Of a stretch of DNA of 64,000 bases, positions 1 to 64,000 are shown piece by piece (within the stretch, counting starts at the first letter, position 1; the number at the start of each line of letters is the position of its first letter). Below the pieces are notes generated by a model. The model saw only the letters and a program-made list of their open reading frames with translations, ran no database searches and had not been told where the DNA came from. This DNA comes from Salipiger pentaromativorans (GTDB lineage Bacteria > Pseudomonadota > Alphaproteobacteria > Rhodobacterales > Rhodobacteraceae). The position numbers and the translations under genes were made by a program. Location of the stretch: NCBI RefSeq assembly GCF_024721115.1, contig NZ_JAMDHK010000003.1:1-64000 (forward strand). Direction: 5' to 3'.

Positions 1-140
1 ACGAGCCCAAAATCGGTCCCTGTATGCTAAATCAAAGCCCGATTGCATGGAAATCGGCACAGCCAAAACGGTAGATCAGACGTTCCCTAACTCAAAACGC
101 CGAGAAGAAGGCTCAGCGAAAAAACCTCAAAAAACGAGTA

Positions 141-323
141 ATGAAGCTTGTGGATATTCGGAATGAAATCGCACATGAGGCACACGTCAGATCGAACGGT
201 GTTCCACGCACTATTTCACGTGACGATATTGCAAAACGCATTTCAGATATGAAACTCTTTGTGGAAAAGTGCGATGAGATTATCGACGCAAAGTTTGGCA
301 TAAAGCCCGCGATTTCGGCATAG
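141..323 (+). CDS. Short HEPN-like protein or remnant
   Basis: This 60-codon frame carries an Arg-x4-His motif (RNEIAH, residues 7-12), the signature of HEPN nucleotide-binding or RNase domains found in toxin-antitoxin and abortive-infection proteins. HEPN domains are normally 100-150 residues, so only the C-terminal part would be present. The same frame is closed by a stop at 72-74, and I see no good ribosome-binding site before the ATG. Base composition is clearly more AT-rich than the rest of the window. A decayed tail of a transferred defence gene fits best; a real small protein cannot be excluded. Confidence 0.35.
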   Translation: MKLVDIRNEIAHEAHVRSNGVPRTISRDDIAKRISDMKLFVEKCDEIIDAKFGIKPAISA

Positions 324-633
324 ATGAAGCCGGCGCGCCATCGCCGGCCCGCGGGGTGGCGATCCGACCGGTGAGCCTCTCGATTTATCCACGACACATC
401 CGAAAGACCTCGACACGTAGCGCCCAGCCCTACCAAATCGCCAGCCCGATGGGGCGGGCCGGCGATGGCGCGGCGGCCTGCGGCCTTGTCCCGCGCCCGG
501 GGCCACGCTCGGATTCCAGCAAAAAGGCGGCACTTCTACAGCCGCAGCCGGACAACGCACCAACAGCAGCGTCGGGGCTTGCACAGCACCGCTCAAGCGG
601 GTTCAACACCCCGGCAGCAGATACGGGCCCGAC
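324..633. other. Non-coding gap, nothing recognised
   Basis: The short GC-rich frames here overlap one another on both strands and resemble no family I know. No tRNA, attachment site or clear terminator was seen. Composition changes from AT-rich on the left to GC-rich on the right, which may mark an old junction. Confidence 0.4.
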
Positions 634-1335
634 ATGCTCCACCTCTCCCCTCCCTGGCTCAGCCTCGATCTCGGGCAGGACATGCCCGTCCTCTCCTGGG
701 CGCCGCATAAAGGCGGGCTGACCCGCGCCCGGCGCATCCTCTGGCGCGAGGTGCGCAATGCCGATCTGACCGAGGCGCTCGACGTCACCGACTGGCTACG
801 CCGCGAGCTGGGCGCCATAAGCGCAACCGATGCCGTCTGCTTCCTCACCTCCCGCAAACTCTCCGCCGCAATCATGCGCGAGCATACCGAGGGCGGGATC
901 ACCGCAAAGGCCGTGGTCACCGCCGGGCTCTCCAATGCCGAGCGCATCGGCACGCGGCTGCCGCAGACCTGGAAGGACTGGGGCACGATCAATATCGCCG
1001 TCACCCTCTCCACCCCGCTCACCCTGCCCGCGCGGATCGAGGCGCTGAGCCTTGTCGCCGAGGCCCGCACAACCGCCGTGATCGACGCGCAGGTCACGCT
1101 GCCCAGCGGCACCGCCACCGGCACGGGCACCGATTGCATCGCCGTCGCCGCACCGGATGCGGCGCAAACACATGTCGCACCCGATGCGGCGCAAGCACAT
1201 GCCGAACGAGACAGTGCGAACCCGACCGCCTATGCCGGCAAGCACACCGATGCCGGCCATGCCATCGGCCGCGCGGTCTATGACGCCACACGCGCCGCCG
1301 TGCAGGACTGGCTGCGCGACGCCGCCCGCTGGTGA
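634..1335 (+). CDS. cbiZ: Adenosylcobinamide amidohydrolase CbiZ
   Basis: CbiZ cleaves the aminopropanol arm of adenosylcobinamide to give adenosylcobyric acid, letting cells salvage incomplete corrinoids for cobalamin synthesis; it acts in the cytoplasm. The 233-residue length fits the family. Typical blocks are visible: FLTSRKL and GGITAKAVVTAGLSNAERIG in the N-terminal half, the Gly-Thr-Asp-Cys block near residue 167, and a C-terminal AYAGKHTDAGHAIGRAVYDA stretch. A low-complexity Ala/His insert with a near-repeat (APDAAQTHV, APDAAQAHA) lies between the last two blocks. No other cobalamin genes are adjacent. The ATG has only a weak ribosome-binding site, so the exact start is uncertain. 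Confidence 0.85.
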   Translation: MLHLSPPWLSLDLGQDMPVLSWAPHKGGLTRARRILWREVRNADLTEALDVTDWLRRELGAISATDAVCFLTSRKLSAAIMREHTEGGITAKAVVTAGLSNAERIGTRLPQTWKDWGTINIAVTLSTPLTLPARIEALSLVAEARTTAVIDAQVTLPSGTATGTGTDCIAVAAPDAAQTHVAPDAAQAHAERDSANPTAYAGKHTDAGHAIGRAVYDATRAAVQDWLRDAARW

Positions 1336-1431
1336 GCGCCTCACATCTGCGTCAGCCGCCGCGCGGGACGCTAGGCGCCTGCCCCGCCCCCGGCTAGCCT
1401 CTCTCCATCGCCCCGCCGACGGAGACCCGCC

Positions 1432-2136
1432 ATGCGCCGCACCGCCCTCGCCCTTAGCCTTCTCGCCGCCCCCGCCGCCGCGCAGGACACCGATCTCGAG
1501 CTGGTGCTGCTGGCCGATGCCTCGGGCTCGATCACCCCCGCCGAGCTGATGTTCCAGCGCGAGGGCTATGCCCAGGCGATCACCGATCCGGAGGTGCTCG
1601 CGGCCATCGGCAACACCGCTTACGGTGAGATTGCCGTGACCTATGTGGAATGGGCGGCGAACCAGGCGCAGGTGGTGGACTGGACACGGATCGCGGGCCT
1701 GGAGGACGCGGAGGCCTTCGCCGAGGATCTGATGGTGCAGCCGCGCCAGGCCTATGGGCGCAACGCCATCGGTGCGGCGCTGCTCGAAGCGCTGCGGCTG
1801 ATGGAGGAGAACGAGATCGACGGCTGGCGCCGGGTGATCGACTTTTCCGGCGACAGCGCCGGCAACTGGTCGGGCCCCGGCATCGAAGAGGCGCGCGACA
1901 TGGTGGTGGCCCAGGGCGTGACGATCAATGCGCTGCCGATCCTGCGCCCCGACGATCCGGGCCGTGCCCAGGGCGGGCTGGAGGCGATCTATGAGCAGCG
2001 CATCATCGGCGGGCTCGGCGCTTTCGTGGTCACCGCCGACAGCCGCGAGCGCTTTGCCGAGGCGGTGAAACGCAAGCTGATCCTCGAAATTTCGCACTCG
2101 GGCATGGTGGAGAAACGGCAGGCGGCGGCAGACTGA
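1432..2136 (+). CDS. DUF1194 exported von Willebrand-like protein
   Basis: The protein has an N-terminal signal peptide (MRRTALALSLLAAPAAAQ) followed by a DUF1194 domain. DUF1194 resembles a von Willebrand A fold: LVLLADASGSI provides a MIDAS-like DxSxS metal site, and DFSGDSAGNW a second conserved acidic loop. The 234-residue length is normal. A GGAG ribosome-binding site precedes the ATG. The protein is presumably periplasmic and may bind a partner through a divalent metal; its biological role is not known. It reads in the same direction as the next lipoprotein gene, which starts 46 bases on. Confidence 0.75.
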   Translation: MRRTALALSLLAAPAAAQDTDLELVLLADASGSITPAELMFQREGYAQAITDPEVLAAIGNTAYGEIAVTYVEWAANQAQVVDWTRIAGLEDAEAFAEDLMVQPRQAYGRNAIGAALLEALRLMEENEIDGWRRVIDFSGDSAGNWSGPGIEEARDMVVAQGVTINALPILRPDDPGRAQGGLEAIYEQRIIGGLGAFVVTADSRERFAEAVKRKLILEISHSGMVEKRQAAAD

Positions 2137-2182
2137 CCACGCGCCCCTTGCGCCCGTCCGCGACTCCTGCCCCTATCGCACC

Positions 2183-2863
2183 ATGCGCCTCCTGCTTCTC
2201 GCCCTCCTGCTGCTCACCGCCTGCGGCCGTCCGCTCACCCCGAACGAGACCGCCTTTCTGACCGCGATCCAGGGCGATCAGCTCGATCCGGCGCGGGTAC
2301 GGTTCCATAACGGGCTGGCGGCGGGCTCGATCACCTTTCGCCGCCCGATCCGGCCGCGTCTCACCTGCATGGAGCGGATCTGGCCACCCTCGCGCGGCGA
2401 GACCATCACCGTCGCGCCCGGAGCGATGACGCTCTTCAACCGGGTGTTCTATCGCAAGGATCTGTACCGCGACGACTTCATGGCGAGCTACCCGACGCGG
2501 GTCGATCTGCTCGACGCCATGCTGATGGCGCATGAGATGGTGCATGTCTGGCAATGGCAGAACCGCCGTCGCACCGGCTATTCGCCGCTGAAGGCCGCCA
2601 CCGAACACGGGCGCTCGGCCGATCCTTATCTCTTCGATCCCGACAGCAAGGCGCAGTTTCTCGATCACGGCTATGAGCAGCAGGGCGCAATCGTCGAGGA
2701 ATATGTCTGCTGCCATATCCTCGACCCCGAGGCACCGCGCACCGGCCGGCTGCGCGACATGATCGGCGCGGAAATGCCCGTCGAGCGGCTCGACGCGGCG
2801 CTGAAGGCGCCGGAGGTGCTGGTGCCCTGGGCGGGGATCCAGAAACAGGGGATCTGCCGCTGA
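2183..2863 (+). CDS. Lipoprotein with HExxH zinc-protease motif
   Basis: A short hydrophobic leader ends in a lipobox (LLLTACG), so the mature protein should be lipid-anchored at the cell envelope. Residues 117-121 read HEMVH, an HExxH zinc-binding motif within LMAHEMVHVWQWQ, and a downstream acidic stretch (GAIVEEYVC) could supply a third metal ligand. This layout resembles small gluzincin-like envelope proteins of the DUF4157 kind, but I do not recognise the family. Protease activity is therefore an inference from the motif alone. It lies just downstream of the DUF1194 gene and is convergent with the L,D-transpeptidase gene. Confidence 0.6.
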   Translation: MRLLLLALLLLTACGRPLTPNETAFLTAIQGDQLDPARVRFHNGLAAGSITFRRPIRPRLTCMERIWPPSRGETITVAPGAMTLFNRVFYRKDLYRDDFMASYPTRVDLLDAMLMAHEMVHVWQWQNRRRTGYSPLKAATEHGRSADPYLFDPDSKAQFLDHGYEQQGAIVEEYVCCHILDPEAPRTGRLRDMIGAEMPVERLDAALKAPEVLVPWAGIQKQGICR

Positions 2864-2921
2864 GCCGCGTGACGCGCGACGCCCCCCCCGCGAGACGACC
2901 GGGCGCGACACCCCCCGCCGA

Positions 2922-3344
2922 TTACGGGTGGATCACCACCCGCGTCTCGGCAAAGCCCACGGCGCGCACCGCCTCGTAGAGCAGATGCGCGTTCTCGGGT
3001 GCCAGACGCACGCAGCCGGCGGAGGCGGGCGTGCCCAGCCGGTCCACGGCGGTGGTGCCGTGAATCGCGTAATTTCCCGTGAAGAAGATCGACCAGGGCA
3101 TGGGCGCGTTGTCGTAAAGCGTGGAGTAATGCATCCGCTCCAGCGCATAGGGCGTGAAGCTGCCGATGGGGGTGCGCTTGCCCGCCCGCGCGGTGGAGAC
3201 CGGCCAGACATGGCTGGGCAGCCCGGCCTCGAAAACCGTCATCTGCTGGTCGGAAAGGTCGATCTCGATTCGCAGCGTCTGCGCCTCAAGCGGCGCCGCA
3301 AGGACACCGAGACCCAAAAGGACCACCGCCAGACCGCCACGCAT
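2922..3344 (-). CDS. L,D-transpeptidase (YkuD fold)
   Basis: A signal peptide of about 22 residues is followed by a compact YkuD domain filling the rest of the 140 residues. The catalytic signature is intact: the HGT histidine near residue 94 and SAGCVRL with the nucleophilic cysteine near residue 111. Such periplasmic enzymes make 3-3 peptidoglycan cross-links or attach proteins to the wall. The gene begins 17 bases after the cytochrome c stop on the same strand, so the two are probably co-transcribed. No separate peptidoglycan-binding domain is present. Confidence 0.85.
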   Translation of the reverse strand: MRGGLAVVLLGLGVLAAPLEAQTLRIEIDLSDQQMTVFEAGLPSHVWPVSTARAGKRTPIGSFTPYALERMHYSTLYDNAPMPWSIFFTGNYAIHGTTAVDRLGTPASAGCVRLAPENAHLLYEAVRAVGFAETRVVIHP

Positions 3345-3361
3345 CGCGCTCTCCTACGCCG

Positions 3362-3769
3362 TCAGTCGCTCTTCTGGATTTCGCGCAGATAGGCGATCAG
3401 ATCCACCACCGGCTGCGAGGTCATCACCGGCTGGCCCGAGGGCGCCTTGATCGGCACGTCGAAACTGCGCGCGAAATAATCGCCATAGACCGGCATCGGA
3501 GACCCGTGGCTGACCAGCGGGTCGCGCCCGTCGATGCGCATCACCACCCGTTCCAGCGGAAACACCCCGCCATTGGCGGCGGCAAGCTCGGTCAGGTTCA
3601 CCGGCTTGACGGTCAGCACCCCGGACATGGGCCCGTCGCCCCGGCCCTCGAGCCCGTGGCAGGTGGCACAATGGGTGTGATAGAGCGCCCGGCCGACATC
3701 GGCATCCTGCGCCGAAACGCCCGAGGCCAGCGGCGCAAGCGCCAGGGCAAAAATGATCAGACTGCGCAT
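3362..3769 (-). CDS. Periplasmic class I cytochrome c
   Basis: The protein opens with a signal peptide (cleavage after about residue 20, GVSAQDA). One CxxCH haem site, CATCH, follows at about residues 34-38, and a candidate axial methionine lies in GSPMPVYGDYFA near residue 95. The mature protein of about 115 residues is a typical small soluble mono-haem cytochrome c for periplasmic electron transfer. It is the first gene of a two-gene operon with the L,D-transpeptidase. The redox partner cannot be deduced from the neighbourhood. Confidence 0.85.
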   Translation of the reverse strand: MRSLIIFALALAPLASGVSAQDADVGRALYHTHCATCHGLEGRGDGPMSGVLTVKPVNLTELAAANGGVFPLERVVMRIDGRDPLVSHGSPMPVYGDYFARSFDVPIKAPSGQPVMTSQPVVDLIAYLREIQKSD

Positions 3770-3848
3770 GGCTCCCTCCCGGTTTGCCGCGCGATTGTCT
3801 CACTGGCGGGAGGCGCCCGCCTTGATCCCGGTCAAGCGCCGCGTCGGC

Positions 3849-5348
3849 TCAGACCACCGCCAGATGCGCGCCGGTGCGCAGCTTTTCCATCGGCCAGGGC
3901 GCGAGACGGCCCTCGCGGTGGAAGGTGGCGTGGCTCTTGCCCGGCCCGCGCGGATGCACCGCGACCATCACCGAGCGTCCGTCGAAATCGGTAAAGCCCA
4001 GCGACGCGCTGCGCCCCAGCGTCTCGAAGCGCTGGCGCAGCACCTGACAGGCCAGCGCCTCGCCCAGCCGCAGATCCTGGTGGTTCTCGGCTTGGTAATA
4101 GCCGCCCGCCACCGCCCGGGCGAGCGCCACATCGGCGGCCAGCCGGTCGGCTTCGACCCCGATATCGACGCCGCCGCCGGCCGCCCCGACCATGCGCAGC
4201 CGGGCGTGGCGGCGGGTGTCGAACAGCGCCTTGATCAGCGTCGACAGCGCGCCGGCGATCACCGCCTGCGCGGCGTAATCGGCGCGGTGCTGCGGCACGC
4301 TGCTTTGCAGCGCCGGCAGCAGCAGCATCTGGCCGCGCGTCGGCACCCGGCCCTGCGACCGGTTCAGCCGGTCGATCCAGTGCAGCAGATTGGGCGCCTT
4401 GCCCGAAAGCTCCTCGGCCGTGGCGCGCAGCCCGCCCTCGCCGCCCGTCATCAGATCCTCATGCGACAGCAGCGCGGTCAGCCGCGCCGCGGTCACCCCG
4501 GGGCGGCTCAGACGGTCGGCGCGCGCCTGCATGCGCATCGCGATGGAAAAGGCCCGTTCGGAAATATCCGCCATCAGCGCCAGTATCCGCTGTGCCGAGA
4601 TCGGCACCGGCGCGGCGGTCTCGCTCAACCCGGGATCGAATTCGGCGCCGCGCGCCAGCAGCCGCAGCACCGCATTGTAATAGATCCGGCAGGGATGGCT
4701 TTGCTGCACCCGCGTCACCAGCGCGCGCGGCGTGGCCAGCCCCGCGCCGATCTCTTCGCCGCGCCCGGGAAGCGCCAGCGCCGCCCCCGAACAACGCTCG
4801 ACCCAATCGAGCCATTGCGACATCGGCGCCTCTGCCTCGGGCGGGTCGCAGGGATCGGGATCGCCGCAGCCGTCGCGATCGGTGTTGTGAAAGGCCGAAA
4901 GCCGCGTCTCCTCGCCGCCATGAGCGACGACACCGCGGAACAGGGTGCGCAGAGTCAGCTGACCATCGCCGTTGCGCCGCAGCCCACGGCGATGATCAGC
5001 TTCCCCGCAGACGGTCCGGGAGCAAAAGACCGTCTCGACCGGGCCCGGAACAGGGAGGGCCTGATCGTCGAACCAGCTCAGGCTGCGCAGTTCGCACAGC
5101 AGCTCGTGCAGGGTGAAATGGGTCATGCCGTCGATCCAGATCTTGCAATGCGGATCGCGCATCGCAGAAAACGGCAGGTCGCGGACCAGCGCCAGCACGT
5201 AAAGCTCGGCCAGCTCGGCCGCCAGCTCCGCCGGCCCCATGCGCGGCGGGGGCGGAAGCTGTAGGCAATTGGCCGGCCCGGCGCTTGCCGGCTGGCCACC
5301 TTCGATCACGCGAAGCCCGTACGGGGCGTTTTCGGTCCGGACAGTCAT
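3849..5348 (-). CDS. Vanadium haloperoxidase-like protein, degenerate site
   Basis: Several blocks match algal and bacterial vanadium bromoperoxidases from memory: ATPRALVTRV...YYNAVLRLLARGAEFDPG (about residues 204-245), the RLSRP block (near 281), QAVIAGALSTLIKALFD (near 358) and AADVALARAVAGGYYQ...LRLGEAL (near 411). Aligned to these, Arg-Pro and the second Arg are kept. The vanadate-binding Lys becomes Gln, the acid-base His of SGHA becomes Gln, and the ligand His six residues after the second Arg becomes Tyr. Haloperoxidase activity is therefore unlikely; a structural or altered catalytic role is more plausible. I chose the internal ATG at 5348, preceded by a GGGGGT ribosome-binding sequence, giving 499 residues. 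No signal peptide is evident. Confidence 0.65.
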   Translation of the reverse strand: MTVRTENAPYGLRVIEGGQPASAGPANCLQLPPPPRMGPAELAAELAELYVLALVRDLPFSAMRDPHCKIWIDGMTHFTLHELLCELRSLSWFDDQALPVPGPVETVFCSRTVCGEADHRRGLRRNGDGQLTLRTLFRGVVAHGGEETRLSAFHNTDRDGCGDPDPCDPPEAEAPMSQWLDWVERCSGAALALPGRGEEIGAGLATPRALVTRVQQSHPCRIYYNAVLRLLARGAEFDPGLSETAAPVPISAQRILALMADISERAFSIAMRMQARADRLSRPGVTAARLTALLSHEDLMTGGEGGLRATAEELSGKAPNLLHWIDRLNRSQGRVPTRGQMLLLPALQSSVPQHRADYAAQAVIAGALSTLIKALFDTRRHARLRMVGAAGGGVDIGVEADRLAADVALARAVAGGYYQAENHQDLRLGEALACQVLRQRFETLGRSASLGFTDFDGRSVMVAVHPRGPGKSHATFHREGRLAPWPMEKLRTGAHLAVV

Positions 5349-5973
5349 TCCATGACCCCCTGTCGGTTGCGGCCCTTGCGCGGGCCGTTCATATTGACGA
5401 AACGTAAACACACTCTGTCGACTCAGCGTGAACGCATCGTGAGTAAAACGCGAAACCCGCGTGATCGTTGCGGGAGCTGTGTCAGCCATAGCAGGAGAAA
5501 GGCAGGGGCTGCGCGTGAATATTTCGCAAATCCCCGGCCCTTGCCGACGACCTTGACGGAACGGCTGGCTCCGGTGTTTCTCACGGATATTTCAAGCGTT
5601 TTTACGGAAATCCGCCGTGCTCCTGATAGGGAGCGCCCCGAATCCGCCGCGTTCCATGACGGGTCTGTGGATTTTTCCTGACCGCAGCGGCGACGCCGTC
5701 AGCCCAGGTGCAAATCCCCGTTAACGAACCGTGTTTCGTTCGCCTCAAGGGCGTCGGCCAGCGCGCCGTGCTGACGCTCTGACAGATCCCCCGAGGCGCA
5801 CAGATCCCGCCCCGGCGGCTATGTGATCGGCCTCGCGGATCCGGATCGCACCCCGCAGGCGGGTTGACGGCGCCCCAACAACCGAGGCCCGGAAACGGAT
5901 CGGCCGAGGCACAAGGCCCCGGCCTACTCGCACACAAAAGGCAGACAACGCCCGCCCCCACGCGTTAAACTCT
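5349..5973. other. 625-bp intergenic region
   Basis: This region holds the upstream control region of the haloperoxidase-like gene and the downstream end of the small hypothetical gene. Two modestly AT-rich stretches (about 5396-5420 and 5560-5610) may contain the promoter, but no clear -35/-10 pair was found. The frames it contains lack recognisable protein features. Confidence 0.4.
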
Positions 5974-6363
5974 TCAGGCTTCGCCCTTGGCCTCGGCCCA
6001 CATCGCCCGCGACCAGTCCGGCACGCTCTTCGGGCCGATCGGGAGGGTCGTTTCGCTGATCCTGTCCTGCGCGGCGATTTCGGAACTCATCGACGACAGG
6101 CTGAAATCCCCGTCAGAAAGATCGCCGCGGGACACCCGCGCAGCCGTCTTGGCCCTGCCCTCCAGCAGATTGATCCGCGCCTCGGCGATGATCGGGCCTG
6201 GCAGCGCGGCGGGCATGCTCTCGGTCGGGGAATGCGCCCCGGTCACCGTGCCGTCGATCACGATCCGCCCTGCTTGGCTGAAAATACGGTCCGGCCCCCG
6301 CAGCGCCCCGGATCCGGCGGCGCCGTCACAACCCTCGTGGCCTTCATGACCGTAAATCGGCAT
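5974..6363 (-). CDS. Small hypothetical protein, HEGHEG start
   Basis: I do not recognise this 129-residue protein. The chosen start at 6363 has a strong GGGAGGA ribosome-binding site, and the product begins MPIYGHEGHEGCDG, a short His/Glu-rich segment that might bind metal. The rest is hydrophilic and Ser/Ala/Ile-rich, with no membrane segment or signal peptide. It is transcribed divergently from the SARP-like regulator, across a 185-bp region that carries spaced direct repeats, so it could be that regulator's target. Confidence 0.5.
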   Translation of the reverse strand: MPIYGHEGHEGCDGAAGSGALRGPDRIFSQAGRIVIDGTVTGAHSPTESMPAALPGPIIAEARINLLEGRAKTAARVSRGDLSDGDFSLSSMSSEIAAQDRISETTLPIGPKSVPDWSRAMWAEAKGEA

Positions 6364-6461
6364 ATCCAGTTCCTCCCAACGGAGCCAAATGCATTCTGAA
6401 ATCAATGTCCTCCCCTCAGGGTGGCAGAAAAACGAGACGCCCGTCAAAGGCTTATGGACCG

Positions 6462-6523
6462 ATTCACGCACAATTCACGGCAGTTGCCGCAGCGCCGGGG
6501 CAATGTTACCTTCGGGTCATAAT
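6462..6523 (+). promoter_or_regulatory. Heptamer direct repeats spaced 11 bp, -10 box
   Basis: ATTCACG occurs at 6462-6468 and again at 6473-6479, exactly 11 bp apart, so both lie on the same face of the helix. SARP-family regulators are known to bind heptamer repeats with this spacing. A CATAAT -10-like hexamer lies at 6518-6523, about 40 bp downstream. The arrangement sits between the SARP-like gene and the divergent small gene and suggests autoregulation or control of both. Confidence 0.45.
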
Positions 6524-6548
6524 CGTGTCTTCCGAACAGGATACCCCG

Positions 6549-8153
6549 ATGCGCGACAGCGCCCCCTCGATCCGGATTTCGGTACTGGGCCCGCTGCGCG
6601 TCCAATGCGGCGACAGCGGCGCAACGCTGACCCCGAAAGGTGCCAAGAACCAGGCGTTGCTGGCGCTGCTGGCGCTCAGCCCCGAGATGACGCGCCCGCG
6701 CCGCTGGCTCGAGGACAAGCTGTGGAGCCAGTTCGGCCCCGAACAGGCCAGCGCCAATCTGCGTCAGGCGCTCAGCAAGCTGCGCGCCGCCCTCGGCCCG
6801 CACAGCGGCATCCTGCTGGCGGATCGCAGCGCCATCGCGCTCGACACCGCGCGGGTCGCGGTGGATCTGCCTCTTGATGCCCCGCCAGACGCCCCCCGCG
6901 CCGCGTTGCTCGAAGGGCTGGACGCGCGCGACCCGGAGTTCGAGGAATGGCTGCGCCTGGAACGCGCCGAGCTGCAAACGCGCCTGTCACGAGCGCGCCC
7001 GCGCAACTCCCGCGGCATCCTGATCAACTGCCGCGCCACCGCCCCCGATGGCGGCAGCGGCGTGCTCATGGCCGATGTCCTGGCCAATCAGATCGGCGAG
7101 AATATCTCGGAACAGATCCGCGCCTGGCGCCAGAACGGCGATCCCGAAAACGCCGCCGATCTGCCGCCCAGCGACCTGTCGCTGGTTTGCAGCATCGTGA
7201 ACACCGACGACGGCCATACCGTCTTTGTGAAGGGGCTCCACCTGCCCAGCGGCCGCGTGCTGCATTCCAAATTGCAGACCATCCCCCGGCTGGAAGACAT
7301 CCTCGCCTCCGAGGAAACCATCGCACGGCTGGTGTTCGAGGCGGCCGACTGCATCATCGGCCGGCTGCCGCAGGTGCTCGACAGCGACCGGCCGGAAAGC
7401 CGCGCCACGGCGCTGGCCCGGCTCAGCATGTACCGCATGTTCAGCTTCGAGCGCGATGCGCTGCGCGAGGCCTATTCGCTGCTGAAACAGGCGCATGATC
7501 TGGACAACAACGGCATCTACCTGGCCTGGAGCAGCATGGTCCGGATGATCCAGCTCATGGAGCTTCTGGAGGACGATCGCGAGGCGCTGCGCGAAGAGGC
7601 GATTGCGCTGAACTATCGCGCGATGGAAGAGGCCAAGGACAACGCCCTGGTGTATGCGCTCATCAGCAAGGTGCGCGGCACCGCCCAGCACGACGCCGCC
7701 GGCGCCTTCGATCTGGCCGAAACCGCGGTCGAGCGGAACCCGGCCTCGGCCTTTGCCTGGAAATCGCTGGCCGAGGCGCATCTGCTGAAGGGCGACACCG
7801 CCGCCGCCTTCACCGCCTCGGCGCGGGCGCGCGCCATCGCCCATAACTCGCCGTTCCGGCAATGGTGGGACATGGGCCATTGCATCGTCGCCATCGCCGA
7901 CAACCGCCCGCGCGAAGCCATCGAGGCCGGCGAGGCCGCCGCTCGGGCCGCGCCGCTGTCGCGCCCGGCGCACCGGCATCTTCTGGCGCTCTACGCGCTC
8001 GAGGGCCAGTACGACAAGGCGCAGGAAACCGCGACGAAGCTGGCCAAGATCGAGCCGGGGTTCACCATCGACCAGATCGTGAACGACGAAAGCTATCCGG
8101 TGCGCACGCTGCGCAGCAAGGGGCTTCTGGAGCCGATCCGCGCGCTGCTCTGA
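6549..8153 (+). CDS. SARP-like regulator with TPR region
   Basis: The first 95 or so residues form an OmpR-like winged helix of the SARP/BTAD kind (ISVLGPLRV..., LEDKLWSQF, NLRQALSKLRAALG). A middle segment and then helical TPR-like repeats follow to residue 534, similar in plan to adenylate-cyclase-like or CadC-like cytoplasmic regulators found in alphaproteobacteria. No membrane helix or receiver domain is visible. The start at 6549 was preferred over an in-frame ATG at 6405 because an ACAGG ribosome-binding sequence lies 8 bases before it and the DNA-binding domain starts directly after. Ligand and targets are unknown. Confidence 0.7.
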   Translation: MRDSAPSIRISVLGPLRVQCGDSGATLTPKGAKNQALLALLALSPEMTRPRRWLEDKLWSQFGPEQASANLRQALSKLRAALGPHSGILLADRSAIALDTARVAVDLPLDAPPDAPRAALLEGLDARDPEFEEWLRLERAELQTRLSRARPRNSRGILINCRATAPDGGSGVLMADVLANQIGENISEQIRAWRQNGDPENAADLPPSDLSLVCSIVNTDDGHTVFVKGLHLPSGRVLHSKLQTIPRLEDILASEETIARLVFEAADCIIGRLPQVLDSDRPESRATALARLSMYRMFSFERDALREAYSLLKQAHDLDNNGIYLAWSSMVRMIQLMELLEDDREALREEAIALNYRAMEEAKDNALVYALISKVRGTAQHDAAGAFDLAETAVERNPASAFAWKSLAEAHLLKGDTAAAFTASARARAIAHNSPFRQWWDMGHCIVAIADNRPREAIEAGEAAARAAPLSRPAHRHLLALYALEGQYDKAQETATKLAKIEPGFTIDQIVNDESYPVRTLRSKGLLEPIRALL

Positions 8154-8165
8154 TCCGCCGGCCGG

Positions 8166-8666
8166 TCAGGGCGCGGGCTTGCCCTCGGTCTTGTCGGTGG
8201 TCAGCGCGCCCACGGTCAGCACCGGCGAGGCGTCGATGTCGCGCGCATCCAGCATCGCGGCGACCCGTTCCAGCGACGACAGGAGCTGTGCCTGCTCCCA
8301 GTCCTCGAGCCGTTCGAACTCCCGCACGAAGCGCTGTTGCAGCGCATCGGGCGCACGCGCCAGCGTGCGCCGGCCCGCCTCGGTCAGCAGAACGTTGATC
8401 TGGCGGCGGTCGGTCTCGGATTGCGCGCGGTGCGCCATGCCCGACTTGACCAGCTTGTCCACAAGCCCGGTGATCGTCGCCTGGCTCACGCCCATCTGCG
8501 TGGCCAGCGCCTTGGGCGTGGCGCTGCCGCCCTTCATCTGGACGATCTGCATCACGCGCAGCGTCGCGGGCGAGACACCGGCGGCAGTGGCCAGATCCCG
8601 TTCGTAAAGCTCGGTGGCGCGCAGAATACGCCGCAGGGCAATCAAGCTGTCATCCGTTCGATCCAT
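8166..8666 (-). CDS. ectR: MarR-family ectoine operon regulator EctR
   Basis: This 166-residue protein is a MarR-type winged-helix repressor: the recognition region ALATQMGVSQATITGLVDKLVKSGM and the wing SETDRRQINVLLTEAGRR are intact. It is divergent from ectABC-ask, the position of EctR1 in halotolerant proteobacteria, where it represses ectoine genes at low salinity. The intergenic region holds a long inverted repeat that could be its operator. The C-terminal tail is extended and charged. The gene is convergent with the upstream SARP-like gene. Confidence 0.85.
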   Translation of the reverse strand: MDRTDDSLIALRRILRATELYERDLATAAGVSPATLRVMQIVQMKGGSATPKALATQMGVSQATITGLVDKLVKSGMAHRAQSETDRRQINVLLTEAGRRTLARAPDALQQRFVREFERLEDWEQAQLLSSLERVAAMLDARDIDASPVLTVGALTTDKTEGKPAP

Positions 8667-8767
8667 CGGACCCGGGCCTCGTCGCGGTTTGGCGGATGGT
8701 CCTTAGTGGCACAGAAGCCGCAGATGCTTCAACCGCCGAAGCACTCATGCGAAATCATTTGCACACC

Positions 8768-8805
8768 TAAGGATATTGCCTTTGCGACACTTTTCAATAA
8801 CCTTA
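8768..8805. promoter_or_regulatory. Inverted repeat in ectR-ectA region
   Basis: TAAGGATATTG (8768-8778) and CAATAACCTTA (8795-8805) form 11-bp arms with a single mismatch, separated by 16 bp. The element lies between the divergent ectR and ectA genes in an AT-rich stretch and is a candidate EctR binding region. Confidence 0.45.
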
Positions 8806-8873
8806 AATTTATCATCTAAAATCAACGACAATTTCCTCATATCGGCGGAAACCCGTCCAAAATCCTTTAGAGG

Positions 8874-8902
8874 TTGAAACTTTTCATCCGCCACATTAGT
8901 TT
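8874..8902 (+). promoter_or_regulatory. Predicted sigma-70 promoter of ectABC-ask
   Basis: TTGAAA (8874-8879) and TAGTTT (8897-8902) are separated by 17 bp and lie about 33 bp upstream of the ectA ATG. A GGAGGG ribosome-binding sequence follows at 8919-8924. The -35 is a close match and the -10 a weak match to consensus, as expected for a regulated promoter. Confidence 0.45.
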
Positions 8903-8934
8903 ATGGATCAAAGCAAACGGAGGGACCTGACCCG

Positions 8935-9471
8935 ATGCCGAAAGACAGCTACACGACCCGGAAAGAGGCACTTGTGCTGCGCAAGCCCGAGGCGACCGAT
9001 GGTGCCGCCATCTGGGAGCTGGTGCGCGCCTGCAAGCCGCTCGACGAGAATTCGATGTACTGCAATCTCGTTCAGGCCGAACATTTCCGCGACACCTGCG
9101 TGGTGGCGGAGCTGGACGGCGGGATCGTGGGCTGGATCTCCGGCCACATGATTCCAGGTCAGGACGCCTTCTTTGTCTGGCAGGTCGCCGTGAGCCCCAA
9201 GGCGCGCGGTCTGGGCCTTGGCCGCAAGATGCTGACGCATCTGGTGAACCGCAGCGAATGCGAAGACGCCACCTGCCTCAAGACCACCATCACCGAAGAC
9301 AACGATGCTTCCTGGGGCCTGTTCCGCAGCTTCGCCCGCGCCATCGGCGGCGAACTGACCGACACCCCGCATTACGAGTGCGACACGCATTTCGACGGGC
9401 AGCACGACACCGAGCATATGGTGACGATCACCCTGCCCGCCGAAGAGATCGCCCTGCCCCGCGCAGCCTGA
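8935..9471 (+). CDS. ectA: L-2,4-diaminobutyrate acetyltransferase EctA
   Basis: EctA acetylates L-2,4-diaminobutyrate with acetyl-CoA to N-gamma-acetyl-diaminobutyrate, the second step of ectoine synthesis in the cytoplasm. The 178-residue protein has the GNAT acetyl-CoA loop (VAVSPKARGLGLGRKML, about residues 82-98) and family blocks LVRACKPLDENSMYCNL and FFVWQVAVSP. It opens the operon ectA-ectB-ectC-ask, with 44 bases to ectB. Confidence 0.95.
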   Translation: MPKDSYTTRKEALVLRKPEATDGAAIWELVRACKPLDENSMYCNLVQAEHFRDTCVVAELDGGIVGWISGHMIPGQDAFFVWQVAVSPKARGLGLGRKMLTHLVNRSECEDATCLKTTITEDNDASWGLFRSFARAIGGELTDTPHYECDTHFDGQHDTEHMVTITLPAEEIALPRAA

Positions 9472-9515
9472 TCCGCGCCTGTCGCCTTTCCAATCAGATC
9501 CCGAAAGGACGTCTT

Positions 9516-10790
9516 ATGACTGCCGACATCTACACGCGCCGCGAAAGCGAAGCGCGCTCCTATTGCCGCAGCTTCCCGACCAGCTTCGTGAAGGCCAGCG
9601 GCTCCATCCTCACCGACGCCGAGGGCCGCGAGTATATCGACTTTCTCGCCGGCTGCTCGTCGCTGAACTACGGCCACAACGACCCCGACATGAAGGCCGC
9701 GCTGATCGAGCATATCTCGAACGATGGCGTGACCCACGGGCTCGACATGCACACCGCGCAGAAAGAGGCCTTCCTGACCGCCTTCGAGGAGATCATCCTT
9801 CAGCCGCGCGGCATGGACCACAAGGTGATGATGGTGGGCCCGACCGGCACCAACGCCGTCGAGGCCGCCATGAAGCTGGCCCGCAAGGTGACCGGCCGCA
9901 CCAATATCGTGGCCTTCACCAACGGTTTTCACGGCATGACGCTGGGCGCGCTGGCCGCCACCGGCAACGCGGGCAAGCGCGCGGGCGCCGGCATGCCGCT
10001 CGCCGGGGTGACCCGCCTGCCCTATGAGGGCGCCTTCGGGCCGGAGGTCGATACGCTGGCCCAGATCGAATGGATGCTGGAGAACCCGTCTTCGGGTCTC
10101 GATGCGCCCGCCGCCTTCCTGGTGGAGCCGGTTCAGGGCGAAGGCGGGCTGAATGCCGCCTCCAAGGAATGGATGCAGTGCATCGCGCGGCTGGCGAAAA
10201 AGCACGGCGCGCTGCTGATTGCCGACGACATCCAGGCGGGCCTCGGCCGCACCGGCACCTTTTTCTCCTTCGAGGAATTCGGCATCGAGCCTGATCTGAT
10301 CCCGCTGGCGAAATCGCTGTCGGGCATGGGCCTGCCCTTTGCCGCGCTGCTGGTGAAACCCGAACACGACATCTGGAAGCCCGCCGAACATAACGGCACC
10401 TTCCGGGGCAACACCCACGCCTTTGTCACCGCCCGCGTGGCGCTGGAAAAATTCTGGAAGGACAATGCCTTCCAGGACAGTATTAAAGCCAAGACGCGCA
10501 TCGTCGAGGCCGGGCTGACCGCGATTGCCGACATGATCGACGGCGCCCGCCTCAAGGGCCGGGGCCTGATGCGCGGCGTCGATGTGGGCTCGGGAGATCT
10601 GGCCGGGCGCATCTGCGCCGAGGCGTTCCAGCGCGGGCTGATCATCGAGACCTCGGGCGCGCATGACGAGGTGGTCAAGGTGCTGGCACCGCTGACCACC
10701 ACCGAGGCGGAATTCGCGAAAGGGTTTGAAATCCTGCGCGACGCCACCCGTGCCGCCCTCACCGAAACAACCAAGATTGCAGCGGAGTAA
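9516..10790 (+). CDS. ectB: Diaminobutyrate-2-oxoglutarate aminotransferase EctB
   Basis: EctB is the PLP-dependent class III aminotransferase that converts aspartate semialdehyde to L-2,4-diaminobutyrate using glutamate, the first committed step to ectoine. The 424-residue product has the class III blocks: VGPTGTNAVEAAMKLARK, ADDIQAGLGRTGTFFSF and LIPLAKSLSGMGLP, the last containing the PLP lysine. The start at 9516 follows an AAAGGA ribosome-binding site; an upstream in-frame ATG at 9258 would overlap ectA and is rejected. Five bases separate its stop from ectC. Confidence 0.95.
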   Translation: MTADIYTRRESEARSYCRSFPTSFVKASGSILTDAEGREYIDFLAGCSSLNYGHNDPDMKAALIEHISNDGVTHGLDMHTAQKEAFLTAFEEIILQPRGMDHKVMMVGPTGTNAVEAAMKLARKVTGRTNIVAFTNGFHGMTLGALAATGNAGKRAGAGMPLAGVTRLPYEGAFGPEVDTLAQIEWMLENPSSGLDAPAAFLVEPVQGEGGLNAASKEWMQCIARLAKKHGALLIADDIQAGLGRTGTFFSFEEFGIEPDLIPLAKSLSGMGLPFAALLVKPEHDIWKPAEHNGTFRGNTHAFVTARVALEKFWKDNAFQDSIKAKTRIVEAGLTAIADMIDGARLKGRGLMRGVDVGSGDLAGRICAEAFQRGLIIETSGAHDEVVKVLAPLTTTEAEFAKGFEILRDATRAALTETTKIAAE

Positions 10791-10795
10791 CCGAT

Positions 10796-11188
10796 ATGAT
10801 CGTTCGCGACTTCAACGAGCTGAAAAACACCGACAAATGCGTGGCCGACGCGCGCTGGACCTCGACCCGCCTGCTGCTGGCGGATGACGGGATGGGGTTC
10901 TCGTTCCACATCACCGTGCTGGAAGCGGGTTCGGAACATACGTTCCACTACAAGCACCATTTCGAAAGCGTCTACTGCATGGCCGGCAAGGGCTCGATCA
11001 CCGATCTCGCCACCGGCGAGACCCACGCGATCAGGCCGGGCGTCATGTATGCGCTGAACCTGCATGACAAGCATATCCTGCGCGCCGAGGAAGAGCTGCA
11101 CATGGCCTGCTGCTTCAACCCGCCGATCACCGGCACCGAGGTGCACCGTGAGGACGGCTCCTACGCACCGGCCGAGGAGGTGGCGTAA
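10796..11188 (+). CDS. ectC: L-ectoine synthase EctC
   Basis: EctC is a cupin-fold hydro-lyase that closes the tetrahydropyrimidine ring of N-gamma-acetyl-diaminobutyrate to give ectoine. The 130 residues match the family size, starting MIVRDFNELKNTDKCV and containing the metal-binding cupin region EHTFHYKHHFESVYCMAGKG. The gene lies between ectB and the aspartokinase with almost no spacing. No ectD hydroxylase gene follows, so 5-hydroxyectoine is not encoded here. Confidence 0.95.
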   Translation: MIVRDFNELKNTDKCVADARWTSTRLLLADDGMGFSFHITVLEAGSEHTFHYKHHFESVYCMAGKGSITDLATGETHAIRPGVMYALNLHDKHILRAEEELHMACCFNPPITGTEVHREDGSYAPAEEVA

Positions 11189-11191
11189 GCC

Positions 11192-12619
11192 ATGGCGGAG
11201 CATACGGTTGAAAAGATCGGCGGGACCTCCATGTCCCGCCTGAACGAGCTGCGCGACACGCTGTTTATCGGCGGTCGCGAGGGCGGTGACCGCTATGGCC
11301 GTATCTTCGTGGTCTCGGCCTTTGGCGGCATCACCAACCTGCTGCTCGAACACAAGAAAACCGGCGAGCCGGGCGTCTACGGCCAGTTCGCCGCCTCGGA
11401 CAACAGCCACGGCTGGCACGACGCGCTGAACCGCGTGGCCGATGCGATGATCGCCGCGCACACCGCCGTGCTCGACCACCCCGCCGACATCGAGGCCGCC
11501 ACCGATTTCGTGCGCACCCGCATCGACGGCGCGCGCAACTGCCTGATCGACCTGGCCCGCGTCTGCTCCTACGGCCACTTCCGGCTGTCGGAGCACATGC
11601 TGCAAACCCGCGAACTTCTTTCGGGGCTGGGTGAGGCGCATTCGGCCTATGTGACCGTGCTTCTGCTACAGCGCGCGGGCGTGGATGCGCGGCTGGTCGA
11701 TCTGAGCGGCTGGCGCGGCGACGGCGACGTGACGCTGGAAGAACGCATCACCGGCGCCATGGAGGGCATCGACCCGATGTCGGAAATGCCCATCGTCACC
11801 GGCTATGCGCAATGCGCCGAGGGGCTGATGCGCGAATTCGACCGCGGCTATTCCGAGGTGACCTTCTCGCATCTGGCAGCGCTGACCGGCGCGCGCGAGG
11901 CGATCATTCACAAGGAATTCCACCTCTCCTCCGCCGACCCCAACCTCGTGGGCCCGGAGGCGGTGCGCAAGCTGGGCCGGACGAATTACGACGTGGCCGA
12001 CCAGCTCTCGAACATGGGGATGGAGGCGATCCACCCCAAGGCCGCCAAGACGCTGCGCCAGGCCGATGTGCCGCTGCGCGTCACCAATGCCTTCGAGCCG
12101 GAGGATCCCGGCACGCTGATCGACGACCAGCCCGCCGAGACGGCGGCGGTCGAGATCGTCACCGGGCTCGACATCATCGCGTTGGAGCTGTTCGAACAGG
12201 ACATGGTGGGGGTGAAGGGCTACGATTCCGCCATCCTCGACGTGCTGACGCGGCATGACGTGCGGATCGTCTCGAAAGTCTCGAACGCCAACACGATCAC
12301 CCACTACGTCGATGCCTCGCTGAAAAGCATGCGGCGGGTGGAAAAGGATCTGTCCAGGCTCTACCCCTCGGCGCGGATCTCGTCGCGGACGCTGGCCATG
12401 GCCTCGGTCATCGGGCGCGATCTGAACGGGCTCTCCTGCCTGCAACGCGGACTTCTGGCGATTGCCGCCGAGGGGCTCGAGGCGCTGGGGGCCAGCCAGG
12501 GGCCGCGCAATGTGGACGTGCAGTTCGTGCTGGAGCGCGAGATCCTCAAACCGGTCATCAAGGCGCTGCACCAGACCTTCATCGAAGACAACGCCCCGGC
12601 CCTCCGGCAAGCCGCCTGA
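11192..12619 (+). CDS. ask_ect: Ectoine-type aspartokinase Ask_Ect
   Basis: This 475-residue aspartokinase phosphorylates aspartate to feed aspartate semialdehyde into ectoine synthesis. It starts with the kinase signature VEKIGGTSMSRLNELRD and has the EVTFSHLAALTGAREAIIHKEFHL substrate-site region typical of the ectoine-dedicated Ask_Ect group. A C-terminal ACT-like portion follows (about residues 315-460). It starts three bases after the ectC stop. Dedicated aspartokinases of this type are thought to escape normal amino-acid feedback, which would let flux rise under salt stress. Confidence 0.92.
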   Translation: MAEHTVEKIGGTSMSRLNELRDTLFIGGREGGDRYGRIFVVSAFGGITNLLLEHKKTGEPGVYGQFAASDNSHGWHDALNRVADAMIAAHTAVLDHPADIEAATDFVRTRIDGARNCLIDLARVCSYGHFRLSEHMLQTRELLSGLGEAHSAYVTVLLLQRAGVDARLVDLSGWRGDGDVTLEERITGAMEGIDPMSEMPIVTGYAQCAEGLMREFDRGYSEVTFSHLAALTGAREAIIHKEFHLSSADPNLVGPEAVRKLGRTNYDVADQLSNMGMEAIHPKAAKTLRQADVPLRVTNAFEPEDPGTLIDDQPAETAAVEIVTGLDIIALELFEQDMVGVKGYDSAILDVLTRHDVRIVSKVSNANTITHYVDASLKSMRRVEKDLSRLYPSARISSRTLAMASVIGRDLNGLSCLQRGLLAIAAEGLEALGASQGPRNVDVQFVLEREILKPVIKALHQTFIEDNAPALRQAA

Positions 12620-12640
12620 GGTCGGGAAGAACACAGCGTA

Positions 12641-12668
12641 GGGTGGGCAATTTGCCCACCCTTTTTTT
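12641..12668 (+). terminator. Palindromic terminator of ectABC-ask operon
   Basis: GGGTGGGCAA (12641-12650) and TTGCCCACCC form a 10-bp perfect stem around a single base, followed by seven T residues (12662-12668). This is a good intrinsic terminator 21 bp past the aspartokinase stop. The stem belongs to a dispersed repeat family found twice more in the window. Confidence 0.75.
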
Positions 12669-12752
12669 ATGCGCACCGCAAGCGGCGCACAGCCGGACTG
12701 TCGCCCTCGTGGCTTTTCCCGCCGAACCGCTCCACACAATCGTCGAACACTC

Positions 12753-12775
12753 GTAGGGTGGGCAATTTGCCCACC
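12753..12775. repeat. Second copy of GTAGGGTGGGCA palindrome
   Basis: This is an exact 23-base match to 12638-12660, located 115 bp further on, but with no T-run after it. It lies in the short convergent gap between the ectoine operon and katG. A third, slightly altered copy occurs at 21577-21600. Confidence 0.8.
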
Positions 12776-12926
12776 ATTCCCCACACAAAGGGAGCCGCGC
12801 CCGGCGCTTTCGGCCTTGATTCGGCGCCATGGGCGCAGGGATTGACCAAAAAACCCGCCCCGCGATATTGCGGAGCGGGCTGAGGGCGCGGGTCGCGCGG
12901 CAGGAGACCCTGCCGCGCCTCTCACA

Positions 12927-15128
<2,202 letters not shown>

Positions 15129-15218
15129 TCAGGCGCGGGAAAAGACCCGTCACACTCCGCCTGCCGTCCCGGCAGCGGCGTGCGATCCGGCACCTCCTCC
15201 CGTCTTGGAATCGTTCTA

Positions 15219-15262
15219 GCATGGGGTTTCAATAATGCATAATTTCATTTTCTTACCCATGC
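15219..15262. promoter_or_regulatory. Inverted repeat upstream of katG
   Basis: GCATGGG (15219-15225) and CCCATGC (15256-15262) are perfect 7-bp arms around a 30-bp AT-rich core, about 120 bp upstream of katG. The surrounding 15102-15438 gap has no gene. The sequence does not clearly match the OxyR ATAG-N7-CTAT pattern, so the regulator is unknown. Confidence 0.35.
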
Positions 15263-15438
15263 GATAAGAATTTCAAATCAACCTTCGCCGCTAACATCCC
15301 TCTTCCCTTTCAAGCACTTGCCTTGGAAGCCCTGGCTGAGCCGGACCGGGAACAGGCCCATAGGCCCGGCACAACGGCCCCCCCGCGCAGGCACTGCATG
15401 CGAAGCGCCGCCCCCGGAAACCCGCCTTGTCAGAGAGG

Positions 15439-16560
15439 TCAGTTGCCCGTCAGCGTGGTGCTGACCTGAATGAGCCCGGTGCCCAGCGAATCCAGCACAT
15501 AGCTGCCCGCCGCCGTGACCGCATCCACCGGCCCGCCATCGTTGCGCAGCACCTGATACATCCGCGCCAGCCGCAGAAAGCGGGAATGGCGCAGCGGGCT
15601 TTCCGGCTCCACCGTCGAAATGTCGATGAGCTGCACCTGCGCCTCGCGCGCGGCGCGCTCCACCACCGGGTTCTCGACATCCACCGCGCCGAGCCGGGGC
15701 CGCCCGGTGGAGAGCGCCGAGGACAGCGCCAGCGCGCGGTCGTCCTTGGCCACCAGCACGCTGATCGGCCGATCGAGAGGCCCCAGGGACATCAGCTGCT
15801 CGCGGAACACCAGCACGTCGATGTCCGGCGCGATCAGCACCACATCCGCATCCCGCACCACGCGCCGTTCACCGCCGATGGCCAGCGTCCGCAGCGCCTC
15901 CATCGACAGCCAGCCGCCCATGGAATGCGCCACCAGCACCGTGTCGCCGCCCTGCCGGTCGAGATCGGAGAGCAGCGAGGCCAGCGCGTCGCGCGACCAG
16001 AGCGCCTCCTGCCGGTCGGCCACATAATCCAGCGGGCGGCCCTTGGAAGGCCAGGAGAACAGCACCGGCGGCGTCTGCATCCCCGCCTCGAAGCTGAGCT
16101 TTGCCAGCCGCAGCAGCGCTTCCTGAAAGGTGTAGTTATACCCGTGTACGAAGACGAGCGTCTCGGGGTTCGCCACCCCGGCCCCGTCGCGCGCCACCCG
16201 CGACAGCAATGCGCTCCGATCCATAACCCCATGACCGACAATCAGGAAATCCTGCTCGGGGTCAGGCGCGCCCTGACGCCAGTAGATCCCACGTTCGCGC
16301 GGATGCGGCGGGACCGAGACATCGAACCAGCGATAGCTCAGCCCCAGCGCGGGGTGTTCGGAAAAGCCGATGGCGGGGTCGGGCATCGGCGCGCGCGTCG
16401 TCGCCACGTAAAGACGCACCACCTGCGCCTCCGCGACGGGCGCCACCGGAATCAGCGCCTCGGGGCCGGGCCGCGGCGTGCAGGCGGCCAGAAGCAGCAG
16501 CAGCGCCGCCAGACCGCGCCACAGCCCGAAAAGGCCCCAGATGCTCCGCCCGTTCCGCAA
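15439..16560 (-). CDS. Alpha/beta hydrolase lipoprotein, DUF900
   Basis: A membrane leader ending in a lipobox (LLAACTP) precedes a DUF900-type alpha/beta hydrolase. The family blocks are VFVHGYNYTFQEALLR, with an oxyanion-type HG, and VAHSMGGWLSMEALR, with the nucleophile elbow Ser; an FSWPSKG block lies between. The 373-residue protein is probably anchored to the envelope and hydrolyses an ester, but the substrate is unknown. It is divergent from the 2-oxoacid oxidoreductase operon and unrelated to it in sequence. Confidence 0.8.
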   Translation of the reverse strand: MRNGRSIWGLFGLWRGLAALLLLLAACTPRPGPEALIPVAPVAEAQVVRLYVATTRAPMPDPAIGFSEHPALGLSYRWFDVSVPPHPRERGIYWRQGAPDPEQDFLIVGHGVMDRSALLSRVARDGAGVANPETLVFVHGYNYTFQEALLRLAKLSFEAGMQTPPVLFSWPSKGRPLDYVADRQEALWSRDALASLLSDLDRQGGDTVLVAHSMGGWLSMEALRTLAIGGERRVVRDADVVLIAPDIDVLVFREQLMSLGPLDRPISVLVAKDDRALALSSALSTGRPRLGAVDVENPVVERAAREAQVQLIDISTVEPESPLRHSRFLRLARMYQVLRNDGGPVDAVTAAGSYVLDSLGTGLIQVSTTLTGN

Positions 16561-16779
16561 ACCGCCTCCCGACTCGTGCCCACGCCCGAGTCCATAGCCT
16601 CACGCGATGACAGCGAAAAGACAGATCTCCCAACCATTCCGTTTCCGGAATTTGTCACCTGCCCGCGCGCTGAGCAGGACCCCGCCGAAAGCGCCCGATG
16701 AGCAGGCATCCCCGTGGGCGGCCCCGCCCCCTTTGACCTGTGTCATATCTTGTTAGCGTCAGGCCGATACTCTGCCCTC

Positions 16780-17346
16780 ATGATCGAATACCGTATCCAC
16801 GGCCGGGGCGGACAAGGGAGCGTTTCGGCCGCCTATCTTCTGGCCTCCGCCGCCTTCGAGGCGGGGCGCATGTGCCAGGCCTTCCCCGCTTTCGGCGCCG
16901 AGCGCCGGGGCGCCCCGGTCACCGCCTTCGTGCGGACCGACGACAAACCGATCGAGCTGCGCGCCCAGGTGCGCCGCCCGCATTACCTCATCGTTCAGGA
17001 CGACACGCTGCTGCATGACGAGGCGATCACCGCCGGTCTGCGCCCCGGCGGCGGCATGGTGGTGAACTCCGCGCAGGACAGCACCGAGGTGAGCGCGCAT
17101 TTCGGCTGCCGCGCGCTCTGCGTGCCCGCCAACGCGCTGGCGGTGGAGATGATCGGCCGGCCCATCCCCAACGCCGTGCTGCTCTCGGTGCTGCTGACAC
17201 TCACCGGCGACCTGCCGCTCGACGCGCTGAAATCCGCGCTGGCCAAGCGCTTCTCCGGCAAAGTGCTGGAGGGCAATCTGAAGATGGTGGACCGCGCGGC
17301 GAAGATGGCAGAGGTCGGCGCCTGGAAGGAAAACGAAGATGCGTGA
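16780..17346 (+). CDS. 2-oxoacid:acceptor oxidoreductase gamma subunit
   Basis: This is the gamma subunit of a multi-subunit, CoA-dependent 2-oxoacid oxidoreductase (PFOR/phenylglyoxylate dehydrogenase superfamily). The opening IHGRGGQGSVSAAYLLASAA and the FPAFGAERRGAPVTAFVR block are diagnostic. The start at 16780 was chosen because the conserved domain begins directly there; the longer frame from 16714 adds an unconserved leader. It overlaps the alpha-subunit gene by 8 bases. Gene order gamma-alpha-beta-flavoprotein points to the Pad-like, NADH-coupled type of enzyme. Confidence 0.85.
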   Translation: MIEYRIHGRGGQGSVSAAYLLASAAFEAGRMCQAFPAFGAERRGAPVTAFVRTDDKPIELRAQVRRPHYLIVQDDTLLHDEAITAGLRPGGGMVVNSAQDSTEVSAHFGCRALCVPANALAVEMIGRPIPNAVLLSVLLTLTGDLPLDALKSALAKRFSGKVLEGNLKMVDRAAKMAEVGAWKENEDA

Positions 17347-18508
17347 AGCGCTTGAAGGCAGTCAGGCCATCGCGCGGGCGGTGACGCTGTGCAAACCCGA
17401 CGTGGTCGCCGCCTACCCGATCACCCCGCAGACCCATATCGTTGAGAACCTCTCGGAACTGGTCGCGGAGGGCGATCTGCACACCGAATTCGTCAGCGTC
17501 GAATCCGAATTCTCCGCCGCCTCGGTGGTGCTGGGCGCCGCCGCGGCGGGCGCGCGCGCCTATACCGCCAGCGCCTCGCAGGGCGTGCTGCTCATGGCCG
17601 AGGTGCTGTTCAACATCGCTGGGCTGCGCATTCCGCTGGTGATGACCGTCGCCAACCGCGCCGTCTCCGGCCCGCTGTCGATCTGGAACGACCACGCCGA
17701 CTCGATGGCCGTGCGTGACAGCGGCTGGATCCAGCTGCACTGCGTCTCGAACCAGGAGGCGGTGGACACCACCATTCAGGCCTTCCGCATCGCGCAGGAA
17801 ACGGATCTGCCGGTGATGGTCTGCATGGACGGTTTCATCCTCACCCATGTGATGGAGCCCATCGACCTGCCCGAACAGTCCGAGGTCGATGCCTGGCTGC
17901 CGCCCTTCGTCTTCGACCGGGCGCTCGACCCGAGCGACCCGAAATCGCTCGGCATGATGGTCACGCCCGACTATTTCCCCGAGATCCGCCACGCCCATCA
18001 CGCGGCCATGGAAAAGGCGCTGCCGGTGATCGAGGCGACCGACCGCGACTGGGAGGCGAGCTTTGGCCGTGCCTGCGGCGGGCTTCTGACGGTCGAGGGC
18101 GATGCCGGCGCCAGGGTCGGCATCCTCGCCATGGGCTCCACCGTGGGCACGCTGCGCGCGGGCATGGCCGAACCGGGTGCGGCACCCGCCCGGCTCATCA
18201 CCCTGCGCGCCTTCCGCCCCTTCCCGGCAAAGGCGCTGCGCGACGCCGCGAGAGGGCTCGACCACCTCATTGTCATCGACCGGGCGATCTCGCCCGGCGC
18301 GGGCGGCGTGGTCGGGCTGGAGGTCGCCGCAGCGCTCGCGGGCCATCCCGATATGCCCAGGCTGCACAACCATGCGCTCGGCCTTGGCGGGCGCGACATT
18401 CCCGAAACCATCTATGCTGATCTGATCGCCGCCATCGAGGACACCGACGCCCCCGGCTTCTCGGTCTTCGATGCCGATCTGAGCAAACTCGCCCCGGAGG
18501 ACCGCTGA
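17339..18508 (+). CDS. 2-oxoacid:acceptor oxidoreductase alpha subunit
   Basis: The 389-residue alpha subunit combines the pyrimidine-binding TPP domain (AAYPITPQTHIVENLSEL; FVSVESEFSAASVVLGAAAAG) with a C-terminal transketolase-like domain (about residues 255-375, GVLAMGSTVGT... and VIDRAISPGAGGVVGLEV). With the beta subunit it forms the thiamine diphosphate site that decarboxylates a 2-oxoacid and transfers the acyl group to CoA. Its stop overlaps the beta-subunit start by one base (TGATG). The substrate, whether pyruvate, an aryl pyruvate or phenylglyoxylate, cannot be read from the sequence. Confidence 0.87.
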   Translation: MREALEGSQAIARAVTLCKPDVVAAYPITPQTHIVENLSELVAEGDLHTEFVSVESEFSAASVVLGAAAAGARAYTASASQGVLLMAEVLFNIAGLRIPLVMTVANRAVSGPLSIWNDHADSMAVRDSGWIQLHCVSNQEAVDTTIQAFRIAQETDLPVMVCMDGFILTHVMEPIDLPEQSEVDAWLPPFVFDRALDPSDPKSLGMMVTPDYFPEIRHAHHAAMEKALPVIEATDRDWEASFGRACGGLLTVEGDAGARVGILAMGSTVGTLRAGMAEPGAAPARLITLRAFRPFPAKALRDAARGLDHLIVIDRAISPGAGGVVGLEVAAALAGHPDMPRLHNHALGLGGRDIPETIYADLIAAIEDTDAPGFSVFDADLSKLAPEDR

Positions 18509-19593
18509 TGTCCGACCCGACCCCCTCAGGATCGTCCATGCCCGACAATCCCCGCCTCGCCGAACTCCGCCGCAAACACGGGCGTCCGCCGCAGGCGCCG
18601 GGCGCCGAGCCGCCGCAGATCACCCCCCGCGACAGCCAGCCGCGCTTTCGCGGGCTGGAATCCGGCCACCGCGCCTGTCAGGGCTGCGGCGAGGCGCTGG
18701 CTGCAAGGCTGGTGATGGAAAGCGCCGGACCCGATGTCATGGTGTCGAACGCCACCGGCTGTCTGGAGGTCTTTACCACCACCTGGCCGCAATCGGCCTG
18801 GCGCGTGCCGTGGATCCATTCGCTCTTTGAAAACGCCTCCGCCGTGGCCTCCGGCATGGAGGCCGCGATGAAGGCAAAGGGCAAAAACACCAAGGTTCTG
18901 GCCTTCGGCGGCGACGGCTCGACCTATGACATCGGCTTCCAGACGCTTTCGGGCATGCTCGAACGGCAGCACAATGTGCTCTATGTCTGCTACGACAACG
19001 AGGCCTATATGAACACCGGCGTGCAGCGGTCCTCCTCGACCCCGCACGCGGCGGCGACCACCACCTCGCCCGCCGGCAAGGAGCGGATGGGCAAGCGGCA
19101 TCTCAAGAAAGACCTGCTGTCGATCATCGCCGCCCATCACATCCCCTATGCCGCTGCCGCCTCGGTCGCCTATCCGCAGGATCTGCAACGCAAGGTGCGC
19201 TATGCCATGGGGATCGAGGGGCCGACCTTCCTCGTCATCCACTCGCCCTGCCCGCTCGGCTGGAAACACGACTCGTGCCTGACCATCGAGGTGGCGCGCC
19301 GCGCGGTGGAATGCGGCCTTTTCCCGCTGGTCGAGCTGGAGCGCGGCGCGGTGACCAATGTCATGCCGATCCGCAAGCCCCGCCCGGTGCGCGATTATCT
19401 CGAGTTGCAGGGCCGCTTTCGCCATCTCTTTGCCGAGGATCCCCGCGCCGAGGAAGAACAGGCGCATCTACAGGCGCTGGCCGACCACAATATCGCGACC
19501 TTCGGGCTGACCGGCGATGCCGAAGACCCCGCCGATACCGGCGGCGCGGCGCTGGTGCATCGCGGCGGACCGCTGGCTTCGGGAGGGTTCTGA
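18508..19593 (+). CDS. 2-oxoacid:acceptor oxidoreductase beta subunit
   Basis: The 361-residue beta subunit holds the TPP pyrophosphate-binding motif FGGDGSTYDIGFQTLSGM followed by YDNEAYMNTG. It also has the four cysteines that ligate the proximal [4Fe-4S] cluster in this family: the CQGC pair near residue 57, the ATGC cysteine near 86, and the SPCPLGW cysteine near 250. The extended N-terminus of about 50 residues is poorly conserved, so a later start is possible. The flavoprotein subunit gene begins 2 bases after its stop, which indicates one complex. Confidence 0.88.
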   Translation: MSDPTPSGSSMPDNPRLAELRRKHGRPPQAPGAEPPQITPRDSQPRFRGLESGHRACQGCGEALAARLVMESAGPDVMVSNATGCLEVFTTTWPQSAWRVPWIHSLFENASAVASGMEAAMKAKGKNTKVLAFGGDGSTYDIGFQTLSGMLERQHNVLYVCYDNEAYMNTGVQRSSSTPHAAATTTSPAGKERMGKRHLKKDLLSIIAAHHIPYAAAASVAYPQDLQRKVRYAMGIEGPTFLVIHSPCPLGWKHDSCLTIEVARRAVECGLFPLVELERGAVTNVMPIRKPRPVRDYLELQGRFRHLFAEDPRAEEEQAHLQALADHNIATFGLTGDAEDPADTGGAALVHRGGPLASGGF

Positions 19594-19595
19594 TC

Positions 19596-21287
19596 ATGAC
19601 CACGCTCACACGCGGCGCCTGGGGCTATGCCGGCGCCTCGCTCGACTTCAAGACCGGCAACTGGCGCTCGACCGACAAGCCCGTGCATCTGCACGCCAAG
19701 GCGCCCTGTCACGCCGCCTGCCCGGCGGGCGAGGACCAGCAGGCCTGGTTCGCGCTTCTGCAGGAAGGCCGGGCGCAGGACGCCTGGGAGGCGCTGGTCG
19801 CCGCCAACCCGCTGCCCGGCGTGACCGGCCGGGTCTGCCCGCATCCTTGCGAAAGCGCCTGCAACCGCGCCACGCTGGACGGCGCGCTTGCCATCCACAA
19901 TGTCGAGCGCTGGCTGGGTGACGAGGCGGTGGCCAAGGGCTGGGCATATCCGCTGGAAGCGCCCGCCGGGGATGCCCCCGTGGTGGCCATCGTCGGCGCG
20001 GGCCCCGGCGGGCTCTCCGCCGCCTATCACTGCCTGCGGCTGGGGCTCAAAGCCGAGATCTTCGAGGCGGCGCCGCAGCCCGGCGGGCTGCTGCGCTCGG
20101 CCATCCCGCCGACCCGTCTGCCCCGCGCCGCGCTAGATGCCGAGCTTGAGCGGCTGCTCGCCCTGCCCGGCCTCACGCTCACCCTGCGCGCCCGGCTCGG
20201 GCGCGATGTCTCGCTCGACGAGCTGTCCTCGCGCTATGCCGCCGTGCTGCTGGCCCCCGGCTGCCAGGAGGGCAAGGAATGGGACGTGGCGGGCGCCGTG
20301 CCCACCGACCACCGCGAGGGGCTGGCGCTCCTGCGCGAGTTCATGGATCACGGCTCCTTCCCCGAGGCGCAGCGGGTCATCGTGCATGGCGGCGGCAACA
20401 CCGCGATGGATCTCTGCCGGCTGATGAAACGTGCGGGCAGCGAACATGTGACGCTAGTCACCGCCTCCGGCCTGCCGGGACCGAACACCGCGCCGGGCGA
20501 TCTTATCAACGTGGTGCCACGCGAACTGGAGGAGGCGCTGGAGGAAGGGGTCGAGATCATCGACCACGCCACCGTCGGACGGCTGATCATGAAGGGCAGC
20601 AAGGTGACCGGGGTCGAGGTCGTCTCGCTGCGCAAGCTGCCGGGCGGCGACGGGCGCACCCATCGCGTGGCCTTCGAGGGCACGGAACGCATCCTGCCCG
20701 CCGATATGGTGATCCCCTGCATCGGCGAACGGGTCGATCCCGAGGGGCTGGAGGGGCTGCTGGAGCGCGGCTATCTGCGCCCGGCCGATAGCTGGGGGTC
20801 GCTCTCGCGCCCGAATGTTTACGCCATCGGCGACGCCTCGGGGCAAAGCGGCACCGTGGCCGCCGCCATCGGCGACGGGCGCCGCGCGGCAGAGGCGCTG
20901 GCGCTGCGGCTGGCGGGCGAGGTGCCGGTCTCGGACGCGCGCCCGGTGCTGGAGGCGCCACAGCTCAACCCCCGCTACTACGGCGGCGGTGCGCGGCCGC
21001 ATGTGCCGAAACTGCCGGCGGCGGCGCGGGATTTCGACAGCGAGATCGAGGGCGACATCGGGCGCACCGCCGCGCTCGCCGAAGCGCAGCGCTGTCTTTC
21101 CTGCGGCAATTGCCTCGCCTGCGACAATTGCTGGACCTTCTGCCCCGACAACGCGGTGATCAAGACGCAGGAGCTGGCCAGCGACGGCTCGCATTATCTC
21201 TTCGATCTGGATTACTGCAAAGGCTGCGGGCTCTGCGCGCAGGAATGTCCGACCGGCTATATCCAGATGGTGCCCGAGGAGGGGTGA
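19596..21287 (+). CDS. GltD-like flavoprotein fused to 2[4Fe-4S] ferredoxin
   Basis: Domains in order are: an N-terminal Fe-S cysteine region (KAPCHAACPAGED..., GRVCPHPCESACNR, about residues 40-95); an FAD/NAD(P) pyridine nucleotide-disulphide oxidoreductase body (VVAIVGAGPGGLSAAYHC near 130; VHGGGNTAMDL near 265; YAIGDASGQSG near 408); and a C-terminal ferredoxin with two four-cysteine sets (CGNCLACDNC...C and CKGCGLCAQEC). Glutamate-synthase small-subunit-like proteins of this plan move electrons between Fe-S clusters and NAD(P). Within this operon it should pass electrons from the oxoacid oxidoreductase to NAD(P)+, as PadH does, with the usual separate delta ferredoxin fused on. The start at 19596 avoids a 320-bp overlap with the beta gene. 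Confidence 0.85.
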   Translation: MTTLTRGAWGYAGASLDFKTGNWRSTDKPVHLHAKAPCHAACPAGEDQQAWFALLQEGRAQDAWEALVAANPLPGVTGRVCPHPCESACNRATLDGALAIHNVERWLGDEAVAKGWAYPLEAPAGDAPVVAIVGAGPGGLSAAYHCLRLGLKAEIFEAAPQPGGLLRSAIPPTRLPRAALDAELERLLALPGLTLTLRARLGRDVSLDELSSRYAAVLLAPGCQEGKEWDVAGAVPTDHREGLALLREFMDHGSFPEAQRVIVHGGGNTAMDLCRLMKRAGSEHVTLVTASGLPGPNTAPGDLINVVPRELEEALEEGVEIIDHATVGRLIMKGSKVTGVEVVSLRKLPGGDGRTHRVAFEGTERILPADMVIPCIGERVDPEGLEGLLERGYLRPADSWGSLSRPNVYAIGDASGQSGTVAAAIGDGRRAAEALALRLAGEVPVSDARPVLEAPQLNPRYYGGGARPHVPKLPAAARDFDSEIEGDIGRTAALAEAQRCLSCGNCLACDNCWTFCPDNAVIKTQELASDGSHYLFDLDYCKGCGLCAQECPTGYIQMVPEEG

Positions 21288-21576
21288 GCCCGGATCGCGG
21301 GCACAGAATGAACGCAACGCGAGCCGGGCCCGGCGGCGGCCCGTGGGAGACCGCCCTGAGCGTGGAATCCCCGGTTTCATCCCTGCCAGATCCGAAGGAT
21401 CTCACAACTCGGCGCTGAGGTTCCCAAAGCGGCAGCTCGCCGGATGCATCACCGCTGGGCCCGGCGGCGCGCCACGCTCTGTTCCGGGCCAAGGGGGGCT
21501 GGGATCAAGCGCCAAGACCGGAAGGGTCGCGGCAGACGACAAACACGGAGGATCCGGATCGGGTCGGATCAGATCC

Positions 21577-21600
21577 GTAGGGTGGGCAATCCTGCCCACC
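21577..21600. repeat. Third copy of GTAGGGTGGGCA palindrome
   Basis: This 24-base copy differs from the two near 12.7 kb only in the loop (CC replacing TT and one added base), while the GGGTGGGCA/TGCCCACC arms are kept. It sits in the convergent gap (21288-21615) between the oxidoreductase operon and the PHP hydrolase gene. The gap holds no other feature I can support. Confidence 0.75.
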
Positions 21601-21615
21601 AGTCCCCAAAGGCGT

Positions 21616-22536
21616 TTACCGCCAGACCGGGTTCGACCACGCCCGCTTGCCCGCCCGGTCGATCACCGTCACCCGCAGCCACGGGCTGTTGCGGAACCGC
21701 TCCAGCGGCACCTCGGCGCAGGTCATCGACGCGCCATGCACCGCCGCTGCCGCGGACCCGTGCCCCTGCACGATCACCGTCGCGACCGCCGAACTTTCCA
21801 CCCGCACGGCATCCTCGCCAAGCGTCACCCCGCGCAGCTCCGGCCCCTGGCTGGAGTAGAAATCGCCGCGCTTCAGCGCCTCCAGCAGCAGCGCGGGCTC
21901 ATTCGCCTCGGCCTTCACCATCACCCAGCCGCCGAAATGGTCGGGCTCGGTGAAATGCGCGTCATCCGTGGCGATCAGTGTCAGCCGCCGCCCCGCGCTC
22001 AGCAGCAGATCGGCGGTATGCGCCCCGTCCGCCCGGTCGCAGCCGGTGGCGCAGCCGTGGTTGTAGATCTCCACCGCATGGGCCGCCTCGATGCTGCGCG
22101 CATCCTCCGGCGTCAGCCCCGACCATTGCGGATGCGCGATGGCCACAAAGGCCCCCGCCGCGCGCGCCCGCGCCGCGATCTCCGGCCCGCTCTCCTGACC
22201 CGCCACCGGATGGAATCCCGGCGCATGCGGCGCCGCGAAATCCTCGGGCAGACCCACGGCGAGAATGTGCCACAGCTCACCGTTCGTCATGGCGCCGGAA
22301 TGCAGTTCGGCGCCCAGGATCGTGGTGAAGGCATCTTTGCGAAAGGGCTGCGTGTCGGTGATCGGATAACCATAGGCGCCGATGAAATGATCGGTGAGGG
22401 CGATGAAATCGTAACCTTCCGCCCGGTAGCGCCGGCAGACCTCTTCGGGGCTCAGGCAGCCGTCGGAGCGGTCGGAATGGGTGTGCAGATTGCCCCGCCA
22501 GAACCGGCCCGGAGCGGTGAATGCCGAAAGCGCCAT
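21616..22536 (-). CDS. CehA/McbA-type PHP-domain metallohydrolase
   Basis: The protein begins with the PHP-family metal motif NLHTHSDRSDG (about residues 17-27), continues with FIALTDHF and later His/Asp blocks (FVAIAHPQW, LIATDDAHF), consistent with a multinuclear metal phosphoesterase or hydrolase fold. CehA/McbA proteins are named for carbaryl hydrolases, but most members have no known substrate. The start at 22536 is supported by an AGGAGG ribosome-binding site and gives 306 residues. No signal peptide is present. Confidence 0.75.
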   Translation of the reverse strand: MALSAFTAPGRFWRGNLHTHSDRSDGCLSPEEVCRRYRAEGYDFIALTDHFIGAYGYPITDTQPFRKDAFTTILGAELHSGAMTNGELWHILAVGLPEDFAAPHAPGFHPVAGQESGPEIAARARAAGAFVAIAHPQWSGLTPEDARSIEAAHAVEIYNHGCATGCDRADGAHTADLLLSAGRRLTLIATDDAHFTEPDHFGGWVMVKAEANEPALLLEALKRGDFYSSQGPELRGVTLGEDAVRVESSAVATVIVQGHGSAAAAVHGASMTCAEVPLERFRNSPWLRVTVIDRAGKRAWSNPVWR

Positions 22537-22664
22537 GCTGGCCTCCTGTCTTTCGGCCCCGATAGCCGCGCCGCGCGACGGTTTCGTGACAGCCCCCTGC
22601 ACCGCTCAAAAGACAGCGCCGCCGAAGACCCGAAGGTCTCCGGCGGCGCGTGAAGGCCGGTGGA

Positions 22665-23984
22665 TCAGTCGAACATCACCCGCGGCAGCCAGAGCGCGAT
22701 CTCGGGGAAGAGCAGCACCAGGATCAGCGCCACGACCTGGAGGCCGACGAACTGGAACATGCCGCTATAGATCTGCTTCAGCTCCCATTGCGGCGCCACC
22801 GCCTTGAGATAATAGGCCGCCATCGCCACCGGTGGCGAGAGGAAGGCGGTTTGCAGATTCACCGCGATCAGCGTGCTGATCCACAGCAGATCGAGATTCG
22901 CCTCCTCCACGATGGGCAGGAAGATCGGCAGGAAGATGAACACGATGGGCGCCCATTCCAGCGGCCAGCCCAGCAGGAACACCACCAGCATCAGCGCCAG
23001 CACCACGCCCATGGGCGGCAGATCCATGGCGACCATGACATTGGCGATCCACGGCCCCGTACCCAGCCGGTTGAAGACCGCGCCGAACATGTTCGACGCC
23101 ATCAGCAGGAACAGGATCATGCTCGACACGATCACCGTCTGGAACATCGCCATCTGAAGCCGGTGCAGATTGAAGCGCCCATAGGCAACGGTCAGGATCA
23201 GCGATCCCGCCGCGCCCATCCCGGCGCCCTCGGTCGGGGTGGCGACACCGGTCAGGATGCTGCCCAGCGTGGCACCGATCAGCGCCAGCATCGGCACCAT
23301 GCCCACCACCAGCTCCTTGACCGCGACGCGCCAGTTCTCGGGCCGCTCGTCCTCGGGCATGGCCGGACCCAGCGACGGGTTGATGAAACAGCGGATCAGC
23401 GTATAGCCCAGAAACAGCGCGGTGATCAGCAGGCCGGGCAGGATGCAGGCGGCAAAGAGCTTGGGGATCGACACCCCCGCCACCGGCCCCAGCACCACCA
23501 GCATGACCGAGGGCGGAATCAGCACGCCCAGCGTGCCGCCGGCGGTGATCGTCCCGGCCGAAAGCGCGGGATCGTATTTCGCCTTGGTCATCACCGGCGC
23601 CGCCAGCATCCCGATCAGCGTGACCGAGGCCCCGATGATCCCGGTGGCGGTGGCAAAGATCGTCGCGGTCAGCAGCACCCCGATGTAAAGCGCGCCGGGC
23701 ACCCGCGCGAGGGTGAACTGAAAGCCCCGGAACAGCCGCTCCATGATGCCGGCCTGTTCCAGCATGTACCCCATGAAGATGAACAGCGGCACCGCGGCCA
23801 GCGTCTCGGTCCCCATCACGCCCCAGGCCTGATAGACCATGATGTCGAAGGCGCGCTCGCCCAGCCCGACAAAGCCGAAAACCACAGTCAGGACGATCAG
23901 CGTGAAGGCGATCGGGAAGCCCGCAAAAATGCCCGTCAGCAGCGCCAGAAGCTGCGCGAAGCCTAGGATGACGCCAAAGCTCAT
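22665..23984 (-). CDS. TRAP transporter large permease (DctM type)
   Basis: This 439-residue, strongly hydrophobic protein with about a dozen membrane segments is the large (DctM) subunit of a tripartite ATP-independent periplasmic transporter, which imports organic acids using the sodium gradient. Typical blocks include GIIGASVTLIGMLAAPVM and AGGTLGVLIPPSVMLV. Its ATG overlaps the DctQ stop by 4 bases. The transporter is divergent from two amidase genes and probably imports their substrate or a related carboxamide; this is inference from position only. Confidence 0.92.
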   Translation of the reverse strand: MSFGVILGFAQLLALLTGIFAGFPIAFTLIVLTVVFGFVGLGERAFDIMVYQAWGVMGTETLAAVPLFIFMGYMLEQAGIMERLFRGFQFTLARVPGALYIGVLLTATIFATATGIIGASVTLIGMLAAPVMTKAKYDPALSAGTITAGGTLGVLIPPSVMLVVLGPVAGVSIPKLFAACILPGLLITALFLGYTLIRCFINPSLGPAMPEDERPENWRVAVKELVVGMVPMLALIGATLGSILTGVATPTEGAGMGAAGSLILTVAYGRFNLHRLQMAMFQTVIVSSMILFLLMASNMFGAVFNRLGTGPWIANVMVAMDLPPMGVVLALMLVVFLLGWPLEWAPIVFIFLPIFLPIVEEANLDLLWISTLIAVNLQTAFLSPPVAMAAYYLKAVAPQWELKQIYSGMFQFVGLQVVALILVLLFPEIALWLPRVMFD

Positions 23985-24601
23985 GATGTCTTTCCGGTCT
24001 TGAATTGATACCAGGCCTTGATGACCTCGGAGATGCCCTGAACCACCAGCAACAGCGCGGTCAGGGGGATGACGGCCCGGTAGGGCCAGAGGATCGGGCG
24101 CCAGAAGCTGGCGGCGGCGCGTTCGGAGATCAGGAACGAACTCAGCGCCTTCTCGAAGCCCGCCCAGAAGAAGAACACCAGCCCCGGAAAGAACAGCGCG
24201 ACGTAAAAGACCAGATCCACCGCCGCCTGGGTACGCGGCGACCAGTCCTTGAAGAACAGATCGGTCCGGATATGGCCCTGAAAGCGTAGCGTCAGCGCCG
24301 CGCCCAGCATGAAGATGGTGCCATAGAGCATATAGCTCATGTCGTAGCCCCAGATGCTCGGCGCGTTGAAGACGTAGCGGCGGATCGATTCCGTCACCAC
24401 GACGACCACCAGCGCCAGCACCAGCCAGGACAGCAGGACCCCGAAGCGGTCGGCGAAATTGTCGAGCGCCATCACGATGCGGCGCGCGGGTTGCGGCAGG
24501 TGCAGCGGTGGCAGCCGCATCTTCTCGATGTCTGGCAGATCCTCGTCGCTGGTCAGCAGGATATGCTCGAGCTCGTCGAGATCCTCGTCCTTGGAAGTCA
24601 T
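23981..24601 (-). CDS. TRAP transporter small permease (DctQ type)
   Basis: This is the four-helix small permease subunit that helps couple the periplasmic binding protein to the large permease. After a charged cytoplasmic N-terminus of about 40 residues (Asp/Glu-rich, longer than usual), helices appear at FGVLLSWLVLALVVVVVTE, MSYMLYGTIFMLGAALTLR, LVFYVALFFPGLVFFFW and a C-terminal AVIPLTALLLVVQGISEV. The RFQGHIRTDLFF block is typical for DctQ. The protein is 206 residues long. Confidence 0.9.
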   Translation of the reverse strand: MTSKDEDLDELEHILLTSDEDLPDIEKMRLPPLHLPQPARRIVMALDNFADRFGVLLSWLVLALVVVVVTESIRRYVFNAPSIWGYDMSYMLYGTIFMLGAALTLRFQGHIRTDLFFKDWSPRTQAAVDLVFYVALFFPGLVFFFWAGFEKALSSFLISERAAASFWRPILWPYRAVIPLTALLLVVQGISEVIKAWYQFKTGKTS

Positions 24602-24661
24602 CTCGTCTCCATTGGATGCGGCCGGGTCGCGTCCGCGTCTTGGGTGTCTGTGTCAGCGGGT

Positions 24662-24722
24662 TCGCCGGGCCGAAACGGCCCGGCGAGACAATGCGTGCCG
24701 TGCCGGGGTCACCCCCGGCACA
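24662..24722 (-). other. Two hairpins between dctP and dctQ
   Basis: A perfect GC-rich hairpin with GAAA-type loop (24663-24685, CGCCGGGCC/GGCCCGGCG) and a second stem (GTGCCGGGG/CCCCGGCAC, 24700-24721) lie directly after the binding-protein gene. Such hairpins commonly stabilise or partly terminate the message so that the binding protein is made in excess over the permeases. Confidence 0.6.
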
Positions 24723-24725
24723 GGC

Positions 24726-25835
24726 TCATTCTCCGAAGCCGAAGGTTTCGAGCGCGATGTCCAGCGGCGGGTTGATGCGCGCCTTCAGCGCCACCGCCCG
24801 GTCGGCGAACTCTTTCTGCGAAGCCAGGACCGAGGCAAAGAACGCGTCCTCGGCGGCATAGCGGTCGAGCACCGCCGTCCACGCCTTGAGCTGCGCTTCC
24901 ATCACCTCACGCGGGGTTTCCGCGACGGTGACGCCCATCTCTTCTTCCATCTGCTTGAGCGCCTTGGAGTTCTCGTTCAGCCCGCGCCAGTAGAAATCGG
25001 CCGATTCCGCCATGACCGCATAGGTCACGATGGCCTTGAGATCCTCGGGCAGCTCGTCCCAGCGCTCCTTGCTGACAAAGAAGTTCTGCACCAGGCCGAT
25101 CTGAAGGTAGCTCGGCATCATGTAGGTCTTGCGGACATCGGGCAGGCCCAGGATCATGTCGGCCTTGGGGCCGAAATATTCCGCCGCCGAGATCACGCCC
25201 TGCTCCAGCGCCGGCACCACTTCCGAGCCCGGAACGGTGACCACCGCGGCGCCCATCTCGCGCATCACGTCCACCGGCAGGCCCGGGGTGCGGAACTTCA
25301 GGCCCTGGATGTCCTCGACCGAGTTGATCGGCGCCTCGAACCAGCCGAAGGGCTGCGCCTGCGCCGGGCTGATGAGGAAGGGCACGGTGTTGGTATAGCG
25401 GAGCGTCTCGGTGATGTAGGAGGTGAACAGCTCCTTGCCGCCGCCGTATTCCATCCACCCCATCAGGTCGATGGAGGGCATGCCATAGCCCGGCGCCGAG
25501 GCAAAGAGGCTGCCCGCCGGGTGCTTGCCGACCCAGTAATCGCCGTCGCCGCCCGCGGCGTCGATCACCCCGTCATTGACCGCGTCGAGCACGTCGAAGG
25601 CGGGCACGAAGGCGCCGCCCGGGCTCACTTCCAGCACCAGACGCCCGCCGGACATGGCCTCGATCTTCTTGGCCAGTTCGACGAAGGTCAGGTGCAGGTC
25701 GTCGCCCGCCGCATAGGCGGTCTGCACGGTCCATTTGAAACTGTCCTGCGCCAGCGCGGGCATGGCACCGACCGCCAGCGCCGCCCCGGCGATGACCGCC
25801 CGCAGCGCGCGGCCTTTGGTTGAGAAAAACGACAT
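24726..25835 (-). CDS. TRAP transporter substrate-binding protein (DctP type)
   Basis: The first 30 or so residues form a signal peptide (MSFFSTKGRALRAVIAGAALAVGA then MPALAQ). The mature protein has the DctP fold with VLEVSPGGAFVPAFDVLDAV and the SVEDIQGLKFRTPGLPVDVMREMGA block, whose Arg normally clamps a carboxylate ligand. The start at 25835 has a GGAGAGG ribosome-binding site and replaces an ATG five codons upstream. It is the first gene of the TRAP operon and resembles the mannitol/chloroaromatic-type DctP group in general features. The ligand is unknown. Confidence 0.9.
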   Translation of the reverse strand: MSFFSTKGRALRAVIAGAALAVGAMPALAQDSFKWTVQTAYAAGDDLHLTFVELAKKIEAMSGGRLVLEVSPGGAFVPAFDVLDAVNDGVIDAAGGDGDYWVGKHPAGSLFASAPGYGMPSIDLMGWMEYGGGKELFTSYITETLRYTNTVPFLISPAQAQPFGWFEAPINSVEDIQGLKFRTPGLPVDVMREMGAAVVTVPGSEVVPALEQGVISAAEYFGPKADMILGLPDVRKTYMMPSYLQIGLVQNFFVSKERWDELPEDLKAIVTYAVMAESADFYWRGLNENSKALKQMEEEMGVTVAETPREVMEAQLKAWTAVLDRYAAEDAFFASVLASQKEFADRAVALKARINPPLDIALETFGFGE

Positions 25836-25975
25836 CTTCGACCTCTCCATTGTTGAATTTCATTCCACTTCTGTGAGTGAATATCCTCAAGGAACGCAGG
25901 AAACGCGCCGAACCAAAGAAAAGCCGCCTCCACGTCGCATCCCATGTTCTGAATGCTTAAAATTTACCCACCAAT

Positions 25976-26044
25976 ATTTGAGTAATATTCAAATTTGACC
26001 GCTTTAGGTTCACGGAGCCCAGAAAATTTTCACTACATTCAAAT
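25976..26044. promoter_or_regulatory. AT-rich control region between dctP and amidases
   Basis: The divergent gap 25836-26152 is unusually AT-rich. It holds an inverted repeat ATTTGA/TCAAAT (25976-25981 and 25989-25994). The octamer ATTCAAAT at 25987-25994 recurs 50 bp away at 26037-26044. These are candidate sites for the nearby XRE-cupin regulator, controlling uptake and amidase genes together. Confidence 0.45.
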
Positions 26045-26152
26045 TTTCATGGACGCCTCACGCCGAACGCGCCTATCGCTCCTCTAGCCCCCGGCGCGCC
26101 CCGCGCCCGGACGGGCGCCGTTGACCATAAAAAGACTGGACCGATTGATTAC

Positions 26153-27367
26153 ATGACTGCCGTTGATCTGACCGAATCCGCACTTGAACGCATTGAAAAC
26201 CGCGAAACGGATCTGCTGGCCTATGCCTTTCTCGACCGCGACGCGGCGCTCGCCGAGGCGCGGCGCATCGAGGCCAGCGGCCTCGCCGGCCCGCTCAGCG
26301 GCCATGTGATCGCGGTCAAGGACGTGTTCGACACCGCCGATATGCCCACCGGCTACGGCTCGGCGATCTATGGCGGCCACCGCCCCCGGCGCGATGCCGC
26401 CGCCGTCTCGGCGATCCGCGCCGCCGGCGGGCTGATCATCGGCAAGACCGTGACCACGGAATTCGCCCATATGACGGCGGGCCCCACCCGCAACCCGCAC
26501 AACCTCCTGCATACGCCGGGCGGATCCTCCAGCGGCTCGGCGGCGACGGTGGCGGCGGGGGGCGCAACGCTCGCCACCGCCACCCAGACCGCCGGCTCGG
26601 TCATCCGCCCCGCCGCGTTCTGCGGCGTGGTGGGCTTCAAGCCCAGCTTCGGCACGATCAGCCGCAGCGGCCTGTCGCTCTTTGGCGAAAGCCTCGACAC
26701 GATCGGCGGCTTCGCCCGCTCCGTGGCCGAGGCCGCGTGTTTCGTCGGCGCCATGGCCGAACGCGCCGACCTGATCTCGCCGGAACGCGCCGCGGCGCCG
26801 CGCATCGCCGTCTGGACCACGCCGGACCACGCGCTTGCCGACGATGCCGCCATCGCCGAGCTGGAGCGCGTGGCCGCGCGCGCCTCGGCCGCCGGTGCGC
26901 AGGTCTCGGCCTTCGAGACCCGCGCCGACTGGCAGGCGCTGCAACAGGCGCAGAACACCATCATGGCCTATGAGGGCGCCCGCGCGCTGGCCTATGAGCG
27001 GCGCGAGAAATCCGCCCTGCTCAGCACGGCCCTGCGGCTCTATCTCGAAGAGGGTGCCAAGATCTCGGGAGACAGCTATTTCGCCGCGCTGAAGACCGCC
27101 CAGGCCGCGGCCCGGATCCTGCTGGACGACTTGCAAGACTACGATGTGCTGCTTACGCTCAGCGCCCATGGCGAGGCACCGCTCATCTCGGAAGGCACGG
27201 GCAATCCGCATTTCAACAAGGTCTGGACCTTGCTCGGCGGCCCGGCCCTGCACCTGCCCAGCGGCACCGGCCCCGCCGGGCTGCCGCTTGGGGTGCAACT
27301 GGTGAGCGGCCCGCTTCAGGACGCCCGGCTGGTGGCCGCCGCGCTCTGGCTCGAGTCGGCGTTGTGA
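26153..27367 (+). CDS. Amidase-signature hydrolase, first of pair
   Basis: This 404-residue protein belongs to the amidase signature family, which uses a Lys-cisSer-Ser triad to hydrolyse amides. The Lys lies in HVIAVKDVFDT (near residue 57), the glycine/serine-rich loop is PGGSSSGSAATVAAGG, and the nucleophile lies in TQTAGSVIRPAAFCG. It is shorter than the second amidase and closest in plan to AtzE/GatA-like members. Its last codons overlap the next gene by 4 bases, so the two are translated together. The substrate is not known. Confidence 0.85.
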   Translation: MTAVDLTESALERIENRETDLLAYAFLDRDAALAEARRIEASGLAGPLSGHVIAVKDVFDTADMPTGYGSAIYGGHRPRRDAAAVSAIRAAGGLIIGKTVTTEFAHMTAGPTRNPHNLLHTPGGSSSGSAATVAAGGATLATATQTAGSVIRPAAFCGVVGFKPSFGTISRSGLSLFGESLDTIGGFARSVAEAACFVGAMAERADLISPERAAAPRIAVWTTPDHALADDAAIAELERVAARASAAGAQVSAFETRADWQALQQAQNTIMAYEGARALAYERREKSALLSTALRLYLEEGAKISGDSYFAALKTAQAAARILLDDLQDYDVLLTLSAHGEAPLISEGTGNPHFNKVWTLLGGPALHLPSGTGPAGLPLGVQLVSGPLQDARLVAAALWLESAL

Positions 27368-28752
27368 TGACCGGCGATCCGCTCACCGCGCGCCCGGCCC
27401 GGGTCATCGCCGCGCAGGTCGCGCGCGGCGAGGTGACGATTGCCGAGGTGATCGGCGCGCATCTCGACCGGGTGGCGGCGCGGAACCCCGAGTTGAACGC
27501 CATCGTCACACTCAACCCCCGGCTCGAAAGCGAGGTCGCCGAGGCGCAGGCGCGGCTCGACCGGGGAGCCCCGGCGCGGCCGCTGGAAGGCGTGCCGCTG
27601 GTGGTCAAGGACAACCTGCCCACCGCCGGGCTGCGCACCACCTACGGGTCGCTGTCGATGGCCGAACACATCCCGCAGGAGGATGCGGCCAGCGTGCAGC
27701 GGCTGAAAGCCGCCGGCGCGCTGCTTATCGGCAAGACCAACACCTCGGAATTCGCCACCAGCCCCGACACCAACAACCTGCTGTTCGGCCCCACCCGCAA
27801 CCCGGCGAACCCCGCCTACAGCCCCGGCGGATCGAGCGGCGGCACCGGCGCCGCCGTGGGCGCGGGCATGGCCCCCATCGGGCTTGGCACCGATTTCGGA
27901 GGCTCGGTGCGCATCCCCTCGGCCTGGTGCGGGATCTGCGGGCTGCGCCCGACGCCCGGCCGCGTGCCGCTGGTGCCGGCGGAATTCGCCTGGGACACGC
28001 TGACCAGCCATGTGCAGGGGCCCATGGCGCGCGATCCGCGCGATCTGGCGCTGATGATGTCGGTGCTCGCGGGGCCGCATCCCTTCGACCCGATCTCGCT
28101 GCCCGCGCCCGAGGCCGGGTTCTGGGATCTGCCCGCCACGCCGCCGCGGCTGCGCATCGGGCTGTGTTTCTTCGAGGGGCTGCTGCCGCTCGACCCCGAG
28201 ATCGCCGCCGTCGTCGCGGCGGCAGCGGATCACCTGGCCGCGTGCGGTCACCGCGTCGAGCGGGTCCGTCCCGATCTTTCCGAGATCCGCAAGGCGATCC
28301 CCGGCACCCGTGCCTTTGCCATCGCCGCCCGCTTCGGCCATCTGCGCGACGCGCCCGAGGGCTCTGTCTCGGACCAGCTTCGCGCACAGATCGAGACCGC
28401 CAGCGCGACAACCCTGCCGATGGTCGCCGAGGCCGAGCGCGCACGTTCGGCCTGGTGGCGCGTTCTGACAGAGGCCATGCAGGGCTATGACATTCTGCTG
28501 GCGCCGACCATGGGCGGCCACCCGTTCCGGCTGGGCGCGCCCTTCCCCACCGAACTCCCCGGTCAGCCGCTGGAGAATTACTGGGACATCCTGCTGGGCT
28601 GCTACGCGATCAGCCTGCTGGGCCTGCCGGCGGCCTCGGTGCCCTGCGGCCGCAGCGCCACGGGCCTGCCCATCGGGTTGCAGATCATCGGCCACCGGAT
28701 GCGCGAAGACCGGGTGCTGAGCCTTGCCGCCGAGTATCTGGAGAGCCGATAG
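27364..28752 (+). CDS. Amidase-signature hydrolase, second of pair
   Basis: This 462-residue amidase-signature protein has the Lys in GVPLVVKDNLPTAG, the loop SPGGSSGGTGAAVGAG and the nucleophile block TDFGGSVRIPSAWCG. It starts inside the end of the first amidase gene (ATGA overlap), so the two probably act on related or successive amide bonds, possibly as partners. It ends 18 bases from the convergent XRE-cupin regulator. The pair is too divergent to be a recent duplication. Confidence 0.87.
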   Translation: MMTGDPLTARPARVIAAQVARGEVTIAEVIGAHLDRVAARNPELNAIVTLNPRLESEVAEAQARLDRGAPARPLEGVPLVVKDNLPTAGLRTTYGSLSMAEHIPQEDAASVQRLKAAGALLIGKTNTSEFATSPDTNNLLFGPTRNPANPAYSPGGSSGGTGAAVGAGMAPIGLGTDFGGSVRIPSAWCGICGLRPTPGRVPLVPAEFAWDTLTSHVQGPMARDPRDLALMMSVLAGPHPFDPISLPAPEAGFWDLPATPPRLRIGLCFFEGLLPLDPEIAAVVAAAADHLAACGHRVERVRPDLSEIRKAIPGTRAFAIAARFGHLRDAPEGSVSDQLRAQIETASATTLPMVAEAERARSAWWRVLTEAMQGYDILLAPTMGGHPFRLGAPFPTELPGQPLENYWDILLGCYAISLLGLPAASVPCGRSATGLPIGLQIIGHRMREDRVLSLAAEYLESR

Positions 28753-28770
28753 ACGCGGCGCGGCAACCGC

Positions 28771-29358
28771 TCAGAACGTCGCCGGTGTCGCCACCCAGAG
28801 GATCCGCGTCTTGCCGTCGTGGATGTTGCGGTAGCGATGCGGCAGGTGCGAGGAGAAATAGAACGAGTCCCCCTGCACCAGTTGATAGACCTGCCCGTCC
28901 ACCGTCAGTTCGGCGGCGCCTTCCAGCACATAGCCGATCTCTTCGCCCTCGTGCTGAATATCCCCGCCGCTGTCCGCGCCCGGCTCCAGATTGTGGATAT
29001 TCGCGTCGAGCAGCGTGTCGGAATAGGTCGGCGACAGCCGCTCGATGGAAATCGCCGGGCTGTTGATCTTGCGCCGCAGCATGACCGAAGGCCGCTCGCC
29101 CTGGCGGTAAAGATTGACCGAGGCGCCATCGGCCTCGGTAAAGAGCCGCACGATCGAGGTGTCCAGCGCCGAAGTGATCTGATGCAATGTCTTGAGCGAC
29201 GGCGACGCCTGATCGTTCTCGATCTTCGACAGCATCGACACAGAGCAGCCCACCCGCTCGGCCAGATCCTTGAGCGTCATCCCGCGCCCGCGCCGCTCGG
29301 CCTTGAGCCGCGCTCCGAGATCGCTGATCTCTCTGCTGCCGGACTTGCTTTGCTCCAT
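28771..29358 (-). CDS. XRE-family regulator with cupin sensor domain
   Basis: The N-terminus (about residues 10-70) is an XRE helix-turn-helix (LGARLKAERRGRGMTLKDLA then ERVGCSVSMLSKIENDQASP). The C-terminus is a cupin_2 domain (LEPGADSGGDIQHEGEEIGYVLEG, HLPHRYRN) that would bind a small ligand or metal. Regulators of this build commonly control amine, amino-acid and TRAP-linked catabolic genes. The start at 29358 gives 195 residues; the longer frame has an unconserved leader. Likely targets are the adjacent TRAP and amidase operons, although it reads in the same direction as the upstream monooxygenase operon and is separated from it by a terminator. Confidence 0.85.
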   Translation of the reverse strand: MEQSKSGSREISDLGARLKAERRGRGMTLKDLAERVGCSVSMLSKIENDQASPSLKTLHQITSALDTSIVRLFTEADGASVNLYRQGERPSVMLRRKINSPAISIERLSPTYSDTLLDANIHNLEPGADSGGDIQHEGEEIGYVLEGAAELTVDGQVYQLVQGDSFYFSSHLPHRYRNIHDGKTRILWVATPATF

Positions 29359-29506
29359 GGGCCAATCCTTGCAGACGGTCCCGCCCCATGCAGCGAGCCC
29401 GACACCTTTCCAGTGAGGATCCCGGATTGAACCCGTTTCGCAGCGAAGTAAACAGTTTTTGCCGCCCTCACGGCCCTTCCCGGCGCTCTGCCGGCCCTCA
29501 GACCAC

Positions 29507-29530
29507 AAAACCGGCCCTTTTGCGGGCCGG
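29507..29530 (-). terminator. Terminator after the hpaB operon
   Basis: Read on the minus strand, CCGGCCC-gcaaaa-GGGCCGG is followed by TTTT. It lies 9 bases beyond the flavin reductase stop and separates that operon from the XRE-cupin gene. Confidence 0.65.
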
Positions 29531-29538
29531 CGCGCCAC

Positions 29539-30021
29539 CTAGGCGGTTTCGCGCAGCGCCTGAAACCGCCCCGAGTAGAACAGCAGCGGGGCCTGTCCCG
29601 CCGCGTGGTCGATCTCGCGCACCCGGCCGATAAACAGCGTATGATCGCCCGCCGGCACCTCGGCCGCGACATCGGCGAAAAGCTGGACCGAGGCCCCCGG
29701 CACCACCGGCAGCCCGTGCTTGATCTCGAGCAGCGCGCCCAGGTCGGGATCGGGGCGCCCGGCGAAATGCAGCGCCACGTTCTCCATGCCTTCGGCCAGG
29801 ATATTGACCGCGTAACGGCCCGCGGCCCGCACCTTCCCGAGCATCCGCGACCCGTTGTCGAGCGAGATGCTGATGAGCGGCGGATCGAGCGAGACCGACA
29901 TGAAGGCGTTTGCCGTCATCCCGTGATCGCCGTTCTCGTCGGTGGTGGTGATCACCGTCACGCCGGTGGCAAACCGCCCGCAGGCGTCGCGCAGCGCGCG
30001 GGGGTCGATGGTGTCAGACAT
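29539..30021 (-). CDS. Flavin reductase partner of HpaB-type monooxygenase
   Basis: The 160-residue protein is a short-chain FMN/FAD reductase of the HpaC type: RDACGRFATGVTVITT near the start, the GMTANAFMSVSLDPPLISIS flavin-site block and a C-terminal GDHTLFIGRVREID. It reduces FAD with NAD(P)H and releases FADH2 to the oxygenase component. The start at 30021 lies inside the last codons of the FAD synthetase gene (8-base overlap). It is the last gene of the dioxygenase-monooxygenase-FAD synthetase-reductase operon. Confidence 0.88.
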   Translation of the reverse strand: MSDTIDPRALRDACGRFATGVTVITTTDENGDHGMTANAFMSVSLDPPLISISLDNGSRMLGKVRAAGRYAVNILAEGMENVALHFAGRPDPDLGALLEIKHGLPVVPGASVQLFADVAAEVPAGDHTLFIGRVREIDHAAGQAPLLFYSGRFQALRETA

Positions 30022-30637
30022 CCGGGTCTCCTGCGTATTTTGTCTGGTCCAGCACCAGCCGCCCGGCCAGCAGCGCGCCGGTCCCCGGACTGCCATGCAG
30101 CCTGTCGGCCAGGTCGCGCCGGCCCTCGGCGCGCAGCCTGCGGATGCGCGAGGACGAGACGACCTCCTCCCCGGCGCAGCAGACCGGCGCGAAGGGCACG
30201 ACCGGAAACCGCTGCGACAGCAGCGCCACGTCGCCCGCCTGCTGCGCGCCGAAACGAAAATCGCCGCCGACATGGACCTCGGCGGGGCGAAGCCGCCCCA
30301 GCACCTCCAGAAACGCCTCCGCGCTGCGCTTGCGATAGGTCTCGGTAAAGGAGGCAACGACGATGTAATCGGGCGAAAGCAACCCGATCCGCGCCAGCTT
30401 GTCGTCGAGCCGGGAGAGTTGTTCGAGCCCGGCGAAGAACACTTTCGGCGGCGGATCGAAGGTCCAGACCACCGCAGGCAGACCCAGCGCCTGCGCCCGC
30501 GCCACCGTCTTGCGGATCAGCGCCTGATGGCCGCGATGCACGCCGTCGAAGGCGCCGATCGTCACCACCGAGCCCGGCAGGTCCAGCAGCCCTTCGGGCA
30601 TCACTTCGGTGCGGCTCCCGGAATACTCTCCCAGCAT
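30014..30637 (-). CDS. Stand-alone FAD synthetase (RibF N-terminal domain)
   Basis: The protein matches the adenylyltransferase half of RibF: VVTIGAFDGVHRGHQALI (nucleotide-binding GxFDGxHxGH) and a later VSSSRIRRLRAEG block. At 207 residues the riboflavin kinase half is absent, so it would make FAD from FMN and ATP but not FMN from riboflavin. A GGGAGGAG ribosome-binding site precedes the ATG. Its position between the FADH2-dependent oxygenase and its reductase suggests a dedicated local supply of FAD for the pathway. The housekeeping bifunctional RibF must lie elsewhere. Confidence 0.82.
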   Translation of the reverse strand: MLGEYSGSRTEVMPEGLLDLPGSVVTIGAFDGVHRGHQALIRKTVARAQALGLPAVVWTFDPPPKVFFAGLEQLSRLDDKLARIGLLSPDYIVVASFTETYRKRSAEAFLEVLGRLRPAEVHVGGDFRFGAQQAGDVALLSQRFPVVPFAPVCCAGEEVVSSSRIRRLRAEGRRDLADRLHGSPGTGALLAGRLVLDQTKYAGDPDV

Positions 30638-30701
30638 GGTCTCCTCCCTCGCCGTTCGAAAGCGCGGGCGGCGCTTGCGCCGCCCGCCGCATGGCGCCGC
30701 C

Positions 30702-32255
30702 TCAGGCGGGCTGGAAGCTCTCGCCGATCCGGTTCACGTCCCACGGATTGACCATGTCCGGCGCCAGCCAGCCCGAGAGATCGTATTCGGCCATGTAGCT
30801 GTCCACGATCCCGCGCATCGCCTCGAGATCGCCGGTCGCCTGGGCGCCCATCAGGGTCTCGACCCGGATGCCCTCGTAGTTCCCGGCATAGTTCATCTCG
30901 TAAAGCTGGTGCCGGCCGCCGAATTCCGAGCCCATCGCATCCCAGAGCAGCTTCAGCAGCTTCACCCGGTCCACCGCCAGGATCCCGTTCGAACCGCGCA
31001 CGAAGCGGTCGAGATAGGGCCGCAGTTCGGCGCTCTGGAAATCCTTGGCCGAGGATGGCAGGTAGATCAGCCCCGAGGCCACATGGCGCTCGATCAACTC
31101 CTTGATGCGGGTATAGGCCATGGGCGCGAAGACACGGTAGGCCGCCCCGTAATTCATATTGGGCTGATAGAACCCGTCTGTCCCGGCCCAGGGCGTGCCG
31201 CTCTTGACCATGGCATCCGAGAGCCCCCAGAACAGGTTGCGCCAGGCGATGACCTCGCCCACCGCCGTCTGCGGCCCGCGAAAGCCCCCCGCCCCCGTGG
31301 CATCGAGCGCCTTGGAGAACAGCCCCGCGATGAAATCGAGCTTCACCGCCAGCCGGGTCACCCCGTGCAGGGTGAAGCGCGGCGCAAAGCCCGAGGCCGG
31401 GACAAAAGCGTTCACCGCCTCGACATCGCCATAGACAAAGATGTTCTCCCAGGGGACCAGCACCTTGTCGAAGACGAGGATCGCGTCGTTCTCGTCGAGC
31501 CGCGAGGACAGCGGGTAATCGAAGGGCGAGCCCATCACCGCCGAATTCAGCTCGTAGGACGCCCGGCTGATGAGCTTGATCCCCTCCGAGCCGATGGGCG
31601 CGGTGAAGATCAGCGCGAATTTCTTGTCCTTGATGGGCACGCCGTAATGGGCGACGAAATTCGCATGCGTCAGGGCCGAGCCGGTGGCCACCACCTTGGC
31701 GCCCGAGACCACCACGCCGGCGTCGGTCTCTTTCTCCACATGCATGAAGACATCGCCGGCCTCTTCGATCGACAGATGCCGGTCGATGGGCGGGTTCACG
31801 ATGGCGTGGTTCCAGTAGACCACCCGCTCCTGCGCCTTCTTGTACCAGTCGAGCGCGTTTTGCTTGTACTCGCCGTAGAAATCCGCGTTGGCGCCCAGCG
31901 TACCCAGAAAGGCCGCCTTGTAATCCGGCGCCCGGCCCATCCAGCCATAGGCGGCACGCTGGGTCTCGGCGATGGCGTCGCGGCCCGCGACCAGTTCCTC
32001 GACCGATTTCGCGCCCTTGTAGAACGGGTGCGTCCAGCTTCCCTCGCCGGTGTCGGTGCAGACCCCGATCTGGTCCTTCTTCTCGTGCAGCCGGTCGTAC
32101 CAGCGCGCGATCATCCGGGCCGAGTTGCGGAAGGCGGGGTGGTTCACCACGTCCTTCACCTTCTCGCCGTGGATATAGACCGACCGCCCGTCCTGGAGGC
32201 TGTCGAGGAATTCCGCCCCGGTGAAGGGGCTGACCTCTGTGACGTGATCCTTCAT
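30702..32255 (-). CDS. hpaB: HpaB-type FADH2-dependent aromatic monooxygenase
   Basis: This is the oxygenase component of a two-component flavin monooxygenase in the 4-hydroxyphenylacetate 3-hydroxylase family, which hydroxylates phenols ortho to the existing OH to form catechols. The 517-residue length and blocks such as [59 protein letters not shown] and [11 protein letters not shown] fit the family. The start at 32255 follows GGAGGAAACGCC. The downstream genes handle dmp-type rather than hpa-type intermediates, so the true substrate may be phenol or a simple phenol derivative rather than 4-hydroxyphenylacetate. It lies 20 bases after the dioxygenase gene. Confidence 0.85.
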
Positions 32256-32275
32256 GGCGTTTCCTCCGGCTCCGG

Positions 32276-33253
32276 TCATTCCGCCGCCGCGGCGGCTTGC
32301 GGCATGTCGGGCGTGCCGTAGAGGAAGAATTCCTGCGGCACCGGCGAGCCGTAGAAGATCACGCCCTGATCGAGATTTTCCTCGGTCCAGGTGCGGGTCT
32401 TCCAGGCCGGATCGAAGATCAGATAGCCGCAGTCGCCGAACAGTTCGACACGGTTGCCGCCGGGTTCGTAGACATACATGAACATCGCCTGGCTGATGCC
32501 GTGCTTGCCCGGGCCGGCCTCGACCTGGATGCCGCGTTCGGCAAAGACATCGGCGATGTCGTTGAGATGCTGCGGCAGCCCGTACCAGAAGGCCACATGG
32601 TGGAAGCGGCCCTTGGCGCCCGAGCGGTCCTTCATACAGGCGATCTCGTGCACCAGCGGGCTGACGCTCATCCAGGCGCCCGCCTCTTCGCCGCCGAGAA
32701 CGATGTTCTCGCGGGTGCGGAAGCCCAGCGCATCCTCATAGAAACCGCGGGTCTCGGAGACGTCCGAGGTCATGATGTTCACATGGTCCAGCCGGCGCAC
32801 CGGCACGCCCTGAAGCGGGCGTTTCTGCGGACGGTTGAGCAGGCAGGAGCGGTCCTCCTCGGGGATCTCCGCGTAATCCACATCCCAGAAGATCCGGTTC
32901 AGGTGGCCGTCGGGCGAGGTGAACTCATAAGCCTTGCCATGGCCCGTGGCGCCTTCGATCCAGCCCCGGCCAAGCCCGGTCTTCTCCACCGCGGCGGCGC
33001 GGCGCTCCAGCGCCTGCGGCGACAGCGAACGCCAGCCGATATGGCCCAGCCCCGGCTTGTCGCGGTGGGTGATGGTCAGCGAATGGTGATAGAAATCCTC
33101 ATAGGCGCGCATATGCACCGAATTGCCCTCGCGCCCTGCGACGCTCATGCCGAGCAGATCGCGGAAGAACCAGACGGTGGCATCCACGTCCGGCGAATAG
33201 ATTTCCACATGGGCAAGCTGGGCCACGTCGTGGATCGGTTCCTGATAAGTCAT
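32276..33253 (-). CDS. Extradiol (VOC-fold) catechol dioxygenase
   Basis: Two vicinal-oxygen-chelate domains (about residues 10-135 and 155-290) make this a type I extradiol ring-cleavage dioxygenase, which opens a catechol next to the hydroxyls using Fe(II). The metal ligands expected in the second domain are visible: His in [13 protein letters not shown], His in FHHVAFWYG and Glu in [10 protein letters not shown]. The start at 33253 has an AGGGAGGAC ribosome-binding site and gives 325 residues. It opens the operon with hpaB, and a 28-bp element shared with two other catabolic promoters lies about 320 bp upstream, implying a long 5' leader. Confidence 0.85.
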
Positions 33254-33567
33254 GCCAAAGTCCTCCCTGGATGCTGGATACATGCTGTCCGCCCCGCCAT
33301 CGGGCCGGCGCTAGACTGGTCCCCTCGCCGCCGGATCGCCGGAGGCCGCAGACGGCCCGACCGGCACCGCGCAACGCGGCGGAGCGGATGTTTCATTCCT
33401 TGCAAGCGGCTGACTCTGCGGACCGGCGGCCGCCGATGGCGCGACAAGGCGCACATCTCCGATGCACCAGAACAGGTGCCTGCGGCCAGTTTGCTTCCGC
33501 ATCGTCTCCTCCCTTTGTCGTCGAGGCCAGAAAGCCCGTCTGAACTGTCTCGAGAGCGGAAAGAAAT

Positions 33568-33595
33568 AAGCGTTTTGTCAAATAAAAAACGTTTT
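33568..33595 (-). promoter_or_regulatory. Shared regulon element, dioxygenase-hpaB promoter
   Basis: On the minus strand the element carries AACG-TTTTT, then TTGACA (33576-33581 on the plus strand as TGTCAA), then AACG again at 19-bp period. It closely matches the elements at 38468-38495 and 45298-45325. The TTGACA is a perfect -35 hexamer for the dioxygenase operon; the -10 is not obvious. Confidence 0.6.
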
Positions 33596-33876
33596 TTTGA
33601 GAGGCCTCGGAAAACCCGGGACAAACATATGAAAAATATGATGTTTTTACCGCCCCTCCCGCCGCGGAACGAGTCCGCCGGGGGAAAATCCCCTCCCGAA
33701 CCGCCAGGATCGGCAGCATCCTGCCGCCGGTTTCGCGCCGGACGAATCCGGCCTCCCCCGCCGGGCGGCGCTTGCAGAGCCGCCCGGCGGACGCTACCCT
33801 CGGAACCACAGGCTCGGCCCGCGCCTCCCCCCTCCGTCCGGGGAAGTATCTCACATACGGGGCATCGGCTTCCTTG

Positions 33877-33888
33877 GAACATCTGTTC
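33877..33888. promoter_or_regulatory. GAACA/TGTTC palindrome before DnaB-like gene
   Basis: GAACA-TC-TGTTC is a perfect 5-bp inverted repeat 54 bp upstream of the DnaB-like ATPase gene. It resembles Gram-positive-type SOS boxes but not the usual alphaproteobacterial LexA box (GTTC-N7-GTTC), so its meaning is open. Confidence 0.3.
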
Positions 33889-33941
33889 GAGCTTGCGCAT
33901 GCGGAGGGGTTGCGATTCCGGCTCGTTCTGGAGGTTCTGAA

Positions 33942-34655
33942 ATGCGCCTTTCCGCGCCTGTCCACCATCTGAAACGCCGTGCCCGCGCCCTCTCGCGCGA
34001 GGCCCGGATTCCGCTTCATGCCGCGCTCGACCGCATCGCCCGCGACGAGGGCTTTGCCACATGGGGCCCGCTGGCGTCGCGCCTTGCGGCGGACGCTCCG
34101 GCCGGCCCCCTGCTGGCGCGGCTCTCGGAGGGCGATCTGCTGCTGCTCGGCGCCCGGCCCGGCCAGGGCAAGACCCTGCTCGGGCTCGCCCTGCTGCTCG
34201 ACGCACTGCGCGAGGGCCGCAGGGCGGTGTTCTTCACGCTGGAATACACCGAGGCGGAAACGCGGGCGCGGCTGCGGGCGCTCGAGGGCGGCGACAGCCC
34301 GTTCGGCGCCCGGCTCGAGATCGTCACCTCGGACGAGATCGACGCGGCCTTCATCGCCGGGTATCTGGCAGAGGCGCCGCGCGGCAGCGTCGCGATCATC
34401 GACTATCTGCAAATCCTCGACCAGCAGCGGCACAAGCCCGCGCTGGCCGATCAGCTCCGCGCGCTGCGTGCCTTCGCCCACGCGCGCGGCATCGTTCTGG
34501 GCTTTCTCTCGCAGTTCGACCGCCGGTTCGATGCGGCGCAAGCGCCGCTGCCCGGGCTGCGCGACATCCGCCTGCCCAACCCCGTCGATCTGGACCTGTT
34601 TTCAAAGGCCTGCTTCCTGCATGCCGGCGAGCTGCGGTTCGAACACCTGCACTGA
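33942..34655 (+). CDS. DnaB-like RecA-fold ATPase
   Basis: Residues 40-237 form a P-loop domain like the C-terminal half of DnaB helicase: Walker A GARPGQGKT (about residues 71-79), FFTLEYTEAETRAR, and Walker B SVAIIDYLQILDQQ. The N-terminal 38 residues form a basic helical segment (LKRRARALSREARIPLHAAL) ending in GFATWGPLA. The DnaB N-terminal domain and linker are missing. A GGAGG ribosome-binding site precedes the start. It stands alone on the plus strand between minus-strand catabolic operons. The DNA substrate and function are unknown; similar stand-alone proteins occur in related bacteria as far as I recall. Confidence 0.7.
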   Translation: MRLSAPVHHLKRRARALSREARIPLHAALDRIARDEGFATWGPLASRLAADAPAGPLLARLSEGDLLLLGARPGQGKTLLGLALLLDALREGRRAVFFTLEYTEAETRARLRALEGGDSPFGARLEIVTSDEIDAAFIAGYLAEAPRGSVAIIDYLQILDQQRHKPALADQLRALRAFAHARGIVLGFLSQFDRRFDAAQAPLPGLRDIRLPNPVDLDLFSKACFLHAGELRFEHLH

Positions 34656-34665
34656 GCGGCGCGAA

Positions 34666-34690
34666 GCGCGGGCCGTGACCCGGCCCGCGC
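34666..34690. terminator. Hairpin between convergent genes
   Basis: GCGCGGGCC (34666-34674) and GGCCCGCGC (34682-34690) form a perfect 9-bp stem in the 52-bp gap between the DnaB-like gene and the convergent hydrolase gene. There is no T-run, so it may act as a bidirectional transcript end or only a stabilising hairpin. Confidence 0.4.
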
Positions 34691-34707
34691 ATCCCCCGGC
34701 GGGATGC

Positions 34708-35529
34708 TCAGCTCAGGAAATCCGCGACCAGCGCGTTGAACCGCGCGGCCTTTTCGATCTGCGTCCAGTGCCCGCACTGGCCGAACACATGCAGCTCGGC
34801 ATCGGGCAGCAATTCGAGAAACCGATAGGCATTTGCGACCGGGATCACCCGGTCGTCGCGCCCGTGCACCACCAGCGCCGGAACCGAGATCCCGGCAATC
34901 GCCTCGGGCTCCGAGGCCAGCATCCGGATTCCCTCCTGACGCGGCGCCGGGAACATCGCCGAAAACCGCTCCATCACGCCCGGCCTGATCGTCGCCCTGT
35001 GGCGCAGCTCGGCCAGATCGTCGTTCACGAACCGCGTGTCGAAGGCAAAGACCTCCAGCAGCCCGCGCATGTTCTCGAGCGAGGCCTCATAGCCCCAGAC
35101 CCGATCGAGCCCATCGGTCAGCGGGAACTCCAGCCCGGCGGCCCCCATCAGCACCAGCTTTCCGACCGCGTCGGGGTAGCGGATGGCATAGGCCAGCGCC
35201 AGCGCCCCGCCAAAGGAATTGCCGATAAGGGCAAAGCGCTCGAGTTCCAGCGCCTGCACCAACCCGTGCAGGTGATCGACCCAGCCCGCCATGGAATAGC
35301 GCCCGTCGGCGGGCGGATCGGTATAGCCGAAACCCATCATGTCGGGCGCGATGCAGCGCAGCCCCGCCGCGGTCAGCGCCGGCAGAGTCAGCCGCCAGTT
35401 GGCCCAGGCCGAGACCCCCGGCCCCGACCCGTGGATCAGCAGCACCGGCGGCCCCGCGCCCAGATCGTGCACATTCGTGGCGATGCCGTTCACGAGGATC
35501 TGACGGCCGATTTCGGGATTGTCGCTCAT
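34708..35529 (-). CDS. Meta-cleavage product hydrolase (alpha/beta fold)
   Basis: The 273-residue protein is an alpha/beta hydrolase of the DmpD/XylF/BphD group, which splits ring-fission products to a carboxylic acid and 2-hydroxypenta-2,4-dienoate. It has the oxyanion block LLIHGSGPGVSAWANW, nucleophile elbow LIGNSFGGALAL (Ser near 107), acidic residue in VHGRDDRVIP and catalytic His in GQCGHWTQIEKA. It is the last gene of the second TRAP operon (7 bases after DctM), tying uptake to ring-fission chemistry. Confidence 0.85.
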   Translation of the reverse strand: MSDNPEIGRQILVNGIATNVHDLGAGPPVLLIHGSGPGVSAWANWRLTLPALTAAGLRCIAPDMMGFGYTDPPADGRYSMAGWVDHLHGLVQALELERFALIGNSFGGALALAYAIRYPDAVGKLVLMGAAGLEFPLTDGLDRVWGYEASLENMRGLLEVFAFDTRFVNDDLAELRHRATIRPGVMERFSAMFPAPRQEGIRMLASEPEAIAGISVPALVVHGRDDRVIPVANAYRFLELLPDAELHVFGQCGHWTQIEKAARFNALVADFLS

Positions 35530-35536
35530 GGCCGCC

Positions 35537-36835
35537 TCACATCAGCCCCGGCAGGAACAGCGCGATGGCCGGGAAGGCCAGCATCAGCCCCATGCGCAGG
35601 ATGTCGATGGCAATGAAGGGCAGCAGGCCGCGGTAGATCGTGGCGAGCCCGATGTCGCGCTCCACCGAATTGATGACGAAGACGTTCATCCCGATGGGCG
35701 GCGTGATCAGCCCCAGCTCGATGGCCACCACCACCATGACGCCGAACCAGATCGGATCGAAGCCCAGCCCGGTCACCACCGGGAACAGGATCGGCACGGT
35801 CAGCACCACCATGGCCATGCTGTCCAGAACGCAGCCCAGTGCAAGATAGAGCAGCAGGATCAGCGCCATGATCACATAGCGGTTCACCTCAAGATTCGTG
35901 AGGTATTCCGCGACGTTCTGGGGCGTTCTTGTGATCGCCAGGAAATAGGAGAACAGCAGCGCCCCGATGAAGACGAAAAAGATCGAGATCGAGATCCGCA
36001 GGCTTTCGATCAGGCACTCCATGATGGCCTGCCGGTCGAGCCGCCCGCGCAGCACCCCGATTGCCAGCGCGCCCACGGCCCCCAGCGCAGAGGCTTCGGT
36101 GGGGGTGACGATACCCGCATAGATGCCGCCCACCACCAGCAGGAACAGCAGCCCGATGGCCCAGACCTCGCGCAAGGCGCGGAAGCGCGCGGCCCAGCTT
36201 TGGCGCTGGCCCACGGGCATGTCGGCGGGGCGCAGATGCGCGATGACCGAGACGGTCAGCATGTAAAGCCCCACAGCCAGCAGCCCCGGCAGCAGGCCGG
36301 CGATGAACAGCTTGCCGATGTCCTGCTCGGTGATGATCCCGTAGACCGCCAGCACGATCGACGGCGGGATGAGGATGCCCACCGTGCCGCCGGCGGCGAT
36401 CACCCCCGACGAGACCGAGTCGGAATAGCCGACCCGGCGCATCTCGGGCAGCGCCACCTTGGTCAGCGTCGCCGCGGTGGCGATGGACGAGCCCGAGATC
36501 GCCGCGAACCCGGCGCAGGAGGCGATGGTGGCCAGCGCCAGACCGCCGCGCCGGTGCCCGAGCCAGGCCTCGGCCGAGCGGAACAGCTCGCGGCTCATGC
36601 CCGAGCGGGTGGCGAAGGCCCCCATCAGGATGAACATGGGGATCATCCCCAGATGATAGGTGGTGGCTGTCGACAGCGGCGACAGCGACACCAGCTTCAG
36701 CGCCTGCGGCAGGCCCACCACGGCGGCAAAGCCGCCGATGCCCACCAGGCTCATCGCAATCGCGATGGGCACCCGAATGGCCATCATGAAAAAGAGGGCC
36801 GCAAAGCCCACAAGGGTCACCGTTTCCCGATCCAT
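35537..36835 (-). CDS. TRAP transporter large permease (DctM type)
   Basis: This 432-residue large TRAP permease has blocks SGSSIATAATLTKVALPEM and AAGGTVGILIPPSIVLAVYG and about twelve hydrophobic segments. The start at 36835 places it 10 bases after the DctQ stop; a longer frame begins inside DctQ. It is part of dctP-dctQ-dctM-hydrolase and is only distantly similar to the TRAP permease at 22.7 kb, so the two systems are not a recent duplication. Its likely cargo is the aromatic or acidic substrate of the meta-cleavage pathway. Confidence 0.92.
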   Translation of the reverse strand: MDRETVTLVGFAALFFMMAIRVPIAIAMSLVGIGGFAAVVGLPQALKLVSLSPLSTATTYHLGMIPMFILMGAFATRSGMSRELFRSAEAWLGHRRGGLALATIASCAGFAAISGSSIATAATLTKVALPEMRRVGYSDSVSSGVIAAGGTVGILIPPSIVLAVYGIITEQDIGKLFIAGLLPGLLAVGLYMLTVSVIAHLRPADMPVGQRQSWAARFRALREVWAIGLLFLLVVGGIYAGIVTPTEASALGAVGALAIGVLRGRLDRQAIMECLIESLRISISIFFVFIGALLFSYFLAITRTPQNVAEYLTNLEVNRYVIMALILLLYLALGCVLDSMAMVVLTVPILFPVVTGLGFDPIWFGVMVVVAIELGLITPPIGMNVFVINSVERDIGLATIYRGLLPFIAIDILRMGLMLAFPAIALFLPGLM

Positions 36836-36845
36836 GTCGTTTCTC

Positions 36846-37385
36846 TTATTCCTCGATGGTCCGCACGGGGGCGGCATCGCCCGGCTGCGCGCCGCGGATC
36901 AACATCCACAGCCGCAGCGCCGTCACCAGCGTCGCCAGCCCCGCGCCCACCACCATCAGCCAATAGGCCGGCCAGATCTGTAGGCGCAGGTCGTAGGAGT
37001 GTTCGCCCGTGCGGAACACATCCGCCGCGTTCTCGCCCATCTTCCAGGTCAGCACCCCGAACGAGAGCAGCACCAGCGCGGTCGAGACGATGTCCATCGC
37101 CCGTTTCCACCCCGTCCCCGCCGCCTCGTAGAGCAGATCCACTGCGATATGCGTGCCGCGATAATTCACGCTGGCCACGCCCCAGAAGATCGCGATCCCC
37201 AGCGCCAGCCGCCCGAAATCATGCGCATCCGGAATCGGCGCCGAGGCCACGTAGCGCATGAAGGCGGACACGAAGGCCAGCAGCGTCACCAGCCCCATGA
37301 GCAGCGCCGCCGCCGTCTCGACCCAGCCCGCGAGACGGCGGAGCCCGAAGGCTCCGCCAGGCATGGTGTCAGAACTTGGCGTCAT
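36846..37385 (-). CDS. TRAP transporter small permease (DctQ type)
   Basis: This is the four-helix DctQ subunit, with the typical YRGTHIAVDLLYEAAG block after the second helix. Helices are seen near ETAAALLMGLVTLLAFV, ALGIAIFWGVASV, VSTALVLLSFGVLTW and YWLMVVGAGLATLVTAL. Two starts are possible: 37385, which overlaps the dctP end by 17 bases, and 37364, just after the dctP stop. I kept the longer one with moderate confidence because a GAGG lies before it, though closely spaced. Confidence 0.85.
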   Translation of the reverse strand: MTPSSDTMPGGAFGLRRLAGWVETAAALLMGLVTLLAFVSAFMRYVASAPIPDAHDFGRLALGIAIFWGVASVNYRGTHIAVDLLYEAAGTGWKRAMDIVSTALVLLSFGVLTWKMGENAADVFRTGEHSYDLRLQIWPAYWLMVVGAGLATLVTALRLWMLIRGAQPGDAAPVRTIEE

Positions 37386-38385
37386 GGGCCTCGAGCCGCT
37401 CGACAAAGCCCTGATAGATTGCCTCGGCATCGAGCCCGGCGGCGTTCACGCGCTGCTTCCAGTCGTCCAGCAGGAAGGCCGAGGCGTCTTTCCACTGCGC
37501 CAGCTCGTCCCCGGTCGGCGCGATCACATGGTGATCGGGGCTTTCCTCGAACAGCCGTTTGCCCTCGTTGTCGAACCCCACCCATCCGGCGGCGATCTTT
37601 TCGCCCCATCCGGGCGTGCAATGGTCGTCGATGACCGCCTGCTGGGTCTCGGACAGCGCCTGATAGCGGTCCTTGTTCATCACAATGATGAAGTTGGTCA
37701 CGTAGAGCGGCATATCGAGATGGTAATGCACCACGTCATCCATCCCGAAGATCGAGATCGAGCGCCAGGGGAAGGTGATCCCGTCCGCCGCGCCGCGCTC
37801 GAGCACCTCGCGGGCCTCGGACGGCCCCACCTGCACCGACGAGCCGCCAAGGCTCTGCATGAGCCGGCCGATCGTGCCGTTCGCCGGGCGGATGGTGGTG
37901 CCCTTGATCTGCGCCGGCGTACGGATTTCCTCGCGCGAATGCAGCGTGCCCGGATCGTGCAGATGGACGACGCAGAATTTCACGTCCCCCATCTCCTGAT
38001 CCATGTAATCGGCATACCATTCGTTCATCGCCACCGTGCCGCCCAGGCCCGACTTGATGAAGAAGGGCAGCTCGCCCAGCGACATGATCGGAAAGCGGCC
38101 CGGCGTGTGCCCCGGGTTCGCCCAGACAAAATCGGCGATGCCGAATTTGGCGATGTCGTATTCGTCCTCGGCCTTGCCGAGCTGCCCCGCCGGGAAGAAT
38201 CCGATCTTCAGCGTCCCGCCCGATGCCTCGGCGATGCTGTCCGCCCAGACCTGGAAGCCTTCCGCATGCAGCGGGTGCTGGGTGGGCAGATCGTGCGAGA
38301 ACGTCATCTCCACGACCTTGTCTTCGGCAAGCGCCGATCCCGCGATTGCGCAAGCTGCAATCGCCCCGAGAATTCGCTGTTTCAT
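37369..38385 (-). CDS. TRAP transporter substrate-binding protein (DctP type)
   Basis: A signal peptide (MKQRILGAIAACAIAGSALA) precedes a 318-residue DctP-fold binding protein. The block RTPAQIKGTTIRPANGTIGR contains the Arg that usually contacts the ligand carboxylate, and GAADGITFPWRSI follows. The start at 38385 has a GGAGGAG ribosome-binding site. Its promoter, about 65 bp upstream, carries the regulon element shared with the dioxygenase and dmpC operons, so uptake is probably induced together with catabolism. An aromatic carboxylate is a reasonable ligand guess, not shown by sequence. Confidence 0.9.
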   Translation of the reverse strand: MKQRILGAIAACAIAGSALAEDKVVEMTFSHDLPTQHPLHAEGFQVWADSIAEASGGTLKIGFFPAGQLGKAEDEYDIAKFGIADFVWANPGHTPGRFPIMSLGELPFFIKSGLGGTVAMNEWYADYMDQEMGDVKFCVVHLHDPGTLHSREEIRTPAQIKGTTIRPANGTIGRLMQSLGGSSVQVGPSEAREVLERGAADGITFPWRSISIFGMDDVVHYHLDMPLYVTNFIIVMNKDRYQALSETQQAVIDDHCTPGWGEKIAAGWVGFDNEGKRLFEESPDHHVIAPTGDELAQWKDASAFLLDDWKQRVNAAGLDAEAIYQGFVERLEAHDAKF

Positions 38386-38453
38386 CTGTCTCCTCCAAAA
38401 GACTTTGCGCAAGCGACCGGTTCCCCGGCTCTCTTTGCGCCTCCTCCACGCCG

Positions 38454-38495
38454 ACAGTATGTATCAAAATCGTTGTGTCAATAAAAAATCGTTTT
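38454..38495 (-). promoter_or_regulatory. Shared regulon element and promoter of second TRAP operon
   Basis: On the minus strand TTGACA (38476-38481) and TACTGT (38454-38459) are separated by 16 bp and form a plausible promoter. AATCGTT occurs at 38468-38474 and 38487-38493 on the plus strand, a 19-bp direct repeat that brackets the -35. The minus strand also shows TTG-ACA-CAA, the short dyad type bound by GntR/FCD regulators. The gene for such a regulator is divergent, starting at 38600. Confidence 0.65.
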
Positions 38496-38599
38496 ATGTT
38501 GGAATCCGCAAGTGACATGGCGTCCCGAAGCATGGGCGACGTTGTGCATTCAACGAACCTTTGCTACGACCTTAATTCCGGGACATCAGTCAGACTGCC

Positions 38600-39307
38600 A
38601 TGAACCAGCCAGAAAACCTGACGGTCCCCGAGGCCAACGGCGCGGGGAAACGCACTGCAATCGAGACCGTTCACGCACAGATCCGCGAACGGGTGATCTC
38701 TGGCGCCTTCAAGCCCGGAGAGCGGCTGCATGTGGACAAGCTGCGGCAGGAATTCGGGGTCTCGACCTCGACCATGCGCGAGGCGATCTCGCGGCTGCTG
38801 ATCGACTCTCTGGTCACCTCGGAACAGCAGCGCGGCTTTCGCGTGGCGCCGCTGTCGCTCAAGGATTTCCGCGACATCACCGATGCCCGCAAGGTGATCG
38901 AGGCGCAGGCGCTGCGCGTCTCGCTGGCCAATCGCAGCGAGGAATGGGAGGCCGAGCTGGTCGGCGCGTTCCACCGGCTGTCGACGGTCGAGCAGAAGAT
39001 GATCGGCGAGGGCCAGCGCGATCTGGCCAGCGCCTGGGACGAGCGCAATGCCGGGTTTCACGACTGCCTGGTGAAGAATTGCAACAACGCCTGGCTGATC
39101 CGCTTCCGGCGCACCCTGCACCAGCATTCCTACCGCTATCACCGGATGCTCCTGGGCGACACCAGCCTGCGCCGCGACGTGCGCACCGAACACCGGGCGA
39201 TCTTCGACACCGCCATGGCGGGCGAGACCGACCGCTGCGTGGCGCTTATCGAAGAGCATATCGAGACCTCGTATCGCGACCTCATCAGCCAGCACACGCT
39301 GGACTGA
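38600..39307 (+). CDS. GntR-family regulator with FCD domain
   Basis: The 235-residue protein has an N-terminal GntR winged helix (QIRERVISGAFKPGERLHVD, EFGVSTSTMREAISRLL) and a helical FCD effector domain (about residues 95-230). Metal or ligand residues of the FCD pocket are seen: Asp in FRDITDARKVIE, His in NAGFHDCLV, His in RTEHRAIFDTAM and His in LIEEHIETSYRD. FCD regulators bind small organic acids or aromatic intermediates. It is divergent from the TRAP operon and beside the dmp operon, making it the prime candidate to bind the shared 28-bp element. Its stop abuts the ABM gene end with no gap. Confidence 0.9.
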   Translation: MNQPENLTVPEANGAGKRTAIETVHAQIRERVISGAFKPGERLHVDKLRQEFGVSTSTMREAISRLLIDSLVTSEQQRGFRVAPLSLKDFRDITDARKVIEAQALRVSLANRSEEWEAELVGAFHRLSTVEQKMIGEGQRDLASAWDERNAGFHDCLVKNCNNAWLIRFRRTLHQHSYRYHRMLLGDTSLRRDVRTEHRAIFDTAMAGETDRCVALIEEHIETSYRDLISQHTLD

Positions 39308-39874
39308 TCACGCGAAAAGCCAGCCCTTCAGCACCCGCGTCACCCGTGGCATCAGCACATAGGTGAGCAGCAGAACCTGCACCACGACGATGAGCAGCGA
39401 GCGCAGCCAGTGCGGCCAGCCCGGCGTCAGAGGCGCCACGGCAAGCTGGAGCGGATAGACCACGACAAAGACCACCACGGTCAGCACCAGCGCCATCTTC
39501 CATTGCGGCGCCGGCTTTTGCGCCGGCACCTCGGGCAGCTCGAACCAGGCCTCCAGCCCGGTCGCCCGGCGCATCCGCGCCGGGCCCTCGACGATGCCCT
39601 CGAGCCGGTCGATCCAGCGCGCGCGGATCTCGGAGCCCTCCCAGGATTCGCAATGCGCCCAGCTATCGAAACGATAGATCAGCACCCAGCGCCCGCCGGT
39701 CTGCCCCGAGGGCCGCAGCACGTTCACGCCCAGATGACCGGGAAAGCCCGACGCGGCAGCGACGATGCCATGCACCCAGTCCTCGTAATCGGCCTCGCGC
39801 CCGGGCAGCACCCGGCGCGAGATCGACACGGTGACCGGCCCCTCCTCGCCCGGGGCGACCTCGACGCCGCTCAC
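39308..39874 (-). CDS. ABM-domain protein with two C-terminal membrane helices
   Basis: The N-terminal 110 or so residues form an antibiotic-biosynthesis-monooxygenase (ABM) ferredoxin-like fold (VSISRRVLPGREADYEDW..., RWVLIYRFDSWAHCESWEGS). Two membrane helices follow (MALVLTVVVFVVVYPLQLAV and SLLIVVVQVLLLTYVLM), so it is an inner-membrane protein with a cytoplasmic ABM head. I chose a GTG start at 39874 that overlaps the tautomerase stop (GTGA), giving 188 residues. It ends the dmp operon. ABM domains can act as quinol or polyketide monooxygenases or as haem or intermediate handlers; the role here is unknown. Confidence 0.7.
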   Translation of the reverse strand: MSGVEVAPGEEGPVTVSISRRVLPGREADYEDWVHGIVAAASGFPGHLGVNVLRPSGQTGGRWVLIYRFDSWAHCESWEGSEIRARWIDRLEGIVEGPARMRRATGLEAWFELPEVPAQKPAPQWKMALVLTVVVFVVVYPLQLAVAPLTPGWPHWLRSLLIVVVQVLLLTYVLMPRVTRVLKGWLFA

Positions 39875-40065
39875 CCGCTCTTGTCGAGGAATTTCTGCTT
39901 GCCCGCGACACCCCAGTTCTCGCGGGGGATCTCGCGGATGCAGACGCGCACCGCCTCGATGGGCGCGCCCACCGCCTCGACCGCCGCATCGGTGAGCTTC
40001 TCGATCAGCGCCGCCTTCTGCGCGTCCGTGCGGCCCTCGACCATGGTCACTTCGATAAAGGGCAT
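39871..40065 (-). CDS. dmpI: 4-oxalocrotonate tautomerase
   Basis: This tiny enzyme (64 codons) isomerises 2-hydroxymuconate to 2-oxo-3-hexenedioate. After Met removal it starts with Pro1, the catalytic base; Arg11 (VEGRTD) and Arg39 (EAVRVCI), the substrate-binding arginines of the family, are exactly placed, and Trp50 stands where many relatives have Phe50. It lies between the decarboxylase gene and the membrane ABM gene with 2-4 base junctions. The hydroxymuconate route therefore looks functional. Confidence 0.93.
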   Translation of the reverse strand: MPFIEVTMVEGRTDAQKAALIEKLTDAAVEAVGAPIEAVRVCIREIPRENWGVAGKQKFLDKSG

Positions 40066-40067
40066 GT

Positions 40068-40835
40068 CTACGCCTCCACCCTGAATGCAACGGTGCCGAG
40101 GCGCTCGACCTCGAGGCTCACCGCCTGCCCCGCCGCCAGCGGGATGGCCGCCGTGGCGCCCCCCGCCAGAACGATGTCGCCCGCGTTCAGCCGCTCTCCG
40201 GCCGAGGCCACCATCCGCGCGGCCGCCACCAGCGAGCGCAGGGGATGGCCGAGGATCGCCGCCGAAGAGCCGATCTCGCCGGCGCGCCCGTCGATGGACA
40301 GCAGCATGCCGAGGTTGGAAATGTCGGTCTCGCGGCTGGCCCATTGCCCGAGCACAAAGGCCGAGGACGAGGAATTGTCGGCAATCACGTCGCCCACATC
40401 GAACTTGAACGCCTTGTAACGGCTGTCGATGATCTCGAGCGCCGGCGCGACGGCCTCGACCGCGTCCATCGCCTGAAGCGCGCTCACCTCGCCCGCAAGC
40501 GGCTTTTTCATCAGAAAGGCGATCTCGGGCTCGACGCGGGGATGCACGAATTGCGCCATCGAGACCGTGCCGCCCTCCTCGCGCATCATCGCATCGGTGA
40601 GCCGGCCCCAGGTCACGTCCGAAACGCCGACCTGAAGCATCTTGGCGCGCGAGGTGAGGCCCATCTTGATCCCCACCCGCCGCTCGCCGCGCCCGTAGCG
40701 GCGCTGCATCGACAGCGCCTGCACCGCATAGGCCTCTTCGACACTCAGCGGCCTCTCGTCGGAAAACTGCGGAATCTCGGACGCCGTGCGGGCGGCCTCA
40801 TCGACGATCCCGGCGATCTCGGCAAGGCCGCTCAT
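40068..40835 (-). CDS. dmpH: 2-oxo-3-hexenedioate decarboxylase
   Basis: The 255-residue enzyme removes CO2 from 2-oxo-3-hexenedioate to give 2-hydroxypenta-2,4-dienoate. It shares a fold with the hydratase encoded in the same operon, but decarboxylase-type blocks decide the call: [54 protein letters not shown] and [14 protein letters not shown]. The metal ligands (Glu-Pro-Glu of the HPRVEPEIA block) are present. Its ATG overlaps the aldolase stop (ATGA). Confidence 0.88.
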
Positions 40836-41851
40836 TCCGCCGCCTCCCGCGCCTTGCACATGTCGAGCGCGACATCGACGATCATGTCTTCCTGACCGCC
40901 CACCATGCCGCGCCTGCCCAGTTCCACCAGGATCTCGCGGGTGTCGAGCCCGTATTGACCGGCGGCCTTTTCCGCATGGCGCAGGAACGAGGAATAGACC
41001 CCGGCATAGCCCAGCGTCAGCGTCTCGCGGTCCACCCGGACGGGGCGGTCCTGAAGCGGGCGCACCAGATCCTCGGCCGCATCCTGCAACTTGAACACGT
41101 CGCAGCCATGGTCCCAGCCATACAGATTGGCGACCGCGGCAAAGGCTTCGATGGGCGTGTTGCCGGCCCCGGCCCCCATGCCCGCCAACGAGGCATCGAC
41201 GCGATAGGCGCCGTGTTCGACCGCCACCACCGAGTTGGCCACCGACAGAGACAGGTTCTCGTGCATATGCGCGCCAAGCTGGGTTTCGGGCTTGAGCGCG
41301 GCCCTGTAGGCATCCATGCGCTCGGCCACGCCGGTCATGGTCAGCCGCCCGCCGCTGTCGGTGCAATAGACGCAATCCGCGCCATAGCTCTCCATCAGAA
41401 CCGCCTGTTCGGCCAGCTTCTCGGGCGTGTTCATATGGGCCATCATCAGAAAGCCCGAAACATCCATGCCCATCTCCTTCGCCGCGGCGATATGCTGGGC
41501 GGCGACATCGGCCTCGGTGCAATGGGTCGCGACACGCACCGAAACGACGCCCGCGTCACGCGCCTTTTTCAGATCCTCGAGCGTGCCGATGCCCGGCACC
41601 AGAAGGCAGGTGAGCCGGGCGCGCTTCACCACCTTCGCCGCCTCCGAGATCCAGGCCACATCGGTATGGCGCCCGAAACCGTAGTTGAAGGTCGACCCGG
41701 CGACGCCGTCGCCATGGGTCACCTCGATGGCATCCACGCCCGCCTCGTCCAGCGCCTCGGCGATGGCCCGCACCTGCCCGAGATCGTACTGGTGGCGCAT
41801 GGCGTGCATGCCGTCGCGCAGGGTGACATCCTGAATATAGATCTTGGGCAT
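40832..41851 (-). CDS. dmpG: 4-hydroxy-2-oxovalerate aldolase
   Basis: This 339-residue HMGL-like TIM-barrel aldolase splits 4-hydroxy-2-oxovalerate into pyruvate and acetaldehyde. The Mn-binding and catalytic motif [17 protein letters not shown] is at the N-terminus, and the later metal histidines are in [18 protein letters not shown]-terminal region (about 270-339) interacts with the partner dehydrogenase in this family. It directly follows dmpF, with which it forms a channelling complex that protects the cell from free acetaldehyde. Confidence 0.95.
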
Positions 41852-41852
41852 G

Positions 41853-42806
41853 TCAGGCGGCCTCCTTCACCCAGTTGCGTTTCACGGCCAGCCGCTCGGC
41901 GGTGCGCATGGCGGCGCTGGTCATGATGTCGAGATTGCCCGCATAGGCCGGCAGGTAATGCGCGGCCCCTTCCACCTCGAGAAAGACCGACACCTTCAGC
42001 CCGGTGAAATCGCCGCCCATCTCGGGAATGTGCAGCGGCTGGTTCGAGCCCACATGTTCGAACTGCACCGCCTGCTTGAGCCGGTAGCCGGGGACGTAGC
42101 TCTGCACCTCTTTCACCATCTCGGCGATGGAGGCGCGGATGGCCTCCTGATCGGCCTCGTCGCAAAGGCAATAAACCGTGTCGCGCATGATCATGGGCGG
42201 CTCGGCGGGGTTCAGAATGATGATCGCCTTGCCCCGCGTGGCGCCACCCACCTGCTCGATGGCATGGGCCGTGGTCTCGGTGAACTCGTCGATATTGGCG
42301 CGCGTGCCGGGACCTGCGGATTTCGACGAGACCGAGGCAACGATCTCGCCATAGTGCACCTTGGCAACGCGGTTGACGGCGGCGACCATGGGAATGGTCG
42401 CCTGCCCGCCGCAGGTCACCATGTTGACGTTGGGCTCGGCCAGGTTTGCGTCGATGTTGACCGGGGGGATGGTAAAGGGGCCGATGGCGGCGGGGGTGAG
42501 GTCGATCACCTGCTTGCCGTCGCGCTGAAGTACCGCGTTGTGGCGCTTGTGCGCGCCAGCCGAGGTTGCATCAAAGACGATGCGGATGTCCTTGTATTCA
42601 GGCAGCTTTACCAGACCGTCAATGCCCTCGTGCGTGGTCGCCACCTTGAGCCGGGCAGCCCGGGCAAGCCCGTCGGACGCAGGGTCGATCCCCACCATGG
42701 CGGCCATTTCCAGCACGTTCGAATTGCGCATGATCTTGATCATGAGATCGGTGCCGATATTGCCCGAGCCGATGATGGCGCATTTGATCTTGTCCATATC
42801 CCTCAT
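41853..42806 (-). CDS. dmpF: Acylating acetaldehyde dehydrogenase
   Basis: The 317-residue protein oxidises acetaldehyde with NAD+ and CoA to acetyl-CoA, in complex with the aldolase. It has the Rossmann start [16 protein letters not shown] and the catalytic cysteine in [15 protein letters not shown] (near 133). The start at 42806 overlaps the hydratase stop (ATGA); an in-frame ATG three codons later is possible. The small size and sequence are typical of the meta-cleavage-pathway enzyme and unlike general aldehyde dehydrogenases. Confidence 0.95.
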
Positions 42807-43594
42807 CCCTTTGCAAAAGCCGCGCGGACCGAGCCCAGCCCGTTAATCCGCGCCTCGAAGACATCGCCCGGTTTCGCCGCCACGAAGGGCCCCAGCGCCC
42901 CCGACAGGATCACGTCTCCCGGCCCCAGCGGACGCCCCGCCGCCGCCATGGTGCGCGCCAGCCAGAGCGAGGCGTTGAGCGGGCTGCCCATGCAGGCCGC
43001 CCCCGCGCCCACCGACACCGGCTCGCCGCCGCAGGTCATCACCATGCCGCACAGGCGCTGGTCGAAATCGGCCAGGCTCCGGGGCGACTGGCCCAGCACG
43101 TAAAGCCCCGACGAGGCGTTGTCGGCGACCGTGTCGGTGATCCCGATGTCCCAGGCCGCGACCCGCGACCCCACGATTTCGATGGCGGGCAGCGCATAGG
43201 CGATGGCGCCGATCAGATCGACCATGGTCAGATGCGCCCCGGCCAGCGGCGCGCCCAGCACATAGGCGATCTCGGCCTCGACACGGGGCTGCTGCACCCG
43301 GTCCCAGGCCACCTCCTCACCGTCCATCACCTCCATGTCGGAAAACAGCATGCCGTAATCGGGCTGGCCGACGCCAAGCTGCCTCTGCACCGCCACCGAG
43401 GTCAGGCCGATCTTGCGCCCCGACAGCTTGCGCCCGGCGTCCAGCCAGCGCGTGGTGTTGATCTCCTGCACCGCATAGGCCGCCGCCACATCGCCCTCGC
43501 CGAGCAGATCGCGCACGGGCGCCCCGGGGGTGCCGCTCTCCCAGGCCTGCCACAGACGGTCCGCGGCCTCCCGGATCTTGACTTCGCTGGTCAT
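42803..43594 (-). CDS. dmpE: 2-oxopent-4-enoate hydratase
   Basis: This 263-residue hydratase adds water to 2-hydroxypenta-2,4-dienoate to give 4-hydroxy-2-oxovalerate. Hydratase-type blocks shared with MhpD are [46 protein letters not shown] and [15 protein letters not shown]. These separate it from the paralogous decarboxylase encoded at 40.1-40.8 kb. It accepts product from both the hydrolase branch and the tautomerase/decarboxylase branch. The dehydrogenase gene dmpC ends 9 bases upstream. Confidence 0.9.
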
Positions 43595-43603
43595 CGTTCG
43601 CCT

Positions 43604-45088
43604 TCAGAGTTTCACGCAGACATTGCTGAGCTCGGAATAGAATTCGAGCCCGTGGACACCGCCTTCGCGGCCGATGCCCGAGTGTTTCGCCCCGCCGAAG
43701 GCGGTGCGCAGGTCGCGCAGGAACCAGGAATTCACCCAGACCAGCCCCACGTCGATCCGCCGCGCCACGCGATGGGCACGGGTCAGGTCCTCGGTCCAGA
43801 GCGCGGTGGCCAGACCGTAATCGGTGTCATTGGCCATGGCGATGACCTCCTCCTCGCTGTCGAAGGGGGTGATATGGCAGACCGGGCCGAAGATCTCTTC
43901 CTTCACGCAGCGCGCGGTTTCCGGCAGCCCGGTCAGGATCGTGGGCTGCACCCAGGCGCCGCCCTTCATCTCGTCCGGCATGTCGGGCTCGCCGCCGCCG
44001 GTGATCACCGTGGCGCCCTCTTCCTTCGCCAGCGCGTAATAGGACAGCACCTTGCGCTTGTGCTCCTCCGAGATGAGCGGGCCGAGATTGGTCTCCGGAT
44101 CCTCCGACGGCCCCAGCTTCAGCGCCTCGGCGCCGGCCTTCAGCCGCGCCACGAAAGCGTCGAAGACTGGGCGTTCCACATAGACCCGCTCGGTGCCCAG
44201 GCAGACCTGCCCGCAATTGGAAAAGACCGACTGCATGGTGCCCGCGACGGCCTTGTCCATGTCGCAATCGGCAAAGACGATGCCCGCGTTCTTGCCGCCG
44301 CATTCCATCGAGACCTGACGCAGCCCCTTGGCCGCCGATTGCATGATGATCTCGCCGGTGCGCGTTTCGCCGGTGAAGGTGATGCCGTCCACATCCGGAT
44401 GCGCGGTGAGATACGCGCCGGCGCTGTCCGGGCCGAACCCGTGCACCACGTTGAACACCCCCTTGGGCACCCCCACCGTGTTCATCACCTCGCCCAGCAG
44501 CGTGGTGGTGAGCGGTGTCTCTTCCGAGGGTTTCACGATCACCGTATTGCCGCAGGCCAGCGCCGGCCCCACCTTCCAGGTCATCAGCAGAAGCGGCAGG
44601 TTCCAGGGCGAGATCACCGCGATCACCCCCTTGGGCTTGCGCACCCCGTAGTTCAGCGCCCCTGCCCCGTCCGGTGTCTCCAGCATGAAACTTTCGGTGG
44701 GCACGTTCTTGACCAGGTCGGCGAAGATCTTGAAATTGGCCGCCCCGCGCGGGATGTCCACATGCGCGGCCAGGCTGCGCGGCTTGCCGGTATCGAGGAT
44801 CTCGGCCTCGAGGAAATCCTCGAAGCGGCGGTTGATCTCGTCGGCGACGGCATGCAGCAGCGCCGAGCGCTCGGCCATCGGCATATGCCCCCAGGGGCCG
44901 GTCAGCGCCGCGCGCGCGGCGGCGACGGCGGCATCGACCTCGGGTTTCAGCCCTTCGTGCACGATGCCGATCTTCTTGCCGGTCACCGGCGAGATATTGT
45001 CGAAGATCCGGCCCGAGCTGCCGGCGGTGAACGCCCCGTCGATGAAATGCATCGCCTCGCGTGTGGTGGCAATCAGCCCGTCCTTCAT
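43604..45088 (-). CDS. dmpC: 2-hydroxymuconic semialdehyde dehydrogenase
   Basis: The 494-residue aldehyde dehydrogenase oxidises 2-hydroxymuconic semialdehyde, the catechol ring-fission product, to 2-hydroxymuconate with NAD+. Typical blocks are VISPWNLPLLLMTWKVGPAL, the catalytic Glu region QVSMECGGKNAGIVFADCD and the catalytic cysteine in NCGQVCLGTERVYV. The start at 45088 is preceded by AAGGG at suitable spacing; the longer frame reads through the leader. It is the first gene of dmpC-E-F-G-H-I-ABM, whose promoter carries the shared regulon element. Confidence 0.92.
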   Translation of the reverse strand: MKDGLIATTREAMHFIDGAFTAGSSGRIFDNISPVTGKKIGIVHEGLKPEVDAAVAAARAALTGPWGHMPMAERSALLHAVADEINRRFEDFLEAEILDTGKPRSLAAHVDIPRGAANFKIFADLVKNVPTESFMLETPDGAGALNYGVRKPKGVIAVISPWNLPLLLMTWKVGPALACGNTVIVKPSEETPLTTTLLGEVMNTVGVPKGVFNVVHGFGPDSAGAYLTAHPDVDGITFTGETRTGEIIMQSAAKGLRQVSMECGGKNAGIVFADCDMDKAVAGTMQSVFSNCGQVCLGTERVYVERPVFDAFVARLKAGAEALKLGPSEDPETNLGPLISEEHKRKVLSYYALAKEEGATVITGGGEPDMPDEMKGGAWVQPTILTGLPETARCVKEEIFGPVCHITPFDSEEEVIAMANDTDYGLATALWTEDLTRAHRVARRIDVGLVWVNSWFLRDLRTAFGGAKHSGIGREGGVHGLEFYSELSNVCVKL

Positions 45089-45297
45089 GAATCTTACCCT
45101 TCCTGCCGCTGGGTCCGGCGGCGCAAACCGCCCGGACGCGCAGATTTCATCCAAATCCGTGAAAGGGTCCGATCCTGTGCCGCCTCCGGCAGAGCGGATC
45201 GCGGCACGCGCCGCCGATCCGGCTCTATCCGCCGCGTTTGGGCACACCCCGGACTCTCCTCCACAGTCATCCTCCAAGCCAAGCATTGTCGAGTTTA

Positions 45298-45325
45298 AAC
45301 GTTGTTGTCAATAAAAAACGATATT
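45298..45325 (-). promoter_or_regulatory. Shared regulon element, dmpC operon promoter
   Basis: The minus strand reads ATCGTTTTT-TATTGACA-ACAACGTTT. TTGACA (TGTCAA at 45306-45311 on the plus strand) is a perfect -35, and ATCGTTTTT and AACGTTTAA recur with a 19-bp period as in the other two copies. A leader of about 190 bases separates it from dmpC. The -10 is not clear. Confidence 0.6.
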
Positions 45326-45429
45326 TTAGAAAGCCAGACTCTCCCGCATCCCGGCGCGCCCTCTGCCCGGCGGCGACCCGGCGCAGACACAGGGTCAGCG
45401 CCTCCTGTCATAATGTCGGTAAAAGCGTT

Positions 45430-45463
45430 CGGCCGGGCGCCCGCCTCCGCGCGCGCCCGGCCG
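45430..45463 (-). terminator. Strong hairpin after the 1422-residue RTX gene
   Basis: CGGCCGGGCGC (45430-45440) and GCGCCCGGCCG (45453-45463) form an 11-bp perfect stem 31 bp beyond the RTX gene stop. On the minus strand a short CTTTT follows a few bases later, so termination is likely but not a textbook U-run. Confidence 0.55.
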
Positions 45464-45494
45464 TTTCAGAGCTCCGCGAACTCCCCGGTCCGGC

Positions 45495-48400
45495 TCAGAG
45501 CAGGACCATGTCCGGGGTCAGTTCGTTGAGCGCGGTATGCGCAAAGACGATCTCGACACCCTGATCCGAGAACACCAGATCGCCGCCGACCTCGGTCATA
45601 TGCGCCAGCGCCTCCCCGGCATCGGCATAGCCGAAGCCGGTCAGTTCGAGATAATCCCAGGGCTCGAGATCCAGCACATGATGGCTGCCGCCATCCGCCT
45701 GCGCGAACCGGAAGGCATCCGCATAAAGCCCGCCGGCCAGCCAGTTCTCGCCCGTGCCGCCGTCCAGCACATCCTGCGCGACGTCGCCGGTGCCGTGGTC
45801 GATGCCCCGGATCCAGGCCTTGAGAGCGTCGGCGGTGCTGTTCACGAATTCGGTGCTTTGCGAAAAGCCCAGCACCACCTCGGCCCGGCCCATGCCGCCG
45901 TCGAGCCGCGCCACCCAGTTGGCCAGCCCGGTGGCATCGGGATCGCGACCCAGCACATTGTTGTAAAGCAGCGTGACAAAGCCCGCATTGTCGAGCGCCC
46001 CATAGGTGTTCTGGAACTCGGTGCTGTTCACAAAGCCCGAGATGACATCCAGAAGCTCGGTGCCGTCGGCCAGACGCGCGGTCCAGTTGGCAAAGCCGGT
46101 GGGTTCCGGTTCGCGGTCGAGCGTCGCCTGATAGAGACGATAGACATCGTCGCTCCACAGCGCCTGCGAGCTGGCCATGGCATAGGCCCGCGCGGCATCG
46201 GCGGTATTATTCACGAATTCAGGGCTTTGCGAAAAGCCCAGCACCACCTGCGTCCGGGTCATCCCCTCATCGAGCCGCGCCACCCAGCTGGCCAGCCCGC
46301 CCGCATCCGGATCGCGGTCCAGAACGTTGTTGTAGAGCAGCGTCACGAAACCTTCGTTTTCGAGCGCGCCATAGGTGTTCTGGAACTCGGGGCTGGCCAC
46401 GAAGCCGTTGATCACCTGCAACACGCTGTGCGAGCCGGTAAAGAGCCGCTCGGTCCAGTTCGCAAGCCCGGTCCCGTCCGGCGCGCGGTCCAGCGTCGCC
46501 TGATAGAGCCGGTAGACCGTTGCGGCGTCGTCGGGCGCATAGGCCGCATCGAACCCGTCGCCGAAGAGGTAATCATTGTCGGCGCCGCCGTCGAGCAGGT
46601 CGCCCCCCGCGCCGCCATCGACGGTGTCGGCGCCTTCGAGCCCGGACAGCGTGTTGCGCTCGGCGCCGCCCTCGAGCCGGTCGTCCCCGGATGTCCCGGT
46701 TTCGCTGACCGGCTGCGGCTGCACCACGCCGCTGCGCGCGACAAGCCGTTCCTGCGTGCCCTCGCCGTCGTAATAGCTGACCGTCAGGATCAGCCGTGCG
46801 CCCGCGTCATCGGCGGTGGGGGTGTAGATCTCATCCTGTGAGACCACCACACCGTCGCGGCTCCAGGCGTAGGAGAAAGTACCGAGCCCGTCTTCGTCGC
46901 TGATCCCGCTGGTGTCGGGCTGCAACGCCGTGCCCACCTCGGCGAAGGCCGCCAGCAGCACCTCGCCCTGCGGGGCATCGTTGACATTCGCCACGACGCC
47001 GCTGCCAAAGCTGGTCGCGCTCTCCGCATGCTGGAAATCGTCCACCAGATCGACCCGAACGGTGACCCGGGTGCCCACATCCTCCTGCGTGAGCATATAG
47101 CTCGCGCCGGTCGCGCCGGGGATTTCCTCACCGTCGCGCAACCATTGATAGCGGACGCTCGCCATCTCGAACCCGGCCTCCGAAGGCGCCGCCGCGCTCT
47201 GGATGTCGTCGGGATCGGAGAGGTTCGAGAGATCGACGGTCAGCGTTTCGCCCTCGGTCATCTCGCCCTCGACCGACAGCGTGCCGGTCAGGGCGTTGTT
47301 CCGGGTCAGCCCCTCGAAGATCACGCTGGCGCCGGTGTCGTCGAAGGTCAGCACGCGGTTACCATCGCCGTTGTAGGATACGGCAAACGCGGCCGTTCCC
47401 GCATCGCCGACCAGCGCGAAAGCGTCGGTGTAGTAATAGAAATCCGTCAGCAGCGTATCAAAGGCCCCGTGGAGCCGGAACAGATCCGCGTCATAGCCGC
47501 CGGTCAGCGTGCTGTCGCCGTAAAGCCCGGCTTCCAGCGTATCCTCGCCACGCTCGCCATCCAGGACATCGCCGCCCTCTGTCGCGTAGAGCAGATCGTC
47601 GCCAGCGTCGCCGAGGATCGAATCCGCCGCCTGCGTGCCCCAGATCGTATCGCCCCCCGTGCCCCCCTCGATCCGGTCGAAAACCGCATAGCCACCGACA
47701 TCGGAAAGGTCGAAAAGCACACCGTCATCGGTCGCGCGCAGCGGGCCTGCGGTGAGGTCGAGCAGTTCGATCCCGACGATGCTGCCGAACCCGGCCAACG
47801 GCGCGCCGGAATAGAGATAGGTGTCGGTGCCGGTCCCGCCATCGACCGTATCGGTACCGCCGAAACCGGTGATCGTGTCGTTGCCGGGCCCGCCCATCAG
47901 AAGGTTGTCGTCGCCATCGCCCTCGATCAGGTCGTCGCCATCGCCGCCCTCGAGGGTCTCGAAGCCCAGCAGCACGCTGCGGGTGCCCGATCCGTCGATG
48001 GCCTCGGCATAGCCATATTGCAGCGAGGCAGTGCCGCCGCCGTCGCCCATCCGGAACGTATCGCTGCCGTCGCCACCATCGTGACGGTCGCTGCCGGCGC
48101 TCTGGATCACCAGATCGTCGCCATCCCCGGCGCTGGTGCTGTCGTCACCCGCAGTGCCGGGCAGCGTGTCGTCGCCCTCGGTCCCGGGCTCGGGGGTGTA
48201 GAGATCGCTGTCCTTGTAGGCCAACCGCGTGACCGACGAACCCTGATGGAACCAGAGCGCGAGAATCCCGTCCTCGGTCGCTGCAACGGCGGGCGCGTAG
48301 AAATTGGAGTTCGTGGTGCCGGTGTAATTCGACACATCGAACCAGTCGCCCAGCGCGCCATCCTCGTCGAGAAACACCGTGAAGGCATGGGCGCCGCGCG

Positions 48401-49763
48401 CCATCCCCTCCGCCGAGCTGGGGTTCACCTCGATCGTGAGCCAGGCGCCGCCATCGGGATCGGCCACCAGCGACGGGCCGAAATTGGTCCACGCCCCCTC
48501 ATAGGGTTCGGCGATGGCGCTTTCAGAAACCACCCCGTCTTCGTAAAGCACCAGCGTGAGCTGCCCGTCATCGGTTCCGATCACCGCGGCAAAGCGGTTG
48601 TCGGACAGCACCGCATAGCTGGTGTAATAAATCCGCACATCCTGTGGCGTTTCGAACAACGTCCCAAGGGCCGGCCCGTCGCTGCTGCCACCGATGACCC
48701 GAAAGCTCAGATGCTCGGTGCCGAGGCTGCCGCCGCCATGGATCAGGACGGATTGCCCCTCCAGCCCGACAAGCCCGGCGCCGGTCTGGAAATTGCTGTA
48801 ATCGTCGATCTGGCCGGTTGTGCCCAGATAGGCGGCGGTCGCATCGAAAGACTGCACGCTGTAGCGATAGCTGCCGCCGCTGTCATAGCCGGTGCCCACG
48901 GCAATGGTGCCATCCGCGAGTTCCTCGAGGCTGATATTGTCGCTGTAAAGCCGCAGGCTGCTCAGCACCGCGACCGGCGCCTCGCGCGGCGTGCCGTCCG
49001 CGTCGAAGATCTGCATCCAGACCGTATCGCGGTCGCGGGTGCTGTCGGGATCGTCCGAGGCGACAACCCAGACCATGGCGATGCCACCATCCTGCAACGC
49101 GACGATCTGCCCGCCCCGGATCCCGACAAACTGCCCCCCCACGCCGGCCGAGGCTTCGTCGGGCGTGCTTTCCCACAGGATCTGCCCGTCGGAATCCATC
49201 GCCCGGAGCACGAAGCGTTCCTCGCCGCGATCGCTGCTGCCCGTGAGGTCGAGCAGTTGCACGACCGTTCCGTCGGGCCGGGACACCACCCGCGAGGCAA
49301 TCGGTTCGTTGTAGTAATAGCCGGTATCGTCGGTGATCGGCATCGACTTCGCGTAAAAGGGCAGATCGGGCCATTCCAGCGCGTGATCGGTGCCGTCGGG
49401 ATCGGTCAGCGTCTCGACATCGCGCAGCAGCGCCTGCCCGACGATGTTGAAGGTGTTGTTCGGAAGGTTCTCGGTCAGCAGCAGAACGCGCGTGGTGTAG
49501 CCCGCGAACAGCATCGGGTCGATCTGCTCGAACGCATAGGTCGGCGTCAGAAGGGTGTTGCCGGGATCGACATCCTCGACCGCCACCGTGTCGGACCCGT
49601 CGCCGCCGTCGATCCGCTCCACCGACTCGAGCGGATAGGTAATGCGGCTGGCCCAGGTTTCTCCGAAGAAGATCCAGTCGTCTCCCGGTCCCGCATAGAT
49701 CACATCCGCACTCGAACTGGTGATGATACTGTCGTCGCCGGGGGTGCCGAAAATAGTGCTCAT
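45495..49763 (-). CDS. Large RTX/DUF4214 secreted protein, 1422 residues
   Basis: The protein starts with RTX-type Gly/Asp nonapeptides (FGTPGDDSI..., YAGPGDDW). A region of repeated strands that resembles a beta-propeller (about residues 100-490) follows, then more RTX blocks (GGDGDDLIEGDGDDNLLMGG and others, about 520-800). Next come one Ig-like unit of the kind repeated in the 2468-residue neighbour (SLSVEGEMTEGETLTV..., QWLRDGEEIPGATGASY), another RTX block, and two DUF4214 units (VYRLYQATLDRAPDG..., EFQNTYGAL..., VVLGFSQSPEFVNN). There is no N-terminal signal peptide; a C-terminal type I secretion signal is expected in the last 60 residues. RTX repeats bind calcium after export. No transporter genes are nearby. 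Confidence 0.8.
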   Translation of the reverse strand: MSTIFGTPGDDSIITSSSADVIYAGPGDDWIFFGETWASRITYPLESVERIDGGDGSDTVAVEDVDPGNTLLTPTYAFEQIDPMLFAGYTTRVLLLTENLPNNTFNIVGQALLRDVETLTDPDGTDHALEWPDLPFYAKSMPITDDTGYYYNEPIASRVVSRPDGTVVQLLDLTGSSDRGEERFVLRAMDSDGQILWESTPDEASAGVGGQFVGIRGGQIVALQDGGIAMVWVVASDDPDSTRDRDTVWMQIFDADGTPREAPVAVLSSLRLYSDNISLEELADGTIAVGTGYDSGGSYRYSVQSFDATAAYLGTTGQIDDYSNFQTGAGLVGLEGQSVLIHGGGSLGTEHLSFRVIGGSSDGPALGTLFETPQDVRIYYTSYAVLSDNRFAAVIGTDDGQLTLVLYEDGVVSESAIAEPYEGAWTNFGPSLVADPDGGAWLTIEVNPSSAEGMARGAHAFTVFLDEDGALGDWFDVSNYTGTTNSNFYAPAVAATEDGILALWFHQGSSVTRLAYKDSDLYTPEPGTEGDDTLPGTAGDDSTSAGDGDDLVIQSAGSDRHDGGDGSDTFRMGDGGGTASLQYGYAEAIDGSGTRSVLLGFETLEGGDGDDLIEGDGDDNLLMGGPGNDTITGFGGTDTVDGGTGTDTYLYSGAPLAGFGSIVGIELLDLTAGPLRATDDGVLFDLSDVGGYAVFDRIEGGTGGDTIWGTQAADSILGDAGDDLLYATEGGDVLDGERGEDTLEAGLYGDSTLTGGYDADLFRLHGAFDTLLTDFYYYTDAFALVGDAGTAAFAVSYNGDGNRVLTFDDTGASVIFEGLTRNNALTGTLSVEGEMTEGETLTVDLSNLSDPDDIQSAAAPSEAGFEMASVRYQWLRDGEEIPGATGASYMLTQEDVGTRVTVRVDLVDDFQHAESATSFGSGVVANVNDAPQGEVLLAAFAEVGTALQPDTSGISDEDGLGTFSYAWSRDGVVVSQDEIYTPTADDAGARLILTVSYYDGEGTQERLVARSGVVQPQPVSETGTSGDDRLEGGAERNTLSGLEGADTVDGGAGGDLLDGGADNDYLFGDGFDAAYAPDDAATVYRLYQATLDRAPDGTGLANWTERLFTGSHSVLQVINGFVASPEFQNTYGALENEGFVTLLYNNVLDRDPDAGGLASWVARLDEGMTRTQVVLGFSQSPEFVNNTADAARAYAMASSQALWSDDVYRLYQATLDREPEPTGFANWTARLADGTELLDVISGFVNSTEFQNTYGALDNAGFVTLLYNNVLGRDPDATGLANWVARLDGGMGRAEVVLGFSQSTEFVNSTADALKAWIRGIDHGTGDVAQDVLDGGTGENWLAGGLYADAFRFAQADGGSHHVLDLEPWDYLELTGFGYADAGEALAHMTEVGGDLVFSDQGVEIVFAHTALNELTPDMVLL

Positions 49764-50077
49764 TCGAAGGCCTTCAATTTCAATAGATTTCCGTTCGCAG
49801 TGCCTTTGTGAACAAACGATTACGCAGGGGCAAGCGGAAAGCCGCCGATTGCGCCACGCTCACGCAAGGGCAGCGCGCCCAGTACGCACCTGCCCTGCTG
49901 CACGAGCGGCTAGCGACGCGGCACAATCCCGACTTTCGCGGAATGGGGGCGTTAACAGCGCCTTTTCGCCCCCGATAGGTGCTTTTCGCTACAGGTCCGG
50001 GATGCTACAGGCTCTTCCCGTGACGTGCCGCACGGACCGCGGCCGGCAAATTCCAGCAATTGGAGGGGCTCTGTAAT
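49764..50077. promoter_or_regulatory. Divergent region between RTX gene and icd
   Basis: This 314-bp gap should hold promoters for both directions. TTTGT-GA-ACAAA (49805-49816) is a perfect 5-bp dyad 42 bp upstream of the RTX start and may be an operator. A GGAGGGG ribosome-binding site precedes icd. I saw no convincing -35/-10 pairs. Confidence 0.35.
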
Positions 50078-52282
<2,205 letters not shown>

Positions 52283-52315
52283 GCCCCGCGCGCGCCTTGC
52301 GCCCGGTCTGAAACA

Positions 52316-52345
52316 GCCCCCGCCCGGTCCTCCGGGCGGGGGTTT
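52316..52345 (+). terminator. Intrinsic terminator of icd
   Basis: CCCCCGCCCGG (52316-52326), a TCCT loop and CCGGGCGGGGG (52331-52341) form an 11-bp perfect stem followed by TTTT, 33 bp beyond the icd stop. Confidence 0.85.
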
Positions 52346-52413
52346 TCGTTCCTGGCCCCTGTCCCGCCCGCCCGGCGTGGCTGAGGATCGGACAAAGACC
52401 GGAACATCGCTCG

Positions 52414-52487
52414 GGACGGTTCCCGAGAGCGGGCTCTATCGGCTTGACATGAAAGCCTTTTCATCGTCGTCTCACCGGGAACCGTCC
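52414..52487 (+). promoter_or_regulatory. Nested inverted repeats upstream of giant gene
   Basis: GGACGGTTCCCG (52414-52425) and CGGGAACCGTCC (52476-52487) are perfect 12-bp inverted arms. Between them lie TTGACA (52444-52449), a perfect -35 hexamer, and a smaller dyad ATGAAA-gcct-TTTCAT (52449-52464) overlapping it. The gene starts 125 bp further on. This is a plausible repressor-controlled promoter; the -10 is not obvious. Confidence 0.45.
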
Positions 52488-52611
52488 GGCCCCCGGCGCC
52501 GCTTCGCCCTCAGCGCGAGCAGACCGGCAGGGTATCCCCACCGGGAACGGGCAGACTGGAGACGGGCGCCTTCGGGCCTCCCCACAAAGATCGAAGCGGA
52601 AGAGCCTGGTC

Positions 52612-55600
52612 ATGGGTACGGCGATCACTGGTAACGGCAGTCTGGTTTCCGGGCTGGGCGGCCCCGAGGGCTATGGCGAGATCCGGCTGCCCAACATCGA
52701 CGATTTTCAACTGCGCGTCGATGTCTCGGCGGTGTTCGCGAACGGGTTCGTCATCGGCGGACGCAGCTACAGCGCCACCGATTTCCGCGTCAGCACCAAT
52801 GGCTTTGTCGCGTTCGGCCCCAACGCCTATTACTACGACACCAACCACATCCCGACCGGCCAGACAGAGCCGGTGATCGCCGCGCTCTGGACCGACATCG
52901 CCCCGCATTTCAACAATGCCCGCATCTATGTGGATGTGGATCCCGTCGGCGATGTGGTCACCATCACCTGGCTCGACGTGCTGCCCTACCAATACAACCG
53001 GACCGCTGGCGGCAGCTCGTTCCAGATTCAGCTTTTCGACCGTCCCGGCGACGATTTCGACGTGGTGCTGCGCTATGGGAATGTGACCTGGGGCGCCTCC
53101 GATCCCGCCGGCCCCGCGGCCTCCGGTGTCGCCCTCGGCGAGTTCGTGGCGACCACCTCGGCCTCGGGCGATGCCGCGCGCAGCGCCCAGCTCGACACCA
53201 CGACCGGCAACACCGGGCAGACCGGCATGTGGGTCTTTCAGTACCTCTCGCCCACGCTGCACGCGCCCGATGCGGGCGACGTGCGTTTCGAGATGTCCGA
53301 AGACGGTCTTCTCACGCTCACCCCCACGCAGATTCTGGCCAGTTCGAGCGACGCGGACCACGACGTACTCTCGCTTGCCGCCGTGGGGAGCATGAGCAAC
53401 GGCACGCTGGTGCAAAACGCCGATGGCAGCCTGTCCATCGCACCGGCGGAGAATTTCAACGGCGAGCTGAGCTTTACCTTCACCGTCTCGGACGGTCGGC
53501 GCAGCAGCACCGCGACCGCCCGCATCGACGTGGCCCCGGTCAACGACGCCCCCACCGCCGAGGGCGAGGAGATGAAGGGCTTTGCCGGCGTCGCCATGCA
53601 GATCGCCGCCGAGACGCTGCTGGCCAACGACAGCGACATCGACGGCGACACGCTGTCGATCGTCGCCGTGGACAGCGCCTTTGGCGGCACCGTCGCGCTG
53701 AACGAGGACGGCTCGGTCCTGTTCACCCCAGATGACGGGCTCGTCGGGCCGGCGGGCTTTTCCTATACGATCAGCGATCCCGACGGGCTGACCGCAACCG
53801 CGACCGCGACGGTGAACGTGCGCGAGGCGGTGACCGAGGTCACCCTGCGGAACCTCGACGGCGCGGAGGGGGTCAAGCTGACCGCCGAGCTGCTCGGCGG
53901 CACGGCGACGCTGCTGGGCGACGTCAATGGCGACGGGCGCGCCGATCTGCTGATTGGCGGACGGTCGGAATGGAGCAACGCCATCAGCAACCTTGTCATC
54001 GGCGACAACTATCTGGTCTACGGCCGCGCCGGCGGCTATGCCGACCTGCTCGGCTCGGTCATCGGCGGACCGGCGGTGTTTCTCGAGAACGAGGCCGGCG
54101 GCGCCACCACGCGCATCGCCCCGCTGGGCGTTTCGGTCGCGACCGGCGCGAGCATGGCCCCGGCGGGCGATGTCAACGGCGACGGGCTGGCGGATTTCCT
54201 CATCTCCTCGCGGAACGCCCGCGCCAATGGCCAGGACGGTGCCGGCATCGTGCATCTGGTCTATGGCCAGGCCGGCGGTTTCGGCACCGACCTGACGCTG
54301 TCGGGGCTGAGCGGCGCGCGCGGCGCCACCATCCAGGGCACCACCCGCAACCAGTTTCTGGGGGCCGGCGTGATCGGGGTCGGCGATGTCAACGGCGACG
54401 GCTATGCAGACATCATGATCTCGGCCACCCGCGCGACGGTGGACGGGCGCGCTCAGGCCGGCGAGAGCTATGTGTTCTTCGGCGGCCCCGGCGGCGCCGG
54501 GCTGAGCGGCACGCTCACCATCGCCGACGCGGATCTGGTCTTGCAGGGGGGCCATGCCTATCAGATGAGCGGCGCCGCGCTGGCCGGCGTCGGCGATGTC
54601 AACGGCGACGGTATCGACGACATGCTGATCGGCGCCCCGGATACGCTGAGCGCCGGCACCGGCACCCATGCGGCGGCCTATCTCGTCTATGGCTCCCGCA
54701 GCTACGGCAGCCGGACCCTCGACCTCACCGCGCTCACCCCCGATCAAGGCATCGCCTTTACGCTTCCGGCCGCGGACACCGCCCTGGGCGCCCATGTGGC
54801 CGCCATCGGCGACATCAACGGCGACGGGCTTCCCGATTTCGCCATCTCGGCGGAATATGCCAGCGTGAACGGCGTTGCGAACAGCGGCAGCGTCTATGTG
54901 ATCTTTGGCAAGCGTGGCGGGCTCGACGCCGGGATCGACCTCTCCACGCTCAACGGCAGCGACGGGTTCCGCATCGACGGCGCGGCGGGGGCACGACTCG
55001 GCTATGGCGCGATCACCGCGGCGGGCGATTTCAACAATGACGGCATTGACGATCTGGCCCTGCTGTCGCTGCTCGACCCGGCCGTCGACGGAAGCGACGG
55101 CACCGGCCGCGCCTATGTCATCTACGGATCGGAGGCCGGGATGCCCGCCACGCTTTCGGTCGAGGCGCTGAACGGCGTGCGCGGGATCACCCTCGACAAC
55201 AGCTTCGTGCAGCGCCTGCTTTCGGTTGCCGGCGGCGGCGACCTGAACGGCGACGGTATCGACGATCTGGTGCTGACCGGCAGCGACGACCGCAGCTATA
55301 TCGTCTACGGCTTCGACAATGCCTCGCCGATCTCTCCCAGCGCGCCGCAGCTCGTCAATGACGAGCTCGTCGCGCTGGCGAATACCGGGCTGATCATCGC
55401 GGCCGCGGACCTGCTGGCCAACGACAGCGACAACCGGCCGCTGGTCACCGGCATCGCCGAGGTGTTCGGCGCCAGCCATGGCACCGTCACGCTGACCGCC
55501 GAGGGCGATCTGCGCTTTGTTCCCGAGACCAATTTCATCGGCGAGGCCGGCTTCAGCTACCGGGTGATCGACGAGGACGGCGAGGCCGCCAGCGCGCGCG

Positions 55601-58600
55601 TCACCGTGCAGGTGCAGGAGCATCCGGCACCGGCCAGCATTTCGGGCGATCTTACCGGAACCGTCGATGAAAGCGCCCCGGCGCAGCGCGCCTCGGGACG
55701 GATCCTCGTCAGCGACCCGAACACCGGCGAGGGCCGGCTCGCCCCCATCGACCCCGCCGCGCTCGACGGGCTTTATGGCACGTTCACGCTCAGCTCCACC
55801 GGGCTCTGGAGCTATACGATCGACCCCGCCAGCCCCGCCTTTGCCGCGCTGGACGACGGCGATGTCGCGGTCGAACAGCTCACGGTGCAAAGCCTCGACG
55901 GCAGCCGCTCGGCCACGATCAATGTCAGCGTCGTCGGGCGCGACGAGACCGAGCTGGCGCGCAGCGGCGACAGCTTCGTGCTGAACCTCGACCGCTCGGA
56001 CCACAAGTTCGACCTCGACAGCGCGCTGCTCAGCGGCGGCAGCCGGGCCGTGGTCTGGACCGCAACGATGCAGGACGGCTCGGGCACAGGGGTCTATCTG
56101 CGCACCGTCAGCGCCAGCGGCGACCCGGTCTCGACCGAGCTGCCGCTGGCCACGGCCACCCAGCTCGACCAGCGCCATCCGGTTGTGGCCGGCATGAGCA
56201 ACGGCGGCTTCATGGTGGCCTGGCAGGATTTCTCCGGCGGCGCCAACACGCCCCCCGCCATCGAGCTGCGCAGCTTCAACCTGTTCGGTCCCGCGACGGG
56301 CACCTTCCGGCTGACCCATATCGACGGGCTGCTTGACCCGCTGGTGCTGGGGCTGGAAGGCGGCGGCGCGCTGGTGCTCGCCCAGCGCCGCGGGTTTCCC
56401 GACAACGACAATGCGCTGGTGCTGCAACGCTTCGACGCGACAGCCCAGCCGGTGGGCGGCCTCATCGAGCTGCCCGGAAATCCCGGCGCCGAGACCAACC
56501 CCGCGCTGGCGCAGCTTGCCGATGGCTCGATCCTGCTGACCTGGCAGACCTCCGGCGTGCTGATGATGCAGCGGCTGACCGCCAACGGTCATCCCAGCGG
56601 CACCCCCTTCGCCACCGGCATCGACGATGTCGGCGGCATGGGCGCCAAGGTCACCGCGCTGAACGGTGGCGGCTATGTGCTGAGCTGGGATGCGACCGGC
56701 GGCGACGCATTGGGCGTCAAGGCGCAGATCTTCGATGCGGCGGGCGTTGCGCTGACCGGCGAAATCCTGGTCGATCCCGACGCGGTGATGGCGCTCGGCC
56801 ATGCCGTAACCGCGCTCGACGATGGCGGTTTTGCCCTGGCCTGGGCCCGCGTGGTCGATGGCCGGACCCTCGTCGGCCTCCAGGCCTTCGACGCCGCCGG
56901 CACCGCCGCCGGCGCCATCCTCGAGGCCGGCGTCATCGCCGCGTTCACCGACACGACGCTGTTCGACCTGCTGCCCATCGGTCTCGAAGGCAGCGGCACC
57001 ACCGATCTGACGGTATATTTCCCGCAGGTTCCCGAGGGCAGCGCCACCAGCGACATCGTCGGCCAGACCGTCGAGATCGTCCTGCCCATCGAGATGACGT
57101 TGCAGGACGACACCCATACCGTCGTCGAGGGCGGCACCACCTTGCAGGCGGCGCTGTTCGACAACGACAGCGGGTTCCGCCTGCATGTGGTGGCGGTGGA
57201 CGGCCAGAGCGTCGATGGCACGCTGGATCTCGCCGGGCCGGTCGGCACGCTGACGATCACCGCCGGCGGCCTGCTGCGCTATGTCACCGACGATCCGGAC
57301 AACCAGCTTGCCAAGGGCATGTCCGCGACCCAGGTCTGGCAGGTCACCGTCGAGGACGGCGCCGGCAATCGCAGCACCCAGTCGCTGGAGATCACCGTGC
57401 TGGGCTCGGGCGAGACGGTCACCCGGATCGGCACGCCCGGGGCGGACAGTCTCGAGGGCGGGTTCGGAGACGACAGTCTCGACGGTCTGGCGGGCAACGA
57501 CACGCTGGACGGCGGGTCGGGGGCCGACACGCTGACCGGCGGATCGGGCAGCGACCGGCTGACCGGCGGCGCGGGTCCGGATCTGTTCATTCTCTCGCCC
57601 GGCAGCGACGACGACGTGCTGACCGATTTCGATTTCTCCGAGGACAGCCTCGACCTCTCGGCCTTCGACACGACCAGCCTCGCGGCCTGGCAGACCCGCT
57701 ATGACAGCGCCACCGGCAACCGCATCGTGACCCTCGCCGAAGGCGGCACGCTGACCTTCGAGGGGATCGGCGTGGAGAACTTCGCCCCCACCGGCAGCCT
57801 TCAGGTCACCGGCACCGCGCAACAAGGCGAGACCCTGAGCGCCGATGCCTCGGGCATCAGCGATGCCGATGGCCTAGGCCCCCTGCCCGCCACCCTGCAA
57901 TGGCTGCGCGACGGCGAGCCCATCGACGGTGCCACCGGCACCACCTATCTGCTCACCCAGGAGGATGTCGGCCACCGCATCGAGCTGCGCTACAGCTACA
58001 CCGACCTCTTCGGCACGGCGGAGCAGGTGACCGCCCTCGCCGCAGAAAACGTGACCAATGTGAACGACCTGCCCTCCGGCACGCTCACCGTCACCGGCAC
58101 CGCGCAACAAGGCGAGACCCTGAGCGCCGATACCTCGGGTATCACCGATGCCGATGGCCTAGGCCCCCTGCCCGCCACCCTGCAATGGCTGCGCGACGGC
58201 GAGCCCATCGACGGTGCCACCGGCACCACCTATCTGCTCACCCAGGAGGATGTCGGCCACCGCATCGAGCTGCGCTACAGCTACACCGACCTCTTCGGCA
58301 CCGCAGAGCAGGTCACCGCCCTCGCCGCAGAAAACGTGACCAATGTGAACGACCTGCCCTCAGGTACGCTCACCGTCACCGGCACCGCGCAACAAGGCGA
58401 GACCCTGAGCGTCGATGCCTCGGGTATCAGCGATGCCGACGGAATGGGCCCCCTGCCCGCCACCCTGCAATGGCTGCGCGACGGAGAGCCCATCGACGGC
58501 GCCACCGGCACCACCTATCTGCTCACCCAGGAGGATGTCGGCCACCGCATCGAGCTGCGTTACAGCTACACCGATCTGACCGGCACCTCGGAAAGCGTCA

Positions 58601-60018
58601 CCGCGCTGGTCAGCGAGGCGGTGGCGAATGTGAACGACGCCCCCTCGGGCGGTGTCGAAATCTCTGGCGCGGCCCTCCAGGGTGCGGTGCTGAGCGCCTC
58701 GCAGAGCATCGGCGATGCGGACGGGTTCGATGCCGCAGCGCTCGTCTACCAGTGGCTGCGCGACGGCGCGCCGATCCCCGGCGCCGACGCGCCCAGCTAT
58801 ACCATCGCCGCGGGCGATATCGGCCACCAGATCTCGGTCCGGGTCAGCTATGAGGACGGCGGCGGCACGCTGGAAAGCCTCACCAGCCCGGAAAGCGCAA
58901 CGGTCCTGCCCGAGACCGCCTATGGCGGCGATCTGCTGAGCGGCGGCGCGGGCGACACCCGGCTCTTCGGCGACGGCTTCGAGGCGCGCTATGCGCCCGA
59001 CGAGGCCGCCGCGGTCTATCGGCTCTACCAGGCCACCTTCGCGCGCGCCCCCGATGCCACGGGCTTTGACAACTGGACCGAGCGGCTGGCCACCGATCTC
59101 CGGACCCCGGTGCAGGTGAGCGGCGCCTTCGTGACCAGCACCGAGTTCCAGAACACCTATGGTGCGCTCGACAATGCGGGCTTTGTCGCGCTGCTCTATC
59201 AGAACGTGCTGGGCCGCGCGGCCGATGAAACCGGGCTGGCCAACTGGACCGCGCGGCTCGACGGCGGCATGAGCCGCGCCCAGGTCGTGCTGGGTTTTGC
59301 CCAGAGCCAGGAATTCGTCAGCGACACGCAAGCCGATGCCCGGGCCTTTGCCGAGGCCCGCAGCCCAACGACCTGGAGCGACGAGGTCTACCGGCTCTAC
59401 CAGGCGACGCTCGACCGCGCGCCCGATCCGACGGGCTTTGCCAACTGGTCCGGGCGGCTGGCGGACGGTATGCCGTTTACCACCGTGATCAACAGCTTCG
59501 TGACCAGCACCGAGTTCCAGAACACCTATGGCGCGCTCGACAACGAAGGCTTTGTCGCGCTGCTCTATCAGAACGTGCTCGGCCGCGATGCCGACGCCAC
59601 CGGGCTGGCGAACTGGACGGCCCGGCTCGACAGTGGCATGAGCCGCGCGCAGGTCGTGCTCGGCTTTGCCCAGAGCAGCGAATTCGTCAGCGCCACCCAA
59701 GAGGATCTGCGCCTGTGGATGCTCGACCAGGGGATCGACGACCGGATCGAGGCGCGCGGCACGGCAACGGAGCTGGCCGGCGGGCTCTGGGCCGATCTCT
59801 TCGTCTTCGGCACAAGTGACCCCGGAACGTTCCGCGTGCACGATCTGGAGCCCTGGGATCTGCTGTCCTTCGAGGGCTTCGGCTATGCCGACGGCACCGA
59901 GGCCCGCAGCCACTTTGCGCCGCAGGGTGCGGATCTGGTCTTCAGCGACCAGGGGGTGACGGTGATCTTCGAAAACACGGGGCTTGCGGCGCTGGATCCC
60001 GATCTTATCCTGGTCTGA
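52612..60018 (+). CDS. Giant FG-GAP/VCBS/RTX/DUF4214 secreted adhesin-like protein
   Basis: Domains in order of the 2468 residues: a NIDO-like N-terminal domain (about 20-215); two cadherin-like units (220-405); seven FG-GAP repeats with calcium loops of the DxNxDGxxD kind (GDVNGDGRADLL, GDVNGDGLADFL, GDVNGDGYADIM, GDVNGDGIDDML, GDINGDGLPDFA, GDFNNDGIDDLA, GDLNGDGIDDLV; about 440-890), suggesting an integrin-like seven-bladed propeller. A third cadherin-like unit (912-1003), a VCBS unit (1007-1113), a second propeller-like region (1117-1493) and an RTX block (1607-1683) follow. Then come three near-identical 95-residue Ig-like repeats plus one diverged unit (1730-2100), two DUF4214 units (2120-2370) and a C-terminal export-type tail. 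There is no classical signal peptide. Probable role: calcium-dependent surface or biofilm protein exported by a type I system. Confidence 0.82.
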   Translation: MGTAITGNGSLVSGLGGPEGYGEIRLPNIDDFQLRVDVSAVFANGFVIGGRSYSATDFRVSTNGFVAFGPNAYYYDTNHIPTGQTEPVIAALWTDIAPHFNNARIYVDVDPVGDVVTITWLDVLPYQYNRTAGGSSFQIQLFDRPGDDFDVVLRYGNVTWGASDPAGPAASGVALGEFVATTSASGDAARSAQLDTTTGNTGQTGMWVFQYLSPTLHAPDAGDVRFEMSEDGLLTLTPTQILASSSDADHDVLSLAAVGSMSNGTLVQNADGSLSIAPAENFNGELSFTFTVSDGRRSSTATARIDVAPVNDAPTAEGEEMKGFAGVAMQIAAETLLANDSDIDGDTLSIVAVDSAFGGTVALNEDGSVLFTPDDGLVGPAGFSYTISDPDGLTATATATVNVREAVTEVTLRNLDGAEGVKLTAELLGGTATLLGDVNGDGRADLLIGGRSEWSNAISNLVIGDNYLVYGRAGGYADLLGSVIGGPAVFLENEAGGATTRIAPLGVSVATGASMAPAGDVNGDGLADFLISSRNARANGQDGAGIVHLVYGQAGGFGTDLTLSGLSGARGATIQGTTRNQFLGAGVIGVGDVNGDGYADIMISATRATVDGRAQAGESYVFFGGPGGAGLSGTLTIADADLVLQGGHAYQMSGAALAGVGDVNGDGIDDMLIGAPDTLSAGTGTHAAAYLVYGSRSYGSRTLDLTALTPDQGIAFTLPAADTALGAHVAAIGDINGDGLPDFAISAEYASVNGVANSGSVYVIFGKRGGLDAGIDLSTLNGSDGFRIDGAAGARLGYGAITAAGDFNNDGIDDLALLSLLDPAVDGSDGTGRAYVIYGSEAGMPATLSVEALNGVRGITLDNSFVQRLLSVAGGGDLNGDGIDDLVLTGSDDRSYIVYGFDNASPISPSAPQLVNDELVALANTGLIIAAADLLANDSDNRPLVTGIAEVFGASHGTVTLTAEGDLRFVPETNFIGEAGFSYRVIDEDGEAASARVTVQVQEHPAPASISGDLTGTVDESAPAQRASGRILVSDPNTGEGRLAPIDPAALDGLYGTFTLSSTGLWSYTIDPASPAFAALDDGDVAVEQLTVQSLDGSRSATINVSVVGRDETELARSGDSFVLNLDRSDHKFDLDSALLSGGSRAVVWTATMQDGSGTGVYLRTVSASGDPVSTELPLATATQLDQRHPVVAGMSNGGFMVAWQDFSGGANTPPAIELRSFNLFGPATGTFRLTHIDGLLDPLVLGLEGGGALVLAQRRGFPDNDNALVLQRFDATAQPVGGLIELPGNPGAETNPALAQLADGSILLTWQTSGVLMMQRLTANGHPSGTPFATGIDDVGGMGAKVTALNGGGYVLSWDATGGDALGVKAQIFDAAGVALTGEILVDPDAVMALGHAVTALDDGGFALAWARVVDGRTLVGLQAFDAAGTAAGAILEAGVIAAFTDTTLFDLLPIGLEGSGTTDLTVYFPQVPEGSATSDIVGQTVEIVLPIEMTLQDDTHTVVEGGTTLQAALFDNDSGFRLHVVAVDGQSVDGTLDLAGPVGTLTITAGGLLRYVTDDPDNQLAKGMSATQVWQVTVEDGAGNRSTQSLEITVLGSGETVTRIGTPGADSLEGGFGDDSLDGLAGNDTLDGGSGADTLTGGSGSDRLTGGAGPDLFILSPGSDDDVLTDFDFSEDSLDLSAFDTTSLAAWQTRYDSATGNRIVTLAEGGTLTFEGIGVENFAPTGSLQVTGTAQQGETLSADASGISDADGLGPLPATLQWLRDGEPIDGATGTTYLLTQEDVGHRIELRYSYTDLFGTAEQVTALAAENVTNVNDLPSGTLTVTGTAQQGETLSADTSGITDADGLGPLPATLQWLRDGEPIDGATGTTYLLTQEDVGHRIELRYSYTDLFGTAEQVTALAAENVTNVNDLPSGTLTVTGTAQQGETLSVDASGISDADGMGPLPATLQWLRDGEPIDGATGTTYLLTQEDVGHRIELRYSYTDLTGTSESVTALVSEAVANVNDAPSGGVEISGAALQGAVLSASQSIGDADGFDAAALVYQWLRDGAPIPGADAPSYTIAAGDIGHQISVRVSYEDGGGTLESLTSPESATVLPETAYGGDLLSGGAGDTRLFGDGFEARYAPDEAAAVYRLYQATFARAPDATGFDNWTERLATDLRTPVQVSGAFVTSTEFQNTYGALDNAGFVALLYQNVLGRAADETGLANWTARLDGGMSRAQVVLGFAQSQEFVSDTQADARAFAEARSPTTWSDEVYRLYQATLDRAPDPTGFANWSGRLADGMPFTTVINSFVTSTEFQNTYGALDNEGFVALLYQNVLGRDADATGLANWTARLDSGMSRAQVVLGFAQSSEFVSATQEDLRLWMLDQGIDDRIEARGTATELAGGLWADLFVFGTSDPGTFRVHDLEPWDLLSFEGFGYADGTEARSHFAPQGADLVFSDQGVTVIFENTGLAALDPDLILV
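57811..58580 (+). repeat. Near-identical 285-bp tandem repeats
   Basis: Units begin at 57811, 58096 and 58381 with an exact 285-bp period (95 codons). The first two are nearly identical at the DNA level, including synonymous positions; the third is the same until about 58570, where the sequence diverges. Each encodes GTAQQGETLS... through QWLRDGEPIDGATGTTYLLT and VTNVNDLPSG. Recent duplication or gene conversion is the likely cause, and copy number may vary between strains. Confidence 0.92.
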
Positions 60019-60069
60019 CAGGAACCGGCGCCACGCGGCGCATCCCGACGCCCCGCGAAAGGAGGTCTC

Positions 60070-60177
60070 ATGATCCGCGCATTGCCGCCCCGCCCGGACG
60101 TCTCCGGTCCGGGACGACCGGATGCCGCGCCGCCGCAGCGCGCGGCGCGGCCTGCGAGGCCCCGCCCATGTCCGTGA
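60070..60177 (+). CDS. Possible 35-codon leader ORF
   Basis: An ATG at 60070 follows an excellent AAAGGAGGTCTC ribosome-binding sequence and opens a 35-codon frame, Pro/Arg/Ala-rich, whose end overlaps the start of the DadA-like gene by 10 bases. The DadA-like gene itself lacks a comparable ribosome-binding site, so translational coupling from this leader is possible. No homologue is known to me. Confidence 0.3.
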   Translation: MIRALPPRPDVSGPGRPDAAPPQRAARPARPRPCP

Positions 60178-61418
60178 TCGTCCTCGGCGCCGGCATGGTC
60201 GGCATCGGCTCGGCCCTCGCGTTGCAGGCGCGCGGGCATGAGGTGACCGTGATCGACCGCCGCCTCCCCGGCTCAGAAACCAGCCATGGAAATGCCGGCA
60301 TCATCCAGGGCGAGGCGGTCGAGCCCTATGCCATGCCGCGCGGGCTGGCGGGCCTGACCGGCATCCTGCTGAAACGCGGCAATGACATCGACTGGAACAT
60401 CCCCGGCGTGCTGCGCAACGCCCCGGCGCTGGCGGGCTACTGGCTGGCCTCCGCCCCGGCGCGCCACCGCGAGATCTCGCGGGTTTACGCGCGGCTCATC
60501 CGCCGCGCCACGGCGGATCACGCACCGCTGATCGAGGCCGCCGGCGCCGGCGATCTGGTCCGGCGCGAGGGGTTTCGCAACGTCCACCGCGATGCGGCGG
60601 GGTTCGAGGCGGAGGCGCGCGACGCCGAGCGGCTGGCGCGCAATGCCGGTCTCTCGGTCGAGATCGAGGACGGCGCCGCGCTCGCCACCGCCGTGCCCGC
60701 GCTGCGCCGACCGATGGCGGGGGCGGTGGTTTGGAAAGACGCCTGGCCCTGTCGCGACCCGGGCGGGCTGGTGCGGGCCTATGCCGATCTCTTCACCGCG
60801 CGCGGCGGGCGCATCCTGACCGGCGACGCGCTGAGCCTGGCGCAGACCCGGCCCGGCTGGCGCGTTGCCAGCGACGACGGTGCCGTCGAGGCGGCGCAGG
60901 TGGTGGTCGCGCTCGGACCCTGGTCGCCGGCGCTTCTGGCGCGCTTCGGCTATCGCATCCGGATGGTGCCCAAGCGTGGCTATCACGCGCATCTCACCGC
61001 CGCCGGGGGGCGCAATGCCCTGCCGCTCGACCGCCCGCTGATGGATGTGGCCAATGGCGCGGTGTTCTCGCCGATGCGCGGCGGCCTGCGCATCCTGACC
61101 GGCGCCGACCTCTCCTCCGGCCGCCGCGATCCCGCCACCGCGCCGCAGCTCGACCGGGCGGTGGCAGCGGCGCGCGACTTGCTGGAGCTGGGTCCCGAAG
61201 CGCCCGGCGGGCGCTGGACGGGCGTGCGCCCCTGCATGCCCGACATGCTGCCGCTCACCGGCCCCGCGCCGCGCCATACCGGCCTGTGGTTCAATTTCGG
61301 CCACGGTCATCAGGGCTTTACCCTGGGCCCGACCAGCGGCGCGCTGCTCGCCGCCCGGATGGCCGGCGAAACCGACCCCGCGCTCGCGGCGCTCGACCCG
61401 ACCCGCCTGCGCCTCTAA
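60168..61418 (+). CDS. DadA-like FAD-dependent amino-acid oxidoreductase
   Basis: The 416-residue protein begins with an FAD dinucleotide-binding motif (VIVLGAGMVGIGSALALQARG, then a conserved Glu/Asp in VTVIDRR) and has the DAO-family SHGNAGIIQGEAVEPYAMP block, a VVVALGPWSPALLARFG block and a C-terminal WTGVRPCMPDMLPLTGPAP. This matches the D-amino-acid dehydrogenase group, which deaminates D-amino acids and passes electrons to the respiratory chain. Substrate specificity is not evident. It may be translationally coupled to a short upstream frame and is not part of the following ArsR operon. Confidence 0.82.
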   Translation: MSVIVLGAGMVGIGSALALQARGHEVTVIDRRLPGSETSHGNAGIIQGEAVEPYAMPRGLAGLTGILLKRGNDIDWNIPGVLRNAPALAGYWLASAPARHREISRVYARLIRRATADHAPLIEAAGAGDLVRREGFRNVHRDAAGFEAEARDAERLARNAGLSVEIEDGAALATAVPALRRPMAGAVVWKDAWPCRDPGGLVRAYADLFTARGGRILTGDALSLAQTRPGWRVASDDGAVEAAQVVVALGPWSPALLARFGYRIRMVPKRGYHAHLTAAGGRNALPLDRPLMDVANGAVFSPMRGGLRILTGADLSSGRRDPATAPQLDRAVAAARDLLELGPEAPGGRWTGVRPCMPDMLPLTGPAPRHTGLWFNFGHGHQGFTLGPTSGALLAARMAGETDPALAALDPTRLRL

Positions 61419-61458
61419 TACCGCCGGTTGATCCAAATCAAGGCAACTCCGCCGCCCT

Positions 61459-61476
61459 TATGCGCCTATGCGCATA
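61459..61476 (+). promoter_or_regulatory. ATGCGC palindrome, likely ArsR-type operator
   Basis: TATGCGCATA (61467-61476) is a perfect 10-bp palindrome, preceded at 61459 by another TTATGCGC half. It sits immediately before the ribosome-binding site of the ArsR-type gene, where an autorepressor would block transcription. Confidence 0.55.
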
Positions 61477-61489
61477 AAGGGGATTGCCG

Positions 61490-61780
61490 ATGATTCTGAC
61501 CGTTCTCTCGGCCATGGCCGAACCGACCCGCCTGGAAGCGATGCGGATTCTCAGCGATGGCTCTGAGCATTGCGTCTGCGAGCTGATGAAGCGGCTGGGC
61601 GCCACGCAAAGCCGCATGTCGCGGCATATGCAGGTGCTCAAGCAGGCCGGTCTGGTGACCGACCGGCGCGATGCCCAATGGGTGCGTTACCGGCTGAACC
61701 CCGCCCTGCCCCCGGAGCTGGACGCGGTCGTCGCCGCCGTCTTCCGGGCCGCGCAAAGCCAGGAAAGGAGCGCCGCATGA
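61490..61780 (+). CDS. ArsR-family metalloid-responsive repressor
   Basis: This 96-residue winged-helix repressor has the ArsR alpha3 metal motif: Cys28-Val-Cys30 in SEHCVCELMKRLG, as in the arsenite-sensing ArsR group, followed by the recognition helix QSRMSRHMQVLKQAGLV and wing RRDAQWVRYRL. It should release DNA when As(III), Sb(III) or a thiol-reactive compound binds. The ATG at 61490 was preferred over TTG at 61484 because AAGGGG is well spaced. Its stop overlaps the permease start (ATGA). Confidence 0.88.
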   Translation: MILTVLSAMAEPTRLEAMRILSDGSEHCVCELMKRLGATQSRMSRHMQVLKQAGLVTDRRDAQWVRYRLNPALPPELDAVVAAVFRAAQSQERSAA

Positions 61781-62838
61781 GCGCCGACATCACCACCCCC
61801 GCACATCCCTCGCGCCCCGACTGGCAGTGGCATCTGGGCGTTGCCGCCTTTGCCGTTGCCTGGTGGCTGGTCTATCGCCAGTTGCGCCCGCTATCCGAAT
61901 GGATCACGGCGCTGCTGCCGGTCGAGCGGCACAGCCACAGCGGCGAGGCCATCGCCTTTTTCCTCTACGACGTGCCGAAGGTGATGATGCTGCTGACGCT
62001 CATCGTCTTCGCCATGGGCGTGGTGCGCAGCTTCTTCTCCGCCGAAAAGACCCGCGCGGTGCTGTCGGGCAAGGCCGAGGGCGTCGGCAATGTACTGGCG
62101 GCCGGTCTCGGCGTGCTGACGCCGTTCTGTTCCTGCTCGGCGGTGCCGCTTTTCATCGGTTTCGTCTCGGCGGGCGTGCCGCTGGGCGTGACCTTCTCCT
62201 TCCTGATCGCCGCGCCGATGGTGAACGAGGTGGCGCTGGTGCTGCTTTTCGGTCTGGTCGGCTGGCAGGTGGCGGTGACCTATCTCGCCTTCGGTCTGGG
62301 CATCGCCATCGTGGCGGGCTTTGTCATCGGCAAGCTGCGCCTCGAAGGCTGGTTGCAGGACTGGGTGCGCGAGATCCACACCGGCGCCGGTGCGCCCGCC
62401 GACATCGACACCGCGCATCCCGGCATGGTGGACCGCTACAAGCTGGGCATCGCCGCCGTGCGCGAGATCTTCGGCAAGGTCTGGCTGTGGATCCTGCTGG
62501 GGATCGGCATGGGCGCGCTGATCCACGGCTATGTGCCCGAGGATCTGATGGTGCGCATCATGGGCGCCGGCACCTGGTGGTCCGTGCCCGCCGCGGTGCT
62601 GATGGGAATCCCGATGTACACCAATGCCGCCGGCGTCATTCCCATCGTCGAGGCGCTGCTTGGCAAGGGCGCCGCGCTTGGCACCGTGCTGGCCTTCATG
62701 ATGAGCGTGATCGCGCTGTCGCTGCCCGAGATGATCATTCTCAAGCAGGTGCTGACCCTGCGCCTGATCGCCGTCTTCATCGGCGTGGTGGCCAGCGGCA
62801 TCCTCGCGGTCGGCATCCTGTTCAACCTGATCTTCTGA
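61777..62838 (+). CDS. ArsP/DUF318-type permease with CSC motif
   Basis: The 353-residue membrane protein has about eight hydrophobic segments and belongs to the DUF318 permease family. Its key motif GVLTPFCSCSAVPLFIGF places Cys118 and Cys120 in a membrane helix; in ArsP such cysteines bind trivalent organoarsenicals for export. Blocks MVNEVALVLLFGLVGW and GIPMYTNAAGVIPIVEALLGKG are typical. A His-containing loop (VERHSHSGEA) near residue 50 might bind metal. Operon position with an ArsR-type repressor and thioredoxin-like protein supports a metal(loid) or thiol-compound efflux role; the actual substrate is not known. Confidence 0.8.
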   Translation: MSADITTPAHPSRPDWQWHLGVAAFAVAWWLVYRQLRPLSEWITALLPVERHSHSGEAIAFFLYDVPKVMMLLTLIVFAMGVVRSFFSAEKTRAVLSGKAEGVGNVLAAGLGVLTPFCSCSAVPLFIGFVSAGVPLGVTFSFLIAAPMVNEVALVLLFGLVGWQVAVTYLAFGLGIAIVAGFVIGKLRLEGWLQDWVREIHTGAGAPADIDTAHPGMVDRYKLGIAAVREIFGKVWLWILLGIGMGALIHGYVPEDLMVRIMGAGTWWSVPAAVLMGIPMYTNAAGVIPIVEALLGKGAALGTVLAFMMSVIALSLPEMIILKQVLTLRLIAVFIGVVASGILAVGILFNLIF

Positions 62839-62851
62839 AAGGAGACCCCGC

Positions 62852-63088
62852 ATGAAAACCGTCAAGGTCTATGGCCCCGGCTGCAAACGCTGCGAGACCA
62901 CCGAAACCATGGTCCGCGAGACCGCCGCGAAGCTCGGGCTCGAGGTCGCGGTGGAGAAGGTGACCGATCCGAAATCCATCGCCATGGCCGGCGTGATGTC
63001 GACCCCGGGGATTTCCGTCGATGGCAAGCTCGTGCACGCGGGCGGGCTGCCGGACGCGGCCAAGCTCGAAGCCTGGCTGTCGGCCTGA
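62852..63088 (+). CDS. Small CxxC thioredoxin-like protein
   Basis: This 78-residue protein resembles the redox-active disulphide (TM0996/MTH895-like) glutaredoxin-fold proteins: Cys11-Lys-Arg-Cys14 in VYGPGCKRCETTE, the cis-Pro block STPGISVDGKLV and a short C-terminal helix. Such proteins are routinely encoded next to DUF318 permeases. It may reduce or carry the permease substrate, or keep the permease cysteines reduced. It begins 13 bases after the permease stop. Confidence 0.88.
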   Translation: MKTVKVYGPGCKRCETTETMVRETAAKLGLEVAVEKVTDPKSIAMAGVMSTPGISVDGKLVHAGGLPDAAKLEAWLSA

Positions 63089-63111
63089 GCCGGATCGAAG
63101 GGAGGAGCCTT

Positions 63112-64000
63112 ATGAAACCCGCTATCCTGGCGGCCCTCGCGGCCGCCCTGCCCCTGCCCGCGCTGGCGGGGGTGCTGGAGATCCAGCCCGTTGCCGAGAA
63201 CGTCTGGGCGCTGGTCGGCCCCATGGGGCAGCGCGATCCCGAGAACCTCGGCAACAACGCCACCTTCGGCGTCGTCGTGACCCCCGAAGGCGTGGTTCTG
63301 ATGGATCCGGGCGGATCGTGGAAAGGCGCCGAGATGATCGACGCCGCCATCGACACGCTGACCGACCTGCCGGTGGTCTATGTCATCGACACCGGCGGGC
63401 AGGATCACCGCTGGCTCGGCAACGGCTACTGGCAGGCCCAGGGCGCGACGGTGATCGCCTCCGAGGCGGCCCAGGCCGATCATCACGACCGCGGCTCGAT
63501 GCAGATGAGCGCGCTGGCGCAACTGATCGGCGACGGGCTCGACGGGACCGCCCCCGCCGATGCGGACGAGACCTTTGACAGCGACAAGACGCTCGAGCTG
63601 GGCGGCCTGCGCTTCGAGATCCATCACCGCAGCCCGGCCCACACCCCCGGCGACAGCTTTGTCTGGCTCGGCGCGCAGCGGGTGATGTTCACCGGCGACA
63701 TCGTCTATGTGGACCGCATCCTCGGCGTCGGCCCGCAATCGAACGTGAAAAGCTGGATCGCGGCCTTCGAGGCGATGGCGGCCTTTGACCCGGTGCATGT
63801 GGTGCCCGGCCACGGCCCGGCCACCACGCTCGACCGGGCCAGGGCGGACAGCTACGACTACCTCGTGACGCTGCGCCGCGAGATCGGCGCACTGATCGAG
63901 GACGGCGGCGACATTCTGGCGGCGCCGACCATCGACCAGTCGGCCTTTGCCTATCTCGAACAGTTCGACGCGCTGGCCGGGCGCAACGCCCAGGCGACCT
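63112..64000 (+). CDS. Exported metallo-beta-lactamase-fold protein, partial
   Basis: The open frame runs off the window end, so the C-terminus is missing. A GGGAGGAG ribosome-binding site precedes ATG 63112, and a signal peptide (MKPAILAALAAALPLPALAG) leads. MBL-fold landmarks are NNATFGVVVTPEGVVLMDPG, His in SPAHTPGDSFVW, Asp in FTGDIVYVD and His in VVPGHGPATT. The usual HxHxDH is replaced by TGGQDH (Thr94 to His99), which removes the first two zinc ligands. It may keep one metal. It follows the thioredoxin-like gene on the same strand and probably belongs to the ArsR operon; the role is unknown. Confidence 0.78.
   Translation, partial: MKPAILAALAAALPLPALAGVLEIQPVAENVWALVGPMGQRDPENLGNNATFGVVVTPEGVVLMDPGGSWKGAEMIDAAIDTLTDLPVVYVIDTGGQDHRWLGNGYWQAQGATVIASEAAQADHHDRGSMQMSALAQLIGDGLDGTAPADADETFDSDKTLELGGLRFEIHHRSPAHTPGDSFVWLGAQRVMFTGDIVYVDRILGVGPQSNVKSWIAAFEAMAAFDPVHVVPGHGPATTLDRARADSYDYLVTLRREIGALIEDGGDILAAPTIDQSAFAYLEQFDALAGRNAQAT

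Follow-up and report, generated by a model that had tools for sequence, protein, structure and literature searches.

Paired CG-centred boxes at three catabolic promoters of Salipiger pentaromativorans: probable operators of one meta-cleavage regulon

The analysed window, a stretch of 64,000 nucleotides of Salipiger pentaromativorans (contig NZ_JAMDHK010000003.1, positions 1 to 64,000), carries three catabolic operons on its minus strand (Table 1). Operon A combines catechol 2,3-dioxygenase (C23O) with an HpaB-type hydroxylase and a flavin reductase, operon B a TRAP transporter with a BphD/HsaD-type hydrolase, and operon C the genes dmpC, E, F, G and H with a 4-OT tautomerase, in line with the uptake, hydroxylation, ring fission and lower pathway described in an earlier note on this DNA. 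The last gene of operon C shares its 5′ part, in a different frame, with the tautomerase gene, and its true start is therefore probably further in. Judged by family matches across the three operons, this content amounts to phenol/biphenyl-type upper steps plus meta-cleavage, as for the genes controlled by AphS/BphS regulators. A GntR/FCD regulator gene is encoded divergently from operon B, as also noted earlier.

Table 1 Genes and predicted operators of the three operons and the divergent regulator gene in the window
Feature	Position	Strand	Basis or layout	Remark
Operator A (predicted)	33568..33595	-	CG-centred boxes at CG 33590 and 33571, 19 bp apart, flanking TTGACA -35	C23O/HpaB/HpaC operon promoter
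Catechol 2,3-dioxygenase (C23O)	32276..33253	-	TIGR03211 over cut-off	Start at ATG after AGGAGGA; longest ORF starts 33283
HpaB-type flavin-dependent aromatic hydroxylase, oxygenase component	30702..32279	-	NCBIfam below cut-off, Pfam over cut-off	
ORF with HpaC-type flavin reductase domain in C-terminal part	29539..30357	-	Domain match	
Operator B (predicted)	38468..38495	-	Boxes at CG 38490 and 38471, 19 bp apart	TRAP/hydrolase operon promoter, intergenic with divergent gntR
TRAP solute-binding protein DctP	37369..38385	-	Over curated NCBIfam cut-off	
TRAP small permease	36846..37430	-	Weak match	
TRAP large permease DctM	35537..36877	-	Over curated NCBIfam cut-off	
Alpha/beta hydrolase, BphD/HsaD meta-cleavage type	34708..35529	-	Below curated NCBIfam cut-offs	
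GntR/FCD regulator, AphS/BphS-like, 235 aa	38600..39307	+	PF00392 and PF07729 over cut-off	Most likely reader of A, B and C
Operator C (predicted)	45297..45324	-	Boxes at CG 45319 and 45300, 19 bp apart	dmp operon promoter
2-Hydroxymuconic semialdehyde dehydrogenase (dmpC)	43604..45049	-	Over NCBIfam cut-off	Longest ORF to 45286, domain from about residue 80
2-Oxopent-4-enoate hydratase-like (dmpE)	42803..43594	-	Below cut-off	
Acylating acetaldehyde dehydrogenase (dmpF)	41853..42806	-	Over NCBIfam cut-off	
4-Hydroxy-2-oxovalerate aldolase (dmpG)	40832..41851	-	Over NCBIfam cut-off	
ORF with 2-oxo-3-hexenedioate decarboxylase-like domain (dmpH) in C-terminal half	40068..41522	-	Below cut-off	
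4-Oxalocrotonate tautomerase (4-OT, dmpI), 64 aa	39871..40065	-		
ORF with antibiotic-biosynthesis-monooxygenase-type (ABM) domain	39308..40090	-		Last gene of operon C

Three near-identical 28-bp elements had been proposed at the promoters of these operons. All three were found on the minus strand, with the third placed one base off in the earlier note; they differ pairwise at 5, 8 and 10 of the 28 positions. Their constant feature is a pair of AT-rich, CG-centred boxes that straddle the -35 hexamer at exactly 19 bp from CG to CG, which bears out the proposed 19-bp period of half sites. By eye, TTGAC in C is shifted 1 bp to the left relative to A and B, and operator C has an extra box-like CG at 45290, 29 bp from its first box CG. 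A matrix built from the elements gave them self-scores of 49, 47 and 45 bits, and the best non-overlapping place in the window scored 14.4 bits (37663). The TTG-N-CAA dyad suggested earlier as the site did not hold up: most of it is the -35 hexamer, B lacks it although A and C have it, and it occurs in only 3 of 18 sites compared (counted by eye). GT/AC half-sites likewise were not the shared element. The likely recognition element, as judged from the sequences, is thus the pair of CG-centred boxes.

The box pattern WAWCGWTW-N11-WAWCGWTW, which contains no -35 sequence, matched with at most one mismatch only the places of A, B and C in the 5.28-Mb genome (39 contigs), and the reversed-pattern control gave no match. 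Looser patterns that include the -35 performed less well; one was not specific (22 places in the genome, 12 for its control), and another recovered only B and C, missing A, with one match for its control.

Orthologous upstream regions in Celeribacter have largely kept the pair. It is present at the dmp operon promoter in all seven Celeribacter genomes and at the TRAP operon promoter in six of them. In C. neptunius the TRAP operon is located on a different contig from gntR, yet it keeps the site with no mismatch; in this species and in C. persicus, where no TRAP operon adjoins gntR, no 19-bp pair was found at gntR, in a comparison from which no near-identical rows were removed. In a genome whose regulator is 47% identical (G031), sites occur both at gntR/C23O-dmp and ahead of a multicomponent phenol hydroxylase. 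Three of four more distant regulator/TRAP/dmpC loci (G233, G273 and G092) have no pair, and the sole match in the fourth (G290) lacks the CG. With consensus boxes, a 19-bp pair next to gntR also emerges in one genome passed over by the strict pattern (G323). This consensus-box test, which required both boxes to be AT-rich and to reach at least 8 of 14 positions and left out L024, was failed by site C of the window, by L025 and L089 throughout and by the dmp-operon sites of L022, L023 and L028. Of the 18 sites mentioned above, which were picked with the pattern or the matrix, 17 have TTGAC between their boxes. From TRAP-type to dmp-type promoters TTGAC moves by 1 bp, but the CG-to-CG distance is 19 bp in both. 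The 19-bp pair was missing from each of six meta-pathway loci (20 kb each) in which the regulator has no close homologue. Among the loci examined, the elements follow the regulator and not the enzymes, and among the copies examined only those of this genome have the operator on the hydroxylase genes.

The regulator is 38.4% and 40.1% identical to the regulators of the bph operons of Polaromonas naphthalenivorans CJ2 and of KF715, respectively; that of CJ2 is named BphS in a passage of PMC6449761. In a midpoint-rooted tree, it groups with BphS-type regulators of bph operons with moderate support (92/85), at a fork that is short (0.017) and not starred. Aromatic-degradation genes were found near a relative of the regulator in six of seven plasmid matches inspected, including that of CJ2. 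The best NCBIfam match of the protein is CsiR (NF008576), a GntR/FCD repressor of glutarate genes, but membership was rejected (127.8 bits against an equivalog cut-off of 218). The P. putida CsiR footprint spans -35 and -10 (PMC6667623), and the predicted operators here are likewise at -35; the families of the three operons, in contrast to those controlled by CsiR, belong to the meta pathway. A search for PF06505 (XylR_N, a domain of the sigma-54 partners of AphR type) found none in the genome, but 14 control genomes were equally silent; a passage of PMC6449761 describes both BphS genomes as lacking AphR.

AphS and BphS, which belong to the GntR family, repress the meta-cleavage genes for phenol and biphenyl in Comamonas, Acidovorax KKS102 and Polaromonas CJ2. 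As in the window, a GntR/FCD protein is encoded beside meta-cleavage genes, and CG-centred, AT-rich palindromic boxes occur in multiple copies at promoters. Here they number two per promoter at three promoters, and the core is WCGW, whereas theirs is TCGA. The window regulon also differs in having a TRAP transporter and an HpaB-type hydroxylase, and in being divided into three separate operons with one box pair each. The published operator consensus is AAATmTCGAkATTT, a 14-bp CG-centred palindrome (quoted in PMC6449761). The window boxes do not match it strictly, and reach 10, 10 and 12 of 14 positions on the left and 8, 9 and under 7 on the right (three near-identical rows were removed from the comparison set). 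Of 8479 CG places in the window, 17 score at least 10 of 14, so that A and B do not stand out by the consensus alone.

Upstream of regulator homologues, matches to this consensus at 12 or more of 14 were found in 12 of 58 cases (shuffle mean 0.20, maximum 2 in 400). With the window and Celeribacter set aside, 14 of 51 regions had boxes of at least 8 of 14 at exactly 19 bp, where shuffles gave a mean of 0.81 and a maximum of 4; the next most frequent spacing, 29 bp, occurred in four regions. Four near-identical rows were removed before both counts, and the shuffles preserve composition rather than kinship, some of the counted regulators being close relatives. In a separate small set of 15 proteobacterial homologues, from which no rows were removed, three had 19-bp WCGW pairs (mean of shuffles 0.98, P = 0.064); 11 further spacings were at least as frequent. 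Two WCGW boxes with a 19-bp spacing also precede the CJ2 regulator. Because the consensus is taken here from later papers, the 19-bp spacing may already stand in the primary AphS/PhcS/BphS papers.

We consider it likely that A, B and C are operators of one meta-cleavage regulon, read by an AphS/BphS-like GntR/FCD repressor that would be relieved by a ring-fission product. The earlier note had derived the link to the GntR/FCD protein from position and the dyad; the regulon and this link now gain support from the orthologous promoters, the TRAP operon remote from gntR, the six loci that lack the pair and a published AphS/BphS operator of like kind. The protein encoded opposite operator B is the most likely reader of all three operators. 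One dimer would sit on each box, with the register kept by the fixed spacing. Since the boxes lie on both sides of the -35, a protein sitting on them would mask this hexamer together with the spacer to the -10. As long as substrate is lacking, the repressor would shut RNA polymerase out of all three operons. Basal C23O activity would supply a meta-cleavage product that releases the repressor, and everything from uptake and hydroxylation to ring fission and the lower pathway would be switched on at once.

It is improbable that the elements are operators of one regulon bound by a transcription factor encoded elsewhere, the adjacent GntR protein having another site. In favour of this, FadR-subfamily motifs usually have GT-N0-3-AC boxes (PMC4494728), and the boxes of A, B and C are not of this kind; against it, AphS/BphS-type boxes, often 19 bp apart, lie upstream of gntR itself in many relatives, and the pair is missing from meta loci that lack a close regulator homologue. 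Equally improbable is a GntR protein that acts on the boxes as an activator, or as both activator and repressor, like BphR1 of KF707, an activator of the same class. According to PMC10282184, the operator blocks the promoter in KKS102 repression and does not overlap it in KF707 activation, and the boxes here flank the -35 as in the promoter-blocking arrangement. That the element is merely a strong shared promoter, an AT-rich tract with a TTGACA -35, is very unlikely in spite of the near-constant TTGAC, given the genome-wide specificity of the -35-free pattern, the constant CG-to-CG distance despite the TTGAC shift and the enrichment of 19-bp spacing upstream of regulator genes.

A more tentative proposal can be made. 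Atu1419 of A. fabrum, a tetrameric FCD/VanR regulator, binds one dimer per 10-bp palindrome, the tetramer being able to hold two (PMC7797058). Its palindrome ATGTATACAT occurs twice in one promoter region at a distance of 190 bp, against 19 bp for the window boxes; its Arg45 makes specific DNA contacts. The window protein probably has Thr56 at this place, an equivalence based on numbering, and all five other solved FCD proteins aligned have Arg there. Spacings on the proposed grid would be 19 bp, 29 bp in some relatives, and 38 and 57 bp mainly in Celeribacter. Possibly, an FCD branch without the base-reading arginine of the usual S-R-T-P-V-R motif reads CG-centred boxes on a 19-bp grid as a phased dimer array, and in this genome HpaB/HpaC and C23O genes, the relatives of which have no such pair elsewhere, came under an operator of this type and joined the regulon.

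This type of control is already known from phenol and biphenyl degraders, and on sequence grounds the window is most likely a further case. What we regard as new are the 19-bp grid, regulators without the usual base-reading arginine, and an operator on the hydroxylase genes. The presence of the operator on hydroxylase and C23O genes here, and its absence from the copies examined in relatives, suggests regulatory capture. A guess from position thus becomes a testable regulon with a defined operator, and AphS/BphS-type control would extend to the Celeribacter group and its relatives, with a precise spacing rule.

The three 28-bp elements that the earlier note placed at catabolic promoters, here A, B and C (each preceding the operon of the same letter), are all present on the minus strand, C lying one base from the coordinates first assigned to it. 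When a matrix built from the three was run over both strands of the window, the only other places above 20 bits were A, B and C again, read from the opposite strand or offset by a single base; among places not overlapping them, the highest score was 14.4 bits. Each element is a pair of boxes, AT-rich near-palindromes centred on CG, with a CG-to-CG distance of 19 bp in all three; TTGAC follows the left C at a distance of 10 bases in elements A and B, and of 9 in element C (both counted by eye). The pattern WAWCGWTW-N11-WAWCGWTW, which omits the -35 and, being its own reverse complement, matches each place on both strands, found exactly A, B and C in the 5.28-Mb genome with at most one mismatch, and its reversed control found no place there. 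Two earlier patterns containing the -35 discriminated less well: one gave 22 places against 12 in the control, the other B and C alone with one control place.

Coordinates of the elements and genes discussed (bits refer to the matrix of the three sites)
Feature	Positions	Strand	Remark
Element A	33568-33595	-	49 bits
Element B	38468-38495	-	47 bits
Element C	45297-45324	-	45 bits
GntR/FCD gene (gntR)	38600-39307		
Two adjoining amidase-family ORFs	26153-28752	+	beside the catabolic operons
Short DnaB_C-type ATPase	33942-34655	+	passes the cut-off of NCBIfam NF004629 'DNA helicase'; opposite strand to operons A and B, between which it lies
2468-aa ORF	52612-60018	+	cadherin-like, Ig, FG-GAP, RTX-repeat and DUF4214 domains; product probably secreted or located at the surface
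2Fe-2S ferredoxin, Celeribacter locus L022	17941-18363		before C23O
HbpS-like gene, Celeribacter locus L025	16513-16962		after C23O

As had been proposed, the gene content of the three operons covers uptake, hydroxylation, ring fission and the lower pathway, and gntR is divergent from B. Operon A comprises catechol 2,3-dioxygenase (C23O), an HpaB-type hydroxylase and a flavin reductase; operon B, DctP, small and large TRAP permeases and a hydrolase; and operon C, dmpC, E, F, G and H, a 4-OT tautomerase and an ABM-domain protein, the names HpaB, dmpE, dmpH and hydrolase resting on matches below NCBIfam cut-offs.

In seven Celeribacter genomes, which carry the regulator at 69-75% identity (one scan of named genomes), the box pair stands at the dmp-operon promoter in all seven and at the TRAP promoter in six. 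In C. neptunius, the TRAP-hydrolase operon and gntR are on different contigs and the site is kept with 0 mismatches (L057, L100); in C. persicus, the 2.5 kb preceding gntR showed no TRAP gene. The seven genomes hold 18 pattern places, 13 at the dmp and TRAP promoters and five elsewhere. The reversed-pattern control also found five (2, 2 and 1 in three genomes), and the five non-promoter places are therefore at background level. G031 (regulator at 47%) has a pair at the gntR/C23O-dmp promoter, and three boxes at 19-bp steps precede its multicomponent phenol hydroxylase (Phenol_hyd_sub, Phenol_Hydrox); G049 (54%) has a row of boxes at 19-bp steps before gntR. The sole pattern place of G017 and of G104 (36-37%) precedes the regulator homologue, although the reversed pattern also finds 1 and 4 places in these genomes. 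The Celeribacter dmp operons in L022-L025 contain a different C23O, 25-27% identical to that of the window. Before gntR, five of the seven Celeribacter loci (L022-L028) show a further box of the TCCTCGACATTT type 38 bp from another; the spacing is 39 bp in L022, and the box is alone in L025. It is a possible autoregulatory site.

In the loci compared, the site goes with the regulator. The comparison covered thirteen 20-kb stretches surrounding dmpC homologues, each examined for 19-bp pairs. Six were regulator-less (G385, G039, G179, G272, G291 and G318), that is, without a 1e-40 match among the best seven candidates scored per genome and without a GntR match in the locus, and none of these held a pair with at most two mismatches. 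The first four are C23O-dmpCEFGH clusters with C23O relatives at 57-60%; the G291 and G318 loci show only dmpC and a weak dmpE, the G291 genome being 73% complete and G318 having a distant regulator homologue elsewhere (32%). Among the other seven loci, the box pattern occurred at three places in G031 and two in G049; G290 had one place at two mismatches, without CG, and G323, G233, G273 and G092 had none. When both boxes had to be AT-rich and match at least 8 of 14 positions of the published consensus, G031 had four pairs, G323 two (one adjoining gntR), and the six regulator-less loci and the four distant ones (G290, G233, G273 and G092) none. The criterion also excludes, however, site C of the window, L025 and L089 in their entirety, and the dmp sites in L022, L023 and L028. 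Near HpaB relatives (55-79% identity) in nine other genomes, eight of them outside the 1e-40 regulator-positive set and G273 inside it (38%), no CG-centred pair was found within 1.5 kb; L136 gave one two-mismatch match without CG, and wider stretches of four of these loci yielded no pair. No C23O relative adjoined HpaB in the nine genomes, and the C23O-HpaB-HpaC layout was thus seen only in the window.

The regulator was matched at 1e-40 in 25 of 394 genomes of the family and at 1e-30 in six of 20 genomes of the window's own genus, where matches other than the window's are 30-34% identical. The lack of a close copy in the other genus members searched suggests that the window cluster arrived by transfer.

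AphS and BphS are GntR repressors of phenol and biphenyl meta-cleavage genes. In the available text of PMC6449761 their motif is AAATmTCGAkATTT, with multiple sites, and in that of PMC3063778 the AphS operator is TATCGTAT. Among 8479 CG places in the window, the left box of C matches the motif best (12 of 14), two unrelated places score 11, and 14 places score 10, among them the left boxes of A and B; alone within the window, the motif is not decisive. With four near-identical rows removed, the motif was scored in the regions upstream (350 bp plus 30) of 58 regulator homologues. It matched at 10 or more of 14 positions in 26 (shuffle mean 8.46), at 12 or more in 12 (0.20, maximum 2 in 400), at 13 or more in eight (0.02) and at all 14 in four (0.00, maximum 1), the consensus and spacing shuffles preserving composition, not kinship. 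WCGW pairs at 19 bp occurred in 19 of 40 regions, and at every other spacing between 4 and 44 in 0-9. With seven plasmid loci added and three near-identical rows removed, 20 of 44 regions had 19-bp pairs (shuffle mean 3.50, maximum 10 in 1000), the other spacings averaging 4.40 with a highest value of 11, at 39. Without the window and Celeribacter, the count was 15 of 37 (shuffle mean 3.18, maximum 9), and boxes matching the consensus at 8 or more positions of 14 stood 19 bp apart in 14 of 51 regions (shuffle mean 0.81, maximum 4); the next spacing was 29, with four regions, and over 400 shuffles no spacing between 10 and 80 exceeded 6. Celeribacter accounts for most cases of spacing 38 (5 of 6 regions) and spacing 57 (4 of 5). 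Counting against a spacing rule, three of 15 homologues from the phylum had the 19-bp pair (shuffle mean 0.98, P = 0.064), and 11 other spacings were as frequent or more so. Upstream of the distant regulators in L037, L040 and L048, AphS/BphS-type boxes (11-14 of 14) are spaced at 29-30 bp, which exceeds 19 by roughly one turn of the helix.

Seven plasmid loci with regulator relatives were examined among the matches listed (40 of 344 plasmid records), and six have aromatic-degradation genes nearby. CJ2 and KF715 carry bph genes there; Simplicispira carries dmpG, an acetaldehyde dehydrogenase and a TRAP transporter; P. aromaticivorans has oxygenases and catechol 2,3-dioxygenase; C. campinensis has bphC and todJ; and Sphingobium YBL2 has oxygenase and meta-pathway genes. 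None were found near the relative in Marivivens. The gene order identifies the CJ2 gene as the BphS of PMC6449761. A WCGW 19-bp pair lies within 350 bp before the regulator in two of the seven (CJ2 and P. aromaticivorans), and in C. campinensis one precedes a hydrolase. In a midpoint-rooted tree, the window, Celeribacter, G049, G031 and G323 proteins share a single group of 19 rows with BphS-type proteins (support 92/85, branch 0.017). The S-R-T-P-V-R arginine, present in five solved relatives with alignments shown, is Thr56 in the window protein and was found at that position in none of 47 aligned rows (the Sphingobium YBL2 row is broken and unreliable). Spacing to Thr46 and Arg49 suggests that the aligned residue is Arg45 of Atu1419, which contacts DNA specifically according to the available text of PMC7797058.

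The boxes lie either side of the -35, the right one within the -35/-10 spacer, an arrangement that would be expected of a repressor; the candidate -10 boxes are weak. In the available texts of PMC11448139 and PMC10282184, BphS of KKS102 is described as a repressor whose operators overlap the start site and whose repression is lifted by HOPDA, a meta-cleavage product. By analogy, a ring-fission product may be the inducer here. In titles and abstract starts, with subscription literature mostly outside the search, no work naming this regulator in Celeribacter, Roseobacter-type or alphaproteobacterial degraders was found. On the sequence comparisons, A, B and C are real, conserved elements and most likely the operators of one regulon. 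Control of the AphS/BphS kind is already known, and the predicted regulon of the window would be a new case of that kind.
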